Assembly (NCBI RefSeq): GCF_004025325.1 | Contig: NZ_RSFE01000005.1 | Location: 1-64,000, forward strand | Direction: 5' to 3' | Origin: Pseudidiomarina gelatinasegens | GTDB taxonomy: Bacteria > Pseudomonadota > Gammaproteobacteria > Enterobacterales > Alteromonadaceae | DNA length: 64,000 nt | In this document: in pieces, positions 1-64,000 of the stretch | Layout: every line of letters starts with the position of its first letter | Numbering within the stretch: position 1 is the stretch's first letter | Notes under the pieces: generated by a model | What the model was told of the DNA's origin: nothing | The model's input: the letters and a program-made list of their open reading frames with translations, nothing else | Databases searched by the model: none | Translations under genes and position numbers: made by a program

Positions 1-127
1 ACTTTAATGGTCACAACCATCTCCTGAGTTAACATCGAAAGCGGCCTCTTGAGAAAAACCGCTAGTTTACTTCAGGGGGTCAATTTTCAATTGCCGTTAG
101 GGGGTCATTTTTACACTGCCGGTAACA
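1..127. mobile_element. End of an insertion sequence (IS21-like terminus)
   Basis: Only the last part of the element is inside the window. It shows two spaced copies of the motif GGGGGTCA followed by TTTT (about 75-83 and 100-107) and ends near 127; on the minus strand the end reads TGTTACCGGCAGTG. Repeated internal motifs near a TG-starting end are typical of IS21-family termini. No transposase is visible, so the family is a guess from end structure. The element cuts the short reading frame that follows. Confidence 0.4.
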
Positions 128-242
128 GAAGGATCTCAGAGTACCAATACTGTGTAATCTCCCCGATAATTTTGCCGACATTATTGAGCGTTTAGCCAAA
201 CAGCAAGATCTAATTAATAGCTTTTTGAACAAGCGGCGTTAA
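126..242 (+). pseudogene. 3' remnant of an unidentified gene
   Basis: An open frame of 38 codons begins directly at the IS end and stops at 240-242. It has no start codon or ribosome binding site, so it looks like the C-terminal tail of a gene interrupted by the IS. The readable tail contains NFADIIERLAKQQDLI and ends in FLNKRR, a short helical, basic sequence. I do not recognise the family. Bases 243-344 show nothing I can name. Confidence 0.25.
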
Positions 243-344
243 TGTCAATAAAGCCTTTCCTAAACGCCGTATTTATCTCGCATACTTTCTTTTTAAAGAT
301 GCGATCGTTTGCATTTCAGTAGACTCTTTCATCTTGAGCCCCTC

Positions 345-396
345 TTACCGAAGGCTGGTTTTGAAGTTCTCGATATTTGGAACAAAGCGCTCTCGG

Positions 397-425
<29 letters not shown>
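345..425 (-). CDS. Short leader ORF (26 aa) of the element right end, copy 1
   Basis: This small frame begins MRNTKTHGNN. Its start is preceded by GAGGGG seven bases upstream and a TATAAT hexamer at 455-460. The first ten codons and everything upstream recur at 12389-12755, but the downstream sequence differs, and here the frame closes after 26 codons. It may be the start of a larger gene lost when the left neighbour inserted. Function unknown. That it is translated is inferred from the promoter and Shine-Dalgarno alone. Confidence 0.35.
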
Positions 426-767
<342 letters not shown>

Positions 768-825
768 TTAATAGTATGTAGACAAGTAGTACTTACTAAC
801 TAAGAGGCCAGCACCCCAAGGGGTT

Positions 826-1422
826 ACTACGAACAGACGTGACTTTCTCCAACGCGCCGCAGCCCTTGTGGCGATGGCGCGGATCTTTGGGGTGGATTGT
901 ATTGTCGATGCTGCCCATTCGTGGGGCCAGATGAACTTTGATCTAAACGATTTAGGAGCTGATTTTGTTGGTTTTAACCTACATAAATGGATGGGAGCGC
1001 CGTTAGGCGCAGGGGTGATGTACATCAAATCGACACGCCTCGCCGATATCGCTCCTGCTAGCGGTGACAACGTTTGGTTGCAAGAGCAAGCGGCCAGTCA
1101 TAACGACCGTGGTTTCACCTATAAAAGAATCCACACCGGTACTTTCAACTACGCTGCGTGGCTAAGCGTCCCTACGGCTCTCGCCTATCGCGACACTATC
1201 GGTGCTGAATTAATTGCTGCACGCTTACGCTACCTACGCCACTACTGGACCAGCCAAGTGGGTTCTCACGTTCAAGTGATAGGTAGCCAACATGTCGATA
1301 ATTTTGCCGGCATTGGCGCCTTTCGCCTCAACGGCCTTGCCGCCGGGTCCTGCCTGCGCATCACGCCGGCGCTATTCACCAGCACCGCCGAACTCGACAC
1401 CTTGCTACACGCCCTCACTTGA
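826..1422 (+). pseudogene. Class V aminotransferase with Tat signal, internally deleted
   Basis: The frame contains a twin-arginine motif NRRDFLQ, then jumps straight into the middle of a PLP-dependent class V aminotransferase (isopenicillin-N-epimerase/cysteine-desulfurase-like). It keeps VDAAHSWGQ and the PLP-lysine region NLHKWMGAPLG. Normal proteins of this type have roughly 400-430 residues; here about 190 are left. One in-frame deletion lies near 867 after the Tat signal, and a second near 1342, between FRLNGLAA and GSCLRIT. The original ATG seems lost; the best remaining start is GTG at 868. The stop codon lies inside the palindromic repeat that follows. Almost certainly inactive, because much of the cofactor domain and the C-terminal domain is missing. 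Confidence 0.75.
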
Positions 1423-1494
1423 GGAACTTGCAGACCCACCTCCGGACCTCCCTCCGGAGCCACCTGCGGCCCCAGCTACGTAGCTGGGGCCGCA
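1419..1494. repeat. REP-like palindromic unit, copy 1, plus a 30-bp palindrome
   Basis: Bases 1419-1446 are identical over 28 bp to 9462-9489, and both copies start on the last bases of a stop codon of an unrelated gene. Here the right arm of the hairpin is replaced by another unit: 1465-1494 is a perfect 30-bp palindrome with arms TGCGGCCCCAGCTAC. The pair looks like a chimera of two REP-type elements and may act as a terminator between the aminotransferase remnant and the convergent cyclase gene. Confidence 0.65.
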
Positions 1495-1534
1495 AGTCCC
1501 TCCAAGTCCCTGCAGACAGAAAAGAGCAACAAGC

Positions 1535-2569
1535 CTACTTAATCACAATCGGGTTAATCGGCGAGCCTGAGCCGCGTTCCATTTTCAGCGGCGCCGCGGT
1601 GAACATAAAGGTATACTGGCCATCTTTGGCGCTATCTGCAGCCAAATCGTCCAGCCAATACAACTCGCTCAGCACCACACCTAAATCACGAATAAGCGCA
1701 CCATGTAAAGGGATCACGTAATCGTCACCCTCAATCTTTTGTGGTACCAATTCAACCGCTAAGTTATCCGCCGCAATCACCGGAATTTCCATCTGATCAA
1801 TCCAGCGCACCAACTCTTTGCTGTAACACAAACCTGGCTCGGTGGTAGCGCTCCATGGCGCATCTGGCGCATCGCTATAAAAACGGCCAACGGAGCCCGT
1901 ACGAATCAGCAAAATATCACGCTTTTCAAGCGTTACACCTTGGGCCTTTGCTGTCTCTTTCAGATCTTGCAAAGTCACGCAACTGCTAGGTGGCAAACGC
2001 CCGGCATCGCCGCCTTTACGTAAACCAACATCCAGCAACACCCCGCGTCCAACAATACCGTGACTCGCCAAGCTACCAATATCCACATGGTCATGCCCAT
2101 GCACCGTACTATCAGCGCTCACCCCACCGTAAACTTGGTCACCGTACCAAGCGTGGCCTAACGCATCCATGTGCGTGGTTCCTTGCAGATACATAAATAC
2201 CGCATCATCAGAATACTTCACGCCACCCGCCAGTTTATCCAACTTACCGGTGTCGTACATGCTCTCATCTTGAGTCATATAGTGCATGGCCGGCACTCGA
2301 CCAGGAAAGACCGGTCCCACGCCATGTATCATCGGCAACTGTAAAGTAAATGTCTTACCTTGCTTCACAGCTTTTACCCCACGCATCGCCTGCGCGTCAT
2401 CGAGGTAATTCAGCGCACCAATTTGGTCGTCATCTCCCCATTTGCCCCAGTTCTTCGGCATATCGGCCTGTAATTTCTCAATCGGTGTTTGTTGTGCCAG
2501 AGCTGCTGTTGATAAACCCATCAGCATGGCTGCAATCGCTACTGGTAGTACTTTCTTTGTTGTTTTCAT
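1535..2569 (-). CDS. Secreted cyclase-family metal-dependent hydrolase
   Basis: 344 residues with a clear Sec signal peptide (about 1-25, cleaved after STAALA), so periplasmic. The body matches the cyclase family (PF04199; kynurenine formamidase and isatin hydrolase relatives), which uses Mn or Zn to open cyclic amides or lactones. The metal motif appears as TTHMDALGHAW, a variant of HxGTHxDxxxH. The start at 2569 has AAGGA upstream. It lies 32 bp downstream of the dehydrogenase gene on the same strand and is probably the last gene of that operon. If the pathway handles a hydroxy-acid, this enzyme could release it from a lactone or amide in the periplasm; that role is inference. The C-terminal region is complete. 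Confidence 0.8.
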   Translation of the reverse strand: MKTTKKVLPVAIAAMLMGLSTAALAQQTPIEKLQADMPKNWGKWGDDDQIGALNYLDDAQAMRGVKAVKQGKTFTLQLPMIHGVGPVFPGRVPAMHYMTQDESMYDTGKLDKLAGGVKYSDDAVFMYLQGTTHMDALGHAWYGDQVYGGVSADSTVHGHDHVDIGSLASHGIVGRGVLLDVGLRKGGDAGRLPPSSCVTLQDLKETAKAQGVTLEKRDILLIRTGSVGRFYSDAPDAPWSATTEPGLCYSKELVRWIDQMEIPVIAADNLAVELVPQKIEGDDYVIPLHGALIRDLGVVLSELYWLDDLAADSAKDGQYTFMFTAAPLKMERGSGSPINPIVIK

Positions 2570-2601
2570 AATGTAAGTCCTTATTGTTATTGGAATAAAA
2601 C

Positions 2602-4044
2602 TTAGTTACTCAATTTAATGTATTTGGTTTCGAGATATTCCTCGATCCCTTGACGGCCGCCTTCACGACCCATACCCGACGCTTTGACTCCGCCAAATGG
2701 CACCGCAGCATCTGAGATAAGGCCCGTGTTGACACCCACCATGCCTACCTCAAGCTCTCGTGCAAAGCGTTGAATTCGTTTCAAATCTTGGCTGTAGACA
2801 TAGGCAGCCAAGCCGGCCTCCTGCTGGCGTAACTGTTGAATTAATTGGGTCTCGTCAGTAAAGCGCACCAAAGGTGCTACCGGCCCAAAAATCTCCTCTT
2901 GCACGCACTCCATAGCAAAACTGGCGTCAGCCAATACCGTGGGTAAAAACCAATTAGCATCGCTCTGCCAACGTTTACCACCGCATAACAGCTTGGCCCC
3001 TTTGGTGAGCGCATCTAACAACAGCTTTTCGACTTTATGTAGGGCCGCCCGGTTGATCAGCGGCCCAATCGTGACATCAGTCTGATCGCCAGAGCCCAAG
3101 CGCAACTGCTGCACCTTCTCAACTAAGCGTTCAGCAAATGGCTGATACACCTCATCGGCAATAAACAGGGCATTGGCGCACACGCAGGTTTGCCCAGCAT
3201 TACGAAACTTAGCCGCAATAGCTCCATCCACCGCAGCCTCAATATCCGCATCGGCGCAAACAATAAAAGGAGCATTACCACCCAGTTCTAGCGACAGTCG
3301 CTTCAAGGTTGGAGCACATTGAGCCATCAACAAACGCCCCACCGCAGTCGAGCCAGTAAAACTCAACTTACGAACCTGCTTGGAAGCCGTTAATTGAGCT
3401 CCTACCTGCTGTGCATCGCCGGTGATCACATTCAGCACCCCTGCTGGTAGCCCCGCGCGTTGCGCGAGCTCAGCCAAAGCCAATGCTGTAAAAGGTGTGT
3501 CCGGCGCTGGTTTAACAATCATGGTGCAGCCCGCAGCTAAGGCCGGCGCTACCTTCCGAGTGATCATCGCCGCCGGAAAATTCCATGGTGTAATAGCCGC
3601 ACACACCCCTACCGGCTCTTTAACGACCAACATCGATAATGGGGTTTCGCCGTAGGGCAAGGTCGCCCCACCATCAAGCAGGCTCGGCTGCGCAAACCAT
3701 TGAATGTAGCTCGCAGCATAAGTTATCTCACCGAGCGCTTCAGCCAACGGCTTACCCTGCTCCAGCGTCAAAATCCGCGCCAAGCGCTCGCGCTCAGCCA
3801 TAATCAACTCATACCAAGCCAGCAATAGGCCACAACGCTCACGAACCGGTACCTCCCGCCACAGGTAATAGGCTTGTTCGGCAGCAGCAATACAGGCCTC
3901 AACTTGCGCGCTATTGAGTTGTGGCACCGTGCCTAAGCACTCTCCTGTTGCTGGGTTGACGACCTCCTCTACCGCATCGGCATCAAGCCACTGGCCATTC
4001 ACAAATGCCTGCTGGCGTAACTCAATTACGTCGTTTTTAAACAT
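2602..4044 (-). CDS. NAD(P)-dependent succinate-semialdehyde-type dehydrogenase
   Basis: 480 residues, full length for the aldehyde dehydrogenase superfamily and closest in style to GabD. Visible are the cofactor region WNFPAAMITRK (about 154-164), the general base in LELGG (Glu about 253) and the nucleophile in GQTCVCAN (Cys about 287, with a second Cys two residues on, as in GabD). It would oxidise an aldehyde, plausibly succinate semialdehyde, to the acid in the cytoplasm. The start overlaps the end of the sigma-54 regulator by 8 bp and has GGAG upstream, so the two are translationally coupled. The neighbouring iron alcohol dehydrogenase would supply the aldehyde. The exact substrate is inferred. 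Confidence 0.85.
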   Translation of the reverse strand: MFKNDVIELRQQAFVNGQWLDADAVEEVVNPATGECLGTVPQLNSAQVEACIAAAEQAYYLWREVPVRERCGLLLAWYELIMAERERLARILTLEQGKPLAEALGEITYAASYIQWFAQPSLLDGGATLPYGETPLSMLVVKEPVGVCAAITPWNFPAAMITRKVAPALAAGCTMIVKPAPDTPFTALALAELAQRAGLPAGVLNVITGDAQQVGAQLTASKQVRKLSFTGSTAVGRLLMAQCAPTLKRLSLELGGNAPFIVCADADIEAAVDGAIAAKFRNAGQTCVCANALFIADEVYQPFAERLVEKVQQLRLGSGDQTDVTIGPLINRAALHKVEKLLLDALTKGAKLLCGGKRWQSDANWFLPTVLADASFAMECVQEEIFGPVAPLVRFTDETQLIQQLRQQEAGLAAYVYSQDLKRIQRFARELEVGMVGVNTGLISDAAVPFGGVKASGMGREGGRQGIEEYLETKYIKLSN

Positions 4045-5416
4045 CTTTAAACTCCACTGTATTGCGGTTTTCCACAGCTTGCTGGGCCCGCCAGCGTTGT
4101 TGCTTTTTCACCAAAGTAGACTGATCAATGCCCAGCGCTGCCGCCGCTTGGCGGGTAGTGCCGTACATGGCGAGGGCCTGCTCAATCAGCTCGCGCTCTA
4201 AACCTTCTACTTGTTCTTTTAAACTCATACCAAGGGCCGTAAAACCTGTATCTACTCGCATTTCGCGTGGCAGTTGGCCCGTGGTAATCAGCGATTGCTC
4301 TGCAGTCACCACCAGTCGCTCAGTCAGGTTAATCAGCTCACGAATGTTGCCCGGCCAGTGATAGCGTTGTAACCGAGCAATCACATCGCTGTGCCAACGA
4401 CAGTCAAACTCGTACTTAGCATTAAAATGGCTTAGATAATGCTGCAACAAGGCTTCAACTTCTTCAGCCCGCTCGCGCAGCGGCGGCAATTCCAGTGGCA
4501 CCACACTCAAGCGATACAACAAATCTTCACGAAATTGGCGCTGTGCCACCAATTCATGCAAGTTATGATGGGTTGCAGAAATCAACCTGAAATTGGTATT
4601 TTTGAATTGAATGCCACCAACCGGAATAAACCGGTTTTCAGCAATCACTTTGAGCAGTTTGGCTTGCAAGCTGAGTGGTAAATCGCCAATCTCATCAAGA
4701 AATAAAGTGCCGTTATTAGCGGCCTCCAACAGCCCCGTCTTGCCTTTCTGAGCAGCCCCAGTAAAGGCCCCCGGCACATAGCCGAACAATTCTGCTTCTA
4801 ACAGACTCTCTGGCATGGCAGCACAATTCAACTCAATAAAGGGCCCTTGCGCCACGGCACTGTAATCATGAATGGTGCGCGCCAGTAACGTCTTACCAGT
4901 GCCGGTTTCACCCTGAATCAGAACCTTGGCGGCGGTGGGAGCAACTCGTTTGGCGAGATCGTAGCAACGCTGGGTTGCCCGACTGATAATCACCGCATCG
5001 TTGGCCTCGTGCGCACCATAATGGTCACGCACATGTAAGATCTGCTCCAACTGTTCTTCGGCGCGTTTGGCCTGCAGCAACTCGGTAACGTCACGCACGG
5101 TCGTAACTATGTATTCAATTCGCCCTTGCGGGTCGAACATGGGCGTACCCGAGACTAAAATCTTATGATCATTGCCAATGGTCTGAGTGAGCGTGACCGG
5201 ACCTTGCTCTTTCAACACCTCCAACGACACCGAACGCGAGATGTAGCCTCGCTGTACCACTTCAGACATGTGTAAGCCCACGAGCGCACTACGTGGGATG
5301 CGGGTAATACGCTCGTACGCCTTATTCACAGTGACCGTCACGCCATGACCATCGGTGATATAGACACCATCACTTAACGCATCAATCACTCGCTGTAAAT
5401 TATCGCCGGACATCAT
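4037..5416 (-). CDS. Sigma-54-dependent enhancer-binding activator with PAS domain
   Basis: 459 residues. An N-terminal PAS sensor (about 10-115) is followed by a short linker and the AAA+ domain with Walker A GETGTGKT (169-176), the sigma-54 contact loop GAFTGA (216-221) and Walker B TLFLDEIGD (about 237-245). A C-terminal Fis-type helix-turn-helix lies around TRQAAAALGIDQSTLVKK. ATG 5416 is chosen because AAGGGAG lies 8 bases upstream; it overlaps the permease stop (ATGA). It sits inside the catabolic operon it probably controls, and two sigma-54 promoters with a shared palindromic enhancer lie at 8001-8219. The PAS domain presumably senses the substrate; the ligand is unknown. Confidence 0.88.
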   Translation of the reverse strand: MMSGDNLQRVIDALSDGVYITDGHGVTVTVNKAYERITRIPRSALVGLHMSEVVQRGYISRSVSLEVLKEQGPVTLTQTIGNDHKILVSGTPMFDPQGRIEYIVTTVRDVTELLQAKRAEEQLEQILHVRDHYGAHEANDAVIISRATQRCYDLAKRVAPTAAKVLIQGETGTGKTLLARTIHDYSAVAQGPFIELNCAAMPESLLEAELFGYVPGAFTGAAQKGKTGLLEAANNGTLFLDEIGDLPLSLQAKLLKVIAENRFIPVGGIQFKNTNFRLISATHHNLHELVAQRQFREDLLYRLSVVPLELPPLRERAEEVEALLQHYLSHFNAKYEFDCRWHSDVIARLQRYHWPGNIRELINLTERLVVTAEQSLITTGQLPREMRVDTGFTALGMSLKEQVEGLERELIEQALAMYGTTRQAAAALGIDQSTLVKKQQRWRAQQAVENRNTVEFKDV

Positions 5417-6756
5417 GCTCGTTGCTCCCTTAGGCGCCAGCCGTACACTAAAAAGCACAGCAACAGCCCAGCTGCAAAGGCCCAAGTAGCACCTTTCACC
5501 ACCAAAATGGCAGCAATCACCCCAGCAATCCCTAAATCACGCTCGGAGCGTGCTTCTTGAATGCCAATACGCACGCTCACATAGCCTTGAATAAGCAGAG
5601 TGAGCGCTAAAGCGATCCCCAAAATCGGCTGCACCAAACTCACCACCGGCAACAACAACAAGCCGGTATTGGTGCCCCAACGAAATGAGCCGGCGCCACC
5701 AAAAATCGAGTCCATCGCTTGCCGCCCCTTTTTGAAGCGCTCCACAATCACCACATGCATGGCCGCCCACAAGGGTCCGCACATAGTCACATCGGGTCCG
5801 ATCACGCTCATGCCGAGGTTACGCGCACCAAAGATTAAATGCGCACGATTAGGGTCGTAATCAATTTTCTCATCTTGGCGCACCTCGTCTGCTTCATCCA
5901 AGATAGCCTTGCTTTGCAACACATCACCAAACAACACAATGTACGCCGCAAGCACCGTCGGAATCGCACTCAAGTACATACTCCAAGGCGGAAAACCCAC
6001 TCCGAACAAGGTGTACTGACTAAACATGGTGGCAAAATCAGGCGAGGTAAAACCCCACTCCAACTGCGGCCAAGGCGCTTCTGAAAACAGCGGGGCCAGC
6101 ACAATCGCCAAGGCAATAATCGGGAAAATACCTAGCTTACCTAACGCCGCAAACACCCAATGACGATCTTGCAAGGCCGCAAAATGCTTAGAAAAGATCA
6201 GATAAAAGGCAATACCCACCGCAATAGAAATGGTAAATGGATAACTTTCAAAGCGCCCGCCATCGTCAAACACCACAGCAACCGCTGCTAGCCCAGCCCC
6301 CATAATAATGCCGGCTTTGATGGCGCTAGGTATCAACTGCACTACCCGCTTAGCAGCGCCCGAGGCGCCCAGCAAAATAGCAAACAACCCCAGCAACATC
6401 TGAAACGCAATCAATGCATGCACCCGCGCCTCACCTTCCGGGAACATCGACACATACATCATCAGTAACGGAATCGCTGGGGTTATCCACCCAGGGACCA
6501 CAGGATCACCAAGCAAATGGTGCAGTAAATAAAACAAACCATTGAGCACCACAATCGCTAACGCCGCCTCGAACGGCATGCCCAGCAGTTCGGTCATTAA
6601 CGAGATGGCGGCAAGATCAACCGCACACATCAACAGCCCTTGAAAATAGTCCGGCCATTCAAAGCGATAATGCACAAACGGCAACCGCACTTTAAACGGA
6701 CCCAGGGCAAAAAACGGTGCTTCAGCGCCGCTAACGCGTTGTTTCCATAACGACAT
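5413..6756 (-). CDS. Multi-pass permease of the catabolic operon
   Basis: 447 residues with roughly a dozen hydrophobic segments, so an inner-membrane transporter. The sequence layout (LIPSAIKAGIIMGAG in the middle, GPDVTMCGPLW towards the second half) resembles the NCS2/SulP-like permease fold, but I cannot assign a characterised substrate. ATG 6756 is preceded by AAGGAG that overlaps the stop region of the alcohol dehydrogenase; a longer upstream frame exists but has no ribosome site. Its stop overlaps the regulator start. Because it lies between the dehydrogenase and regulator genes, it most likely imports the compound that these enzymes oxidise. Confidence 0.7.
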   Translation of the reverse strand: MSLWKQRVSGAEAPFFALGPFKVRLPFVHYRFEWPDYFQGLLMCAVDLAAISLMTELLGMPFEAALAIVVLNGLFYLLHHLLGDPVVPGWITPAIPLLMMYVSMFPEGEARVHALIAFQMLLGLFAILLGASGAAKRVVQLIPSAIKAGIIMGAGLAAVAVVFDDGGRFESYPFTISIAVGIAFYLIFSKHFAALQDRHWVFAALGKLGIFPIIALAIVLAPLFSEAPWPQLEWGFTSPDFATMFSQYTLFGVGFPPWSMYLSAIPTVLAAYIVLFGDVLQSKAILDEADEVRQDEKIDYDPNRAHLIFGARNLGMSVIGPDVTMCGPLWAAMHVVIVERFKKGRQAMDSIFGGAGSFRWGTNTGLLLLPVVSLVQPILGIALALTLLIQGYVSVRIGIQEARSERDLGIAGVIAAILVVKGATWAFAAGLLLCFLVYGWRLREQRA

Positions 6757-6766
6757 CAGAGGCTCC

Positions 6767-7930
6767 TTAGTAGGCTTCGCGATAAATGGCTTCGATATCT
6801 TGCACCGAGAGCTCGCGTGGATTATTGCGCAATAGCCGAGTGACCCCACTTGCGGCTTCCGCAAGCTCAGGTAAGGCCGACTCAGGGATGTCAAACTCGC
6901 GCAGTTGCGCCGGAATATTGACCGCCGCACACAACACCTGCATTTGCTGTAAGACATAATCCCCAGCCGCTTCTACGCTGATACTATCGGCCGCACCAAA
7001 AGCTTTGGCTAATTCGACAAAGCGCTCAGGACAAGCCGCTTGGTTCCAACGCATCACTGGCACCAACATCACCGCATTGCTCATACCGTGTGACAAATGA
7101 TAACGGCCTCCTAGCGGGTACGCCAAAGCATGAACAGCACCCACCCCAGCGTTACCAAAAGCCAGCCCAGCCATCAAACTGGCGGTGGCCATTTCTTCGC
7201 GGGCGACCATGTTGTCAGGCTCTTGATAAGCCTGCACCAAACTGGCTTTGATTTTACGGATAGCCGCCAACGAATAGGGCTCGGTTAACGCCGTCGCAAA
7301 TCTTGAAAGGTAACTTTCTACGGCATGCACCAACGCATCAATACCGCTGGCCGCAGTAACACCTGGCGGACAGCTCAGCGTGAGCTCTGGCGCCACAATG
7401 GCCACATCAGGCAACATCTCATTACTCACAATGCCCTTTTTTAACTGGGCTTGGGTGTCAGCCAAAATAGAAATGTTGGTGACTTCTGAGCCGGTACCTG
7501 CGGTAGTAGGTAAACAAATCAGCGGATATTGCCGAGGTTTCACTTGGTCTTCACCGAACAGCTCCGCTAACGGGCGCGTATCACCAGCGTAAACCGCCAC
7601 GGCCTTGGCCGTATCCATGGCACTACCGCCACCAATCGCCACAATGCCATCGCAACCTTCTGCCACAAACAGCTCGCGACAGGCTTCAACCACCGCCATC
7701 TCAGGTTCAGCAGAAATCGCATCAAAGACAGTCACTTGATGCACACCAGCTTGGTTTAACTGGGCGGTAACCGTAGCGATAATGCCCGCCTCACTCACCC
7801 CGCGATCACTCACCAATAACGGGCGCTGCATAGCAAGCAGTTGCATCTCGTGCGCCAACTGATGACTAGCATGGGCGCCAGTTAGCAACCGTCGAGCGGT
7901 TTTAAAGGTTTGAACCGTTGAAGTACTCAT
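6767..7930 (-). CDS. Iron-containing alcohol dehydrogenase (4-hydroxybutyrate-type)
   Basis: 387 residues, normal for group III iron alcohol dehydrogenases. Visible are the nucleotide motif GGGSAMDTAK, the GTGSEVTN loop and the metal ligands in GIDALVHAVESY and HALAYPLGGRYHLSHG (Asp and three His). It would oxidise a primary alcohol or hydroxy-acid with NAD, giving the aldehyde used by the dehydrogenase at 2602-4044. Start 7930 follows GAGGAAG; a 70-codon upstream extension has no such site and is low-complexity. It is the first gene of the leftward operon and has a sigma-54 promoter at 8001-8018. Pairing with a semialdehyde dehydrogenase suggests 4-hydroxybutyrate as substrate; that is inference. 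Confidence 0.85.
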   Translation of the reverse strand: MSTSTVQTFKTARRLLTGAHASHQLAHEMQLLAMQRPLLVSDRGVSEAGIIATVTAQLNQAGVHQVTVFDAISAEPEMAVVEACRELFVAEGCDGIVAIGGGSAMDTAKAVAVYAGDTRPLAELFGEDQVKPRQYPLICLPTTAGTGSEVTNISILADTQAQLKKGIVSNEMLPDVAIVAPELTLSCPPGVTAASGIDALVHAVESYLSRFATALTEPYSLAAIRKIKASLVQAYQEPDNMVAREEMATASLMAGLAFGNAGVGAVHALAYPLGGRYHLSHGMSNAVMLVPVMRWNQAACPERFVELAKAFGAADSISVEAAGDYVLQQMQVLCAAVNIPAQLREFDIPESALPELAEAASGVTRLLRNNPRELSVQDIEAIYREAY

Positions 7931-8000
7931 GATCTTCCTCTCGTTGTTCTTGTTCTTATTATTGGCGTTCGATAGTCGGTACCTTGGATGACAAACATAG

Positions 8001-8018
8001 ATGCAAACGACGTACCAA
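8001..8018 (-). promoter_or_regulatory. Sigma-54 promoter of the leftward catabolic operon
   Basis: On the minus strand the site reads TTGGTACGTCGTTTGCAT, matching the -24/-12 consensus (TGGCAC-N5-TTGCA) with GG and GC separated by exactly 10 bases and one substitution (T for C). It lies about 70 bases upstream of the alcohol dehydrogenase start and about 75 bp from the enhancer palindromes. Confidence 0.7.
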
Positions 8019-8090
8019 CTTTTACAATATTTATAACACCATGTTTTTAAATGCTTTTTTGTTTCAAGCCTAAGAGTCTCGCCCATCTTG

Positions 8091-8140
8091 TTGATGACAA
8101 TTATCATCAAGCTACACCCAACGATGACATTTGTCATCAA
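8091..8140. promoter_or_regulatory. Shared enhancer: two GATGACA-type palindromes
   Basis: Site 1, TTGATGACAATTATCATCAA (8091-8110), is a near-perfect palindrome. Site 2, GATGACATTTGTCATC (8123-8138), has perfect 7-bp arms. Their centres are 30 bp apart, about three helical turns, and they lie roughly 75-110 bp from both divergent sigma-54 promoters. This is the expected geometry of upstream activating sites for the activator encoded at 4037-5416. That this protein binds here is inferred from position. Confidence 0.7.
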
Positions 8141-8202
8141 GATTGTTTGTATCTCAAAAAATAAATAGCTTTAAAAACATATAGTTATAAATAGCTACCG
8201 AC

Positions 8203-8219
8203 TTGGCACAGCCATTGCA
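8203..8219 (+). promoter_or_regulatory. Sigma-54 promoter of the porin gene
   Basis: The site TTGGCACAGCCATTGCA fits the sigma-54 consensus completely, with GG at 8205-8206 and GC at 8217-8218 separated by 10 bases. It faces the porin gene and leaves a leader of roughly 60 bases. Confidence 0.85.
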
Positions 8220-8292
8220 CCTGTTACCCACATCAGCATCATCTCATTCTGAGAGCTGTCACCAACGATAATAACAACAAGAGGCAATGGTT

Positions 8293-9465
8293 ATGACTGA
8301 CAAAACAACACGGCTTTATCTTCCAGCAGTAATGAGCGCTCTGTTACTGGGTACCGCACCAGCCTATGCCAACAGCAGCAGCGAGCCCGCTTGGGATTTT
8401 GGCTTTCGCGGTTATGTGAACGCCCATGCGGTATTCGCCGATTGCGATGACTCAGGGGCCGTCGTTGCAGGCAATGCCCTGCTCTGTACCGGCGAAGATG
8501 CTACCTCGGTATCCAACGGCTACAGCCCCGCTAGTTTCCAATTCTCCGCCAGCACCCAACGCGAAGGCTTTGATATCAAAGCAGTGATCGCCATCGAGCC
8601 CGGCACCACTGATAACAGCGCCTTTAACGGCAACGGCGACAACCGTGCTTATCGCGCCTTCTTTACGGTAGGCAACGCAGAACTAGGAACCATCAAAGTG
8701 GGTCGTGATTACGGCGTATTCGGTATCGATGTAGTACTAGAAGATATGGCATTAGGCGGGGTTGGCGCACCAGCGTCCATTCGTAGTCCTCTGAACACCA
8801 CTCTAGGTGCGGCTGGCTACGGCTACGTATTTGCAGATAGGCTGTCACAAATCACATACAGCCGTCAGTTTGGCGAACAATGGCAGGCCGATATCGGTAT
8901 TTTTCAGCCGTTAGACCCAGTCAGTTTCGGCGGTAACGGCTATGTCGGCGACTCAGGCTCTGAACGGCCAGGCCTGCACGGCCGCCTACGCTACAACTAC
9001 GAGCAAGGGTTTGTCTCTAGCACCTTCTACAACCAAGATGTTAGCACCCCAAGCGGCAGCTACAGCGCCCGTGGCATCGATATCACTGCGGCGCTGCAGT
9101 TGGGCGATACCCGCTTCATGGCATCAGCGTTCGACGGTCAAGGTTTTGGCTATTACGGACTTCTGATTGATGCTGCCGATAGCAATGGCGCTCCACGCGA
9201 TAGCTCGGGCTGGTTAGCCCAAGCCACCCACACCATAGGAGCCACCAAATTTGGTATCAACTACGGCGTCTCACAAGTAGACCTCGCTGGCGTTGATACC
9301 TTGGCGCAAGTAGAACAACAAAGCAAAGCCAGCATCGGCGTCTGGCACACCCTCTGGAGCATGTTCACCATCTCCGGTGAAGTCTCTCGCATGGATGCCG
9401 AAAGCCACGCCGGCGACAGCATCGAAAACACCGCCATCAGCGTCGGCCTCGCCCTCAGTTTTTGA
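8293..9465 (+). CDS. Outer-membrane porin of the catabolic locus
   Basis: About 390 residues with a signal peptide (cleaved near APAYA). The body is rich in alternating Tyr, Gly and Ser stretches, with a C-terminal SVGLALSF ending in phenylalanine, typical of beta-barrel porins. ATG 8293 is preferred over 8287, because GAGG lies 8 bases before it but only 2 before the earlier ATG. It is transcribed away from the catabolic operon from its own sigma-54 promoter and shares the enhancer, so it probably lets the operon's substrate cross the outer membrane. Its TGA lies in the REP-like repeat that starts at 9462. Confidence 0.8.
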   Translation: MTDKTTRLYLPAVMSALLLGTAPAYANSSSEPAWDFGFRGYVNAHAVFADCDDSGAVVAGNALLCTGEDATSVSNGYSPASFQFSASTQREGFDIKAVIAIEPGTTDNSAFNGNGDNRAYRAFFTVGNAELGTIKVGRDYGVFGIDVVLEDMALGGVGAPASIRSPLNTTLGAAGYGYVFADRLSQITYSRQFGEQWQADIGIFQPLDPVSFGGNGYVGDSGSERPGLHGRLRYNYEQGFVSSTFYNQDVSTPSGSYSARGIDITAALQLGDTRFMASAFDGQGFGYYGLLIDAADSNGAPRDSSGWLAQATHTIGATKFGINYGVSQVDLAGVDTLAQVEQQSKASIGVWHTLWSMFTISGEVSRMDAESHAGDSIENTAISVGLALSF

Positions 9466-9512
9466 GGAACTTGCAGACCCACCTCCGGAGCGGGGTCCGG
9501 AGGTGGGTCTGC
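9462..9512. repeat. REP-like palindromic unit, copy 2 (perfect hairpin)
   Basis: Arms 9473-9489 and 9496-9512 are perfect 17-bp inverted repeats (left arm GCAGACCCACCTCCGGA) with a GCGGGG loop. The first 28 bases equal 1419-1446. It begins on the porin stop codon and ends three bases before the ATG of the next frame, so it has replaced whatever separated the two genes and may terminate porin transcription. Confidence 0.75.
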
Positions 9513-9514
9513 AT

Positions 9515-10261
9515 ATGTTCAAGACCGCAGCAGGCTTCTTCTCGAACAACGATGACCCTTTTGATGACGATCAATCTGAAATTGGTGTCAAGCTAGTCGC
9601 CCAGCTGCCATGCAAAGGCGATAGCATGCTTTACGTTTATGATTTTGGCGATGACTGGCGTCATACAGTGACTCATGGGGGCAGCAGCATTCAGCCTCGC
9701 CACAGCTCGGTTAAAATCATCGCAGCGGTGGGTGCTTGCCCTACTGAAGATAGCGGCGGCGTTGCACATATGCCCGAGCGCTCCAGCAACAAGCCGAACC
9801 TAGCGCAGATCCAACAGCGCCTGGATCAGTTTATCGAACTAACAGAACAACAAGCCCACGACCACGACCGTGCTTTTGCATTTGTAATGGGTGACCAGGA
9901 TGCACTAGATGAAACTGACGGTGAGGATTTCTTTGACGAAGAGGCGTTAGCAGCCTTTATAGCGGCCGATGAGGCCGAAGAGTTTAACGAGGATGAACTC
10001 ACGCCCGAGCAGCAGCAAGCATTTGCTGAGCTGAAGCTGGACATGCAAAAGCAAGCGGCCCAAATACTGTTACAACAAATTATCGCGAACATGCATGCGC
10101 AGCAGCGTTATCAGCATGTGAACGAGTTTATCAACAAGCCAATTAAGCTCACGGCTGCAGGCTATCTGCCGCAGCACGAGTTTCCGGTTAACATGCTGTA
10201 CGACATGATCAGCACCTTAATACCCGCGCTTAACGAAGAGCCGATCCCGGCTGGCGCGTAG
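9515..10261 (+). pseudogene. pRiA4b ORF-3-like protein, 5' end lost
   Basis: The frame holds the signature YVYDFGDDWRHTV of the plasmid pRiA4b ORF-3 family (PF07929), followed by VGACPTEDSGG and an acidic, glutamine-rich C-terminal part. The N-terminal half of the domain, normally containing the KPPIWRR-type segment, is missing: sequence similarity starts right after the REP-like hairpin. ATG 9515 gives 248 residues but has no good ribosome site. The function of the family is unknown. I treat it as a 5'-truncated gene; it could still be expressed by read-through from the porin promoter. Confidence 0.65.
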
Positions 10262-10270
10262 AGAATAGAC

Positions 10271-11616
10271 ATGAAGCTCCCAATCATTATTGACCATCTA
10301 CGCAACGCGCTAGAAACTCATCAATTCGGTGCGTTAGCTAAGACATTAGATGACGTGCATCCAGCTGATTTTGCCAGTGCCCTAGAGCACTTTATCCTCA
10401 GTGACCTGTGGTTGCTGATGGGAACTCTACCCACGGCAACGCAAGCTAAGATTTTCGCGTACTTAAGTGAAGAAACACAGCAACAGCTTGCTCTGCAAAT
10501 CGGTCGCAAGCACTTGGCTAGTATTTTTAAGCAAATGTCAGCTGACGAACGAGCGGACTTATTTAACCGCCTCCAACAAGAACAACGGGATGTTTTGCTG
10601 CCTGCATTGTTTTTCATGCTGAACGAGAAGACTTATTGAGACTATCGGCCTACCAAGAAGGAACAGCCGGTGCCATTATGACGTCTGATTATGCAACACT
10701 TCCTGACCATGTCACGGTCCAACAGGCACTCGACATATTGCGTCGCGAGGCGCCAGATAAAGAGACCATCTACACCGCGTATGTGGTGAACACCCAGCGA
10801 AAACTCATTGGTGTTATTACCCTACGTGAACTTATCTTAGCACCGGTAGGGGCTCTGATTTCTGAATTGATGAACCATGATCCGATCTTCGCCAGCGTTC
10901 ATACATCGCAAGAAGAAATCGCCGCACTCATTGCTCGTTACGATCTGATGGCACTGCCTATCGTCAATGACGACCAACACATGATTGGTATCGTTACCTA
11001 TGACGACGCCATGGATGTTGTTGAACAAGAAGCCACGGAAGATTTTCACAAAACCGCCACCATTGGCAAACTCGAGAGTAGTGTGAAACAAGCCAGTGTC
11101 ACGTTACTCTATCGAAAGCGAGTGTTTTGGCTGGTTGTTCTAGTATTTGGCAATATTTTTTCAGGCGCGGGTATCGCCCACTTTGAAGAGACCATTTCAA
11201 GTTACTTGGCTTTACTGTTTTTTCTCCCTTTACTCATCGCTAGTAGTGGTAATGCCGGTGCTCAATCTGGCACCCTAATGGTCCGTGCATTAGCTACCGG
11301 TGATGTCAGTTTAAAAGATTGGAGTTACCTCCTCGGCAAAGAGTGCTTGGTAGCATTGCTACTAGGGTTAACCATGGCTGCCGCCGTATTTGGTTTAGGT
11401 ATCTGGCGTGGCGGCGCCGACATAGCCGTGGTAGTGACCTTAACCATGGTACTTGTGGTAATAGTAGGAAGCCTGATTGGGCTATCGTTACCCTTCTTGC
11501 TGAGCCGATTCAACCTCGACCCTGCCACCGCAAGCGGTCCGTTAATCACCTCCATTGCCGACGTTACCGGCGTGATCTTGTACTTCTCTATCGCCGCGTG
11601 GTACCTCAATCTCTAA
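10271..11616 (+). pseudogene. mgtE: Magnesium transporter MgtE, split by a frameshift
   Basis: Two frames together cover a whole MgtE of about 450 residues. The first (10271-10639) is the N-terminal helical regulatory domain. The second (10636-11616) has two CBS domains starting at the family motif YQEGTAGAIMTSDYATLP, then five membrane segments including SSGNAGAQSGTL. The frames join if one T is added to the T5 run at 10610-10614, restoring a sequence like HAEREDLLRLSAY. This is either a real inactivating indel, a sequencing error at a homopolymer, or slippage. It follows the pRiA4b fragment by 9 bp. MgtE normally imports Mg2+ through the inner membrane, gated by its cytosolic domains. Confidence 0.8.
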
Positions 11617-11721
11617 AACAGCCCTTTTTAATCATGACAATGACTACTACTTGCACGCTTCGTTATCATAGTTTGTGACTTGGGGAAGTCATCAATTGTG
11701 TCGACTCGAACTAACGCGAAG

Positions 11722-11931
11722 TCAGTTCGAACTCAATGAAAAAATAGTTTCCACTGGCACATTAAAGTAATTTGCCAACTTCAATGCAATAACTACAGAC
11801 GGCGTAAATCGGCGAGTCTCAATCGTACTAATTGTTTTACGCGATACGCCGATTGCATCAGCGAGATCTTGCTGCGACAAGCCGTACTGAGCTCTAAAAG
11901 CGGGCAAATTATTGAGTACCTGTTCATCCAT
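11722..11931 (-). CDS. Small Xre/Cro-family HTH regulator
   Basis: 69 residues, almost entirely one helix-turn-helix domain with the recognition stretch SQQDLADAIGVSRKTIS. Start ATG 11931 has AAGGAG upstream and lies inside the end of the membrane-protein gene (8-bp overlap), so the two are co-translated. Small regulators of this YozG/YgzD type commonly accompany a membrane protein of unknown role. It is probably autoregulatory. The intergenic stretch to mgtE (11617-11721) contains inverted AGTTCGA-like pieces but no clear terminator. Confidence 0.75.
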   Translation of the reverse strand: MDEQVLNNLPAFRAQYGLSQQDLADAIGVSRKTISTIETRRFTPSVVIALKLANYFNVPVETIFSLSSN

Positions 11932-12319
11932 TATCGTCGTCTCCTTGGTCTCGCATCTCCCATAAAACAGAAATTGACCAAACCCACGTACCAATCACGA
12001 TGAGTGATAAACTATAAGTACTAACTGTGACGTAGTTGCCAATTCCTGTTTGGGTTAAATTTTCTCCAACCAACACACCAGGAATAAGCACTAAAATTAA
12101 TCCGACAAACGCTCGCGCATTAGCCTTTCGGCTAGTTTCACGCGTGAATTCATCTTGATAAATACCCAGTATCTCCCTCCAACCACCAGATAGTTTATGG
12201 TTGCCTACGCTCATTCGTGTGACAACACCGACAAATAGCAGCGCCAGTAGAATCATAAGTATATTTGGCCATTCCCCTGTGTTAATACCGGCTAATTCTA
12301 ACCACTTCGCGACCAACAT
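11924..12319 (-). CDS. Membrane protein paired with the HTH regulator
   Basis: 131 residues from ATG 12319 with about three or four hydrophobic segments. The frame stays open upstream and encodes another likely transmembrane helix (YGAYICLISGIYFAI) but meets no ATG, GTG or TTG before a stop. The native N-terminus therefore seems to have been lost where the gene was joined to the element leader at about 12388. A second, out-of-frame short ORF starts in that leader (MKTTKTHGNK). The gene may be expressed from ATG 12319 or may be a 5'-truncated remnant. Function unknown; pairing with an Xre regulator is the only clue. Confidence 0.6.
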   Translation of the reverse strand: MLVAKWLELAGINTGEWPNILMILLALLFVGVVTRMSVGNHKLSGGWREILGIYQDEFTRETSRKANARAFVGLILVLIPGVLVGENLTQTGIGNYVTVSTYSLSLIVIGTWVWSISVLWEMRDQGDDDNG

Positions 12320-12388
12320 AATCGCAAAATAAATACCGCTAATAAGGCAGATATAAGCGCCATATTTAAGAGAGTTCGCTTGTGCTGT

Positions 12389-12755
12389 TTGTTGCCATGA
12401 GTTTTTGTGGTTTTCATTACCATACCCCTCATGTTGAAATGATTAAATTATAGGCTACTCTACGTACCCAAAGCCCAGTAAAAAGGTGGAATTATTTCCA
12501 CCTAAAAACTCAGGATTTATCGGATGTTCAGAATTTTTTGTCGCGAGGCAAAGGTCAAAAATTGAAATTTCTACTTCGGTATTCTGTGACCAAATTTGTC
12601 ATTAAACGGCCTCAAAAGTGTCGATTTCGACGCCCAACAAAAAGTCACAACACCGTTTAAACCCTTGCCACGCCTAACTTTAACGATTTACCACCGAACC
12701 CGTGACTGCCCTCCGGAGGCGGAGGTCAGAGGTTCGAATCCTCTCGGGTGCGCCA
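12389..12755 (-). repeat. Right-end repeat of an integrative element, copy 2
   Basis: This is the diverged second copy of 397-764. It keeps TATAAT (12447-12452), GAGGGG, the palindrome GTGTCGATTTCGACGC (12618-12633) and a perfect hairpin AGGTGGAA-TTAT-TTCCACCT (12484-12503), then ends with the tRNA-Arg fragment. The leader codons MKTTKTHGNK correspond to MRNTKTHGNN in copy 1. Beyond 12388 the two copies share nothing, and here the HTH/membrane pair follows. Divergence between the copies argues for separate arrivals rather than a recent duplication. Confidence 0.75.
12706..12755 (+). repeat. tRNA-Arg(CCG) 3' fragment, attachment site 2
   Basis: Again the anticodon arm with CCG, the T arm and acceptor strand of tRNA-Arg ending in CCA. 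Compared with site 1 it has paired changes: the T stem is AGAGG/CCTCT instead of ACAGG/CCTGT. It also has a G for A in the anticodon stem, giving a G-T pair. The compensated change shows it derives from a functional but different tRNA-Arg allele, so this end was picked up in another host lineage. No 5' half is present. Confidence 0.85.
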
Positions 12756-12875
12756 TTAAAGGCTTTCAGCGCGTTACCCCTGCAAATTTCACTACTTTTC
12801 TTCTTTTGAGTTGAGGTCACCTTCAAATCACTCATGACCTTTGCCCAAATTCGCTGAAATTCGCCAAAAAAAAGT

Positions 12876-13262
12876 ATGTGGCAGATTTTCATGACGTGGC
12901 TGCAACAGGGAGTCGCCGCGCGGCGACTCATCATCAACGACGCCAAGGCGCTCGTGCATACGGTGAGCGACACCGCCTACCTGGTCAGTCCCAGCGTGTT
13001 CCAGCGCTATGCGTAGGAACATCCCCAGGTGGATGCGCTGGTCAGGCAGGACAAGCAACCGGATTGGCAGTGGGTGCAAAAGCGCTTTTAGAAACTGCAG
13101 CTATACCGCAAGCACCCAAATGGCCTGAACATTTGGACCTGTGAAGTCACGGGCCCGAGGAAGTCCCGCCGACTGCATGGCTACCTCCTCGAAAATGGGT
13201 CCTTGGTATTCGCCGAAATACCGCCCAACAATCCCTATCTTGCTCTGACTCAGGAAGGATGA
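12876..13262 (+). pseudogene. C-terminal remnant of a TraI-type conjugative relaxase
   Basis: Read through, the frame gives WLQQGVAARRLIINDAKAL, then SPSVFQRYA, a TAG at about 13015, WQWVQKRF, a second TAG at about 13090, then NGLNIWTCEVTGPRKSRR and NPYLAL before the true stop. This is the conserved C-terminal domain of the TraI_2/MobH-type relaxase-helicase of integrative conjugative elements. Two in-frame amber codons and loss of some hundreds of N-terminal residues make it dead. It shows that element Z descends from, or swallowed part of, an ICE. Bases 12756-12875 between the att fragment and this remnant show nothing I can name. Confidence 0.75.
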
Positions 13263-13341
13263 CGCGACTCGGGCAGCGACCGTCACCACCGTGTGGCGAC
13301 GATCAATGCCCCGCGAAGCTGGCAACATTTGGCGAACTAAG

Positions 13342-15984
13342 CTACTCGGCCCGCGCCAACTCCCGTGCAAGGAACGGAGCGGTTCGGCTGCCAGACTTTC
13401 GGGCCACCTGCTGAGGGGAACCCGCCACCACGATGCTGCCGCCGGCAGCGCCCGCGCCTGGCCCTACGTCGATCACCCAGTCGGCTTGGGCCACCGCACG
13501 CATGTCGTGCTCGATCATCACTACGGTATTACCGGCATCGACCAGGCGCTGCAACTGCACCAGCAGCCGGTCGGCATCCGACGCGTGCAGCCCGGTGGTC
13601 GGCTCGTCGAGCACGTACAGGCTTCGGCCGCGCTGGCTGCGCTGAAGCTCGGTCGCCAGCTTGATGCGCTGCGCCTCGCCACCGGAAAGCTCAGTGGCCG
13701 GTTGCCCCAGGCGCAGATAGCCCAGTCCGATGTCGCGCAGCAGTTGCAGGGGCCTTGCCACCGCGTCTTCACCCGCGAAGAATTCGCTGGCCTCGTCCAC
13801 GGTCATCTGCAGCACCTCGGCGATGTTGCGCCCGTACCACTGCACCTTCAGCGTGGCCTCGTTGTAGCGCGCGCCATGGCAGGTCGGGCACGGCGCGTAC
13901 ACGCTAGGCATGAACAGCAGTTCCACGCTAACGAAACCTTCGCCCTCGCAAGTCTCGCAGCGCCCCTTGGCGACGTTGAACGAGAACCGTCCGGCATCAT
14001 AGCGGCGGCGTCGAGCATCGGGCGTGGCGGCGAACAGCTTGCGCACATGGTCGAACAGACCCGTGTAGGTAGCCAGGTTCGACCGCGGCGTGCGCCCGAT
14101 CGGCTTCTGGTCCACCTGCACCAGGCGCTGTATGGCGTCCACGTCGCCCGCCAGATGGCCGCCGGTCGCTTCGACCACTGCCGGCCCTTCGCTGGTGGCG
14201 CTTTCGGCGGCATCGTCTTCAGGCTCGTGGCCCAGGTGCAGCAGCACCAATTCCGGCAGGGCCTGCGCGATGAGGCTGGATTTGCCGGAGCCAGAGATGC
14301 CGGTAACGGCTGTCAGCACGCCCAGCGGAATGCGCGCATCCACGCCATGCAGGTTATGGCGGTGGATGCCCTGCAGCTCCAACCAGCCGGTCGCTTCGCG
14401 TGCTCGGCTTCCGGGTGCGGGAATTTCGTCAAACAGGTAACGTGCAGTACGCGATTCGGCAATCTTGCGCAGGCCATCCGGCTCGCCGCTGTAGAGCACG
14501 TGGCCGCCACGCTCCCCGGCCTCCGGCCCGACATCCACGAGCCATTGCGCGCGGCGCATTAGGTCCAGGTCGTGCTCCACCACAAACACCGAGTTGCCCG
14601 CGTCGCGCAGCCGGTCGAGTGCATCGTACAGGGCCTGGCTGTCGGAGGGATGCAGGCCCGCCGAGGGTTCGTCGAGTACGTACACGACGCCGAACAGCAG
14701 GGAACTTAATTGCGTGGCCAGCCGCAAGCGTTGCAACTCGCCGGCCGAAAGCGTCGGCGTGGCCCGGTCCAGCGTCAGGTAGCCCAGACCTAGCTCGCGC
14801 AGTTGGCGCAGGCGCGCCATCACGCCTACAGCCAGGCGCTGTGCGGCGAGGCGCTTTTCTTCCGACAGCGCGGAGGTATGGCACACGTCGGGCGATACCG
14901 CATGGACGGTGGCAGCGCGTTCGGCACGCTCGCGCCGGGTCGCTCCCTTGTCTGTAGCCGCACCCGCTGCATGGGCGCGGAAATCGCCCTGTGCGATGGG
15001 TTCGAGCAATGCCGCCAAGTGGTCCAGCGGCATCTGCATAAACGCGCCGATGTCCACCCCAGCGAAGGTGACCGACAGCGCTTCGGGCTTGAGCCTCTTG
15101 CCGTGGCAGGTAGGGCACGGTTTGCCCTCCATGAACCGGGATACGCGCTTTCTCATCAGCGCGCTCTGGGTATTGGCGAAGGTGTGCAACACATACCGCC
15201 GGGCGCCGGTGAAGGTGCCCATGTAGCTCGGCTCCATCTTGCGTTTGAGCGCGGAGCGGGTTTCGGCAGGCGTGAAACCGGCGTACACCGGCACCGTTGG
15301 TGTTTCCTCGGTGAACAGAATCCAGTCGCGATCCTTTTTCGGCAGGTCCTTCCACGGCCGGTCAACATCGTAGCCCATGCTGACCAGGATGTCGCGTAGG
15401 TTCTGGCCCTGCCAGGCGGGTGGCCAGGAAGCAATCGCCCGCTCACGGATGCTCAGGGAGGGGTCGGGCACCATGTTCGCCTCGGTCACCTCGTACACAT
15501 GACCCAAGCCGTGGCAGGTCGGGCACGCCCCCTGCGGCGTGTTCGGCGAAAAATCCTCGGCGTACAGCATCGGCTGGTTGGCGGGATAGGCGCCGGCGCG
15601 CGAATACATCATCCGCACCAGGCTGGACAGGGTGGTCACACTGCCCACGGAGGAACGCGCATTGCTGGACCCCCGCTGCTGCTGCAGCGCCACCGCTGGT
15701 GGCAGGCCGTCGATCGCATCTACGTCCGGCACGCCCGCCTGGTCGATCAGGCGCCGTGCATAGGGGGCCACCGACTCAAAGTAGCGTCGCTGCGCCTCGG
15801 CATAGATGGTGCCGAAGGCCAGCGAGGACTTCCCGGAGCCGGAGACACCCGAGAACACCACCAGCGCATTCCGCGGGATAGAGACGTCCACCTCTTTGAG
15901 GTTGTTCTCACGCGCGCCACGCACCTGCACGAGGCCGCTGGCCGCAGCGGTACAAGAGGATTCACCGAAAGAATTGCTTGGCAT
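13342..15984 (-). CDS. UvrA2-like ABC ATPase (excinuclease subunit A paralogue)
   Basis: 880 residues with two ABC modules. Walker A sites are SGVSGSGKSSLAF (N-terminal) and TGISGSGKSSLI (middle); signature motifs are LSAGELQRLRLATQ and LSGGEAQRIKLATELQ. Zinc-binding CxxC pairs CPTCHG and CETCEG are present, as in UvrA. The N-terminal part is shorter than housekeeping UvrA, which fits class II UvrA (UvrA2/DrrC-like) proteins linked to tolerance of DNA-damaging drugs. ATG 15984 opens with MPSNSFGESS, the start module shared with the genes at 17875 and 27383; the UvrA homology begins only later at VQVRGARENNLKEV. It follows the nhaA stop by 25 bases and is probably co-transcribed. GC-rich compared with the right half of the window. 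Confidence 0.85.
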   Translation of the reverse strand: MPSNSFGESSCTAAASGLVQVRGARENNLKEVDVSIPRNALVVFSGVSGSGKSSLAFGTIYAEAQRRYFESVAPYARRLIDQAGVPDVDAIDGLPPAVALQQQRGSSNARSSVGSVTTLSSLVRMMYSRAGAYPANQPMLYAEDFSPNTPQGACPTCHGLGHVYEVTEANMVPDPSLSIRERAIASWPPAWQGQNLRDILVSMGYDVDRPWKDLPKKDRDWILFTEETPTVPVYAGFTPAETRSALKRKMEPSYMGTFTGARRYVLHTFANTQSALMRKRVSRFMEGKPCPTCHGKRLKPEALSVTFAGVDIGAFMQMPLDHLAALLEPIAQGDFRAHAAGAATDKGATRRERAERAATVHAVSPDVCHTSALSEEKRLAAQRLAVGVMARLRQLRELGLGYLTLDRATPTLSAGELQRLRLATQLSSLLFGVVYVLDEPSAGLHPSDSQALYDALDRLRDAGNSVFVVEHDLDLMRRAQWLVDVGPEAGERGGHVLYSGEPDGLRKIAESRTARYLFDEIPAPGSRAREATGWLELQGIHRHNLHGVDARIPLGVLTAVTGISGSGKSSLIAQALPELVLLHLGHEPEDDAAESATSEGPAVVEATGGHLAGDVDAIQRLVQVDQKPIGRTPRSNLATYTGLFDHVRKLFAATPDARRRRYDAGRFSFNVAKGRCETCEGEGFVSVELLFMPSVYAPCPTCHGARYNEATLKVQWYGRNIAEVLQMTVDEASEFFAGEDAVARPLQLLRDIGLGYLRLGQPATELSGGEAQRIKLATELQRSQRGRSLYVLDEPTTGLHASDADRLLVQLQRLVDAGNTVVMIEHDMRAVAQADWVIDVGPGAGAAGGSIVVAGSPQQVARKSGSRTAPFLARELARAE

Positions 15985-16001
15985 GTTCTTATCCTGTAGT
16001 T
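15956..16001 (-). repeat. Start module, copy A (before the UvrA2 gene)
   Basis: A 46-bp block read leftward: AACTACAGGATAAG, a few bases, ATG, then nine to ten codons for MPSNSFGESS. It recurs at 17847-17892 before the NhaA fusion (coding MPASSFGESS) and partly at 27381-27416. The block carries the ribosome binding site (AGGATAAG) and the start codon, and the protein after it is unrelated in each case. Copies A and C remain identical slightly beyond the block, through the codons for SC. Confidence 0.8.
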
Positions 16002-16009
16002 CGCCCCAC

Positions 16010-17875
16010 TCAGGACGGGACTTCCTGAGTGCGAGGGCCGCGGCGACTGGCTTCGAGCACTGCGGTGAGAGTGCGGGCGTCGTAACTGCCGAGCAGACGA
16101 CGACCCTCGATGAAGAACGTAGGAGTGACGTGCGCACCGCTGGCGACCGCGCTGACGAGGTCACGCTCGACACGCTCTATCACTGCGGGACTGTCGAGAT
16201 CCGCGATGAACCGATCGATGTCAAGACCCAGCTCGGCGGCGTAGCCGATCAAGTCCTCTCGCTCCAGCGCATGCTGACGGGTGAACACGAAGTCCAGCCA
16301 CGGCCAGAACATCCCCTGGTTCGATGCCGCCTCGGACGCCCGCGCGGCGATCGGCCCGTGGGGGTGGTGCGGCAACTGGCGCACCACATACCGCAGGTCG
16401 TCCCCGAAGTGGGCGCGCAGATCGTCCCACGAACCGGTGGCGTGTGCACAGTACGCGCACTCGAAGTCAACGTACTCCACGAGCGTGAGCTGGGCGTCCT
16501 CCGGACCGCGGATGTGATCGACCTCCGGATCGACTGGTGGCTCAAGTACCATCGGCAAATCGGCAGTCTCCTCCCCCCACTTGAGAGCGGCGACCTTGAA
16601 TATGAGCCACCCCAGCAACGTGGCGAGTAACATCGACACGAGCACCCCGACCGTCGCCTGGCGGCCCAGGTCAGAGGTCGTACCGAACGCGAGCCCGATG
16701 ATGAGCAGCGACACGGTGAAACCGATCCCGGACAGCGCCGCACCACCGAACACGCTCCCCATCCCGACGCCCACCGGCAGGCGCCCCAGTCCGAGGCGGA
16801 CTGCGGCTAGAGTGATGAGCCCGATGCCTAGGAGCTTACCGAGCACGAGTCCCGAGATGACGCCCCAGGTCACGGGCGAGCCGAAGGCCTCAGCGAGCAA
16901 CCCGCCACGCAGATCCACCCCGGCGTTCGCCAAGGCGAACACCGGCACGATCAGCAGTGCCGCCGGCAGCCGCAGGAACTCGTGCAGCCGCTCGTTCACA
17001 GAGATACCGCGGGATAGTCCGCGGTCCACCGCGTGGGCCGATGCGGCACTCGGAGACTGCCAGAAGTCACGGAACAGTTGTCTTGCCGCGACGACTTTGT
17101 GACGCTGCGTCGCGTAGGCGGGGATCAGGAGCCCCGCAGCCATCCCGGCCAGGGAGGCATGGATGCCGGAGTACACGGTCGCGAACCACAGCACGATCAC
17201 GATCAACACATACGGCGTCGCCCGCCACTGCCGGGTGCGCCCCAACAACCACAATCCAACGAGGCTGGCGAGGGCGATAAGCAAGGGGACGATCCGGATC
17301 TCCTCGCTATAGACGATGCCGATGATGGACACTGCGAGGAAGTCATCGACCACGGTCAGGGTGAGCAGGAACACGCGCAACTGACCCGATAGCCGCGGGC
17401 CGACGATCGCCAAGGTGCCCAGCATGAACGCCGTATCGGTGCCGACCACCGCACCCCACCCGTGCAGGCCCTCACTTCCGGCTAGTTTCACGATCAGGAC
17501 ATACACCAGCGCGGGAAGCACGACACCCGTGACCCCCGCGATCAGGGCGAGGCGGGCACGGCTGCGGTCCCGGAGCGATCCGTGGGCGAACTCCTGACGC
17601 ACCTCCAGGCCGATCAGGAAGAAGAAGACGACCATCAGGCCGTCGTTGATCCAGTGATGCAGATCCATGTGTAGGCGCAGTGGCCCGAAGTTGAACCCGA
17701 CGTCTAGGTGCCACAACTCGAAATAGGCGTTGGATAGCGGCGAGTTCGCCCACACGAGCGCCACAACCGTGACGATCACCAGCAGCACCGCAGCGCCAGA
17801 CTCCGTGCGTAGATAGTGGGCAACGCGTCTGCGTCTGATATGCGCCGAGGATTCACCGAAAGAAGAGGCTGGCAT
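16010..17875 (-). CDS. nhaA: NhaA-type Na+/H+ antiporter fused to a DsbA-like thioredoxin domain
   Basis: 621 residues. Residues about 20-410 are an NhaA antiporter with eleven or twelve membrane segments (HHWINDGLMVVFFFLIGLEV, GTDTAFMLG and LTVVDDFLAVS, the paired Asp of the ion site). Residues about 430-610 form a DsbA/thioredoxin_4 domain with CAYC as the active motif and TPTFFIEG as the cis-Pro loop. This fusion is best known from actinobacteria. The protein begins MPASSFGESS from the shared start module. High GC suggests transfer. It would exchange Na+ for H+ at the inner membrane; the thioredoxin domain may sense or repair thiols. It lies directly upstream of the UvrA2-like gene. Confidence 0.85.
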   Translation of the reverse strand: MPASSFGESSAHIRRRRVAHYLRTESGAAVLLVIVTVVALVWANSPLSNAYFELWHLDVGFNFGPLRLHMDLHHWINDGLMVVFFFLIGLEVRQEFAHGSLRDRSRARLALIAGVTGVVLPALVYVLIVKLAGSEGLHGWGAVVGTDTAFMLGTLAIVGPRLSGQLRVFLLTLTVVDDFLAVSIIGIVYSEEIRIVPLLIALASLVGLWLLGRTRQWRATPYVLIVIVLWFATVYSGIHASLAGMAAGLLIPAYATQRHKVVAARQLFRDFWQSPSAASAHAVDRGLSRGISVNERLHEFLRLPAALLIVPVFALANAGVDLRGGLLAEAFGSPVTWGVISGLVLGKLLGIGLITLAAVRLGLGRLPVGVGMGSVFGGAALSGIGFTVSLLIIGLAFGTTSDLGRQATVGVLVSMLLATLLGWLIFKVAALKWGEETADLPMVLEPPVDPEVDHIRGPEDAQLTLVEYVDFECAYCAHATGSWDDLRAHFGDDLRYVVRQLPHHPHGPIAARASEAASNQGMFWPWLDFVFTRQHALEREDLIGYAAELGLDIDRFIADLDSPAVIERVERDLVSAVASGAHVTPTFFIEGRRLLGSYDARTLTAVLEASRRGPRTQEVPS

Positions 17876-17892
17876 GTGCTTATCCTGTAGTT
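17847..17892 (-). repeat. Start module, copy B (before the NhaA fusion)
   Basis: This has the same architecture as 15956-16001: AACTACAGGATAAG, then ATG at 17875 and codons for MPASSFGESS. It differs from copy A in a handful of bases within codons 3-5, but the ribosome site and the block TTCTTTCGGTGAATCCTC are unchanged. Upstream (17893-18009) lies GC-rich sequence without a recognisable gene. Confidence 0.8.
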
Positions 17893-18009
17893 TGTGAGAT
17901 CACGATGGGCCGGTTTCGGATGGACCGATCAGGCGTCCGCCTCTGGCGGCGTCTCATCATCGAGCGAACGCAGCCAAGCGAGTCTTTCTCCCAGCCCCAT
18001 AATTGCTGG

Positions 18010-18999
18010 TCAGACAGTTACCACGATCTTGCCGATCTGCTGATTGGCTTCAAGGAAACGATGGGCATCCTGGATGTCGCTAAGTGTGAATGTCTTTGCG
18101 ATGATCGGGCGCAACGCACCGGACTTCAACCCTTGCAGAATAAAAGCCTTCGCTCTCTCCAGGGCTTCAGGGTCGGCCACAATCTCTGCGTAGAGATAAC
18201 CCTTCAAAGTCAGACTTTTGCCCAGCACGGTAAACAGTGGGAATGGTGTCGATTCAGAGCTAAGCGCGCCGTACACCAGCAAAATTCCGCCCCGAGCCAT
18301 GCTCTGCGTGAGAGGTTCAAAGGACGGCCCGCCTACAGGATCGAATACAACGCGAGCGCCTTGACCGGCAGTTATCGTCATAACACGCTCGACGATATCG
18401 TCTTCATCGCTGACGATGACATGCGCAGCGCCTGCATCAAGTAGGGCTTGCTTCTTCGCGTGAGTTCGAGTGATCGCAATCGATGTGGCGCCGACCATTC
18501 GAGCTATTTGGAAGGCGGCCAAGCCAACACTGCTTGACGCGGCGGTAACGATGACAAAATCGCCCTGCCGTAGCTTCGCCTGTTCAATCAATGCTCCCCA
18601 GGCGGTGACGTACTGCATCCAAGACGCCGCAGCCTCTTCAAAGGACAAGTTCTCAGGGCTCTTTACCACCAGGTGGGCCGGTACATTGGCCAACTCGCCG
18701 TAGGTGCCCCAGCGAGCAATATCCAGAGGTGGGATCAGAGCGACCGAGTCACCAATAGTGATCTCGGTTACGTCGCTCCCGACTGCCGTTACGACGCCTG
18801 CGGCCTCGTAGCCTAAGCGGCTGGGGAACTCCGCTTCTTGTAGGTATGCGTGATTGCGGAACATCACTTCGGCTCGGTTCAAGCCAAGAGCTTTAACACT
18901 AATCTGCACCTCGTTTGCTGCTGGTGCCGATACTTCCAGATCTTCCAGCTTCAGAACGCTGGCGTCACCGTATTCATGAATTCTGACAATGCGTGCCAT
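18010..18999 (-). CDS. Zinc-independent quinone-oxidoreductase-like MDR enzyme
   Basis: 329 residues, the usual length of the quinone oxidoreductase branch of the MDR superfamily. The N-terminal GroES-like part lacks the catalytic and structural zinc Cys clusters of alcohol dehydrogenases. The Rossmann part has VTAASSSVGLAAFQIA in place of the usual glycine-rich NADPH loop. Likely reaction: NADPH-dependent reduction of quinones or enals in the cytoplasm. It lies at the left end of a run of oxidoreductases (LLM, old yellow enzyme, SDR, FrmA) that together suggest defence against electrophiles. Start 18999 gives MARIVRIHEYG, a standard N-terminus for the family. Confidence 0.8.
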   Translation of the reverse strand: MARIVRIHEYGDASVLKLEDLEVSAPAANEVQISVKALGLNRAEVMFRNHAYLQEAEFPSRLGYEAAGVVTAVGSDVTEITIGDSVALIPPLDIARWGTYGELANVPAHLVVKSPENLSFEEAAASWMQYVTAWGALIEQAKLRQGDFVIVTAASSSVGLAAFQIARMVGATSIAITRTHAKKQALLDAGAAHVIVSDEDDIVERVMTITAGQGARVVFDPVGGPSFEPLTQSMARGGILLVYGALSSESTPFPLFTVLGKSLTLKGYLYAEIVADPEALERAKAFILQGLKSGALRPIIAKTFTLSDIQDAHRFLEANQQIGKIVVTV

Positions 19000-19211
19000 A
19001 TAGATACCTCGTTTATCAATGGGCCTCGACGTACATCCGGAAGGTATCCGGGCACTCGAAAGGTAACAAAAATTTAGTCATTGGTTGGCGCTAAATAATG
19101 GCCTACGATGGCGTATTACTTGGCGGCTGTCAAAGCATGAAGACCTGTAGCCATAGCGCATCCTCCTGATGAGGGCTCAAGAATGCACCATGACTTCCTG
19201 GGTCTGCATAC

Positions 19212-19517
19212 CTAGATTCTTTCTTGCAGCGCCTTTAAGAAGGCGTCGATATTCTCATCGTGGCGTTTGTAGTAGGTCCAGGGGCCGATCCGCTGCGATG
19301 TCACCAATTGCGCGCGCTGTAGAGCGGCGAGATAAAGCGATGTCGTTGACTGAGAGAGGCCCGTGCGCTCTTGGATGATACTAACGCACACGCCTACCGT
19401 TTCTGGGTCGACCTCCTGCCCGGGAAAGGCTGTCCTGGGCTCCTTGAGCCAATTGAGGATGGTAAGGCGCATCGGGTTCGCCAATGCTTTCAGGGCTTCG
19501 TTGACGTCAATAGTCAT
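19212..19517 (-). CDS. ArsR-family winged-helix repressor
   Basis: 101 residues with the ArsR layout: ALANPMRLTILNWL (helix 1-2), GLSQSTTSLYLAALQRAQLV (HTH) and the wing GPWTYYKRHD. A single cysteine (GVCVS) precedes the HTH, which could allow thiol-based sensing as in other electrophile-responsive ArsR proteins; that is inference. It lies between the MDR gene and the LLM gene on the same strand and is a plausible regulator of this block. Confidence 0.8.
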   Translation of the reverse strand: MTIDVNEALKALANPMRLTILNWLKEPRTAFPGQEVDPETVGVCVSIIQERTGLSQSTTSLYLAALQRAQLVTSQRIGPWTYYKRHDENIDAFLKALQERI

Positions 19518-19650
19518 GAATTTTTTTACCTATTCTTCCGATATCTGGATATCTTCCTGATTCACGTGTCAAATTGCAAGGCTTCGCCATGATCTCCGCG
19601 CCTGCCCTTCGCAGTGATGGGCAGGCTTGGACTGGAATCCTATTGTCCTG

Positions 19651-20637
19651 TCAGGTAGGACTATCGGGCACCTGCGCGCCGCCGAATTTAGGGACGATAT
19701 GCTTGCCAAGCTCCTCGATAACCTCTGCTGCGGGGCGTTTACCATACTTGAGGTTCAGGATGACGTGATCTACACCGATTTCCTGAAGTGTATCCAGCAA
19801 GGCCAGAAGGTGGTTACGTCCCAGCCGGAATCCTAGATGGATAGGCGAGGGCGGCGTGGATGGGTTTTCGTCCAGGTCGATATACAGCGATTGCAAGAAC
19901 GGCTTGTAGATAGCGCCACATTGTTTAGCCGTTTCCTGTCGCCAATCTTCCACGATGAGTCGCTGTATTTTTGGCGGACGTGGATAGTTGATCCATCCAT
20001 GGCTTTCACGCGCGATCCAATCGAGCGACTGGCGGCTATGTCCGGTTACGAATAGCGGTATTTCCCGAGTCGTAGGTTTGGGAACGAGATCGGCCCCCAG
20101 TAACTCACCGTGACTCCAGCGAATGGGCTCGAAGTGTGTTCGATGGGCTTGGCGTATCACATTGAGGTTTTCTTGAAAGGTCTCGCCGCGCTGTTCTGGA
20201 TCAACGCTGAATGCGGGAAACTCCACGGGACGATCGCCAGAGGCTACTCCCAGGAGCAAGCGACCTCCGCTCAACTGATCAATGCTCGCTGCGGCCTTTG
20301 CCGTGTGCAAGGGATTACGCAAAGTAAGGGCGATGGAGGCGGTGCCTAGTGCGATTTTTGTTGTATGGGCTGCCATGTAGCCCAGATACACCCAAGGGTC
20401 GAAAACCTGGCCGACATCGCCGAAGCTTGGGTCCCTGAGCGGCACGTCGCGAAACCAGAGCGCCGAAAAACCAAGTGCCTCTGCACGTTTGGCCAGCGCG
20501 ACCTGATCCAGCATGCGCGGGGTGTCACCCTCGAAAGCCTCCAGGGGAAAGAACAGCCCAAGGCTTAGATGACCCTGCCTGAAGGTCTGTTTGAATCCCC
20601 TATGCTCTTGGTAGGGGATCGTGCTCGGTTGGTACAT
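19651..20637 (-). CDS. LLM-class flavin-dependent oxidoreductase
   Basis: 328 residues of the luciferase-like monooxygenase fold. Visible family stretches include LGLFFPLEAF at the start of the barrel, ALGTASIALTLRNPLHTAKAAASIDQ cut into family blocks around ASIDQLSGGRLLLGVASGDRP, and GVDHVILNL near the end. Such enzymes use FMN or F420 for oxidation of diverse small molecules. It is co-oriented with the old yellow enzyme gene upstream (gap about 66 bp to its stop). Substrate unknown. Confidence 0.75.
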   Translation of the reverse strand: MYQPSTIPYQEHRGFKQTFRQGHLSLGLFFPLEAFEGDTPRMLDQVALAKRAEALGFSALWFRDVPLRDPSFGDVGQVFDPWVYLGYMAAHTTKIALGTASIALTLRNPLHTAKAAASIDQLSGGRLLLGVASGDRPVEFPAFSVDPEQRGETFQENLNVIRQAHRTHFEPIRWSHGELLGADLVPKPTTREIPLFVTGHSRQSLDWIARESHGWINYPRPPKIQRLIVEDWRQETAKQCGAIYKPFLQSLYIDLDENPSTPPSPIHLGFRLGRNHLLALLDTLQEIGVDHVILNLKYGKRPAAEVIEELGKHIVPKFGGAQVPDSPT

Positions 20638-20703
20638 GCTTAACTTCCTCGGTCAGCAAACGCTGAGTCACGCCCCTGAGTTATGGGGCGTGGCTCTGAG
20701 CGC

Positions 20704-21828
20704 TTAGGGTTTGTAAGTAGCGTAGTCGGTGTAGCCCTTATCGGTACCGCCGTACATGCTGCTTGGATCAAGTGGGTTAAGCGGCCAGTTGTTGGCGATA
20801 CGAGCGGGCAGGTCGGGGTTCGCAATGAAGGGGCGACCAAAAGCGATCAGGTCGCCCCAGCCAGCTTTTATCACGCGATTTGCTCGCTCAGCGGTGTACT
20901 TACCGGCATAGATAATCTTGCCGCTGAAAGTCTTACGAACAGCTTCTCGGAACGTCTCAGGCAGCTCGGGTGCGTTTTCCCAATCGGCTTCGGCGAGCGA
21001 CAGGTAGGCAATGCCCACTTCCTCGAGGATCTTCACTGCCTCGATGTAGGTTTGGTGAGGATCTTCTTCGACCAGGCCAAGGTAAACGCGGTCTTCGTCT
21101 GTGGTCGCGAACAGCGGAGCGAAGCGAACGCCAACGCGCTCCTTGCCGACGACACCAGCAACGGCGAGTGTGATTTCGCGCAGGAAACGAAGACGATTTT
21201 GCAGCGAACCGCCATATTCATCATCACGCTGGTTGGTATGGGCCGAAATGAACTGGTTTACCAGGTACCCGTTCGCGCAGTGAAGCTCCACCCCGTCAAA
21301 ACCTGCTTCCAGAGCATTTCGGGCTGCTTGGGCGTAGAGCTCAACCAGTTCCTTTACCTCCTTGGTGGACAGGGCTCGTGGGGTCGATGGGTCGGCCAGT
21401 GTACCCGTGCCGGGGCCGGTTTCGATGAACACTTTGACGTTGTCCGCGCGGATGGCTGATGGCGCGATGGGCGCTTCACCACCGAGTTGCAGCGATGTGT
21501 GCGACACGCGGCCCACATGCCAAAGTTGAGCAAAGATCACCCCCCCTTCGGCGTGAACAGCGTCGGTGACCTTACGCCAGCCTTGTATCTGTTCCGGGCT
21601 ATGAATGCCGGGTGTCCAGGCATAACCCTGTCCTCGGGGTTCGATCTGTGTGCCCTCGGTCACCATGAAGCCAGCACCGCTGCGCTGACGGTAATAGGTG
21701 GCCATTAGGTCGTTCGCAATATTGCCGGTTTGGGAGCTGCGCGAACGCGTCAGTGGCGGCAGAACGATACAGTTCTTGAGGGTGTATGGGCCCAGCTGAG
21801 TGGTTTTAAAAAGTTCTGAGTGTGTCAT
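20704..21828 (-). CDS. Old yellow enzyme (NemA-like ene-reductase)
   Basis: About 374 residues of the NADH:flavin oxidoreductase/N-ethylmaleimide reductase family. Key features are VLPPLTRSRS at the FMN site, the substrate pair in ELHCANGYLVNQF (His and Asn), the barrel segment RVGVRFAPLF and GRPFIANPDLPARI near the end. It reduces activated C=C bonds of electrophiles such as maleimides, quinones and enals using NADPH and FMN. Start 21828 (MTHSELF) is preferred over 21843 because AGG lies about 10 bases before it. It belongs with the LLM, MDR and SDR enzymes around it. Confidence 0.85.
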   Translation of the reverse strand: MTHSELFKTTQLGPYTLKNCIVLPPLTRSRSSQTGNIANDLMATYYRQRSGAGFMVTEGTQIEPRGQGYAWTPGIHSPEQIQGWRKVTDAVHAEGGVIFAQLWHVGRVSHTSLQLGGEAPIAPSAIRADNVKVFIETGPGTGTLADPSTPRALSTKEVKELVELYAQAARNALEAGFDGVELHCANGYLVNQFISAHTNQRDDEYGGSLQNRLRFLREITLAVAGVVGKERVGVRFAPLFATTDEDRVYLGLVEEDPHQTYIEAVKILEEVGIAYLSLAEADWENAPELPETFREAVRKTFSGKIIYAGKYTAERANRVIKAGWGDLIAFGRPFIANPDLPARIANNWPLNPLDPSSMYGGTDKGYTDYATYKP

Positions 21829-21882
21829 TTCATTTACCTGCATATCTAAAATATTCGATGCTATAAGTCAAAAAAACATGGA

Positions 21883-22059
21883 TCAACGAGCTCTGAAGAG
21901 CCCGAGCGGTGCTTCGTTGAGGCTAACGTCGATGTTCTTCTTCTGCCTGTAGGCTTCCAGCATTGAGTTGTGAGTTTCCCGTCTTAGGCCAGATTTCTTA
22001 TCGCCACCAAAGGGGACATGGGCAGAGATCTCATGGTAGGTATCGCCGGAATCTTTCAT
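21883..22059 (-). pseudogene. C-terminal fragment of an aldehyde dehydrogenase
   Basis: 58 residues containing YHEISAHVPFGGDKKSG, HNSMLEAYRQKKN and APLGLF, the extreme C-terminus of an ExaC/AldB-type aldehyde dehydrogenase. The catalytic and cofactor domains are gone. Oddly, the remaining frame begins at an ATG with a perfect AGGAGG seven bases upstream, so the fragment could be translated. Either the deletion joined an upstream ribosome site to this tail, or a small peptide is being kept. I favour a decayed gene. Confidence 0.7.
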
Positions 22060-22240
22060 GGGGGTACCTCCTAAGGTTTCTCGCACGGGTTATGAGCTAA
22101 TATTATTTGCAATATATAAATATGTCAATATGTCGCTATCATTTTCCGGCACGTATGCATATTTCCACGCCCTTGCAGCTCACTTCTGGATCAGCTGGGA
22201 ACGCGCCGTGCTTCGCGCCAGGGTTGTCTATGAGTCTCTG

Positions 22241-22269
22241 GCTATTTCCCCAGGCCCTGGGGAAATAGC
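22241..22269. terminator. Perfect hairpin at the lysR 3' end
   Basis: Arms GCTATTTCCCCAG (22241-22253) and CTGGGGAAATAGC (22257-22269) are perfectly complementary with a 3-base loop. The hairpin contains the last codons and the stop of the lysR gene. There is no long T run, so termination efficiency is uncertain, but its place between lysR and the aldehyde dehydrogenase remnant fits. Confidence 0.5.
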
Positions 22270-23156
22270 TTGGGGTTTGAGAAAGCCTGCTTAAGGTGGT
22301 CGTACACCAATCGCACCCGCTTCGATACAGGACCCTGCTGCGGGCGGTATATGAACAGATCCCATGGCGCTGGAGCGAGATCAGCCAAAACAGCAACCAG
22401 CTTTCCTGACCGCAGATGAGGCTCAGCCAGATAGGCAGGAATTTGACCAAAACACATGCCTGCCAGGATGGCTTCCAATTCCGTATCTGGATCATCACAG
22501 ATAAGCGCTGGCTGCCCGGGCGTGAACGTTTGCCCGTCGGCAAATAGCCAAGGCCAAGGGCGGCCATTTTTCCGGTCGATCAGGACTGAAAGTGGCAGCT
22601 TAGCTAAGGCATCCAAAGATTCAGGTGGTGTCTTTTGGCCTATGAGAGACGGGGACGCGACAACGTAAAACGGCACGGGAGCTAAGGCACGTGCAACGTA
22701 GCGCCGGTCGCGAATACCCCCCACCCTGATACCAATATCGATATGCGCCTCAACAGCATCAGTCATCTGATCTTCCAAGCGGAGATCGAATTGCAGGTCA
22801 GGATGTGCAGCGGCCAGAGGCTGAAGAAACGGTATTAGGAAGCGCCTGCCAATAGCATGTGGAGCCGTAATCCCCACCCTACCTGACAGCTCAGGCTTCG
22901 TCCTGTGCGAACGGAATAGCGTATCGAAATGATCCAGAGCTGACCTGGCATCTTTGGCGTAATCCTGACCGAAAGCAGTGATGCTCACCTTGCGGGTATT
23001 GCGGTGGAACAGTGATTCGCCAAGCTCAGTTTCCAGGGCTTGAATGGCTCGAGTCACCCCTTGTGGGGAGATGCCTAATCGAGTTGCCGCTTCGCGGAAG
23101 CTACCAGCCTCTGCTGCTGTGCAAAAAATCCTGACCATCTCCATGCGATTAAGCAT
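22242..23156 (-). CDS. LysR-family transcriptional regulator
   Basis: 304 residues: an N-terminal winged HTH (AAEAGSFREAATRLGISPQG, within the first 40) and an effector-binding domain of two lobes. ATG 23156 (MLNRMEMVRIF) follows GGGAGGGG and is the family-typical start; the longer frame has no such site. It is divergent from the SDR gene at 23301, about 145 bp away, so it probably controls that gene. The last residues are encoded in a terminator-like hairpin. Confidence 0.85.
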   Translation of the reverse strand: MLNRMEMVRIFCTAAEAGSFREAATRLGISPQGVTRAIQALETELGESLFHRNTRKVSITAFGQDYAKDARSALDHFDTLFRSHRTKPELSGRVGITAPHAIGRRFLIPFLQPLAAAHPDLQFDLRLEDQMTDAVEAHIDIGIRVGGIRDRRYVARALAPVPFYVVASPSLIGQKTPPESLDALAKLPLSVLIDRKNGRPWPWLFADGQTFTPGQPALICDDPDTELEAILAGMCFGQIPAYLAEPHLRSGKLVAVLADLAPAPWDLFIYRPQQGPVSKRVRLVYDHLKQAFSNPKLFPQGLGK

Positions 23157-23300
23157 GTTGCCCCTCCCATTTATTCCATTTTCAGGAATAGCATAATCCA
23201 ATTAATTTCATTTATTGAGATAAATTATGGGTCTATAGTATACACACTGCCAGGTTAACCAACCATGGCGAAGTATAAAACCACCGATGAGGTTCTTAGC

Positions 23301-24044
23301 ATGAGCAATAACATTTCTGGAAAAGTTGTCGTTATCACCGGTGCCAGCAGCGGCCTGGGTGAGGCTACTGCACGCCACCTTGCTGCGCTTGGCGCTCGCG
23401 TAGTGCTGGCTGCACGCCGCAAAGATAAACTCGACGCATTGGTGGCTGAGCTGACCAATGCAGGTGGTCAGGCAATCGCGTATCAGACCGATGTCACCTC
23501 TCAGGAAGAGGTCAAAACACTCATTCAAGGTGCCGTGGACACCTACGGTCGCATTGATGTACTGATCAATAATGCCGGACTGATGGCGATTGCACCGCTC
23601 AGCGATACTCGCACTGACGAGTGGGATCGCATGATCGATATCAACATCAAGGGTCTGCTGTACGGAGTCGCGGCTGCATTGCCAGTCTTCCAGAAACAAA
23701 ACAGTGGTCACTTCATCAACATCGCATCGGTTGCAGGCCTGAAGGTGTTCAGCCCGGGTGGCACCGTGTACAGCGGCACCAAGTTTGCTGTGCGGGCTAT
23801 CTCCGAAGGACTGCGTCACGAAGTCGGTGGCAGCATCCGCACCACGACTATCGAGCCGGGCGCCGTGGACTCCGAACTGAAATTCGGCAGCACCCACCAA
23901 CAGAGCCGCGATTTCGTGGTGGATTTCTACAAGCATGCAATTCCCGCCGAATCGGTCGCTCGAGCTATCGCCTTCGCAATTGAGCAGCCTGCTGACGTGG
24001 ATATTAACGAGATCGTTCTGCGCCCAACCGTGCAGGAATTCTAA
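23301..24044 (+). CDS. Short-chain dehydrogenase/reductase
   Basis: 247 residues, classical SDR. The NAD(P) loop GASSGLGEA is at about 14-22, the NNAG motif at about 88, the active-site Ser in NIASVAG, and Tyr/Lys in YSGTK (about 156-160). It reduces a carbonyl or oxidises an alcohol in the cytoplasm. ATG 23301 is selected over 23265 because GAGG lies 8 bases before it and [14 protein letters not shown] is the usual N-terminus. It is transcribed divergently from the lysR gene, and a hairpin follows its stop. Confidence 0.85.
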
Positions 24045-24052
24045 TGAGTTGA

Positions 24053-24078
24053 GGGCCTGTCTCTTCGGCGTCAGGCCC
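24053..24078. terminator. Hairpin after the SDR gene
   Basis: GGGCCTG (24053-24059) pairs with CAGGCCC (24072-24078) a few bases after the SDR stop codon. No T tract follows, so it may be a weak terminator or an RNA-stabilising stem. Confidence 0.4.
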
Positions 24079-24104
24079 CGCTTATCTGGAGTGAAAAGCG
24101 GTGG

Positions 24105-24317
24105 GTGCCACATGCCCCGGAAGAAAAGAAGCAAGCGCTCGATGCAGGTGCTGAATGCCCTGCAATTCTTCAGCAGCTTGCGGCTGTTCGTAGAGCTGTC
24201 AACAGATTGAAGGCAACGGTTCTGGAGAGCTATCTACGGGAAGAGTTTCCCAGGAGCGATTCGCAGAACAAGTCCATTGACGAGACCATCTCCATCGTCC
24301 GCTCCTACCTGCGGTAG
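24105..24317 (+). CDS. frmR: FrmR-like formaldehyde repressor with an internal deletion
   Basis: 70 residues from GTG 24105, which keeps the proline-2 start (MPHAPEEKKQAL) of the FrmR/RcnR family. Family members have about 91 residues. Here about 20 are missing between KKQAL and DAGAEC, in frame. The missing part is the first-helix segment rich in arginine (RVRRIRGQ in FrmR), which contacts DNA. The sensing cysteine (AECPAILQQ) and the C-terminal helices through IVRSYLR remain. FrmR represses frmA until formaldehyde links Pro2 to the Cys. Without the arginine helix this protein should not bind its operator, so the frmA gene 59 bp downstream may be constitutive. Identity is firm; loss of function is inferred. 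Confidence 0.75.
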   Translation: MPHAPEEKKQALDAGAECPAILQQLAAVRRAVNRLKATVLESYLREEFPRSDSQNKSIDETISIVRSYLR

Positions 24318-24352
24318 AGGCACCAGGGTGCCCTCGGTGAGGGAAAATTTAG

Positions 24353-25486
<1,134 letters not shown>

Positions 25487-25529
25487 CAGCCCACTACCCA
25501 TTCAACACCAACCACCAAGGAAATTAATC

Positions 25530-25928
25530 ATGTCCACTCCTGTCATTTCTGGCGATGACATCTTTTCGCACATCTTTATCGGCGCTGCCGACCTTCAGAA
25601 GTCGGTCGCGTTCTACGACGCCGCTCTGGGTGCTCTTGGCATCAAGAACCTCGGTCCTTTCAACAACGGATGGGTACTTTTCGGTCGCGAAAAGCCGGCT
25701 TTCATCATCGCCCGCCCGGGCAATGGTGAAGCGCCTTCCAGCAACGGCGTGACGATCGGCTTTGCGGCCGCCACTCCCGCTGAAGTGGATGCCTTCCACG
25801 CCGCCGGCCTTGCCGCAGGCGGCACTGACGAGGGCCAACCTGGCGCACGTGGTCACCTGCCGGGTGCCTATGCGGCCTACCTGCGTGATCCGGCGGGCAA
25901 CAAGGTCTGCTCGTACACCTTCGTCTGA
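25530..25928 (+). CDS. VOC-family (glyoxalase/dioxygenase fold) protein
   Basis: 132 residues with the vicinal-oxygen-chelate layout: HIFIGAADLQKSVAFYDAALG at the start of the first module and YAAYLRDPAGNKVCSY at the end of the second, ending with the typical DPxGNK element. It starts 43 bp after frmA with AAGGAA before the ATG. Such genes often accompany frmA in formaldehyde-resistance operons. The reaction is unknown; possibly a glutathione adduct is handled. Confidence 0.8.
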   Translation: MSTPVISGDDIFSHIFIGAADLQKSVAFYDAALGALGIKNLGPFNNGWVLFGREKPAFIIARPGNGEAPSSNGVTIGFAAATPAEVDAFHAAGLAAGGTDEGQPGARGHLPGAYAAYLRDPAGNKVCSYTFV

Positions 25929-26022
25929 AAGCAAGGAAGCTGAGAGCGTTCTGACAGGGTCAGCACAAGCCTCTATTATACGGCGAGCCTGTTAGACGGA
26001 CCGTGTAGCGCGGTGCCTGCTC

Positions 26023-27324
26023 ATGAAGATCGGCCCGACCGCCACCGTGTACGGCATGCCGGCCTATGCCGATCGTGCTGCAGCCGTGGGTGAAGTGCAT
26101 GCGCGCCCGCATCTGTTGCTTCAGGTCCCCCGCGGTATATTGCAGCTCTCTTTCATGACCGAAGGCGACCAGGCCAGGGATCAGATGGCGATGAGCGAGT
26201 TATCTCATCGCTTCGGCGTTGCCGAGCCCGACCACGCTACGCCGCTACACGGCGTGACATGGGATGAGGGAGACCTTCACTGTGAAAAGCACACCGAGTT
26301 CTCTACGTATCTCTGGTGCGCTTCGCTGGATTCCAAGACGGGAGAGCCTTGCGGAGAAAATCCCTTCAAACATGGATTTGTTCCTCCGGGCCTGGTCGTA
26401 TCCGGCATCCGCTTGAGACTTCTTCCGTGGATGCCAGAAACGGAGAAGGAGGCTGATCGCTTCGATCCTGCCAGCCTGTGCTACTCGCTGGTAGAGAACG
26501 GCTCTGCCGCCATCTTGACCGACTTCCGACAGGATGAGGATGGCCTGACGCAGATCCTCATCCTTGCTCGTGATTTGACCCCGGCGCGAGCAGGTGCGCT
26601 GGCTCAACGTCTATTGGAGATCGAGACGTACCGTACCTTGGCGTTGCTGTCTCTGCCGTTGACGCGATCGATGACGTCGGAGCTGCGACGCATGGAGTCG
26701 CGCCTTGCTGCGATCACTGACGAGATGTGTACGAATTTGGTAGAACGCCGCGATAGCGACGTGCTGCTTTCCGAATTGACAGGTCTGGCCGCCGAACTGG
26801 AAGCTGGCGTCGCGGCAAATCTCTATCGCTTCGGCGCCAGCCGTGCCTACTACGAGATCGTCGAGGAAAGGCTGGCTGCGCTTTCAGAAGTGGCCGTATC
26901 CGGATACAGCACCTGGGCGGATTTCCTGCAGCGTCGCATCGCTCCAGCCATGCGGACGTGCCAATCCGTAAAGGAGCGCCAGGCCAAGCTCTCCGACAAA
27001 CTGACCCGAGCCATCGCGTTGCTGCGTTCGTGGATCGACGTCGAACTTGAACGCCAGAACCGCGATCTGCTGGCTTCGATGAATAACCGGGCCAAGTTGC
27101 AATTGCGCCTTCAGCAAACCGTCGAAGGCCTGTCGGTCGCGGCAATTTCTTATTACGTCGTGAGTCTTCTCGGCTACCTGCTCAAGGGCATTCCGCTCGT
27201 TCACGACAGAGTGGCGCAGGTGATGGCGGTTCTGGTACCTGCGGTGATGCTGACGATCTGGTGGATCGTCCGCAGGATAAGACACGCCCACAGCGACAAG
27301 GCGGCGGAAGAGAAACCTTCCTGA
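26023..27324 (+). CDS. DUF3422-family membrane-anchored protein
   Basis: 433 residues. The N-terminal block YADRAAAVGEVHARPHLLLQVPR and the central helical part match the DUF3422 family; the C-terminus has two hydrophobic segments (SYYVVSLLGYLLKGIPL and AVLVPAVMLTIWWIV) followed by a basic tail, so the bulk is cytosolic and anchored to the membrane. Function unknown. It follows the VOC gene by 94 bp and precedes the third start module. The long central helices suggest oligomerisation. Confidence 0.8.
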   Translation: MKIGPTATVYGMPAYADRAAAVGEVHARPHLLLQVPRGILQLSFMTEGDQARDQMAMSELSHRFGVAEPDHATPLHGVTWDEGDLHCEKHTEFSTYLWCASLDSKTGEPCGENPFKHGFVPPGLVVSGIRLRLLPWMPETEKEADRFDPASLCYSLVENGSAAILTDFRQDEDGLTQILILARDLTPARAGALAQRLLEIETYRTLALLSLPLTRSMTSELRRMESRLAAITDEMCTNLVERRDSDVLLSELTGLAAELEAGVAANLYRFGASRAYYEIVEERLAALSEVAVSGYSTWADFLQRRIAPAMRTCQSVKERQAKLSDKLTRAIALLRSWIDVELERQNRDLLASMNNRAKLQLRLQQTVEGLSVAAISYYVVSLLGYLLKGIPLVHDRVAQVMAVLVPAVMLTIWWIVRRIRHAHSDKAAEEKPS

Positions 27325-27380
27325 CGAGCTGCCGTCCTGGCACGCGATAGCTGCGCCGTCCGTTTGAACAGAGAAGAACA

Positions 27381-27416
27381 ACATGCCAAGCAATTCTTTC
27401 GGTGAATCCTCTTGTA
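27381..27416 (+). repeat. Start module, copy C
   Basis: 36 bp identical to part of copy A: from ACATGCCAAG through TTCGGTGAATCCTCTTGTA. It lies on the opposite strand to copies A and B, so the cargo between 15956 and 27416 is bounded by inverted copies A/B and C of the same block. Confidence 0.75.
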
Positions 27417-27514
27417 TCGATGTTGGGTCAGAGCTTCAACGATACGGGCTTGCTCTTATAGATCAATGGGTTAGCGCGAAATGGCAACAGACCCTAGCAA
27501 ACCAGTTCAAATAA
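27383..27514 (+). CDS. 43-aa ORF behind the third start module
   Basis: ATG 27383 opens MPSNSFGESSC, identical at codon level to the start of the UvrA2-like gene, then continues into SELQRYGLALIDQWVSAKW and stops at 27512-27514. Upstream only ACAACATG is shared, because the AACTACAGGATAAG part is missing here. I do not recognise the 30-residue tail. It could be the remains of the gene from which the module originates, or a real small protein. Translation is unproven. Confidence 0.4.
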   Translation: MPSNSFGESSCIDVGSELQRYGLALIDQWVSAKWQQTLANQFK

Positions 27515-27608
27515 CGTGGCGCAGTAGTTTTATCAGGTCCAAATGCGCCGTTTGGCCTGCGTCAGTTTCGCGGCGGTCTCCAGCCGTACATTTACCAAAC
27601 GCCTCTGG

Positions 27609-28571
27609 TCATCCGCCGCGTCGCAACTCCCTGACACCCCGGCCCAGCTTGCGGCGCAGCAGGGCCCGCAGGGTCGCCCCATCCGAATACCCGACCTGTG
27701 TGGCGACCTGGTCGACGCTGGCGTTTCCGGTGCGCAAGAGATGGACGGCATGCTCCACGCGCAGGTCCTGGAAATACGACAGTGGTGTCTTGCCCAAAAC
27801 GCTTTGCAGCCGCCGCGCCAAGGTGCGCTCGCTTGTGCCCGCGGCGCTGGCCGCCTCCGCCAGCGAGAACCCCTGCGCGAGCCGACGTCTGGCCCAGCTC
27901 TCGAAGCGCTCCACCATTGGGTCGGCATGCGCAAGGTGGTCGGGAATCACGAACTCGGCTTGCGAACTGCGTGCCTCGACCAGCAGATAGCGTGCCACCA
28001 GGGCCGCCAGCGCCGGACTGCGCCCCCGGATGATGTGCAAGGCCAAGTCAACGTGGGCCAAAGCGGCACCCGCGGTAGTGAAGCGTGTCGAGTTCACGAT
28101 CATGCGTGACTCGTCCAACGTGACGTTCGGATAGCGCTGCCGAAACATCGGCCCCAGCCACCATGACGTCGTCGCACGATGCCCATCAAGCAGGCCACTC
28201 TCTGCAAGTAAGAAACTACCGGAGCAGGCGGCACCAAGATGCGCGCCAGCGGTGGACCACAGCTGTAGCGCGGCGACCGCATCGGGCACGTCGGGGCGTG
28301 TGAGCCGAGCCGAGAGCGTGTCAGGCATCTTGTCACCAAACGCGGGCACGAGCACGACGTCTGGTTCCGGCACACCACGCGCAGTGACCACGGGGACCGT
28401 CAAGCCCTGCGCCGTTAGGATGCGACGCCGCACGCCCACCAGCGTGAGCTCTATGTGCGCGGGAGCCTGTGGCAGCGAGCTCGACATCGCATTGGCCAAG
28501 CCCACTGTGTCAGTGAGCGCCGCAAGCCCCAGATCAAACACGCGATCACAAACAAGGATATGAAGTTTCAT
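27609..28571 (-). CDS. GlxA/FtrA-type AraC regulator with DJ-1/PfpI domain
   Basis: 320 residues. Residues about 1-170 form a DJ-1/PfpI-like domain, with the nucleophile-elbow region HLGAACSGSFLLAESGLLDGH; residues about 215-315 are an AraC-type double HTH (SLAEAASAAGTSERTLARRL and DQVATQVGYSDGATLRALLRR). ATG 28571 (MKLHILVCD) is chosen because the upstream extension is low-complexity promoter-like sequence. It is divergent from the monooxygenase gene at 28686 and probably activates it. The intervening 114 bp contain partial palindromes ATGAT and TGTCAT. Confidence 0.85.
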   Translation of the reverse strand: MKLHILVCDRVFDLGLAALTDTVGLANAMSSSLPQAPAHIELTLVGVRRRILTAQGLTVPVVTARGVPEPDVVLVPAFGDKMPDTLSARLTRPDVPDAVAALQLWSTAGAHLGAACSGSFLLAESGLLDGHRATTSWWLGPMFRQRYPNVTLDESRMIVNSTRFTTAGAALAHVDLALHIIRGRSPALAALVARYLLVEARSSQAEFVIPDHLAHADPMVERFESWARRRLAQGFSLAEAASAAGTSERTLARRLQSVLGKTPLSYFQDLRVEHAVHLLRTGNASVDQVATQVGYSDGATLRALLRRKLGRGVRELRRGG

Positions 28572-28685
28572 GGCAATAATGATATCAAAGTTGTCATTTT
28601 TGTCTATATAAATGATTGTCATGAAGACTTACACTGCAGGCTCGTCGGTGCTTTCACCTAAACCATTTACCCAAAGGATTACAAT

Positions 28686-28988
28686 ATGACCAAGCTCGCC
28701 CTGTTTGTTCGCCTCGAAGCCAAACCCGGCCAGGAGGCTGCGCTTGCCGACTTCCTGGCCAGCGCACTGCCGCTCGCCAACGCCGAATCTGGCACCACTG
28801 CCTGGTTTGCATTGAAGTTTGGCCCTTCGACGTTCGGTGTGTTCGATGCCTTTGCCGATGAGGCAGGTCGCCAGGCACATCTGAACGGCCAGATCGCCGC
28901 GGCCTTGATGGCCAACGCCGCGACCTTGCTCAGTTCTCCGCCCAATATCGAGAAGGTCGAACTGCTTGCAGCCAAACTGCCTGCATGA
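28686..28988 (+). CDS. Antibiotic-biosynthesis-monooxygenase (ABM) domain protein
   Basis: 100 residues of the small ferredoxin-like ABM fold: FVRLEAKPGQEAALADFLASALP, then an AWFALKFGPSTFGVFDAFADEAGRQAHL-type core (the FG and H positions are visible) and a short C-terminal helix. Homologues are quinol monooxygenases or putative cofactor-independent oxygenases. It is divergently paired with the GlxA-type regulator. It probably belongs to the electrophile/quinone detoxification cargo. No clear partner enzyme lies next to it; the IS follows. Confidence 0.75.
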   Translation: MTKLALFVRLEAKPGQEAALADFLASALPLANAESGTTAWFALKFGPSTFGVFDAFADEAGRQAHLNGQIAAALMANAATLLSSPPNIEKVELLAAKLPA

Positions 28989-29106
28989 CAACCCGGCCTT
29001 GACTCAATCAGGTCACGCTGCAGGATGGGGTCACACGGCCCTACGCAGCCCCACCCCTCGATTGCCGGGGGGGATGTTCGGCGACAATTAGGATGACCGG
29101 GTCGTA

Positions 29107-30740
29107 TTGCCTCATTAAAAAATAACACTTTGCCAATCGCTCGGTGATTGCATTCCAAAATCATTCCGTTTGCATTAACTGGGTTAGTTTAGCCTGATAA
29201 GTCTGGTCACGTAAACGCAACGCTGAAATACGTCTTTGCAGAGTCCGTACTTGTCCCATATCGTGCTGGCCAGGATACCGAACTGAGAGCCATTCAATGA
29301 TTTCAGGGGCTGTGCAGTGAGGCTCTAATTGAAGTTTAAATTTTATATCATCCCAGGCGTGTTCAAACGGGTCTTTACGGGTCCGCCAGGTTCGCGGAAG
29401 ACTCCGTTTGTCTTTTGGCTTTTCAAAACGAAAGTAGTCTAGAACTTCTGACTCGGTGGGTGCTGTATGACTCTGATTAGGTTCAGCCGGTTTATCAGCA
29501 TGCTGCTCGGTTTTGGCGGTGCCGTTAATATTCCAGGCAAAGGTCATTAGGTTATTTTGCAACACTTTTAACTCAGACATTAACTTCACCGGATCGAGTT
29601 GTAAGTAAATTGCGGTCAAATCGTCTTTGATACTTTCCTGTATATGCCCGCTATTTAAAATACGTTGGTAAGGGGTCAATGCTTTGTCATATTGTTTTGC
29701 CACTTTGGCACCGGTGCGTGTTTTTTTAAGTAGCTTTACTGACGGCTGAAAGAAGTTTACGTATTTCCGTAACACACTATAGAACTTCGCGAGAGCTGCC
29801 CACGCTTTAGGGCCCTCGAAGCGGTCGTAACCGACTAAGCGCCGAACAACGGAGCCGTTTTTCTCTTCTACAAAAGCCTGGTCATTCTTTTTATAAGCCC
29901 GTGAACGAGTAAATGTGATTTTGTTTGACTCACAGTAATCCAAAACTTCGTAATTAATAAATTCTGAGCCGCCGTCTGTATCAAGTCCCAACAGCGGAAA
30001 CGGCATAAGAGAGCGAGCAACGCTAACGCCGTTGATGACATCCGCCGCACTTTTTCTTAACAACGGCATGCATTCAAGCCAACCGGTGCTTACGTCCACC
30101 ATCACTAGCGAGTTAAGAAATGTGCCATTTGCATCATCTCCACAATGAGCAACTAAATCAACTTCATAAAACCCGGGCACTATGTCATTCCAGTCTGCGA
30201 AAGTTCGCACCTGAATTTTACTCTTTAAAAGCGCTCCGGCTTTGGTTTGGCTCAATCCCTGAACTTGTCTAGAGCGTTCAGGTTGAAGTATTCGATCAAC
30301 AGTGGCAGCGCTCACTGTCATAAGCTTTTTTCGTATGTCGTCTGATATTCGCAAGTGGCCGTGTAGCTCCATGGCCGCAACCAGATCAGGTATGAAAGGA
30401 ACAAATCGTTTTGAGCAGACTTGATTCGCGGTATTCCTGACTTTAATGAGCACGTGACGAAACTGGTCATCATAAACCTGAGCCCCGGGTCGAGCTTTGG
30501 GTTTCAACGACACGGTGTCGATTGGTGAACTCTTTTTGCACAACAAAACAAGCGCGTATTTTCTGTCGTAACCGGTTGCCGCCACAAAACCATCGAGGAT
30601 CTTCGTTTTTTCTGGGCGTTTTGCTGATAAGTAGCGTTGCCGTATGCTTAATAACATTTCCCGGCGAGCGGCAAGACTCATAGTAGTTGTCATAAATCAC
30701 CTAATATCATTCCCGTAGAGTTTGATTTTAGATGAGGCAA
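29107..30740 (-). mobile_element. Insertion sequence with integrase-core transposase
   Basis: Ends are marked by inverted repeats: TTGCCTCATTAAAAAAT at 29107 and, on the minus strand from 30740, TTGCCTCATCTAAAATC. It contains one transposase gene. Bases flanking the two ends (GTCGTA left, CGGACG right) do not form an obvious target duplication, and the flanks differ in composition: GC-rich cargo left, AT-richer DNA right. The IS therefore probably marks a rearrangement junction rather than a simple insertion. Confidence 0.7.
29161..30693 (-). CDS. DDE integrase-core transposase
   Basis: 510 residues. An N-terminal helical DNA-binding part (about 1-130) is followed by an rve-type catalytic core with acidic residues in FYEVDLVAHCGDD, LLGLDTDGGSEFIN and KKNDQAFVEEKNGS, spaced as in DDE integrases. 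The C-terminal part is basic. The gene is intact and fills the IS. I cannot name the IS family with certainty; length and the DTDGGSEF motif suggest an integrase-core group outside IS3. Confidence 0.85.
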   Translation of the reverse strand: MTTTMSLAARREMLLSIRQRYLSAKRPEKTKILDGFVAATGYDRKYALVLLCKKSSPIDTVSLKPKARPGAQVYDDQFRHVLIKVRNTANQVCSKRFVPFIPDLVAAMELHGHLRISDDIRKKLMTVSAATVDRILQPERSRQVQGLSQTKAGALLKSKIQVRTFADWNDIVPGFYEVDLVAHCGDDANGTFLNSLVMVDVSTGWLECMPLLRKSAADVINGVSVARSLMPFPLLGLDTDGGSEFINYEVLDYCESNKITFTRSRAYKKNDQAFVEEKNGSVVRRLVGYDRFEGPKAWAALAKFYSVLRKYVNFFQPSVKLLKKTRTGAKVAKQYDKALTPYQRILNSGHIQESIKDDLTAIYLQLDPVKLMSELKVLQNNLMTFAWNINGTAKTEQHADKPAEPNQSHTAPTESEVLDYFRFEKPKDKRSLPRTWRTRKDPFEHAWDDIKFKLQLEPHCTAPEIIEWLSVRYPGQHDMGQVRTLQRRISALRLRDQTYQAKLTQLMQTE

Positions 30741-30762
30741 CGGACGTTGTTTAGTTTGATTC

Positions 30763-31344
30763 TTAGTGAGTCAATGCGATAGTGAGGTGAGAAAAGCGGA
30801 GCCCACTCGCGATGGAAGCAATTTCACCCATTTGAGACAAGTTGTGAATGGACGCTAACGCACTAGCGGCTCCGGCCCTATCTGCAAAGCTACTTTCAAG
30901 TATAGATGCGTAGGCCGTGTATGCTGGAGGAGTGAGTTGATTTGAATCCATTAACGGCGAGATCATTCTCATAGCTTGAACCGCGGCACCCATCCCCGGG
31001 GTTTTCATGAACTCAATCGCAGCTCTAGCAGCCTGGCCGATTTCCTGTTCGCTCCTTGTAGCAGCTTCTGCAGCTGCAAACATTTCACCATGTCGACCTA
31101 GTATTTCGCTAGCTAAACTTCTTTGCTGTTTTACCATTTGAGCAGCGAAGGTAGTGTGTACGAGTTGATCTGACTTTAAGGCCTCCACCGCTCCAGCAGC
31201 TCTAGAAATTTGAGAGCTTATACTGTCTGGCAAAATGTGAATTTTGCTACGCTCAATAATTTTCTGAATTGAGCTGTCGAACGCCCATGATGGAAAGCTT
31301 GATATTCTATCGGGGCGCTTTTTGCCATCTGATGAGGAGCTCAT
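30763..31344 (-). CDS. Hypothetical protein, alanine-rich helical
   Basis: 193 residues from ATG 31344 (AAGGA upstream). Mostly helical, with Ala-rich stretches (EMFAAAEAATRSEQEI, SALASIHNLSQMGEIAS), no signal peptide, no membrane segment and no recognised motif. Composition is AT-richer than the cargo left of the IS. It lies alone between the IS and the divergent mobile mystery pair. It may be a phage- or defence-island protein; I cannot assign a function. The 264 bp between it and the next gene are AT-rich promoter-like DNA with repeated TGCAATAT pieces. Confidence 0.55.
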   Translation of the reverse strand: MSSSSDGKKRPDRISSFPSWAFDSSIQKIIERSKIHILPDSISSQISRAAGAVEALKSDQLVHTTFAAQMVKQQRSLASEILGRHGEMFAAAEAATRSEQEIGQAARAAIEFMKTPGMGAAVQAMRMISPLMDSNQLTPPAYTAYASILESSFADRAGAASALASIHNLSQMGEIASIASGLRFSHLTIALTH

Positions 31345-31608
31345 GACCAAATCCTTGTTTTAAGTGAGTTGGTCGAGCATACCAAAGTAACGAGCGGCTG
31401 CGAATCGACGATTCATCTAGAATGACTGGGGATTGCTGAAAAATTGCACTGCACCGCCGCCACTTACCAGCTAGACATTTTCTCGCCATAGCGTGAAAGA
31501 GACCGAGAGTCATCCACCATAAAGTATATCGACTGATTGACAATATAGAATTATTTGCATATTGTTCAATGTGCAATATATGGGTTTTAGTCAATGAGAT
31601 AATATGCA

Positions 31609-32076
31609 ATGAGTGTAAAGAACACGGTAAAAAAACAATATGTACAGATAGTAAATAGCGCAGCGAAGCAACTTGTGTCTCTAAGGAAGCCGCCTGAGGG
31701 GTGGCTTTCAGTGCTACGAAAGGCTTTGGGTATGTCTGGGGCACAAGTTGCAATTCGGGCAGGGGTTAGCCGTAATGCCATCTATCAAGCTGAGCGCAAC
31801 GAGACTGATGGAGCCATTACAATCAAACAGATGCAAAAGTTTGCCGAGGCAATGGGTGGACGTTTCGTTTATGCCATTGTGCCTGAGAACGGAGCAGTCT
31901 CAGATATTATCCAGAAGCAGGCGCGTCGCAAAGCAGAAGATCTTATTAAACGAGCTAGTGCCCATATGGCATTGGAGAAACAATCCTTGACGAGCAAGCA
32001 AACGGCGCAGCGTATTGATGATCTCGCAAATGAATTCATCAGGGATATGCCCGCAGACTTCTGGGAAGTTAAGTAA
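31609..32076 (+). CDS. Mobile mystery protein A (Xre-type HTH, antitoxin-like)
   Basis: 155 residues. The central HTH reads LGMSGAQVAIRAGVSRNAIYQAERNE, followed by ITIKQMQKFAEAMGGRFVYAIVP, the hallmark of mobile mystery protein A. The C-terminal helix-rich part ends FIRDMPADFWEVK. It overlaps the Fic-domain gene by TAATG and probably acts as its regulator or antitoxin. Repeated TGCAATAT/ATATTGTTCAATGTGCAATAT pieces just upstream (31556-31608) may be its operator. The pair is known from mobile elements but its biological role is not established. Confidence 0.85.
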   Translation: MSVKNTVKKQYVQIVNSAAKQLVSLRKPPEGWLSVLRKALGMSGAQVAIRAGVSRNAIYQAERNETDGAITIKQMQKFAEAMGGRFVYAIVPENGAVSDIIQKQARRKAEDLIKRASAHMALEKQSLTSKQTAQRIDDLANEFIRDMPADFWEVK

Positions 32077-32666
32077 TGTTTGAAGAGCCGGATGGAGCAA
32101 CTCCGCTTGATCCCGATGAAATACGGGGCCTAAAGTTTAAACACGTTGCGACTCGAGGAGAGTTAGATGAATTGGAGCAGGCCAACATCGAGCAGGGCCT
32201 TACCTGGATATCTCGCAGGCGGGGCGGTTCAGTCTTTGATGATGGTTTTATAAGGACTTTACACAAAAGGCTTTTCGGGGATGTTTGGGCATGGGCCGGT
32301 GAGTACCGACTTACGGAAAAAAATATCGGTATAGATCCACTTCAAATTGCAGTGCAGTTGCGCATGCTGCTCGCCAACGCAAGCTATTGGGCGGAGCATC
32401 AGACGTTTTCACCTCTGGAAGCGGCTGCTCGTTTTCATCATCGGTTGGTACAGATTCATCTATTTCCTAACGGCAACGGACGCCACGCGCGTATTGCAAC
32501 CGACATCATGCTTGAAGAAGTATATAACCACCCACCTATTGCTTGGGCTAGCGGCTTCGATTTACAAGCTGACAATGAACGCCGTGAAGATTATATTGCC
32601 GCCCTTCGCGCTGCTGATGCTGGCGATTTCCAGCCACTTTTTACTTTCGTTGAGGCCGATATTTAA
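32076..32666 (+). CDS. Mobile mystery protein B (Fic-domain protein)
   Basis: 196 residues with FKHVATRGELDELEQANI near the start, GDVWAWAGEYR before the core and the Fic motif HHRLVQIHLFPNGNGRHAR (catalytic His, the GNGR anion loop and the terminal Arg). The usual Asp/Glu before GNGR is Asn here, as often seen in this family, so metal binding may differ. It would transfer AMP or another nucleotide-derived group onto a protein target. Being translated together with the HTH protein suggests a toxin-antitoxin or defence unit. Target unknown. Confidence 0.85.
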   Translation: MFEEPDGATPLDPDEIRGLKFKHVATRGELDELEQANIEQGLTWISRRRGGSVFDDGFIRTLHKRLFGDVWAWAGEYRLTEKNIGIDPLQIAVQLRMLLANASYWAEHQTFSPLEAAARFHHRLVQIHLFPNGNGRHARIATDIMLEEVYNHPPIAWASGFDLQADNERREDYIAALRAADAGDFQPLFTFVEADI

Positions 32667-32795
32667 GTGTAATAAGTCTAACAGGCCTTTCTAAGACGGT
32701 TGGACGAGCGTTAGGTTGGATTCGGCAAAAGAGATGAAGCGAGAGATATTGAAATACTTTGTGCATGGCGGACAATTGTGCGTGGTGCAGCGCGC

Positions 32796-32957
32796 TCAGC
32801 TATTTCCAAGTAAGTTAATGTCTACGGACAGTCTGGGCATGTCCTGCAGAAACAAATTGATAGCCGTACCGCCATGCATCGCAAAACATTCTTCTTTAGC
32901 AACCTCCGGCAATACATCAAGAAGTAGCTTCACCTGCCTTCTATAAGCTTCATTCAT
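32796..32957 (-). pseudogene. AbiEii toxin, only the N-terminal 53 residues left
   Basis: Starts MNEAYRRQVKLLLDVLPEVA and continues through FAMHGGTAINLFLQDMPRLSVDIN, the first part of the nucleotidyltransferase site of AbiEii toxins, then breaks off and stops. Full toxins have about 300 residues. The normal SVDID is SVDIN here, so the second catalytic acid is also lost. Its start overlaps the antitoxin gene end by 8 bp, as in intact abiE operons. Downstream bases 32667-32795 carry no recognisable rest of the gene. Confidence 0.75.
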
Positions 32958-33726
32958 GCCATTGACTCCAGCGCTTTCGGTACGGTGATATGGTATACTT
33001 CGCAACATAAACGCCATCAGTTACTATCGAGCGCTTACCAGAGCCCAGGTCCACGTTGTCTAAATTGAGGTAACGCACCCAGTCGTGATTCGCTTTGTCA
33101 GCCATATAAAGAAATAGGCGTTTAACCTTGATTGAGTTGCAGGCCTCAAGCAGCTTTTGCACGGATGCCGGTCGTAGGTTGTTCAGCCCCTCCATTAACT
33201 CATAAACTTCCGTTAATGATTGTGACTTTGGTGCGAGGTATAAACATTCCATGATTGCGCGCGCAGGGTCGGATATCTTCACTTTAAATTGCTTATGCGA
33301 TAGTTCGATCAAACCAAGCTCAGGCGGTAGGAAATTGGTGAGCGTGCATTTTATCTTCACGCCCCAATCCCGTTTTTTAAACCAAAGCGGTAAATGCTCG
33401 CCTTGATTGCCAAACAGTTGCGCATGTTTTGGAGAGAGTTCTAAATAATGCGATTTACCCTGCAATGCTAATGCAGTCTTACCCCCTGGATGGACGGATA
33501 GACCCAGTTGGGTTTGCAGTGCATATACAGCCCCCAGATAATCGACTTGGTCGCCGAAGCGGATTAATGCACCCGTACCGACAGATTCAAACCACTGACT
33601 GTTCTTATAACGCTTTTGTAGGTCGTTGCTGTAACCTTTATCTGCAAGCCAGGCAGAGCAAAGCACAACCCCGGCGGGTTGGGCTCTGAGCAGCTTGTTT
33701 AATTTAGATGATGATTCGGTACTCAT
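32950..33726 (-). CDS. AbiEi-type type IV antitoxin
   Basis: 258 residues: an N-terminal winged HTH (LNKLLRAQPAGVVLCSAWLADKGYS region), an AbiEi C-terminal domain with LGLSVHPGGKTALALQGKSHYLELS, and SDPARAIMECLYLAPK. Full length for the family. AbiEi represses the operon and neutralises the nucleotidyltransferase toxin. Here the toxin is truncated, so it is a solitary antitoxin. The AT-rich upstream region (33727-33849) has a near-palindrome GGTGCTATTAGTACC that could be its operator. Confidence 0.8.
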   Translation of the reverse strand: MSTESSSKLNKLLRAQPAGVVLCSAWLADKGYSNDLQKRYKNSQWFESVGTGALIRFGDQVDYLGAVYALQTQLGLSVHPGGKTALALQGKSHYLELSPKHAQLFGNQGEHLPLWFKKRDWGVKIKCTLTNFLPPELGLIELSHKQFKVKISDPARAIMECLYLAPKSQSLTEVYELMEGLNNLRPASVQKLLEACNSIKVKRLFLYMADKANHDWVRYLNLDNVDLGSGKRSIVTDGVYVAKYTISPYRKRWSQWHE

Positions 33727-33849
33727 AGTGCCAACCTACTATAATTTATAAACCAAATTAACCGTTAGTTTATATTATTTTATATTGTGGTGCTATTAGT
33801 ACCTTAATATATTAAATTTTAAACTGCGGGACTGGTTGTAGACTGATGC

Positions 33850-34197
33850 TCAACCAAAGAAACAAGCATACCGATCTTCTTTCACAAGCTCTAAGAACTC
33901 ACTAAGTCGCTTAACTTTAGGCTTTGGCTCATAAGCATGCCATTTCAAATCAGCGCGTTGCCAATAAACTTTCCAGCAATTCTTGGTTTTTACGTAGGTT
34001 GTTTTTGCCACCGGCAGCTCCATGGTTTCAGGAGGGGTTTGCCATTGCGGTCTGATCTCGAAAATCTCAATACTCTGATTTTCAATTCGGTAACCAAGGT
34101 CAAGCTCTGGTCGTATGTGCACCGGCGGTCTTCGTATCGTCATGAACGCTTCAAGTTCTTTCTCACATTTCTTAATTTCGAATTCACTGAGTGCCAT
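33850..34197 (-). CDS. DUF3024-family protein
   Basis: 115 residues typical of DUF3024: MALSEFEIKKCEKELEAF at the start, IRPELDLGYRIENQSIEIFEIRP in the middle, CWKVYWQRADLKWHAY and ECFEL-like end FLELVKEDRYACFFG. No membrane segment and no known catalytic motif. Family function unknown; it is common near mobile-element ends. It is the last gene of element Z, 270 bp from the attachment site. Two Cys and several Trp residues are conserved-looking. Confidence 0.75.
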   Translation of the reverse strand: MALSEFEIKKCEKELEAFMTIRRPPVHIRPELDLGYRIENQSIEIFEIRPQWQTPPETMELPVAKTTYVKTKNCWKVYWQRADLKWHAYEPKPKVKRLSEFLELVKEDRYACFFG

Positions 34198-34469
34198 GGC
34201 AGATTACCTAAAGCGGGAAAAAGGAGCAGGATTTTAACCAAAAACACCCGATTTATACAGGAAGTCCAGTAGCTGATCTATCTGGCTAACTATCCTTTTT
34301 TCCATACCCTTTTGTGACAGGTTTTGCAGAGTTCTGACGGTACCTTGATTTTAACAGGTACGTTATCTGGCTAAATGGCCTCGTTAAAATATCTCTAAGA
34401 CCCCTATAGGACGCGGCTTCCACGGTTGGTGTCTACTCTCCCCATTTAACAACAGCCAGTCGCTGTTTG
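34198..34469. other. Right terminus of element Z, non-coding
   Basis: No gene is visible. TATCTGGCTAA occurs twice, at 34279-34289 and 34364-34374, 85 bp apart in direct orientation. This could be an accessory recombinase or excisionase site. The conserved right-end repeat of 397-764 and 12389-12755 is absent, so this terminus belongs to a different element type. Confidence 0.35.
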
Positions 34470-34517
34470 CTCCGGAGGCAGAGGTCACAGGTTCGACTCC
34501 TGTCGGGTGCGCCATTT
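34470..34517 (+). repeat. tRNA-Arg(CCG) 3' fragment, attachment site 3
   Basis: 48 bp identical to 720-767, covering the anticodon loop onwards, the T arm and the CCA end of tRNA-Arg(CCG). The anticodon-stem 5' strand is absent, since TTTGC precedes in place of TGCCC. It marks the right boundary of the accessory region; the amidohydrolase gene of the chromosome ends 25 bp further on. Confidence 0.85.
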
Positions 34518-34541
34518 CTAGATATTGGTTCATTGGGTGGA

Positions 34542-35972
34542 TCACCGTCCAGTTACTCTGCTCCACGAAAATTCGTCTTTGCCCAAATTTGCTGAATTTT
34601 TTTTGGCAAGCTCGGCAAGCTCGGCCTCAATATACTCTGCATGGATCCAGCGACCGTTGACGAATACTCCCGCGATTTTTCTCGTGTTGTCTATAATCTC
34701 GAGCGGGTTTGCGTCGAGCAGAACGAGGTCTGCGAATTTACCTGTTTCTATCGTACCAAGTTTATCGTCCACTTCGAGCCATGTCGCAGCCAATCTAGTT
34801 GCTGAAGCTAGTGCTTCCTCTGTTGTCAAACCTGCATCGACTAATAAAGCCAATTCATCATGCAACGAAAATCCCCACACAATACCAGACGTTCCAGCAT
34901 CGGTTCCTGCAACCATAGGCACACCCTCTTCTTTAAATGCCTTGACCAATTGAATATGAAAGTCGACCAATGTATCGAAATATGCGACTCTCTCTGTACT
35001 TGTTCCCTCATAGTATTGATTCGCGGTGAGCCATTTGTCTTGCATTAGCGGGTGAACGTATTTCAGACTAGGCAGATCTCGAACCGCATCAAGTGAGCGT
35101 CCTTGAGCAGCGATGCGAACTAAATTCGATAAATTCGGCATAACCCATGAATTATTCTTTTTAGCCAGCTCAGCAAATTTCTGCGCGGCCTCTTCAGTAT
35201 AATAATTCGCTTGTTTAGAAAATTCTTCTGCATGCGCGACTAGGCTGAAGTGAGGTACAAAAGCCTCGCTGGTTTTTCCTTTAAATGAAGTGGGTATGTG
35301 CCCTACAACCTTCAATCCCTGTTTATCTGCCTCATCAACAATAGCTTTAAACGTTTCAATATTAAGACGAGAATACACCTTGATGAATTCATACCCATCG
35401 CCTTTGGCAATGCGAACAGCTTGTCGCCCTTCGCTTGGCGTTGTAGCTACTCGATTTGCATTATCGCCATCGATTAATGCAGCCAAGGCAATTCTCGGAC
35501 CAATGACATCGCCTTGAATTATTTCATTACGCTGACCAAAGTGCTCAACCCGACCGGTTAACTCAAATGCGGTTGTCACGCCATTGGCTACGTATAAAAG
35601 CATAATATCTTGATTATCGAAGAAGTATGACGCTCCCTTTGTCGGGTAGCTATCGCCGATATTGCCATCCACTAAATTGTGTACATGCATGTCAATTAAG
35701 CCTGGTATTAACCACTTACCTTGACCATCAATAATCTCTGCATCGGTAGGAATTCCCCCACCAATAGCGGATATTTTATTATCGACAATAAGAACCGTGG
35801 TATCTTCAATCACATCGCTATTCTCGGTCATTGGAATTACATTGACGTTTACTAAAGCAATCGTTTTGAACTCTGGGGGCAAGTTCATGCGAGAGTGATT
35901 TATTGAAGTACTGCAGCCTATAATAGAAGTAAATGTTATAAAAATTGCAACTATCCATCGTACATTTTCCAA
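34542..35972 (-). CDS. Lipoprotein amidohydrolase (imidazolonepropionase-like)
   Basis: 476 residues with a lipoprotein signal (SIIGC, Cys about 20), so anchored in the envelope. Metal-dependent amidohydrolase motifs are IDMHVHNL, the likely carboxylated lysine in FIKVYSR, the histidines in VVGHIPTS and VAHAEEF, and AGTDAGT. Such exported enzymes act as dipeptidases/prolidases or on cyclic amides. The C-terminal residues from about 455 run up to within 25 bp of the attachment site; the tail (FSWSRVTGR) may have been altered by the element insertion. A monocistronic gene facing the island. Confidence 0.8.
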   Translation of the reverse strand: MENVRWIVAIFITFTSIIGCSTSINHSRMNLPPEFKTIALVNVNVIPMTENSDVIEDTTVLIVDNKISAIGGGIPTDAEIIDGQGKWLIPGLIDMHVHNLVDGNIGDSYPTKGASYFFDNQDIMLLYVANGVTTAFELTGRVEHFGQRNEIIQGDVIGPRIALAALIDGDNANRVATTPSEGRQAVRIAKGDGYEFIKVYSRLNIETFKAIVDEADKQGLKVVGHIPTSFKGKTSEAFVPHFSLVAHAEEFSKQANYYTEEAAQKFAELAKKNNSWVMPNLSNLVRIAAQGRSLDAVRDLPSLKYVHPLMQDKWLTANQYYEGTSTERVAYFDTLVDFHIQLVKAFKEEGVPMVAGTDAGTSGIVWGFSLHDELALLVDAGLTTEEALASATRLAATWLEVDDKLGTIETGKFADLVLLDANPLEIIDNTRKIAGVFVNGRWIHAEYIEAELAELAKKNSANLGKDEFSWSRVTGR

Positions 35973-36208
35973 AATAACCTCCTGTAACCATAGTTAGGAT
36001 TACGATAATTTAAATCGACTATGTTTAAGCGTTAGTCGCAGTTGAACACTCTATGGTTTACCTGCATGAGAAATTTTTTTGGGTATCTTTGACGTTTTTT
36101 GTAATCCTCCACCGAAAGTTCAGCGGCAGTTTTAATAGAAAATCCAGCTCCTCTCCTGTGATGCCGAGCATCACCTAAATATTCTGTACATGCTTTAGAA
36201 ACCCGCCA

Positions 36209-36265
36209 TGTCGATAAAACAATAAATAATCGACAAATAAACTTGTCGTGTCGATAGAATCGACA
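36209..36265 (+). promoter_or_regulatory. TGTCGAT/ATCGACA boxes upstream of the Fic gene
   Basis: Four half-sites form two inverted pairs: TGTCGAT 36209-36215 with ATCGACA 36229-36235, and TGTCGAT 36249-36255 with ATCGACA 36259-36265 (a 17-bp palindrome). They lie 50-105 bp before the Fic start, where a repressor or activator would bind. A related palindrome occurs at the element right ends (627-642). The 343 bp between the amidohydrolase and Fic genes hold no gene I can support. A leftward frame at 36032-36200 has no convincing start. Confidence 0.5.
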
Positions 36266-36315
36266 TACACTGCAACTAAGATCACAGTGTGTCGAAATTT
36301 TCGAGGAATTTAAAT

Positions 36316-37398
36316 ATGACGTGGCGAGCTGACCAACCCTATAACGATTTGCCGGTGTTACCGCCAAAATTAGAGCTCATCGAAACGCGCGATGTATTGA
36401 AAGCATGCATCTCTGCTCGCGCTGCGCTTGCCGAATTGAAACAAGCTGGCGCGCTACTCCCTAATCAAAGTATGCTCATCAATTTGCTTCCTCTGTTAGA
36501 AGCTAAAGACAGTTCGAAGATTGAAAATATTGTAACCACAACAGATCAGCTATTTCGATATGCACAACAAGACAGCGGTGCTGATCAAGCAACCAAAGAG
36601 GCGCTTCGTTATCGCACAGCGCTTTATCAAGGCTTCATGCAGTTAGAGCGCAAACCACTATGTACGACGACCGCCATTGAAGTGTGTAGTACATTGAAGA
36701 ATACGGCGATGGAATTACGAAAGCTACCTGGCACCATTATTGGCAATCAAACCACAAATGAAGTGGTTTATACACCACCGGTTGGCGAACAGGTTATTCG
36801 CGATTTACTCAGTAACTGGGAGCAGTTTCTGCATAGCACCGATACTATCGATCCGCTAATAAAAATGGCGGTGAGCCACTATCAGTTTGAAGCAATTCAC
36901 CCTTTCTATGACGGCAATGGGCGTACTGGCAGAATTTTAAATGTCCTCTATTTGATTGAGCAGAAGCTTTTGACACTGCCGATATTGTACCTTAGCCGTT
37001 ACATTGTTGCGCACAAGCAAGATTACTACCGATTACTGATTCAAGTGACTCAGAAACAAAACTGGGAAGACTGGCTGATATTCATGTTGCGTGGTGTTGA
37101 GCAAACGTCACTTTGGACTTGTGAGAAGATCGCCGCTATTCGAGCGTTAACGGAGCAGACTACCAACACGATTCGCGAGCAATTACCGAAAATATACAGC
37201 TATGAGCTTGTTCAAGTGATTTTTGAGCAGCCTTATTGTCGAATTAGTAATTTGGTGGAACGCGATATCGCCAAGCGTCAAACCGCTTCTGTTTATCTAA
37301 AACAGCTCGTTGAAATTGGCATATTAGAAGAGACAACTTCAGGCAAGGAAAAGCTATTTGTGAATCCTCGCCTGATGGAACTGATGACATCGGCTTAA
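36316..37398 (+). CDS. Fic-family AMP-transferase with N-terminal inhibitory helix
   Basis: 360 residues. The inhibitory motif SSKIEN (S-xxx-E-N; about 65-70) precedes the Fic core HPFYDGNGRTGR (about 198-209), which is complete. The C-terminal part is a winged helix (ISNLVERDIAKRQTASVYLKQLVEIGIL). This is the class II arrangement of SoFic-like proteins, which AMPylate themselves or partner proteins when inhibition is lifted. ATG 36316 is chosen because GAGG lies 9 bases upstream; a GTG at 36289 is an alternative. The gene stands behind a set of palindromic boxes, consistent with autoregulation by its HTH. Target unknown. Confidence 0.85.
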   Translation: MTWRADQPYNDLPVLPPKLELIETRDVLKACISARAALAELKQAGALLPNQSMLINLLPLLEAKDSSKIENIVTTTDQLFRYAQQDSGADQATKEALRYRTALYQGFMQLERKPLCTTTAIEVCSTLKNTAMELRKLPGTIIGNQTTNEVVYTPPVGEQVIRDLLSNWEQFLHSTDTIDPLIKMAVSHYQFEAIHPFYDGNGRTGRILNVLYLIEQKLLTLPILYLSRYIVAHKQDYYRLLIQVTQKQNWEDWLIFMLRGVEQTSLWTCEKIAAIRALTEQTTNTIREQLPKIYSYELVQVIFEQPYCRISNLVERDIAKRQTASVYLKQLVEIGILEETTSGKEKLFVNPRLMELMTSA

Positions 37399-37584
37399 TC
37401 CTATTAGCCTGCTATCAAACCCTATTACGCAGTCTGATGATCCAATTTTAATGGAAATCTCATCGATGTCATGGTTCTATTTTGGGGGGAGACGTCAAAC
37501 TGTAACGACCCCGAAAAATAATACAGCTCACTCGTAGAATTTCTTTTAAACTAAAACAAAGGAATTTTTACCGGAGTCGGAGCT

Positions 37585-38322
37585 GTGCTTAAACCAAAAA
37601 TCGTGATTCCTCAGCAGTTCATACACGAGCAACCAATTCATCATGGCGAAGAATTTGGTGTGTTGTGTTGGAATACTCAGAAACTTACCGAAACATCAGA
37701 TTTTCAACGTGTTTTGGCTGGCATTTTAGCAAGCTACCCCTGTCTATTTTTGTTGCTTCAAGAGGCAAAGCTGACACCGAAAAATAACTGGCTACTACCG
37801 CAATGGTCTTATGCTATTGCTCCAAATATGCAAACACGTCGCTCTGTTTATGGTGTACTCACCGCAAGCCAGTATGCTTTTACAGAAGCTCAAACTCGAC
37901 TGAGCAGAAAGCGCGAAGGCATGTTCGCAACACACAAAAGTTACATGCTCTCGTATCACGCGTTAGCAGAAGGTGGCTCATTATTAGTTGTCAATGTTCA
38001 TGCGATGAACTTCGTTCGTGTGAACCAATTTTCTCAAGAAATAGAGTTCATCAAAGAAGAGATATTAGGGCACCAAGGACCGCTTATTGTGGCTGGTGAT
38101 TTTAACGTGTGGAGCCGTCAACGCCGGTTGCGATTGCTGCAATTTTGTCGCAGCGTGGGTCTACGACAAGCTATTATGGTCGACCCTCATCATATTAAAA
38201 CCTACCGGCAGCACCCTCTCGACTTCATCTTCTACCGCGACCTGTCACTGCAAGGAACCTCAGCGATCGATACAAATAAAGTTTCTGACCATAATCCTCT
38301 TTATGCACGATTTAAGTTATAG
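37585..38322 (+). CDS. Endonuclease/exonuclease/phosphatase-family protein
   Basis: 245 residues with the EEP fold motifs in order: CWNTQK (about 29-34), LLQEAK (metal-binding Glu), LVVNVHAMNF, VAGDFNVWS (Asp/Asn pair), DFIFYRD and VSDHNPLYARF (catalytic Asp-His). The enzyme would hydrolyse phosphodiester bonds in DNA, RNA or a lipid head group in a Mg-dependent way; the substrate cannot be read. GTG 37585 is the start, with GGAG 8 bases upstream. No signal peptide. It precedes yebG but is not clearly in the same operon. Confidence 0.8.
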   Translation: MLKPKIVIPQQFIHEQPIHHGEEFGVLCWNTQKLTETSDFQRVLAGILASYPCLFLLLQEAKLTPKNNWLLPQWSYAIAPNMQTRRSVYGVLTASQYAFTEAQTRLSRKREGMFATHKSYMLSYHALAEGGSLLVVNVHAMNFVRVNQFSQEIEFIKEEILGHQGPLIVAGDFNVWSRQRRLRLLQFCRSVGLRQAIMVDPHHIKTYRQHPLDFIFYRDLSLQGTSAIDTNKVSDHNPLYARFKL

Positions 38323-38411
38323 CGACGCATTCAGCTTGGCTTACAGGTGCTCAGCTAGTACGACCAACTTGTGTCCTTTACAAATAAAAGGTTGCAACAG
38401 CTCACCTGTAA

Positions 38412-38427
38412 CTGTATAAATATACAG
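38412..38427. promoter_or_regulatory. LexA (SOS) box upstream of yebG
   Basis: CTGTATAAATATACAG matches the gammaproteobacterial LexA consensus CTG-N10-CAG with perfect palindromic symmetry, 30 bases before the yebG ATG. Confidence 0.85.
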
Positions 38428-38456
38428 TGTTTTTTAACTATCCATAAGGATGAACT

Positions 38457-38732
38457 ATGGCGGTAGTAACTCAATACGTTGTTGTGCGAGACGGAGAGGA
38501 AAAGATGACATTTACCACGAAAGCTGAGGCCGATGCCCACGACAAGATGTTGGACATGGTCGATGGGCTGCTTCCCCTGCTCGAGCGTAGCGAAACAATC
38601 ACCGATGAAAAAATGCTTGAAGACCTTGCCGTTTTTCTAGCGCGCGAACGCGAACATGTATTAATTGCCTTAGGCGCAAAAAAACCGGCGAAGAAAAAAA
38701 ACTCGAAACCTGCGGACGTGCCGGCTAAATGA
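38457..38732 (+). CDS. yebG: DNA-damage-inducible protein YebG
   Basis: 91 residues: MAVVTQYVVVRDGEEKMTF start, EADAHDKMLDMVDGL, and a lysine-rich tail (KKPAKKKNSKP). The length and N-terminus match YebG. It is SOS-induced in enterobacteria, with no known biochemical role. AAGGA lies 6 bases before ATG 38457, and the LexA box at 38412-38427 supports SOS control here. Confidence 0.9.
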   Translation: MAVVTQYVVVRDGEEKMTFTTKAEADAHDKMLDMVDGLLPLLERSETITDEKMLEDLAVFLAREREHVLIALGAKKPAKKKNSKPADVPAK

Positions 38733-38806
38733 TATTAAGCTGTTATTAAAACGCAGGGCTTCCTCTCAGTGTGGTGGCAACTTGAAATCAAGGCGGTTAC
38801 CGACTT

Positions 38807-40630
38807 ATGACTCTAGATCAGTGGCTTATTCTCGCAATTCTTGTGGCAACCGTGGTGATGTTCTTGATAGGTCGCTGGCGACACGACATGGTTGCGTTGG
38901 CGGCACTTTTAGCCTGCGTTATTGCGGGGCTTGTTGATGGTTCTGCTGCATTCAGCGGCTTTGGTCACCCAGCTGTCATAACCGTGGCCTGTGTACTCAT
39001 ATTGAGTCAAGGCCTACAAAACTCAGGCGCGGTTGACGCTTTAACACGAGTCGCTTTGCCCGCTAATGCAGGTACGACCCTAAGCATCAGTGCGTTGATT
39101 GGCTTAGGTGCCCTGCTCTCGGGCTTTATGAATAATGTTGGCGCTATGGCGTTGTTAATGCCAGTTGCCGTACATGTGTCGAAACGGCTTGAGCTCACCC
39201 CGGGCCAAGTATTGATGCCCCTCGCTTTCGGTACCATTTTAGGTGGTATGACAACGCTGGTGGGAACACCACCTAATATCATTGTGTCAGGCTTTCGCGC
39301 CGAGGCGGGCTTAGGCAGTTTTGGCATGTTTGACTTCACGCCTATTGGCGTTGCCGTGGCCGCGGCGGGCGTGCTTTTTACCGCAGTCATTGGCTGGCGA
39401 TTGGTACCTGCACGCAAGCAAGCGGGAGTCGAAGGCTTTGAGTCAGGTGCGTACATCACCGAGGTTCGAGTTGACGAAGGGAGCAAGTCTGACGGCTTAT
39501 CGTTGCATGAGATTGAGGCTGAATTGAAAGATGTCGATGCACAGATAATTGGGATTGTGCAGCGCGAAGTGAAAATCATTGCCGCAAACCCAGGGCGTCG
39601 CGTTCATGCTGGCGACATATTAATGCTGGAAGCAGAAGCCGATGCGCTCAAGGATGTATTATCCATACTGGGGCTTAAGCTGGAAGAGTCAGTCGAAGAC
39701 CAAGAAGAAGAAACTGACTCGAACGATGAAACAAAAACCGACGAAGACGACGACAGCGAAGAGAGCAAACAAAGCGAAATTGTTCTTTTAGAGTTAGTCG
39801 TTCAACCTAGCTCTCGACTCGTAGGCCACTCTGCGAAAGACATCCTACTGCGCACGCGATATGGCATTAATTTGCTCGCATTTTCACGCGAGGGTAAGCG
39901 TTCAATGAAGCGGCTGCGTGCCATCAACTTTCAATCTGGTGATTTGCTGCTGATGCAAGGCCCACCTGAGGCTATTGCGGAGTTCGCCGCAGACAACGGC
40001 TGCGTACCGTTGGCACAACGCGAGCTTCGCATTCCAAGCAAAGCCAAGATTTGGCAAGCTAGTTCAATCATGTTGGGCGCTATCGCTGTCGCCGCGCTTG
40101 GGTGGCTTCCAGCCGCGGTGTCGTTTGCTCTTGGTGTACTCGCCTCGATGGCATTGGGAACGGTGTCGCTACGCAAAGTGTACGAAGCGGTCGATTGGCC
40201 GGTCATTGTTCTCTTGGGCGCATTGATACCTGTTGCCGGGGCCATGGAATCAACGGGAACCGCTGCGCTCATCGCCACATTCTTGGTCGATAGCGTTGCG
40301 CAAGGAAACGCTATCATTGGTTTGCTTGCTATTTTGTTGGTGACGATGTTCTTGTCCGATTTAATGAACAATGCCGCCACCGCAGCGGTGATGTGCCCCA
40401 TAGCAATCAGTATTTCATCCGTACTCAACGTAAACCCGGATTCATTTCTGATGGCCGTTGCCATCGGCGCTTCGTGTGCGTTTTTAACGCCAATTGGGCA
40501 TCAGAACAATACGCTGATATTAGGGCCTGGTGGATTCCGATTCGGCGACTACTGGAAGTTGGGCCTACCCATCCAAGTGCTCGTGGTTGCCGTTTCGATG
40601 CCTCTGCTTCTTATCGTGTGGCCGCTTTAA
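38807..40630 (+). CDS. SLC13-family anion symporter with RCK_C domains
   Basis: 607 residues: two membrane halves (about 1-205 and 420-607) separated by two TrkA-C/RCK_C regulatory domains and a very acidic linker (EEETDSNDETKTDEDDDSE). Signature loops are FMNNVGAMALLMP and GTPPNIIVSG in the first half and DLMNNAATAAVMCP and GHQNNTLILGPGG in the second. Likely a sodium-coupled sulfate or dicarboxylate transporter in the inner membrane. A monocistronic gene with a convergent terminator downstream. Confidence 0.85.
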   Translation: MTLDQWLILAILVATVVMFLIGRWRHDMVALAALLACVIAGLVDGSAAFSGFGHPAVITVACVLILSQGLQNSGAVDALTRVALPANAGTTLSISALIGLGALLSGFMNNVGAMALLMPVAVHVSKRLELTPGQVLMPLAFGTILGGMTTLVGTPPNIIVSGFRAEAGLGSFGMFDFTPIGVAVAAAGVLFTAVIGWRLVPARKQAGVEGFESGAYITEVRVDEGSKSDGLSLHEIEAELKDVDAQIIGIVQREVKIIAANPGRRVHAGDILMLEAEADALKDVLSILGLKLEESVEDQEEETDSNDETKTDEDDDSEESKQSEIVLLELVVQPSSRLVGHSAKDILLRTRYGINLLAFSREGKRSMKRLRAINFQSGDLLLMQGPPEAIAEFAADNGCVPLAQRELRIPSKAKIWQASSIMLGAIAVAALGWLPAAVSFALGVLASMALGTVSLRKVYEAVDWPVIVLLGALIPVAGAMESTGTAALIATFLVDSVAQGNAIIGLLAILLVTMFLSDLMNNAATAAVMCPIAISISSVLNVNPDSFLMAVAIGASCAFLTPIGHQNNTLILGPGGFRFGDYWKLGLPIQVLVVAVSMPLLLIVWPL

Positions 40631-40663
40631 TTAAACGTAGTTTCAACCGACCAAACCGCAATC

Positions 40664-40690
40664 AGCCCCGCGCCACTGGCATACGGGGCT
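40664..40690. terminator. Convergent hairpin between the SLC13 and MipA genes
   Basis: AGCCCCG (40664-40670) pairs with CGGGGCT (40684-40690) between two converging genes. No long T tract is present. Moderate support. Confidence 0.5.
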
Positions 40691-40699
40691 CATCGCTGT

Positions 40700-41527
40700 C
40701 TAGAATATGTAAATGAACCCAACGCCGACTTCGGCTTCATAATTATTGCGAGCTATTGGGCTGTCCGAAATATCGTTACTGTATCGCTCATAGAGCGCCT
40801 CGACGAAAACCTGCCAATTATCATTGATATAATTACGGTAATTGTAATGCACACCAATTGAACGGAAACCTCCGTCTAGGTTGGTTTCATCCAGACCCGA
40901 TGCAGTTGCTTGTGCTGCGTCGATGCCAAAGTCAGTATTGGCAAGATCGCTGTCGTGAAAAACCGCAACGACAGAAAGCTCAGAACCAGACCCGTCGATC
41001 TGCTCGCCGAAGCGACGACCCACGCCAAAAATACCAAGATTTCCGTTTTCACCGGCTACAACGCGGCCATCCAACCAATAACGCCAGTCAGCATCGAAAG
41101 CGCGACGCGCTTGCAATGCGAATTCTACACCTTCCTCTGTGTCACCGAGTCCATCCAACCGGCCGTCGTCGGAATCGCCTTCTTCACGCCCTTCTTCGAA
41201 CCCCACAATGGCCTCTAATAGCCACGTGTCAGAACGAAGGCCACGCCACCCCAGCGCTTCACCGGCAAAGAAGAAAATGTCATCCCCTCTGCGCCATTGC
41301 ACTGCACCAGCAGGCTGGATTTCGAAGCCGAACTCATCCGAACCTTCATAGGCAGACTCGTATTCAACACCCAAGCCCAACCCAAAGGCCCAGCCGTCTT
41401 GGCCTCTCGTGAAATCGTCAAGCGACGGCAAAGGCACCAAAGCTGCTTTTTCTTCCTGTGCTAATGCTGTCTGAAAGCAAAGGGCACTTGTGCACAATGC
41501 CAACAATAGACCTGTAACCTTTTTCAT
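40700..41527 (-). CDS. MipA/OmpV-family outer-membrane protein
   Basis: 275 residues with a signal peptide (about 1-23, QTALA). The body has alternating amphipathic strands (WAFGLGLGVEYESAYEGSD, GWRGLRSDTWLLEAIVGFEEG) and a C-terminal strand VGVGFIYIF ending in phenylalanine. The pattern fits the MipA/OmpV family, scaffolding or small porin-like barrels. Its promoter lies in 41528-41749, shared with the divergent SRPBCC gene. Confidence 0.8.
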   Translation of the reverse strand: MKKVTGLLLALCTSALCFQTALAQEEKAALVPLPSLDDFTRGQDGWAFGLGLGVEYESAYEGSDEFGFEIQPAGAVQWRRGDDIFFFAGEALGWRGLRSDTWLLEAIVGFEEGREEGDSDDGRLDGLGDTEEGVEFALQARRAFDADWRYWLDGRVVAGENGNLGIFGVGRRFGEQIDGSGSELSVVAVFHDSDLANTDFGIDAAQATASGLDETNLDGGFRSIGVHYNYRNYINDNWQVFVEALYERYSNDISDSPIARNNYEAEVGVGFIYIF

Positions 41528-41749
41528 GTGAACTCCTCCAACATGTGTTGGTATATAAAGACTTCTTAAACCATAAGCATATTACTTAAGGATTATAGGA
41601 GTAGATCACATACAGTCATTTTATATTTGAAGGCTTGTGGTGAAGCAGCACAACTGCGAGCACGATTCGACGCATTTTTTATCAGGATGTCGATTTCTTC
41701 TTTTGTCATTCGATAACTAGAATGAATATCAAAACAAAGGAGAATTTTC

Positions 41750-42214
41750 ATGAGTAAACCGACAGGTACTGTGCAACTGCACCGAATTATTAAAGCTCCG
41801 GTTGAACGTGTTTATCGTGCCTTCACAGACAAAAGTGCACTTGAATATTGGTCGCCACCTTATGGCTTTACCGGCACCATCCATCACATCGATGTGCGTG
41901 AGGGAGGCGGTTACAACATGTCCTTCAACAATTTCACCACAGGCTCAAGTCATTCGTTTACGGTTAAATACGTTGAGATTGTTCCGAACGAACGTATCCG
42001 TCATACCGATAGCTTTGATAGCGGACCAATGGCCGATGTAATGGATGTTCTCGCAACCTTCAAGCCGGTCGCATGCGGCACTGAACTGAAGATTGTGCAA
42101 GCAGGGATCCCTGCCGAAATTCCCGTCGAGTTTTGTTACGCTGGTTGGCAAGAGTCATTAGCGCAACTTGCACATTTGGTTGAGCCTGACGTGCCTGACT
42201 TCCCTGAAGAGTGA
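41750..42214 (+). CDS. SRPBCC (AHSA1-like) domain protein
   Basis: 154 residues of the START/Bet v1 fold: IIKAPVERVYRAFTDKSALEYW near the start, VREGGGYNMSFNNF, and the C-terminal helix WQESLAQLAHLVEPDVPDF. Such proteins bind small hydrophobic ligands. AAGGAG precedes ATG 41750. It overlaps or abuts the YCII gene (42223) and the ECF sigma gene, and forms an operon of small domains with a sigma factor, as often seen for ECF42-type loci. Confidence 0.8.
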   Translation: MSKPTGTVQLHRIIKAPVERVYRAFTDKSALEYWSPPYGFTGTIHHIDVREGGGYNMSFNNFTTGSSHSFTVKYVEIVPNERIRHTDSFDSGPMADVMDVLATFKPVACGTELKIVQAGIPAEIPVEFCYAGWQESLAQLAHLVEPDVPDFPEE

Positions 42215-42222
42215 GAAATGCC

Positions 42223-42567
42223 ATGAAATATTTATGTTTAGTGTATGCCGATGAAAATCAACTACACAGTTTGCCAGAGAGTCCGGAGGACTCCGAGTGT
42301 TTCGCTTACACACAGCGCACGGAGGCCGCAGCAACATTTTTAGCTGGCGAGGCATTGCAGTCTGTGGATACAGCTACCACGGTACGCCCTCGCGGTGACA
42401 AGGTAACCATTACCGACGGCCCTTTTGCAGAAACCAAAGAGCAGCTTGTCGGTTTTTATATGATTGAAGCGAATGATCTTGACGCCGCCATTGACTACGC
42501 CAAAGGCATTCCGGCGGCCCGGGTTGGTAGCATAGAGGTGCGTCCGGTACGCCAACTGGACGTATAG
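42223..42567 (+). CDS. DGPF/YCII-domain protein, partner of the ECF sigma factor
   Basis: 114 residues with MKYLCLVYADE at the start and the hallmark TDGPFAETKEQLVGFYMIEA. DGPF proteins are encoded next to ECF42-type sigma factors and are thought to be linked to their signal. It follows the SRPBCC gene by 8 bases, and the sigma factor gene starts 5 bases later, so all three are translated together. Confidence 0.85.
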   Translation: MKYLCLVYADENQLHSLPESPEDSECFAYTQRTEAAATFLAGEALQSVDTATTVRPRGDKVTITDGPFAETKEQLVGFYMIEANDLDAAIDYAKGIPAARVGSIEVRPVRQLDV

Positions 42568-42572
42568 AATCG

Positions 42573-43811
42573 GTGCCCGGGCTAAGCACAGAACAACAGA
42601 TTGCGCTGATCTATCAGCACGAATCCCGGCGTATTTTAGCCACCCTCATTCGCTTGCTAGGCGACTTTGAGCTGGCCGAAGAAGCCTTACAAGATGCTTT
42701 TTCTGCGGCGTTGACACAATGGCGAAGCGATGGCATTCCTGATCAGCCCAGAGCATGGCTGATCTCCACTGGCCGTTTTAAAGCGATTGATAAGCTTCGC
42801 CGTGATCAGCGCTTTCGCGAATTACAACCAAGCCTAAACTTACTCGCACAAGACGAAGTTCCGCTCACCGCGCGTGCCATTGAAGATGATCAGTTAAGGC
42901 TGATTTTTACCTGTTGTCACCCTACTCTTGCTGAACCCGCACGCGTAGCACTTACGTTACGCGAGGTGTGCGGAATGACCACTGAACAAATTGCACAAGC
43001 CTTTCTGCTGTCCACCCAAACCGTGGCACAGCGTATTGTCCGGGCAAAGAAGAAGATACGACAGGCACGAATTTCGTTTGAAATCCCCGAAACAACACAG
43101 ATGGCTGAACGCTTAGATGCCGTGTTACAAGTGATTTATCTCGTTTTCAATGAGGGCTATCTTTGCTCAAGTGGCGACACCCTCATTAACAGTAAATTGA
43201 TGGCCGAAGCGCTGCGCCTAGCTCGCCAACTGGTGCGCGACATACAGCACACCGAAGCACAAGGGCTGCTCGCTTTAATGTTATTTCAACATGCACGTCA
43301 TTGCGCGCGCCTTGCTGACGACGGGCGTTTATTAACCTTAGAAGAGCAAAATCGAGAACTTTGGAACTCGGCCCAAATTCAAGAAGCGGATACCTTGCTT
43401 CGGGACATCCTTCCGCGCGCTGACATTGGCCGCTTCACCTTGCAAGCTGCTATCGCTGGTTTACATGCTGACGCCAAAAGTTTTGCACATACCGATTGGC
43501 GAGAAATCTTGGCTTTTTATGACTTGTTGCTACAACGGCACCCTTCGCCTATTGTCGCGCTGAACCGCGCAGTGGTAGTCAGTAAAACTTCAGGTCCGCA
43601 AGCAGCGTTGCAACTTGTTGATGAACTTCATCGCAGCGGCGTGTTATCCGACTATCGGCTGCTTCATGTCTTTCATGCCGACCTTCTTCGGCAACTTGGT
43701 GATAACCATGCCGCTGAACAAAGCTATCACCGTGCATTGGCGCTTACCCTGCAAGATGCCGAACGTGCCTTCCTTTATGAACAACTAAATCGCCTAGACA
43801 CGTCGATTTAA
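42573..43811 (+). CDS. ECF42-type RNA polymerase sigma factor with C-terminal helical extension
   Basis: 412 residues. Sigma region 2 (ATLIRLLGDFELAEEALQDAF, RAWLISTGRFKAIDKLRR) and region 4 (ALTLREVCGMTTEQIAQAFLLSTQTVAQRIVRAKKKI) occupy the first 180 residues; the rest is a TPR-like helical domain that carries the group-specific DUF6596 part (VLQVIYLVFNEGYL). ECF42 factors lack a membrane anti-sigma partner and work with DGPF proteins, here directly upstream. GTG 42573 is taken as start. Confidence 0.9.
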   Translation: MPGLSTEQQIALIYQHESRRILATLIRLLGDFELAEEALQDAFSAALTQWRSDGIPDQPRAWLISTGRFKAIDKLRRDQRFRELQPSLNLLAQDEVPLTARAIEDDQLRLIFTCCHPTLAEPARVALTLREVCGMTTEQIAQAFLLSTQTVAQRIVRAKKKIRQARISFEIPETTQMAERLDAVLQVIYLVFNEGYLCSSGDTLINSKLMAEALRLARQLVRDIQHTEAQGLLALMLFQHARHCARLADDGRLLTLEEQNRELWNSAQIQEADTLLRDILPRADIGRFTLQAAIAGLHADAKSFAHTDWREILAFYDLLLQRHPSPIVALNRAVVVSKTSGPQAALQLVDELHRSGVLSDYRLLHVFHADLLRQLGDNHAAEQSYHRALALTLQDAERAFLYEQLNRLDTSI

Positions 43812-43886
43812 ACATTCCTTGTTCGACTAACAAGTACGTTATGAAAATTCATAGCGCACTACAATTCAACTAGAGGAATAATAATC

Positions 43887-44264
43887 ATGCAACCTATAGA
43901 AACAATGATACGCCGCTTTAGCAGCGCATGGGCAACCTTCGACACGGACGTGATTCTCGACGCCGTTACCGATGATTTTCGCTTTGGTATGGCTAATAGC
44001 GACGAAGTGATAAAAGGCAAAACAGCTTTCGCAGATTGGCTTCATAAAATGGGCAGCGGGGATGGCGGCAAAGCCACAATTACCCACCGCCAATTTTTGT
44101 TGGATGGCGATCGCGCGGTGCTGACAGGTGATCTTGAAATAACCTGCGAACTCGGCACTGAGCGTTTAGCCTTTTGTGATGTTTACGAATTAAACGGCAG
44201 CAAAATTAAAGGCCTTACGGCTTATCTTGCCAAGTATGGTGAGACCATAGCATGCCCAGCGTAA
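43887..44264 (+). CDS. SnoaL-like/NTF2-fold protein
   Basis: 125 residues of the cone-shaped NTF2 fold: MIRRFSSAWATFDTDVILDAVTDDFRF, then a strand-rich second half (HRQFLLDGDRAVLTGDLEIT, RLAFCDVYELNGSKI). Such domains act as isomerases, cyclases or ligand binders. GAGGA precedes the ATG. It follows the ECF gene on the same strand by 75 bp and may be its target. Function unassigned. Confidence 0.75.
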   Translation: MQPIETMIRRFSSAWATFDTDVILDAVTDDFRFGMANSDEVIKGKTAFADWLHKMGSGDGGKATITHRQFLLDGDRAVLTGDLEITCELGTERLAFCDVYELNGSKIKGLTAYLAKYGETIACPA

Positions 44265-44318
44265 CGCGAATTAAGGTTTATTTATTAGCCCTTAAGGTGG
44301 AGGACGGTGGTAATTGGC

Positions 44319-44346
44319 GCCGCTATTGATGATAATCAATAGCGGC
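44319..44346. terminator. Strong convergent terminator
   Basis: GCCGCTATTGAT (44319-44330), loop GATA and ATCAATAGCGGC (44335-44346) form a perfect 12-bp stem between two converging genes, the NTF2-fold gene and the gene at 44350. Confidence 0.75.
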
Positions 44347-44349
44347 ACT

Positions 44350-44808
44350 CTACATATCAGAAAAACGATTCGCTGTTTGCACCATTCGCTTTATCTCGTT
44401 TTCTTCAACATCTTTAATCGTATCAAGCAGCTCCTTGGCACTATCTGTGTCAACTCGAGAATAAAGGTGCTCGAAGAGTTCAATGACGTGATTATGATGT
44501 TCTACGGTTCTGTCCATAATATGCGCCATATCCTGCTCTTGGTATGGCGATTCACAATGGCCATGCTCAATGATTGGGTGTTTATCCATATAGTCATAAC
44601 ACCAAGTATTTAAGGCTTTCTTGTCAGCTGTATTTTCAAACCCTTGAACAATACGGGCAAGACTCCCTTCATGATCGGCTAAATAACTGAGGATCATCTG
44701 CGCACGTTCATCTTTGTTCAGCTTAGAACAGTGCTTTAAGCAATCCTTTAAATTTTTATGGAAAGAAACGGTCCAATTCAGCACATCTCTAATCGTTTCG
44801 ACTTGCAT
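44350..44808 (-). CDS. Four-helix-bundle, ferritin/hemerythrin-like protein
   Basis: 152 residues from ATG 44808 (AGGA 8 bases upstream; the ATG at 44829 lacks a good site). Entirely helical, with candidate metal ligands in SFHKNLKDC, LADHEGSLARI, VEHHNHVIELFEHL and VEENEIKRM. This pattern resembles small ferritin-like or hemerythrin-like proteins, and would bind iron or another metal. No signal peptide. I cannot name an exact family. It is divergent from the padR gene. Confidence 0.55.
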   Translation of the reverse strand: MQVETIRDVLNWTVSFHKNLKDCLKHCSKLNKDERAQMILSYLADHEGSLARIVQGFENTADKKALNTWCYDYMDKHPIIEHGHCESPYQEQDMAHIMDRTVEHHNHVIELFEHLYSRVDTDSAKELLDTIKDVEENEIKRMVQTANRFSDM

Positions 44809-44981
44809 GTGAATAGTCCTAGATGTCATCAATTTTTCTTATACTACGTCGCGAAAAATCCCCTGCTCATTAATGACGCTAGACCATGTTTTATTAATTT
44901 GCAAAAGAGCACGTTGCGCAAGAGCAGGCTAACCAGAAAAATAAATAGTTGCATTCTTACTAGGCGTCACCTAGTATACTT

Positions 44982-45014
44982 TACTGTGTCATATACAGTA
45001 TGCGGTACACAGTA
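44982..45014. promoter_or_regulatory. Operator-like inverted repeat upstream of padR
   Basis: TACTGTGT (44982-44989) is matched by ACACAGTA (45007-45014) with 17 bases between, enclosing a further ATATACAGTAT. It lies 17 bases before the padR ATG and is a good candidate for autoregulation by PadR. A second small palindrome, CTAGG-N5-CCTAG, lies at 44960-44974. Confidence 0.5.
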
Positions 45015-45030
45015 CTTATTAGGATTCCAC

Positions 45031-45381
45031 ATGACAACAGCACAACTGGATAAACTGAAGCTTGAACTTAGGCGTGGCGTGTTAGTTTTGGCGGTACTCG
45101 CATCGTTAAAAACACCGCACTACGGCTACTCATTACGCAAGCAACTGCATGAAGCAGGTGTCGACATTGACGAAGGCACACTGTACCCACTTATTCGCAG
45201 ACTGGCTGATCAAGGCTTACTTGATAGTGAATGGCAACAAGGTGAAGGCCGCGAACGCCGCTACTATCATTTGTCGGAACTTGGCGCTGAATTACTTGAG
45301 CAACTCATTCAAGAATGGCAGACATTAAATGGTGCTGTTACCCCTTTGCTAACCGGTAACAACGATAAGGAGAATAACTAA
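45031..45381 (+). CDS. PadR-family regulator
   Basis: 116 residues: winged HTH with RRGVLVLAVLASLKTPHYGYSL, DEGTLYPLIRRLADQGLL and GRERRYYHLSELG, all standard for PadR. ATG 45031 follows AGGATTCC. It is followed with a 1-base overlap (TAATG) by a HAAS membrane-protein gene, the usual partner that PadR proteins of this type control. Confidence 0.88.
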   Translation: MTTAQLDKLKLELRRGVLVLAVLASLKTPHYGYSLRKQLHEAGVDIDEGTLYPLIRRLADQGLLDSEWQQGEGRERRYYHLSELGAELLEQLIQEWQTLNGAVTPLLTGNNDKENN

Positions 45382-46307
45382 TGGATATGGTAGAACGCTA
45401 TATAGCAGCAGTACAGCGCGAGCTTCCTGAAGATAAACGCGATGATATCGGCCGCGAATTAAAGGCCAATATCCTTGATCAAATAGAGGCTCTCGAAGCG
45501 CAACAGGGTCAGTTCAATGATAGTGATGTGTCCAGTTTGCTCATTTCCATGGGGCACCCGCGAGACGTTGCTATAACGTATTACCCACCCAAGCCACTTA
45601 TTGCTTCTTCATTAATGCGACTCTACGCAAGCACCTTATATATGGTGCTTGGCGTACTCTTTGTTATCTCAGTCATAGAAGTAACCAGCACCTGGTTGGG
45701 TGGTAGCAGCATGGGCATAATTCGCTTTGTTTTCGCCATTGCCAGCGACTTCATCAATAGCGCCTTTTTCGCATTCAGTGCAATCACAATTTCCTTTGCA
45801 GTAATGTCTCGCAGTCAAACCAACGAAAATAAACCTCGCACTTGCCGTTGGAGTCCAGAGAAACTGCCGACTGCCAGCAAAAGTTGGCAACATATCGGCT
45901 TAGACAACATTTTCACTGACTTAGCCACCCTGCTTTTTTTGATTCTACTCATATGGTATCCCCTGTGGCGAAACGATAGTAATTCGTTATTCTCTACCGA
46001 GGCCCTGCAAATTTTACGTTGGTTCACTCCGGTGATTGGTGTGGCGGTAGTTCACAGCCTATGGCAACTTCGTGTGCGACTGTGGAGCGCTAGCATGTTA
46101 TGGCTGAATATAGGTGTGAACACTGCTTTTTTAGTGGTTTCACTTATTTTGATGCAGACTCAAGTGCTCCAGATTGAGACTCTGCCAACTCTCGACGATT
46201 GGGGAATAAACGTTGCCCAGTATGGCATTAACACAATTTTGATTGCAGTTGCGGTTATTTCTTCGTACGAAGTTATACGTGATGCGCGCCGAATTCGGCG
46301 CTTGTGA
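45381..46307 (+). CDS. HAAS-domain membrane protein, partner of PadR
   Basis: 308 residues. An N-terminal HAAS domain (MVERYIAAVQRELPEDKRDDIGREL to about 75) is followed by six or so membrane segments grouped as helix pairs. HAAS-membrane proteins (DUF1700-like) are encoded with PadR and are thought to be regulated or sensed at the membrane. It shares a TAATG junction with padR. Confidence 0.8.
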   Translation: MDMVERYIAAVQRELPEDKRDDIGRELKANILDQIEALEAQQGQFNDSDVSSLLISMGHPRDVAITYYPPKPLIASSLMRLYASTLYMVLGVLFVISVIEVTSTWLGGSSMGIIRFVFAIASDFINSAFFAFSAITISFAVMSRSQTNENKPRTCRWSPEKLPTASKSWQHIGLDNIFTDLATLLFLILLIWYPLWRNDSNSLFSTEALQILRWFTPVIGVAVVHSLWQLRVRLWSASMLWLNIGVNTAFLVVSLILMQTQVLQIETLPTLDDWGINVAQYGINTILIAVAVISSYEVIRDARRIRRL

Positions 46308-46327
46308 AAGTCATCTGAGCACGCAAG

Positions 46328-47377
46328 CTAAGCGCGGCAGTCGCCACAAATATCGGTTGTTGCCGCGTAAGCGAAGCTTTTTGCCAACAGGTGCCGCACT
46401 GATTCATCGCAGTAATGCTTGCGGGTTACATGCATGTGTGAGCGCAAGCGTCCTTTCAAAACGTTATTGCCAACATCTGTCAGCAAAGGATTATTTGGAT
46501 CGGTTGTTGGCCCTGAAGCTTTTGCTTTTAGTTCGGGTGGCAAAGCCAGCACCGGTATTGTAGCTGACAATTGTGCGGCCATAAAAAACGCTATCGAATA
46601 CCGTTCAACGCCGTGTATGGGGCTCTCAACTTTATGATTTGTCGCTTTCAATAAGCCATTAGAAGCGAGCTCTAAGAGCTCACCAATATTAACAACCAGC
46701 GCACCAGGAATGGGCGCGACGTCAATCCATTCATTACCACGTTCAACTTTAAGACCACTTTGTGAGTCTTGCATAACGAGCGTGAGGTATCCGGGGTCTT
46801 TATGCGCGCCTACACCTTGCTGCTGTGACTCCTGCGCAGGATAACGAATCAGCTTAGCGTGTGTATAGGGTTGTCCACCAATAGTATGGTCGAGTGCATT
46901 GCGATCTACGCCTAACGACTCACAGAGTTTCTGCAGTAAATTAACTGTTATGCCGCTTAACTTACGTTGCAGTGTCGTTAATTCAGGCTTGAGCTTCGGC
47001 ATGGTGGTAGGCCATAAGTTCGGCCCAATGAGCTTTTGCCAAGGGTACTGCAACTGTTGCTCAGGCAGTGCCTGTTCTTCATTCATCCAATCAAATTGCT
47101 CACGGGCATCAAGACGACCTGCGGTCATTTCGTTGCCCATGGCGTTATAGCCACGAAAATGGGGCGACTGAATCATATCAACCGTTTGTTTTTCTTCCGC
47201 CGAGAGCTGAAAGAACGCACGACTCAACGCAAGGTACTCTTGTTGAGCGTCACGCGTTATGCCGTGATCAACAAGGTAGAAAAATCCGACTTCGCTGGCA
47301 GCGTGGCGCAATTTATTCAAGCCATCGTCGGAATCGAGCGATGCCATAGAAATAATCGGTAATGTCGCAGCGTTCAT
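46328..47377 (-). CDS. 2-oxoglutarate/Fe(II)-dependent oxygenase (IPNS-like)
   Basis: 349 residues with the N-terminal block ASEVGFFYLVDHGI and the double-stranded beta-helix core: Fe ligands in GAHKDPGYLTLV (His, Asp) and ATNHKVESP (His), with the 2-oxoglutarate Arg in RYSIAFF. Such enzymes hydroxylate or desaturate small molecules. AGGAGG precedes ATG 47377. The natural substrate is not readable; the gene stands alone, with a short gap to the converging PadR/HAAS pair. Confidence 0.85.
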   Translation of the reverse strand: MNAATLPIISMASLDSDDGLNKLRHAASEVGFFYLVDHGITRDAQQEYLALSRAFFQLSAEEKQTVDMIQSPHFRGYNAMGNEMTAGRLDAREQFDWMNEEQALPEQQLQYPWQKLIGPNLWPTTMPKLKPELTTLQRKLSGITVNLLQKLCESLGVDRNALDHTIGGQPYTHAKLIRYPAQESQQQGVGAHKDPGYLTLVMQDSQSGLKVERGNEWIDVAPIPGALVVNIGELLELASNGLLKATNHKVESPIHGVERYSIAFFMAAQLSATIPVLALPPELKAKASGPTTDPNNPLLTDVGNNVLKGRLRSHMHVTRKHYCDESVRHLLAKSFAYAATTDICGDCRA

Positions 47378-47520
47378 AAGCGCCTCCTATTAGCGTAGTG
47401 GCGCTCAATATATGACACTAGCTATAATTTATGAACGAACGAATCCGTCTATGTTAGATTGTTTCGCTATAGCCAGAGGCTTTTAGTATTCTGGGGCTGG
47501 CGTTTTCTCGCGTGCGCAGG

Positions 47521-48606
47521 CTAGTCCTGCGCTTTATTCAAGGCCTGAATTGCGAAGCTTCCTAACCAATGCCCGCCTTCGTAGCTGTCACCAATCAAGT
47601 TCGGGTACGAATACGCCATGTGCGCGTCTGCCACAGCACTCAAATGTGCATATTGTGGGAATTCGTTTGCTAAGGCATAAAGGTTCCAGGCACGGCTGAA
47701 ATTTAAACCGTCCAAGTGCACCAGTTTACCGTCGCTGCGGTCACTTACTTTACCCACTTCTAAGCTGTAATTTTTGTCAGCCAATTGCGGCATAAATACG
47801 TTTAACCATGTCAAAAACTCTTGCTTGGACAACACCCGTTGCATCAAGCCTATCTCCTCAAGACACGGTGAAATAAAATCATAACCACTCGGCTCCCAGC
47901 TGATTGGGCAGTCTTTATCAGCAATAAAGTAGTGTTTGGCACGCTGTTCAATCAACATCTGCAGTTCGCTCAGCTCATGATTGACGGCGTAGTCATAAGC
48001 GAAACTTAAGCCAAAAGCGGTATTGGTGTGCTCACCCACGCGCACTGGGTAGAGTAATTGTGGCAAGAATTTGAGATAACGATCAATAATAACGTCCGTC
48101 AACGGCTGTAAATTAGCAGCCAATTCTTGTCCAAGCGGGTCTTCCCATGCGTTCAACTCGTCCGACAGCTTTAACAGCCACGCCCAGCCATAAGTACGCT
48201 CGAACGTTTTATTAATCTCCTTGCTAAAGAATGCTGCTTCGCGCAGACCATTCTCTTGTGTGATATTACGTTTTAACACGTCTCGCGCCTGTTCGGCGTT
48301 TGCCATATCCGGAAATTGTCGTAACAACGTTACCAACGACCAGTAACCATGGGCTGCGCTGTGCCAGTCAAAGCACCCATAAAATATCGGATGATGTTCC
48401 GAAGGCTCCTGCAAATCTTCAGCACTGCCAAGCACAATACCGGTTTTATACGGGTAAGGCGTTTCAACACAGTGTAGGGGTAGCGCCACTAACTTATCTG
48501 CTTCGCTTAGCGTTAACTTGTGCTCCGAGTTATTGCTGGCGAACGCTTGGCCAGAAAACCCAAATGCTAGAAATAATGCACTGCTGATAAGGTAGCTTTT
48601 GTTCAT
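47521..48606 (-). CDS. DUF2891-family exported protein
   Basis: 361 residues with a signal peptide (SGQAFA, cleavage about 24). The body has the DUF2891 blocks HPIFYGCFDWHSAAHGYWSLV and GDSYEGGHWLGSFA. It is all-alpha, an (alpha/alpha)n-barrel-like fold. The function of the family is unknown; some relatives are suspected to act on glycans. AAGGAA precedes the ATG. It is divergent from the aminotransferase gene. Confidence 0.8.
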   Translation of the reverse strand: MNKSYLISSALFLAFGFSGQAFASNNSEHKLTLSEADKLVALPLHCVETPYPYKTGIVLGSAEDLQEPSEHHPIFYGCFDWHSAAHGYWSLVTLLRQFPDMANAEQARDVLKRNITQENGLREAAFFSKEINKTFERTYGWAWLLKLSDELNAWEDPLGQELAANLQPLTDVIIDRYLKFLPQLLYPVRVGEHTNTAFGLSFAYDYAVNHELSELQMLIEQRAKHYFIADKDCPISWEPSGYDFISPCLEEIGLMQRVLSKQEFLTWLNVFMPQLADKNYSLEVGKVSDRSDGKLVHLDGLNFSRAWNLYALANEFPQYAHLSAVADAHMAYSYPNLIGDSYEGGHWLGSFAIQALNKAQD

Positions 48607-48757
48607 CTTATTTCCTTTCTGAAAGTTGAGTTAATTCTGAGGATATGCGCTACAGCTTAAAACAAATGACCGGCCATTGTTGACATTAATTTTGCGGTTC
48701 GGCTGCCTGCCCAGTAAACTCAATATACAACCAACAAAAAAACAACTGAGTGAAGTT

Positions 48758-49756
48758 ATGGCTGCTTTTGGTAGTGTATTTATGCCTGAAATGGCGCTGA
48801 GCACCTTCAATGGTGAGCACTGGAGCGCAGCGCAAAACGTGGCGGCAGATAAAATTAGCCTGCACCCGGGCGCCCATGTACTGCATTATGCCAGCACCTG
48901 TTTTGAGGGGCTGAAAGCGTTTCGGCATGAAGACGGGTCGATTAATATTTTTCGAATGGATGCGAATATTAAGCGCTTAGCTCAAAGTACCCGCTTACTG
49001 ACGTTGCCTAAGTTTTCTCCGGAGTTAATTGAAGAAATGATTGTTGGCATCGTCAAACGTTTTGCCACTGAAGTGCCAGCGCCTCCGGGCTCTATGTACA
49101 TTCGCCCCACCCATATCGGAACTGAGCCAACTATAGGCAAAGCGGCAGCACCAAGCGCAACATCAATGCTCTATGTACTTCTTTCACCAGTCGGTGACTA
49201 CTTTAGCGGCGGTGCGAAACCACTGCGTTTATTACTGGAAGAAGACGGCATGCGCTGTGCGCCGCATATGGGCATGGTCAAAAGTGGCGGCAATTACGCC
49301 AGCGCCTTACAACCCATTCTACAAGCGAAGCAGGCGGTAAATGCCGACCAGGTTCTGTTTTGTCCAAATGGTGATGTGCAAGAAACGGGAGCTGCGAACT
49401 TCCTTTTAATCGATGGCAATGAAATTATTACCAAAGACCTGGATACTAGCTTTTTACACGGCATTACGCGCGACTCATTGTTAACGCTGGCGCGCAATAT
49501 GGGCATGCAAATAAGTGAACGAAAGCTTAGCGTGGATGAGCTGCTAGAGCGCGCCAGCAAGCCGCATACCGAAGCATCATTGTCAGGTACCGCAGCGGTG
49601 ATGACGCCGATTGGCACCTTAATCCACAACGGCAAAGAGTATACCGTGGGCAATGGTGGTGCGAAAACGCCAACAATTGATAAGCTTCGCAGCGCGTTAA
49701 ACGCGCTGCAATGGGGGAAAGCGCCCGACCCTTACGGCTGGCTAACCCGCGTTTAG
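48758..49756 (+). CDS. ilvE: Branched-chain amino acid aminotransferase
   Basis: 332 residues of the class IV PLP aminotransferases: YASTCFEGLKAFRHEDG, the lysine in VKSGGNYASAL, VQETGAANFLLID and SLSGTAAVMTPIG near the end. The layout with the long BCAT-type N-terminus (class II BCAT) suggests transamination of leucine, isoleucine and valine. ATG 48758 is chosen, giving MAAFGSVFMPEMALS. Housekeeping gene. Confidence 0.85.
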   Translation: MAAFGSVFMPEMALSTFNGEHWSAAQNVAADKISLHPGAHVLHYASTCFEGLKAFRHEDGSINIFRMDANIKRLAQSTRLLTLPKFSPELIEEMIVGIVKRFATEVPAPPGSMYIRPTHIGTEPTIGKAAAPSATSMLYVLLSPVGDYFSGGAKPLRLLLEEDGMRCAPHMGMVKSGGNYASALQPILQAKQAVNADQVLFCPNGDVQETGAANFLLIDGNEIITKDLDTSFLHGITRDSLLTLARNMGMQISERKLSVDELLERASKPHTEASLSGTAAVMTPIGTLIHNGKEYTVGNGGAKTPTIDKLRSALNALQWGKAPDPYGWLTRV

Positions 49757-49781
49757 CTGCCGGGCTTGCGGTAGTGGCTTG

Positions 49782-51368
49782 TTAGAGTTGCTGCCGCAGG
49801 TAATCATCATAAGTGCCTGAGAAATCACGCATGCCCTGATCAGTTAGCTCAATAATGCGCGACGCCAGCGATGACACAAATTCGCGGTCATGGCTAACAA
49901 ACAACAAGGTGCCTTCGTAATGCTCAAGCGCCAAATTTAGGGCTTCGATGGATTCCATATCCAAGTGGTTGGTTGGTTCATCCATAATCAAGATGTTTGG
50001 CCGTTGCATGATCAATTTGCCAAATATCATGCGGCCTTTTTCACCACCCGAAAGAATGGTGACCGGCTTTTTAATGTCGTCTTGCGAAAACAGCATACGC
50101 CCCAGCACACCGCGTATAGCCTGCTCGTCATGATGCGGTTGTTTCCATTGGCTCATCCAATCAAATACGCTGATTTTATCTTTAAACCAGTCTGCGTGGT
50201 CTTGTGCATAGTAACCAATACTGACGTTTTCAGACCATTTGATAAGCCCACTTTCTGGCGTGTGTTGGCCGACTAAGCATTTCAGCAAGGTGGTTTTACC
50301 GATACCGTTGGCGCCCAAAATAGCGACTTTTTCGCCGACTTCAATCATTGTGCTCAGGTTTTTTAGCACCTTCAAATCATCAAAAGACTTATTCAAGCCT
50401 TCTATTTCTAGCGCCAGCCGGTAGAGCTTCTTCTCTTGCTCAAATCGAATGAAGGGGCTGACGCGGCTCGAGGCCTTTACCTCAGCGAGCTGAATTTTTT
50501 CAATTTGCTTAGCCCGCGAAGTTGCTTGTTTTGCTTTTGAGGCATTCGCAGAGAAACGACTCACAAACTGTTGCAGTTCGGCAATTTTCTCTTTCTTTTT
50601 CGTATTTTCATTCAATAGCTGCTCGCGTGCTTGAGTAGCTGCAAACATGTATTGATCGTAATTACCTGGGTACACGCGCAATTCGCCATAGTCGATATCC
50701 GCCATATGCGTACACACACTATTTAAGAAGTGACGGTCGTGCGAAATAATGATCATGGTGGCTTGACGTTCGTTGAGCACATTTTCAAGCCAACGAATGG
50801 TGTTGATGTCCAAGTTGTTGGTGGGTTCGTCAAGCAGCATGATGTCCGGTTCAGAAAACAGTACCTGCGCCAGCAATACCCGAAGCTTAAGACCTGGTGC
50901 AATATCACTCATTAATCCAAAGTGCGCTTCCAGCGGTATACCAACGCCAAGCAATAATTCGCCCGCGCGCGACTCAGACGTGTAACCGTCCATTTCTGCA
51001 AACGCTACTTCAAGGTCCGCAACACGCATGCCGTCGTCTTCACTCATTTCGGCCATACCATAAATGCGGTCACGCTCCGCCTTGACCTTCCACAGTTCTT
51101 CGTGGCCCATGATGACGGTGTCAATTACACTGTATTGCTCATAAGCGAACTGGTCTTGGCGTAATTTACCGACGCGCATATTCGGCTCAACCGAAACGTT
51201 GCCGGCTGATGGCTCAAGCTCACCACTAAGAATGCGCATAAACGTAGATTTGCCGCAGCCATTTGCGCCAATCAAGCCGTATCGATTGCCTTCGCCAAAC
51301 TTAACAGAGATATTTTCAAAAAGAGGTTTTGCACCAAATTGCATGGTGATATTTGCAGCAGAAATCAC
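49782..51368 (-). CDS. ybiT: ABC-F ATPase YbiT
   Basis: About 528 residues with two ATP sites: [13 protein letters not shown] (about 30-45) and [13 protein letters not shown], signature motifs and [19 protein letters not shown]. The inter-domain linker ([25 protein letters not shown]) matches YbiT of E. coli closely. It is a ribosome-associated translation factor, not a transporter. The start is GTG 51368 or 51377, with a weak ribosome site; 51368 aligns with YbiT. Confidence 0.9.
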
Positions 51369-51578
51369 GTTGTACACCCGAACAAAAAATAGGCGCGTAA
51401 TCTACGTGTTTTAGCGGCAAATTACAAAGGAAGTTTACGGTGTTGTGGCTAGTCGATGCTTATACTTCTTACTAGCCTTGATTTCCTTGTGTTTTTACCT
51501 TTTGCCACATAGTCTTAACGTCAGGCGCTTTAAAGGATATAACACCCATGCCCGAACACAAAATTTAACGAGGACGAT

Positions 51579-52619
51579 TTGAACCCTAGCCTTCCTGTTA
51601 TTGTAATACCAGCCTTTAACCCTGATCAGCGGTTGCTGAATGTGGTTGCTGACTTACAAAATCATCGAGAACTGTTTGAAGCGATTGTGATTGTGAATGA
51701 TGGTAGCGAGAGCACCGAGATATTCACTGCCATCCCACCAGCGGAAAACCTGCATGTGCTGAGCCATGATGATAACTGTGGTAAAGGTGCAGCATTAAAA
51801 ACAGCTTTTCGTTGGGTTCGTACGCACAAGCAAAGCGCACAGGGCGTAGTCACCGCGGATGCCGATGGCCAGCACTTACCAGAAGACATTGTGAAGGTTT
51901 TACAAGCCTTTAAACAACAGCCTCAAGCTCTCTGGCTAGGCAGCCGTAATTTCAAAGAAAAAGGCATCCCGTTTCGATCAAGGCTTGGCAATACCTTCGC
52001 TCGTTATACCTTTCAGCTCGGATTACGGATAAAGGTACCGGATACCCAAACTGGGCTTCGTGGCATTCCCAATGGTTTACTCGATGACCTTATCAACACA
52101 CCCAGCAACCACTATGAATTTGAGTTGGACATGTTGATTCTGGCTAAGCGTCAAGGCCTTCAGCTCTGCAGCACCGAGATTACCACTGTGTATGAACAAG
52201 ACAACGCCAGTAGCCATTTTAAACCGCTGCAAGACTCCATAATTATTTATAAAAATTTCCTTAAGTTCTCTGGCGTCGGTATTGCGTCGGCTGGCATCGA
52301 CTACGGCCTGTTTGCCCTGATTTATGGCTTAACCGGAGAGATTTTAGTCGCTATCGCGGCCGCCCGTTTGGTCTCAGGTATCTTTAATTTCACATTAAAT
52401 CGTCAATGGGTGTTCGGTCGCGGCAGTTCGCTAACCCGTGATGCGACAAAATATACGCTGCTTGCGGTGATCTTGGTGGGCCTCAACTATGTCTTTACCA
52501 AGGGGCTTTTATGGGTCGGTGTTACGCCCTTTATTGGCAAGCCTCTAGCAGAAGTTATTGTGTTCCTGCTGAGCTATCGCTTTCAAAAGAAACTTGTTTT
52601 TGGCAATAGCACGCACTAA
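51579..52619 (+). CDS. GT2 glycosyltransferase fused to a GtrA-like membrane domain
   Basis: 346 residues. The first 220 are a family 2 glycosyltransferase (VIVIPAFNP, IVNDGS, TADADGQHLPEDI). The remainder is a four-helix GtrA-type domain (KFSGVGIASAGIDYGLFALIYGLTG, FNFTLNRQWVFGR) that flips lipid-linked sugars or anchors the enzyme. It likely transfers a sugar onto a polyprenyl phosphate. TTG 51579 with GAGG upstream is the start. Confidence 0.85.
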   Translation: MNPSLPVIVIPAFNPDQRLLNVVADLQNHRELFEAIVIVNDGSESTEIFTAIPPAENLHVLSHDDNCGKGAALKTAFRWVRTHKQSAQGVVTADADGQHLPEDIVKVLQAFKQQPQALWLGSRNFKEKGIPFRSRLGNTFARYTFQLGLRIKVPDTQTGLRGIPNGLLDDLINTPSNHYEFELDMLILAKRQGLQLCSTEITTVYEQDNASSHFKPLQDSIIIYKNFLKFSGVGIASAGIDYGLFALIYGLTGEILVAIAAARLVSGIFNFTLNRQWVFGRGSSLTRDATKYTLLAVILVGLNYVFTKGLLWVGVTPFIGKPLAEVIVFLLSYRFQKKLVFGNSTH

Positions 52620-52707
52620 AACGCATTACCTTTTCTTAGCGTTTTGTTCTATAAATAATTCATTGTTCGCTTACAGTGTGTAAGCGACTTCATGCGAGAT
52701 GACAATT

Positions 52708-53163
52708 ATGTTGAATGAATTCAAAAAGTTTGCCATGAAAGGCAACGTTGTCGATATGGCGGTAGGTATTATTATCGGGGGTGCCTTTAGCACCATCGTA
52801 AAAAGCTTTGTCGCCGACATTATCATGCCACCTATTGGCCTCATGCTCGGCGGTGTCGACTTCACCGATATGTTTATAGTATTACGCGAAGGTGTTGAGA
52901 CCGCTGGCCCCTACGTTGCGCTCGCTGACGCTCAAGCTGCAGGGGCTGTCACCATCAACTACGGTGTGTTCATTACCAACACCATCAGCTTTATTATTGT
53001 AGCCTTTGCCGTGTTTTGGCTCATTAAAGGCATGAACAGCTTACGCACGAAAGAAGAGCCCGCGCCAGTCACCACTAAAAACTGCGAATTTTGCTGCTCT
53101 TCAATTCCGTTGGCCGCGAAGCGCTGCCCTGCTTGTACCTCCGAATTGCCGACCCAAAACTAA
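52708..53163 (+). CDS. mscL: Large-conductance mechanosensitive channel with a C-terminal zinc-ribbon
   Basis: 151 residues. The first 115 match Msc[28 protein letters not shown] (pore helix), the periplasmic loop and the second helix [18 protein letters not shown]. Instead of the usual amphipathic bundle the tail has two CxxC pairs (CEFC...CPAC), a small zinc-ribbon. The tail is intact and in frame. The stop overlaps the convergent sbtA stop. Confidence 0.9.
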
Positions 53164-54089
53164 AGCTGTGTAGCCAGAAACGGGATATAAACAATCACGT
53201 TCAACGGAAACGTAACCCCCAGAGATGCCAACATTGCTTTACTGATGTTGGCATCCGGGATTGCTGCACGGATGGCCGCGGGCGCGGCAATATACGAAGC
53301 GCTTGCCGTTAGTGCTGCCAAGATCAACACGCTGCCTGGCTGTAAACCCAAATAACTACCAAGTAACAGCCCCGGCCACACTAATGCAAGTGGCGCTAGC
53401 GCAGCAAACACAACCAAACGCCAATGCTCAAGCGGTAAAGGCCGGCAGATTCGGGCGGTCGTTAGTCCCATTTCGAGCAGGAATAACGCCAACAAGACTT
53501 TGAACCCATCAACGACCAACGGTGATATTGCACTGAGCCCACTTGGGCCATACAGCCACCCCAGGGCTACCCCACCCATCAACAAAATCACGCCACGACT
53601 GGTAAATGCTTCGTGCCATATGGCCAGCATATTCGTATTTTTACCCTCTTCTCCCAGCTTCCAATGATACAGCGCTAGCATCACAATAATTGCCGGTAAC
53701 TCGAGTATCACCAGATACAGTGTGGTATCAGCCGATATTGGTAAGTTAAAACTTTCAGCTAAGGCCCAAGCGACCGCGAAGGTTCCCGCACTTACTGAAC
53801 CATAGTGAGCGGCGATACTAATCGCATCAACGTGGGCGAGACGCACCCATTTTTTCAGTACGGGCAACAGGATAATTGGAATCACTAGGCCAAGCAGCAT
53901 GATGGCAGCTAAGTGCGACCAAACAATTGTCTGCTGTTCGCTGTGTAGCGCTAAACCACCTTTGATACCAATACTCAGCATCAATAATATTGAAAGAATT
54001 TCATAAATCTGACCCGGCACTTTCAAGTCTGACTTGACGACGCCCGCGATAAGACCAAGGATAAAAAATGCAATGACAATATCTGGCAT
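53160..54089 (-). CDS. sbtA: SbtA-type sodium-dependent bicarbonate transporter
   Basis: 309 residues with about ten membrane segments. The family motif [15 protein letters not shown] and the inverted repeat of two five-helix halves are visible ([17 protein letters not shown] and [12 protein letters not shown]). It imports bicarbonate or a related small anion. It is divergent from a LysR gene (118-bp shared region), a common arrangement for sbtA outside cyanobacteria. Confidence 0.85.
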
Positions 54090-54207
54090 AAAAAGTCCTG
54101 TTGTTTAAATTGCGCGCCAGTATGCAAAAATATGTGTATTATTAAAAATAAATAAAACAGTTGTTATGCATAGATAATCATCTATACATTAATTTTAAGG
54201 TTATGCC

Positions 54208-55107
54208 ATGGATATTCGCCATCTCAATTTCCGATTGCTGGAAGTATTCACGCAGGTTGTTGAACAGCAAAGTATCTCCGGTGCTGCGCGGCAACTATAT
54301 CTAACTCAACCTACGGTTTCATCTCAGATCCGCCGCTTAGAAGAGGTTTTTGACAGTAAGTTACTGCTGCAACAGGGTCGACGCATGGTGCCAACAGCTG
54401 CGGGTCAAGAGCTTTACAAAGCCGCCGGAGACTCCATTCGTCGATTAAGAGATTGTGGTGAAAAATTGTCAGCCATAAAGGGCGGAATCGCTGGTCAGTT
54501 GAATATTGCACTGGTGAACACCGCACAATATGTTCTTCCCCAGTTGGTTGCTCAATTTAACCGTCATTACCCAGATATTCAGGTAGAACTGAGTATTGGC
54601 AATCGCGAGTCGACATTGCAGCGATACTTTTCAAATAAAGATGATATTTATTTGTTTAGTCACCCGCCAACGGATGAAAATGCCGAAGCTTATGCCTTTA
54701 TGCAAAATCAGTTGGTGCTGATTGCGCCGCCAACACATTGGGCAGCAAAACAGAAAGACCTTGATTTTCATGCCTTACACAATGAGCGATTTTTAATTCG
54801 AGAAAGTGGCTCAGCAACGCGTATGGTTTTCGACACATGGCTTGCAGGCCAAGGAATTCAACTCAGCCATCGTACACAAATTGAAAGCAACGAGGCCATT
54901 CGTTTAAGCGTTGCCTCAGGCAGCGGCTTAGCGGTTCTCTCCCAACATATCGTTGAGCATGGTAGCGACCCGGTTGCTACGCTTAATGTGAAAGGTTTTC
55001 CACTTCCCGGACAGTGGTATATTGTGAGCCGTCGTGACAGCATGCGGCAGCAAATTATTGACCATTTTCGTGATATTGCACTCGCAAACGTAAATTCGCC
55101 GCGTTAA
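54208..55107 (+). CDS. LysR-family regulator divergent to sbtA
   Basis: 299 residues, full length: HTH with SISGAARQLYLTQPTVSSQIRRLEEVF near the start and a CbbR-like effector domain (VLPQLVAQFNRHYPDIQVELSIGN). It resembles regulators of carbon fixation or inorganic carbon uptake, matching its neighbour. It is followed by the DSD1-family gene after 30 bp. Confidence 0.85.
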   Translation: MDIRHLNFRLLEVFTQVVEQQSISGAARQLYLTQPTVSSQIRRLEEVFDSKLLLQQGRRMVPTAAGQELYKAAGDSIRRLRDCGEKLSAIKGGIAGQLNIALVNTAQYVLPQLVAQFNRHYPDIQVELSIGNRESTLQRYFSNKDDIYLFSHPPTDENAEAYAFMQNQLVLIAPPTHWAAKQKDLDFHALHNERFLIRESGSATRMVFDTWLAGQGIQLSHRTQIESNEAIRLSVASGSGLAVLSQHIVEHGSDPVATLNVKGFPLPGQWYIVSRRDSMRQQIIDHFRDIALANVNSPR

Positions 55108-55137
55108 GTTATTCATTGAACCGTCGAGGAGTTCTAC

Positions 55138-56274
55138 ATGCCGGTAAATCAAAATGAGTTAAGTACCCAGCAAACCCCGTTCTTGCTCATTGACCATGCG
55201 CGGTTTATGCGTAACCTTACTTACCTTCAGCAGCGAATTTCGGAACGTGGCTGTGCTCTGCGGCCTCACCTCAAAACATTACGTTCCGTTGACGCTGCTC
55301 ATGACATGCTGCCCAATATGAATTCGCCGGCCACTGTATCAACGTTGGCGGAAGCTGAGGCATTTGCCGATGCGGGCTATACCGATCTGCTCTATGCCGT
55401 TGGTATAACAAGCAACAAATTGGAACGAGCGGCCGCATTAATAAAACGGGGCATTAATTTTCATATTTTGCTCGACAGCCTCGAGCAAGCGCAAGCCGTT
55501 ACCCAATTCGGGCAGAAGCATGATGTTGTGTTTTCCGTATTTATAGAAATTGATAGTGATGGTCATCGGGCTGGTCTTGCACCCAATAACCCCCTGGTTG
55601 TTGAAATAGCTAAACATGTTCATGCCAATGGTGCGCAATTAACCGGTGTTATGACGCACGCTGGCGGCTCATACTCTTCAGATTCTGTTGATGAAATTCG
55701 AGCGGCGGCCGCACAAGAATGCGAAGCGGCTCGTAATGCTGCCGAGGCAATTCGTGCAGCAGGAGTTCCTTGCCCAATTGTCAGCGTCGGCTCGACACCC
55801 ACTGCACATTTTGCTGAAGACTTTACCGGCATCAGTGAAGTTCGAGCTGGTGTTTATACCACGTTCGACTTGGTTATGCTGAACCTTGGCGTTTGTAGCC
55901 TTGATGACATTGCCATGTCAGTGGTAACCACCGTGATTGGTCATAATAAAGAGAAAAACTGGGTGTTGATAGATGCTGGCTGGATGGCGTTATCGCGCGA
56001 TCGTGGCACTGCAAGCCAGCGCATTGATTATGGATATGGTTTAGTTTGTAAGGATTCTGGCGCCCCCTATGAAGGGGTTTGTGTCACATCGGTCAATCAA
56101 GAACATGGCGTCATTGCATTGCCGGCAACACACACCGTTAATGAGTTTCCTATCGGCGCACAGCTGCGGATACTTCCCAATCATGCGTGTGCAACGGCAG
56201 CCATGCATCAACACTATATGGTGTTAAAGAATACCGATGAGCTCGAAGTTTGGCCCCGTATATTGGGCTGGTAA
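55138..56274 (+). CDS. DSD1-family PLP enzyme (D-threonine aldolase/D-serine dehydratase-like)
   Basis: 378 residues of the alanine racemase-like fold III: the PLP lysine in RPHLKTLRS, the MTHAGGSY phosphate region and the C-terminal zinc pair in NHACATAAMHQHY. It acts on D-threonine, D-serine or related 3-hydroxy amino acids. GAGGAG precedes ATG 55138. It lies just downstream of the LysR gene. Confidence 0.85.
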   Translation: MPVNQNELSTQQTPFLLIDHARFMRNLTYLQQRISERGCALRPHLKTLRSVDAAHDMLPNMNSPATVSTLAEAEAFADAGYTDLLYAVGITSNKLERAAALIKRGINFHILLDSLEQAQAVTQFGQKHDVVFSVFIEIDSDGHRAGLAPNNPLVVEIAKHVHANGAQLTGVMTHAGGSYSSDSVDEIRAAAAQECEAARNAAEAIRAAGVPCPIVSVGSTPTAHFAEDFTGISEVRAGVYTTFDLVMLNLGVCSLDDIAMSVVTTVIGHNKEKNWVLIDAGWMALSRDRGTASQRIDYGYGLVCKDSGAPYEGVCVTSVNQEHGVIALPATHTVNEFPIGAQLRILPNHACATAAMHQHYMVLKNTDELEVWPRILGW

Positions 56275-56281
56275 AACAACG

Positions 56282-56548
56282 TTAGCGTTTGTATTGCGTT
56301 GGGCAATACGCGCGTGAAACAGCCGGGTTCCTTAATTGTTCATGTTTGGTCGCCCGGCCTTGCACGCGTTTACGCCAAAGCTTAAATGAGTTGTGCTTTA
56401 ATTGCTGACGCATCAGTTGAATAACTTGCGATTCATTGAGCTGATACAAGCGCTCTATTGCTTCGAATGCGGTGCGATCTTCCCAAGCCATCTCAATAAC
56501 ACGAGAAATATCAGTCTCGGTCAGGTTTTCAAACGCAGATCGCTTCAT
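56282..56548 (-). CDS. TIGR03643-family small protein
   Basis: 88 residues with LTETDISRVIEMAWEDRTAFEAIE and LWRKRVQGRATKHEQLR, the typical blocks of TIGR03643. Basic, helical, no known function. Next to the cupin gene on the same strand, with a 2-bp gap, so they are probably co-transcribed. Confidence 0.8.
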   Translation of the reverse strand: MKRSAFENLTETDISRVIEMAWEDRTAFEAIERLYQLNESQVIQLMRQQLKHNSFKLWRKRVQGRATKHEQLRNPAVSRAYCPTQYKR

Positions 56549-56550
56549 AA

Positions 56551-57210
56551 CTAGCTCTCTGCGACGAGTAGATGGCCAGTTTTCACGTAGATAATGGTTT
56601 CTTTTTCTACGAATGGTGTATGCGCGCTATTGTGTGGACTACGTATCCATGTGCCTGCCGGATAGCGGCCGTGTTCATCCATAAACTCACCACTAAGTAC
56701 GAGTATTTCTTCGCCACCAAAATGACGATGCGATTTAAATACCTCGCCTGCAGGCCATTTCACTAACGCACAGTGCTCTGTCTCGAAGCTGTGTAAGGGC
56801 ATGACTTGCAGCCCCCCTTGGCCCTGCAGCCACGGGCTGGTGTTGGTGTTAATTCGCACCGTGGCGTCATCAGAACTGGAAAACTGGTGCAACTTCACAA
56901 ATAACGTGCAGCCTTCATCGCTAAATGGCGCGTGTTGTGAACCTGGTGGATTTCGAATATAGGTGCCAGCCGGATAGTCTCCCTTCTCGTCGGAGAACAC
57001 CCCCTCAAGTACAAAGATTTCTTCGCCCAACGGATGCTGATGCGTCGCGAATTTGGCACCGGGTGCATAACGGACAATGCTGGATGCACGCCCACGTTCT
57101 GCATCTTCTCGTTCCAAGGGTTTACGCTCAACCCCTTCAGCAGGGCTTGGCTGCCAATCAGCTTCGGCGCTGCGCACAACAACTTTTTTTGAGAAATCCA
57201 TATTAATCAT
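56551..57210 (-). CDS. Bicupin ChrR-like protein
   Basis: 219 residues with two cupin modules: YAPGAKFATHQHPLGEEIFVLEG and WPAGEVFKSHRHFGGEEILVLSG. Each carries two histidines and a glutamate of the metal site. ChrR-like cupins bind zinc or iron and are often anti-sigma or sensor proteins; here no sigma factor is adjacent, so an enzymatic or sensing role is equally possible. Start 57210 or 57201. Confidence 0.8.
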   Translation of the reverse strand: MINMDFSKKVVVRSAEADWQPSPAEGVERKPLEREDAERGRASSIVRYAPGAKFATHQHPLGEEIFVLEGVFSDEKGDYPAGTYIRNPPGSQHAPFSDEGCTLFVKLHQFSSSDDATVRINTNTSPWLQGQGGLQVMPLHSFETEHCALVKWPAGEVFKSHRHFGGEEILVLSGEFMDEHGRYPAGTWIRSPHNSAHTPFVEKETIIYVKTGHLLVAES

Positions 57211-57430
57211 GGCGATACTTATTCCAGTTCAATTCGGCTTATTGACTACACATTAATACTAATAAAGGCAGTTTACAGATCGCTACGACGAAAATTTGGC
57301 GGTAGCAACAATGATAGGGCACAATGATTATCTTTGTAATGTTAAAGCACATGTAAAGCACCTTACATAAAGTCATTTTGTAAACTAATTTATAGTTGTG
57401 AATAATCGATTCACGATGGAGAAATATTTT

Positions 57431-57874
57431 ATGAAAACTTTAAATCTAGCTGGTTTACTTATGTGTTGCGCATTGGCTTTGCCGGCAGTCGCACAACAAA
57501 CTCAGTCAACTAAACAAGAACAGGCGACCGAGCAAGCAAAAGAGCGATCAAAAATGATGACCGAAGCCGAGCGTGAAGCACGCATGGCTGAAATGGAAGC
57601 GGCACGCGAGCAGCGTAAAGCAGAGATGGAAATGCGCATGAATGAGCGCAAAGAAACGCAAGAATACAATTCTGAAATGGGTAGAAATGAGCGTAAAAGC
57701 TTGGAGCAAATTCATAAAGAAGAGCAAAAAGCGCTGCAACAAAAGCATAAGGAAGAGTGGCTGATGATGCGCGAAATGCACAAGCAAGAACGTGAAGCCC
57801 AAAAAGAAATGGAAAAAGCGGAAAAAGAGCAACGTAAAAACTCAAAAGACCGTAAGAAAGATAACGGTAACTAA
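57431..57874 (+). CDS. Exported, highly charged coiled-coil protein
   Basis: 147 residues. A signal peptide (about 1-22, LPAVA) is followed by an almost uninterrupted E/K/R/Q/M-rich helix with heptad-like repeats ([33 protein letters not shown]). Methionine is abundant. GGAG lies 9 bases before ATG 57431. The layout resembles periplasmic metal- or stress-binding coiled coils, but I recognise no family. It is followed by yaiI after 28 bp. Confidence 0.65.
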
Positions 57875-57902
57875 TATTAACCTGCATGCGGTTTCGCTAA
57901 AG

Positions 57903-58346
57903 ATGAAAATATATGTGGATGCGGATGCATGCCCAACAGTTATTAAAGACATTCTGTACCGTGCGGCTGAGCGAAAGCAGCTTGAGCTGATACTTATCGC
58001 CAACCAGCCGCTACGGGTTCCGCCTTCACGGTTTATTTCGGCTCGCACAGTCAGCAGCGGGTTTGACGTTGCCGATGATGAGATTGTGCGTTTGTTAGAA
58101 GCTGGTGATTTAGTGATTACAGCCGACATACCGCTTGCTGCAGAAATTATTGAAAAAGGTGGGCAGGTATTAAGCCCACGAGGTGAACTATTCACCAAAG
58201 AAAATATCCGTGGGCGGTTAAATATTCGCGACTTTATGGACACCATGCGCGCCAGCGGCGTGCAAAGCGGCGGCCCGCCCCCGTTAAATCAGCGTGACCG
58301 CATGCAGTTTGCCAATCATTTAGACCGAATTTTGGCGCGCGCTTAA
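57903..58346 (+). CDS. yaiI: YaiI/YqxD-family (DUF188) protein
   Basis: 147 residues, the standard length, beginning [18 protein letters not shown] and containing VITADIPLA and [17 protein letters not shown]. The PIN-like domain carries the acidic residues DADACP and TADIPLA, suggesting a metal-dependent nuclease fold. No function has been established. The stop overlaps the converging dUTPase gene by four bases. Confidence 0.9.
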
Positions 58347-59023
58347 GCTACGTTCGCGTCATAGTGGCTCAGCAACAGTTGCTGCGCTTGCGCCAGTGGT
58401 TGCTCAGCGTTAATAATCTCGGTCTCATGGCTTGCTAATAAGTCCATCATCACTTCGTTATCTTCGCGGCCCTGCCACATTTTCACGTAAGTGCCCTGCT
58501 TATAACCGCGCTGTTGGCGCAGATTATTCAACGCGTTTTTACCAATGTAGGTTAAATAAACCGTATTGGCATCGCCGTAAGCATCCACTAAAGCAGAAAA
58601 CAATTTATCGAAAAAAGCCGCGCCACACTGCAACGGCTTCTCGCTCGTACCGTCTTGTGCCAGTGCAACGATCAATTCTTTTCCGTCTGCAATAGGTGCT
58701 TTGCCGGTTGCGCCGGCTAGCACTAATGCCGCAACCTCTTCAGCTGCCTGGTCATGATTTAAGCCGCGTGCACATGCATTCTCAACTGCATCCGAAATTG
58801 CAAAGTGCAGAATATCAATCAGCTCCATGTTGGCTTGCGCCCAGTCGGCAGATTGTTTTTTCCACCACTTGTAGGCGGTGTGTTCAAAGTATTCGCCTAA
58901 CTCGACCAAAATCGCTTTCACGTCATCACGCTTCACTTGCGGGTTTTCGGGATAGGCAGGATCGATTACTTGATTGAAGGCAATTTGCATTTCAATCAAT
59001 TGTTTTGCTTGTTCTGGGGTCAT
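58343..59023 (-). CDS. Dimeric all-alpha dUTPase
   Basis: 226 residues with the all-alpha NTP pyrophosphohydrolase motifs: [19 protein letters not shown] (ExxE-type) and [15 protein letters not shown] (ExxD-type) for Mg binding. The C-terminal half contains [26 protein letters not shown], typical of dimeric dUTPase. It cleaves dUTP to dUMP and PPi. Convergent with yaiI. Confidence 0.85.
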
Positions 59024-59099
59024 GGTTTGCTCATTTTCTGAGTGTTCATTGGTCTGAATAGAGACAAGATTACCATCGCCATGGTATCGGTTAAAGCGC

Positions 59100-59735
59100 C
59101 TATTTTAATTCAGCGAAAACCAGTCCTTCGGCGGTGGCTGTTACTTCACGAAGTAACGCATCCGGCTTAGCGTCTTCGGTATAACAGCACAACATATAAC
59201 CGTTGCTAAACGCATGCTCAGCACGCTGTTGATAGTCATCTACTGGGCGCTTTAACGTGCTCAGTAACAATCCCTGCTCGGCTTTCGTGACCGCTTCTGC
59301 GAGCGTCCATCGCTGATAAAACAGCTGCCAGTCTGAGCCATCCAGATTCGAAAAAAAGCCGTCTTGGTATTGTTCCACCAACTCGACCAAGCGCCGCCGC
59401 GGCTTCACAACTTCAATATCAACACCGACAACATATTCTGGGCTTGCGGCGACCAGAACACCGCCCTTGGTATGGCTAATCGAGCATTGCCACTGTTGCC
59501 CGCCGACGCTCAGCAGTGGCGCGCCATTGTCTTGACGCGAAATAGCGACCGCACCGGCTGCGCAATGCCATTGCTGACAGACCAGCCAACGTAAAAAGCC
59601 ACGCCCAGCAAGAAATTGCTGTTGGCGTGGCTGTTGTCGATAAAGCAGCGCAGCTTCTTGTTCAGCCGAAGTTACCCACGCATCAAGTGCGGGCAATACG
59701 GTATTAAAGTCTGTCGAAAAGGCTGTCGCTATCAT
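59100..59735 (-). CDS. 4'-phosphopantetheinyl transferase
   Basis: 211 residues of the Sfp/AcpT-like family: the Mg-binding motif VVGVDIEVVKPRR (about 99-111) and WTLAEAVTKAEQGLL (about 143-157). It transfers phosphopantetheine from CoA to carrier proteins. It lies directly downstream of prx6 (13-bp gap) on the same strand. No carrier protein is adjacent, so the partner could be fatty acid or a distant NRPS/PKS. Confidence 0.85.
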   Translation of the reverse strand: MIATAFSTDFNTVLPALDAWVTSAEQEAALLYRQQPRQQQFLAGRGFLRWLVCQQWHCAAGAVAISRQDNGAPLLSVGGQQWQCSISHTKGGVLVAASPEYVVGVDIEVVKPRRRLVELVEQYQDGFFSNLDGSDWQLFYQRWTLAEAVTKAEQGLLLSTLKRPVDDYQQRAEHAFSNGYMLCCYTEDAKPDALLREVTATAEGLVFAELK

Positions 59736-59748
59736 TCATCTTAAGCTG

Positions 59749-60381
59749 TTATTTGTTTACGCTAGTGTAACGCAAATAAGGCTTAACTGTTTTAAATCCT
59801 TGCGGGAATTTCTTCTCAGCTTCTTCCATAGAAACGCTTGGTGGAATAATCACATCACCACCAACCTGCCAGTCCGCCGGGCATGCCACGCCGAATTGAT
59901 CACCGGTTTGTAACGCATCGATAACACGTAGAATCTCGGTGAAGTTACGGCCAACACTCATTGGGTAGGTCATGGTTAAGCGAATTTTGTGGTTCGGGTC
60001 AATGATAAACACTGAGCGAACTGCAGCCGTTTCGCTCTCACCTGGGTGAATCATGTCGTACAAAGCAGCAACCTTGCGGTCTTTATCCGCAACAATTGGA
60101 AACTCAAGGTTGGTATTTTGAGTTTCATTGACGTCTTTGATCCAGCCGTTGTGCTCTTCAACGGTGTCTGTTGATAGCCCTAATGGCTTCACGCCACGCT
60201 TCTCAAATTCGCCGGCTAGCTGCGCAGTGCGACCCATTTCAGTGGTGCACACAGGTGTATAGTCGGCCGGGTGGCTGAAGAAAAACACCCAAGAACCTTT
60301 CGACCAAGCGTGAAAATCAATTTCACCTTGGGTGGTATCAATTTTAAAGTTTGGTGCCATATCGCCAATACGTAGTCCCAT
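59749..60381 (-). CDS. 1-Cys peroxiredoxin (Prx6)
   Basis: 210 residues with the peroxidatic cysteine in YTPVCTTEMGR (about 44), and the Prx6-type C-terminal domain (DWQVGGDVIIPPSVSMEEAEKKFP). It reduces hydrogen peroxide and alkyl hydroperoxides. GAGGAT lies 8 bases before ATG 60381 but only 2-3 before 60387, so 60381 is preferred. Confidence 0.88.
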   Translation of the reverse strand: MGLRIGDMAPNFKIDTTQGEIDFHAWSKGSWVFFFSHPADYTPVCTTEMGRTAQLAGEFEKRGVKPLGLSTDTVEEHNGWIKDVNETQNTNLEFPIVADKDRKVAALYDMIHPGESETAAVRSVFIIDPNHKIRLTMTYPMSVGRNFTEILRVIDALQTGDQFGVACPADWQVGGDVIIPPSVSMEEAEKKFPQGFKTVKPYLRYTSVNK

Positions 60382-60553
60382 GTTCATATCCTCACTTTGG
60401 GTTAAAACTTATTTGTATTTCGTATTTAACTAAATTAATTGCTATGCTGGTATTTATCAAGTTATGACAAGCGATAGCGGTAATCGTTTATTTCAATGAT
60501 AGTTCATTCACTGCTAGGTGCTTATACTCAGCTACAAATCAGAGGTGAATAGT

Positions 60554-61303
60554 GTGATTCAGGCAATTCTTGGTGCTGTGCTTATCGGCTTAAGTTTAGG
60601 TATTTTTGGCTCTGGCGGGTCTATTTTAACCGTTCCTGTTTTACTCTATTTAGCTGACATGCCTGCCAACTTAGCTATCGCGTCGTCTTTGGTTATTGTG
60701 GCCTTTATCAGTTTATTCGGCGGCCTGCTGAGTGCCCGTAAAAAGCTTGTTTCGTGGCCACATGTTTGGCTGTTTGGTATTCCCGGTATGGTCGGTGCAT
60801 ACGCGGGCGCTTGGGGTGGTACTGCTGTTGACCCGCGCATTCAACTGCTGGTGTTTGTGGTACTCATGGCAATTGCGGCAGTCATGATGTGGCGTGGGCG
60901 TAGCAACATTGAAACCCCAAAAGACGTGAAGGTGGTACGGGTTATTCTTGATGGCCTTATTGTCGGCGCGATTACTGGATTTGTTGGTGTCGGTGGTGGT
61001 TTTCTAATTGTTCCCGCTTTAGTGTTATTGGGTGGGGTACCCATGATACTGGCGATTGGCACCAGCTTAATGATTATCGCATTGAAGTCCTTTGTGGGAT
61101 TCGCAAAATACTACAGTGCGTTAACTGCGCAAGGTTTTGAATTTGACTGGACAGTCATCGCGATAATTACCGTGGCCGGAATAGTGGGCAGTTATGCAGG
61201 TGCGTGGATTGGCGCCAGACTGCCGCGCCAAAAGTTGCAAAAAGCCTTCGCTGTATTCTTGCTGATTATGGCTGTGGTTGTGCTTAGCCAGTCCGTATTG
61301 TAA
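60554..61303 (+). CDS. TauE/SafE-family anion exporter
   Basis: 249 residues from GTG 60554, preceded by AGAGGTG, with about eight membrane segments in two halves. Each half carries a typical GxGGG-type motif (LGIFGSGGSILTVP and VGVGGGFLIVPALV). The family exports sulfite or sulfoacetate. Genes nearby for persulfide oxidation would generate sulfite, so sulfite export is the likely role. The 3' end overlaps the yeiH gene on the other strand by 20 bp. Confidence 0.85.
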   Translation: MIQAILGAVLIGLSLGIFGSGGSILTVPVLLYLADMPANLAIASSLVIVAFISLFGGLLSARKKLVSWPHVWLFGIPGMVGAYAGAWGGTAVDPRIQLLVFVVLMAIAAVMMWRGRSNIETPKDVKVVRVILDGLIVGAITGFVGVGGGFLIVPALVLLGGVPMILAIGTSLMIIALKSFVGFAKYYSALTAQGFEFDWTVIAIITVAGIVGSYAGAWIGARLPRQKLQKAFAVFLLIMAVVVLSQSVL

Positions 61304-62225
61304 GCCAAGCCAACGAAAGCGTTGCAATGAGTAGCCACAACACAACAGCCAGCAAAAGCGGTCTTGGTCCAGCTGCTTTTAACCGGGCGACCGTAATGCT
61401 GGCGCCAACCAAATAAAGGCAAAATACCAAAAGGCTTTTGCCTGCGCCGAACGTCACGCTGTAAAGCTCATGAAACTGAGGCCATGCTGAACTAACCAGC
61501 ATGGCAACCACATAACCTATAATAAATAACGGTATTTTCACCCGAGTTTGCGTTTCGGTGTGGCTAAAACGTTGGTAGACCAATGCCGATAGCAGCGCCA
61601 GCGGCACAATCCAAAGCGCGCGCGCTAGCTTCAATGTTGTTGCGGTTTGCAGCGCCTCGTCGCTGTAGGCCTGCGCAGCACCAACCACCGACGACGTGTC
61701 ATGGATTGCGATAGCCGCCCAGGCGCCAAATGTTTGGTCCTCCAATGCCAAGGCACGGCCAATCAGTGGAAAAATGAGTAACGCCACAGCATTTAAAGTA
61801 AAAACGCTCGCTAACGCTAAGGCTATTTGATCATTACGCGCGTGAACTGCAGGGGCAACCGCGGCAATTGCACTGCCGCCGCATATCGCTGTACCTGAAC
61901 CGAGTAAATGGCTGGTGATACTATCAACTTTCAGCAGCCGGCCAAGTAACAACGCCGCGCATAGCGTTACAACAATACTGGTTACCATGAGGCCGAAATA
62001 GTCACTCGTAACTTGCCACGCAACATTTATCTGAACGCCGAAACCTAGCGCGACAATGGCTAGTGCAAGTAGCTTTTTAACCCAAACACTCGGCTGAATA
62101 GACTGCGGCACCCAGCCCAAGCTTGCCATTAGAAATCCAAGTAAAAGCGCTATCGGCGCACTTATCCATGGAGAAAGCGTGATTGCGCCGATTATCCAAA
62201 ACACTACCGGTCCAACTTTTATCAA
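61284..62225 (-). CDS. yeiH: YeiH/UPF0324-family putative sulfate exporter
   Basis: 313 residues with about ten membrane segments and motifs GSGTAICGGSAIAAVAP, AAIAIHDTSSVVGAA and KLARALWIVPLALL of the YeiH family. TTG 62225 is the likely start; a weak ribosome site leaves this open. Together with TauE and the persulfide dioxygenase it forms a sulfur-handling group. Substrate unproven. Confidence 0.8.
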   Translation of the reverse strand: MIKVGPVVFWIIGAITLSPWISAPIALLLGFLMASLGWVPQSIQPSVWVKKLLALAIVALGFGVQINVAWQVTSDYFGLMVTSIVVTLCAALLLGRLLKVDSITSHLLGSGTAICGGSAIAAVAPAVHARNDQIALALASVFTLNAVALLIFPLIGRALALEDQTFGAWAAIAIHDTSSVVGAAQAYSDEALQTATTLKLARALWIVPLALLSALVYQRFSHTETQTRVKIPLFIIGYVVAMLVSSAWPQFHELYSVTFGAGKSLLVFCLYLVGASITVARLKAAGPRPLLLAVVLWLLIATLSLAWLTIRTG

Positions 62226-62255
62226 AATGCACTCGTGTGGTTTATTGCGACCAAG

Positions 62256-63128
62256 TTAAAGTTGATCGATAGGTAATTTTAAATACACCTTACCGTTTTC
62301 GTCGGCTGGCGGCATGTGTCCAGCACGAATGTTCACCTGTATCGACGGCAAAATTAACCGCGGCATTTCAAGGCCCGCATCGCGCTCTTCGCGCATCTTA
62401 ACAAATTCCGCCTCACTTACGCCATCATGTACATGCTTACTGTGTTTGCGCTGCGCTCCCACTGTCGTTTTATACTCATGCCCACGCCCAGCTGGCGGAT
62501 AATCATGACAAATATATATTTCGGTAGCTTCTGGCAGCGCTAATATCTTCTTAATCGATTGGAACAACGTAGCTGCACTTCCCCCCGGGAAGTCACACCG
62601 CGCTGTGCCAACATCCGGCATAAACAAGGTATCGCCAACGAATATCATTTGCTCGTTAACGATGTAACACAAGTCAGCCGGCGTATGGCCTGGCGTGTGC
62701 AATACGCGAAAATTCATGGCGCCGACATTAAAGGTTTCGCCATCTTTAAACAGGTGGTCGAATTGATGGCCGTTCGGTAGAAACTCTTTTTCAAGATCAA
62801 ATACGTCTTTAAAGATTTTTTGCACGTCTTTGATGTGTTCACCAATGCCGATATGCCCACCAACTTGTTCTTTTACAAACGGAGCCGCTGAGAGGTGATC
62901 TGCATGAGCATGCGTTTCAAGCACCCATGCAACATGTAAACCTTCGGAATTAACGAAATCAACTATCCGTTGAGCTCCTTTAGTATTTGTGCGCCCTGAT
63001 TTGTAATCAAAATCTAAAACAGGGTCGATAACCACGGCCTGTTTCTCGTCTTGGTGGTACAACACATAGCTAAACGTTTCACTGTCCTCGTCAAGAAATG
63101 CTTTTACTTTCACTGCGTTATCTATCAT
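62256..63128 (-). CDS. Persulfide dioxygenase (ETHE1/Blh-like MBL fold)
   Basis: 290 residues. The metallo-beta-lactamase fold has the ligands THAHADHL (about 71-78), a second His in HTPGHTPADL, Asp in FVGDTLF and His in CHDYPP. The sequence has the ETHE1/Blh branch features VAWVLETHAHADHLSAAP and GTARCDFPGGSAATL. It converts glutathione persulfide plus oxygen to sulfite and GSH. ATG 63128 follows AGGAG. It is immediately downstream of a RegBA-like two-component pair that probably controls it. Confidence 0.88.
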   Translation of the reverse strand: MIDNAVKVKAFLDEDSETFSYVLYHQDEKQAVVIDPVLDFDYKSGRTNTKGAQRIVDFVNSEGLHVAWVLETHAHADHLSAAPFVKEQVGGHIGIGEHIKDVQKIFKDVFDLEKEFLPNGHQFDHLFKDGETFNVGAMNFRVLHTPGHTPADLCYIVNEQMIFVGDTLFMPDVGTARCDFPGGSAATLFQSIKKILALPEATEIYICHDYPPAGRGHEYKTTVGAQRKHSKHVHDGVSEAEFVKMREERDAGLEMPRLILPSIQVNIRAGHMPPADENGKVYLKLPIDQL

Positions 63129-63136
63129 CAATGCTC

Positions 63137-63664
63137 CTAATTCTTGATTGGGGAATATTTACTCAATTTGCGTTGAAGAGTGCGACGGTGCATTCCCAAA
63201 GCTCGTGCTGTCGCGGATATATTGCCTTGATGTTCGTGCATCACGCGTTGGATGTGCTCCCATTCCAACTGAGCGGGTGTCATTGGCTGCGCACTGGGTA
63301 GTGGCATCAATTCTGATTCGGGTGTTAAACAATTCAGCAACACGGCAGTTTGTATTGGTTTTGCCAGATAATCCGTGGCACCCGCTTTGATAGCGGCTAC
63401 CGACGTTGCGATGCTGGCGTAACCCGTCAGGACAACAAGGTTTTCTGGCTTGAACCGGCGCTGCAAGGGCTCGATGAGTTCTAATCCATTGGTTTCACCA
63501 AATTTTAAGTCGAGCAGTATATGCTCCACATTGGGGAGATTAACCTGGTCAAGTTCAGTTTTCGTTGCTGCCGTGCGGACTTTATAGCCAGCCCGCTCAA
63601 GACGGCTTGTAAGTGCCTGCAATAAATTAATGTCATCGTCAATGATCAGAACCGTTTCAACCAT
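63137..63664 (-). CDS. RegA/ActR-type response regulator
   Basis: 175 residues: receiver domain with DDDINLLQ, the phospho-acceptor ILLDLKFGE (Asp about 53) and VLTGYASIATSVAAIKAGATDYLAKP; C-terminal Fis-type HTH ISATARALGMHRRTLQRKL. This is the RegA/PrrA/ActR layout, regulators of redox-linked genes. It starts 8 bp inside the kinase gene and ends 9 bp before the persulfide dioxygenase, so all are co-transcribed. Confidence 0.88.
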   Translation of the reverse strand: MVETVLIIDDDINLLQALTSRLERAGYKVRTAATKTELDQVNLPNVEHILLDLKFGETNGLELIEPLQRRFKPENLVVLTGYASIATSVAAIKAGATDYLAKPIQTAVLLNCLTPESELMPLPSAQPMTPAQLEWEHIQRVMHEHQGNISATARALGMHRRTLQRKLSKYSPIKN

Positions 63665-64000
63665 GAATCACCTCAATTGGCATGCGTATTTCGGTGACCG
63701 TATAACCTTGCTCAGCACGCCAAGTCACAATGCCACCAAAACGCTCAAACGTTGCATAACTCAACAAAGCACCTGCACCCACACCGCGGCTGCTCGGCAG
63801 CAATTCACGGCCTAATCCTTGCTTACGAAAAGCATCAAGCGGCTCACCCTGATTGCGAATCGTCATGCGCCAGCTCTGTTCAGAAACTTCAGTTCGCACT
63901 TCGATTTTCGAATCTACCGGTGCAGCATCGGCAGCATTATGAAGTAAACTCAAAATAGCCGGAATTAGTGTTCGGTCAGCTCGAACAACGCAACCCGGTT
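63657..64000 (-). CDS. RegB/PrrB-like sensor histidine kinase, C-terminal part
   Basis: Partial: the gene runs off the window at 64000. The visible 113 codons carry the ATPase domain from the N box (LIPAILSLLHNAADAAP) to a G-box region SSRGVGAGALLSYATFERFGG. In RegB-like kinases this domain phosphorylates the His and then RegA. It overlaps the response regulator by 8 bp. Confidence 0.85.
   Translation of the reverse strand, partial: PGCVVRADRTLIPAILSLLHNAADAAPVDSKIEVRTEVSEQSWRMTIRNQGEPLDAFRKQGLGRELLPSSRGVGAGALLSYATFERFGGIVTWRAEQGYTVTEIRMPIEVIHG

Follow-up and report, generated by a model that had tools for sequence, protein, structure and literature searches.

Formaldehyde-resistance genes have been described together with uvr genes on ICEs. 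According to the published description, variable region VR4 of ICEPni1, an ICEclc-like element of Pseudomonas nitroreducens HBP-1, contains genes for FrmA, FrmB, a replication-associated recombination protein A and UvrA (PMC7466150), and a hospital ICE common to Pseudomonas aeruginosa and Serratia marcescens is described as carrying formaldehyde resistance and Uvr genes (PMC7156236). The island analysed here resembles the former in its FrmA, FrmB, recombination protein and UvrA genes and the latter in combining formaldehyde resistance with Uvr genes. NhaA, however, is unnamed in the account of VR4, the main text of which does not contain the terms "duplication", "start codon", "in-frame" or "N-terminal" (PMC7466150), and "nhaA" is likewise absent from the main text on the hospital ICE, whose passages on these genes do not discuss gene starts (PMC7156236). 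A literature search on start-site capture found no matching paper, and one on NhaA, DsbA, UvrA and islands returned nothing on this arrangement in the partial texts covered.

The window, that is, the whole stretch of 64,000 nucleotides of Pseudidiomarina gelatinasegens DNA, contains a rearranged formaldehyde-resistance region. On the plus strand, frmR, adhC, a VOC gene and a DUF3422 gene are followed by a short start-like sequence, copy C, and the minus strand carries the tail of rarA, then nhaA and uvrA. On plasmid p1 of Aeromonas caviae the genes run in one line as frmR, adhC, VOC, DUF3422, fghA, oxidoreductase, rarA, nhaA and uvrA. The VR4-like set of frmR, adhC, DUF3422, rarA and uvrA occurs together in the window, rarA being present as a tail, and no match to fghA was found there. 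This is an island of a known kind, similar to VR4 of ICEPni1. With respect to ICE integration at tRNA-Gly, the window shows no tRNA gene. A scan of viral contigs for the start module gave 2 stretches, and in tblastn at 1e-10 none of the seven island proteins used matched either of them.

The original prediction was that a single start module with its ribosome site precedes three unrelated reading frames in the window. A start region shared at the nucleotide level was confirmed before uvrA (copy A), nhaA-dsbA (copy B) and a 43-aa ORF (copy C), far beyond chance. A 30-base start word, ATGCCAAGCAATTCTTTCGGTGAATCCTCT, is exact at 15955-15984 (minus strand) and 27383-27412 (plus strand) and gave 0 matches in 100 shuffles, and a 17-base core of the block is exact at all three sites, where 0.11 would be expected; with up to one mismatch, the whole 2.47-Mb genome has these three places only. 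By word, core and block comparison, copy A (15956..16001, minus strand) spans the ribosome site of uvrA together with its ATG and opening codons. Copy B (17847..17892, minus strand), in which 41 of 46 bases equal those of copy A, is a duplicated uvrA ribosome site with codons 1-10 that serves as the start of nhaA. As predicted, the two share an additional stretch upstream of the ATG, CTACAGGATAAG, which is exact before these copies only. Copy C (27383..27416, plus strand), recognised by the exact word and by comparison with A, consists of the first 34 nt of uvrA; over these, counted from the ATG and ending at 27416 with the Cys-11 codon plus one base, A and C are identical, in agreement with the claim that they match through that codon. 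The peptide MPSNSFGESS is not common to all copies, since copy B reads MPASSFGESS. The module residues were correctly placed outside the UvrA and NhaA domains, as Na_H_antiport_1 begins at residue 20 in the copy B protein and no listed Pfam match in the UvrA of the window starts before residue 22. Rfam gave no match at the gathering score.

The native owner of the module is uvrA, a UvrA2-like gene of 880 aa from the module ATG (13342..15984, minus strand; Pfam UvrA_DNA-bind and ABC_tran), as its relatives have this start, or a clear variant of it, with no nhaA upstream. Module-type uvrA starts lacking an upstream nhaA were found in L008, L071 (MPDHSFDRSS), L103, L104 (MSNNPFGESS) and L109 (MPNPSYGESS). 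Of these, L104 is the wider stretch around L085, and L103 and L104 were reached via L084 and L085, which came from a scan with some match in 87 of 398 genomes. When the fixed module residues, eight in all, were scored in 59 UvrA loci, 41 had at least 5 of 8; the remaining 18 were 14 actinomycete loci and four more distant proteobacterial ones (L072-L075). The module is also present at the UvrA N-terminus outside the island, in L071 and L104. Copy A is the native start, and uvrA genes of this lineage usually begin with the module. The possibility that the block is a normal N-terminus of UvrA2 and NhaA proteins away from mobile DNA is therefore half borne out, holding for the uvrA lineage, L071 and L104 included, but not for NhaA in general. 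Separately, L110 has around position 3507 (minus strand) a uvrA start fragment, MSNNPFGESS, whose frame meets stop codons; the uvrA of that contig lies about 18 kb away. In two genomes, second uvrA copies (L106, 5539-8240, and L108, 5594-7692) have another left context; they start within the final bases of nhaA and adjoin the inverted repeat CTCAGGA...TCCTGAG, one arm of which differs in L108.

The gene behind copy B is an nhaA-dsbA fusion of actinomycete type with a 5′ end from uvrA (16010..17875, minus strand), assigned from Pfam matches to Na_H_antiport_1 and Thioredoxin_4 and from its position in a tree. NhaA starts were scored at 66 loci, namely 60 distinct loci from the genome scan and six plasmid loci, and the module was present at all 42 proteobacterial starts and at none of the 24 actinomycete ones. 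The actinomycete loci L060 and L061, with matches running from residues 1 and 2, scored 1 and 2 of 8, and the module was absent by eye. The module as a normal NhaA N-terminus was rejected on this absence from all the actinomycete loci scored. A midpoint-rooted NhaA tree built from 47 distinct rows places the 29 from proteobacteria in a single clade (100/100) apart from the actinomycete rows, which gives the inserted gene a foreign phylogeny. Copy B is a true and old in-frame 5′ chimera on mobile DNA, apparently made once. Transfer probably ran from actinomycetes to proteobacteria, given the wider spread of nhaA among actinomycetes in this midpoint-rooted tree. In several actinomycetes (L010, L041, L042, L052, L058 and L069), nhaA-dsbA lies near the host's own uvrA in either order, an arrangement that may be relevant to how nhaA and uvrA came together. 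The match to nhaA on Pseudomonas aeruginosa plasmid pBJ86 (L009, 16314-18172) falls into two pieces, which suggests a broken frame.

The extent of the captured start was measured by comparing the uvrA and nhaA starts in 40 loci carrying both, which represent 23 distinct pairs, the window included. Identity averaged 0.33 at positions -60 to -21, 0.86 at -19 to -1 and 0.81 in codons 1-10, and was down to 0.25 in the ten codons after these, placing the join of the uvrA start to nhaA at codon 10. The module might have been kept on nhaA for a function, as a translation start or an N-terminal tag of operon members, perhaps a stress-responsive one, and the ribosome site and frame of copy B are indeed kept in all 40 of these loci. 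Retention of a start site is expected anyway, however, and codons 1-10 of copy B exist as 8 alleles that include changes at the amino-acid level (SLGESS and SFGASS, for example). The module is also absent from adhC, VOC, DUF3422, fghA, oxidoreductase and rarA of L006 and L008, and we consider a functional tag quite improbable.

Insertion of a gene into an operon with duplication of the flanking DNA is of a general kind, recognised by a foreign gene lying within a direct repeat of the receiving junction. The present locus shows the same direct repeat of the receiving junction and has gene-less relatives; it differs in that the duplicated flank also provides a start codon and about ten codons. 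In L017 and L063, the 164 bp before nhaA (5864-6027) recur as 161 bp before uvrA (7884-8044), and the repeat contains the 3′ end of rarA, the spacer, the ribosome site and codons 1-9. These loci represent one lineage, since their NhaA, UvrA and RarA are identical, and the long repeat of about 160 bp is known from them only. In the window the repeat flanking the inserted gene is the 46-bp block, and the nhaA-uvrA gap of L006, L013, L014, L026 and the window keeps only about the last 19 spacer bases. The receiving junction is found free of nhaA in L109 and L008, where rarA is followed directly by uvrA. In Comamonas sp. C11, uvrA lies directly after rarA. The repeat in L017 and L063 and the A/B identity profile together indicate that nhaA acquired the uvrA start by entering a duplication of the rarA-uvrA junction. 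In the window, a rarA 3′ remnant survives at 17929..17995 (minus strand), of which 17992-17995 (GCTG) is common to the alcohol dehydrogenase flank; at 17990-17996 the two meet at this GCTG in a manner like the trace of a small deletion.

The direct repeats on both sides of nhaA could also allow the gene to pop out and back by homologous recombination, in which case nhaA-less loci such as L008 would be excision products. In midpoint-rooted uvrA DNA trees, L017 falls outside L008 and the rest (91/88 and 96/100), and this place of L008 inside the nhaA-bearing loci speaks for loss of nhaA there. Against excision, L109 falls outside the nhaA-bearing loci in the midpoint-rooted uvrA tree, weakly (87/56), and has MPNP in common with L008; in the rarA tree L008 and L017 were unresolved after L109 was added. 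The position of L109 favours an nhaA-less ancestor, and L008 may either retain this condition or have returned to it by losing nhaA. Excision and re-entry seems possible but rather doubtful, and insertion into an nhaA-less junction is the reading we prefer.

Copy C is debris consisting of the fghA leader, the first uvrA codons and the end of an IS5-type element, that is, a uvrA stub and not a new gene. It is preceded by a DUF3422 gene (26023..27324, plus strand; Pfam), which by comparison with relatives has lost the usual first 15 codons, and by a leader (27325..27382, plus strand) matching the DUF3422-fghA spacer; upstream of about AACATG it has nothing evident in common with copy A. An ISPa67-related IS5-type end, identified by sequence match, follows at 27415..27494 (plus strand). 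The 43-aa ORF (27383..27514, plus strand) spans the stub and the IS end, has no Pfam family at E 0.001 and is probably not a gene. In L004, copy C is identical to the window uvrA for 45 nt, to codon 15, and L004, L009, L012, L016, L105 and L107 all show uvrA identity to codon 15 followed by ISPa67-like DNA. ISPa67 is annotated as IS5-type in LC735983.1, and its end and the first third of its transposase adjoin copy C in these relatives, but the element beside copy C is truncated, with about 80 bp remaining in the window. Compared with L004, the stretch from the ATG region to the IS end is 218 bp shorter in the window, and the apparent breakpoint at Cys-11 results from this secondary difference. 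An explanation of copy C as an IS91-type end effect was rejected because the flank is IS5-type.

An IS-free relative of copy C is present in L103, where DUF3422 and the fghA leader lead directly into uvrA by the same join; residues 1-290 and 296-880 of this uvrA were matched, and the frame is apparently broken between them. L103 and L004 are 99.2% identical over 5326 bp, from the stub to beyond frmR, and L103 likely represents a surviving pre-IS state of copy C. Past its alcohol dehydrogenase, the flank of L103 matches none of the other loci compared and hence includes no piece of rarA or nhaA. On this ground the idea that L103 is the window arrangement inverted between A and C was rejected. 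At 26003-26040 of the window, the 5′ end of DUF3422 is about 120 bp shorter than in L103, and the frame now opens with an ATG that used to lie in the spacer (MKIGP) and is joined in frame to the usual codon 16.

The most far-reaching part of the original prediction was the repeated in-frame replacement of gene 5′ ends at a fixed point, as by a mobile start module, cassette or recombination site near codons 9-11. The presence of three copies in a single window, each before a different frame, speaks for this idea, and copy B is a real in-frame 5′ replacement on mobile DNA. The repetition and the fixed point did not hold, however, as A is native, C is a stub and the breakpoints are not the same in every copy. 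Upstream, up to about 160 bp are common to copy B and its source, and C has no evident likeness before about AACATG; downstream, B stops at codon 10, C reaches codon 15 in L004 and the L103 join continues into uvrA. A plasmid search with the copy A block gave 13 places distributed over 8 records; the best one of each record is annotated as uvrA (5), nhaA (1) or nothing (2). At up to one mismatch, with rows at two mismatches set aside as chance, 91 places were found in 43 records, of which 45 are uvrA starts (including a fragment, in G742), 40 are nhaA starts and 6 are C stubs. These records are carriers of the island or of a module-bearing uvrA, L017 being left out, and the sample is biased to finds made with island proteins. 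In these 43 records the listing of what follows the block, which had been proposed as a check, returned only uvrA, nhaA or C stubs and no array of unrelated genes. With only three places in the genome as well, a mobile module is extremely improbable, and the different breakpoints of the three copies mean that no module-moving system is needed. The start block is seen three times because the window holds a native uvrA start, one old copy on nhaA and one dead scrap.

Taken as a whole, a native uvrA start, a single nhaA insertion with junction duplication and a separate decay to stub C account for the locus with a probability of roughly 85%. An actinomycete-type nhaA-dsbA would have entered a proteobacterial formaldehyde-resistance operon, apparently a single time, at the rarA-uvrA junction and duplicated this junction; through this duplication nhaA would have lost its own start and taken the uvrA ribosome site and about ten codons in frame. 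In most lineages the second copy of the junction would later have lost its rarA portion, leaving the repeat of about 46 bp seen in the window. In a separate rearrangement a uvrA start would have come to lie behind the fghA leader, and an IS5-type element and deletions would have cut this uvrA down to stub C. We infer the order of these events, the direction of transfer and the agent, ordinary homologous or illegitimate recombination, from the loci compared. Counting against the account are the occurrence of the long repeat in one lineage only (L017/L063), the place of L008 inside the nhaA-bearing loci, the midpoint roots and the fact that the duplicating event itself was not seen. That duplication of a resident start is an operon's route to a gene from another phylum, with the incomer's start replaced in one step by the ribosome site and opening codons of the resident and the leftover repeat keeping the insertion reversible, is an unlikely generalisation.

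The repeated gene start is explained without a new mobile system, by ordinary rearrangement in a mobile formaldehyde-resistance region. Present genomes hold nhaA-less junctions, the long repeat and the trimmed repeat, which are likely intermediate states. The remaining interest is modest and lies in a well-preserved start-site capture across phyla, a natural case in which an actinomycete-type gene has established itself in Pseudomonadota under a resident start site, within a region by which formaldehyde tolerance is spread.
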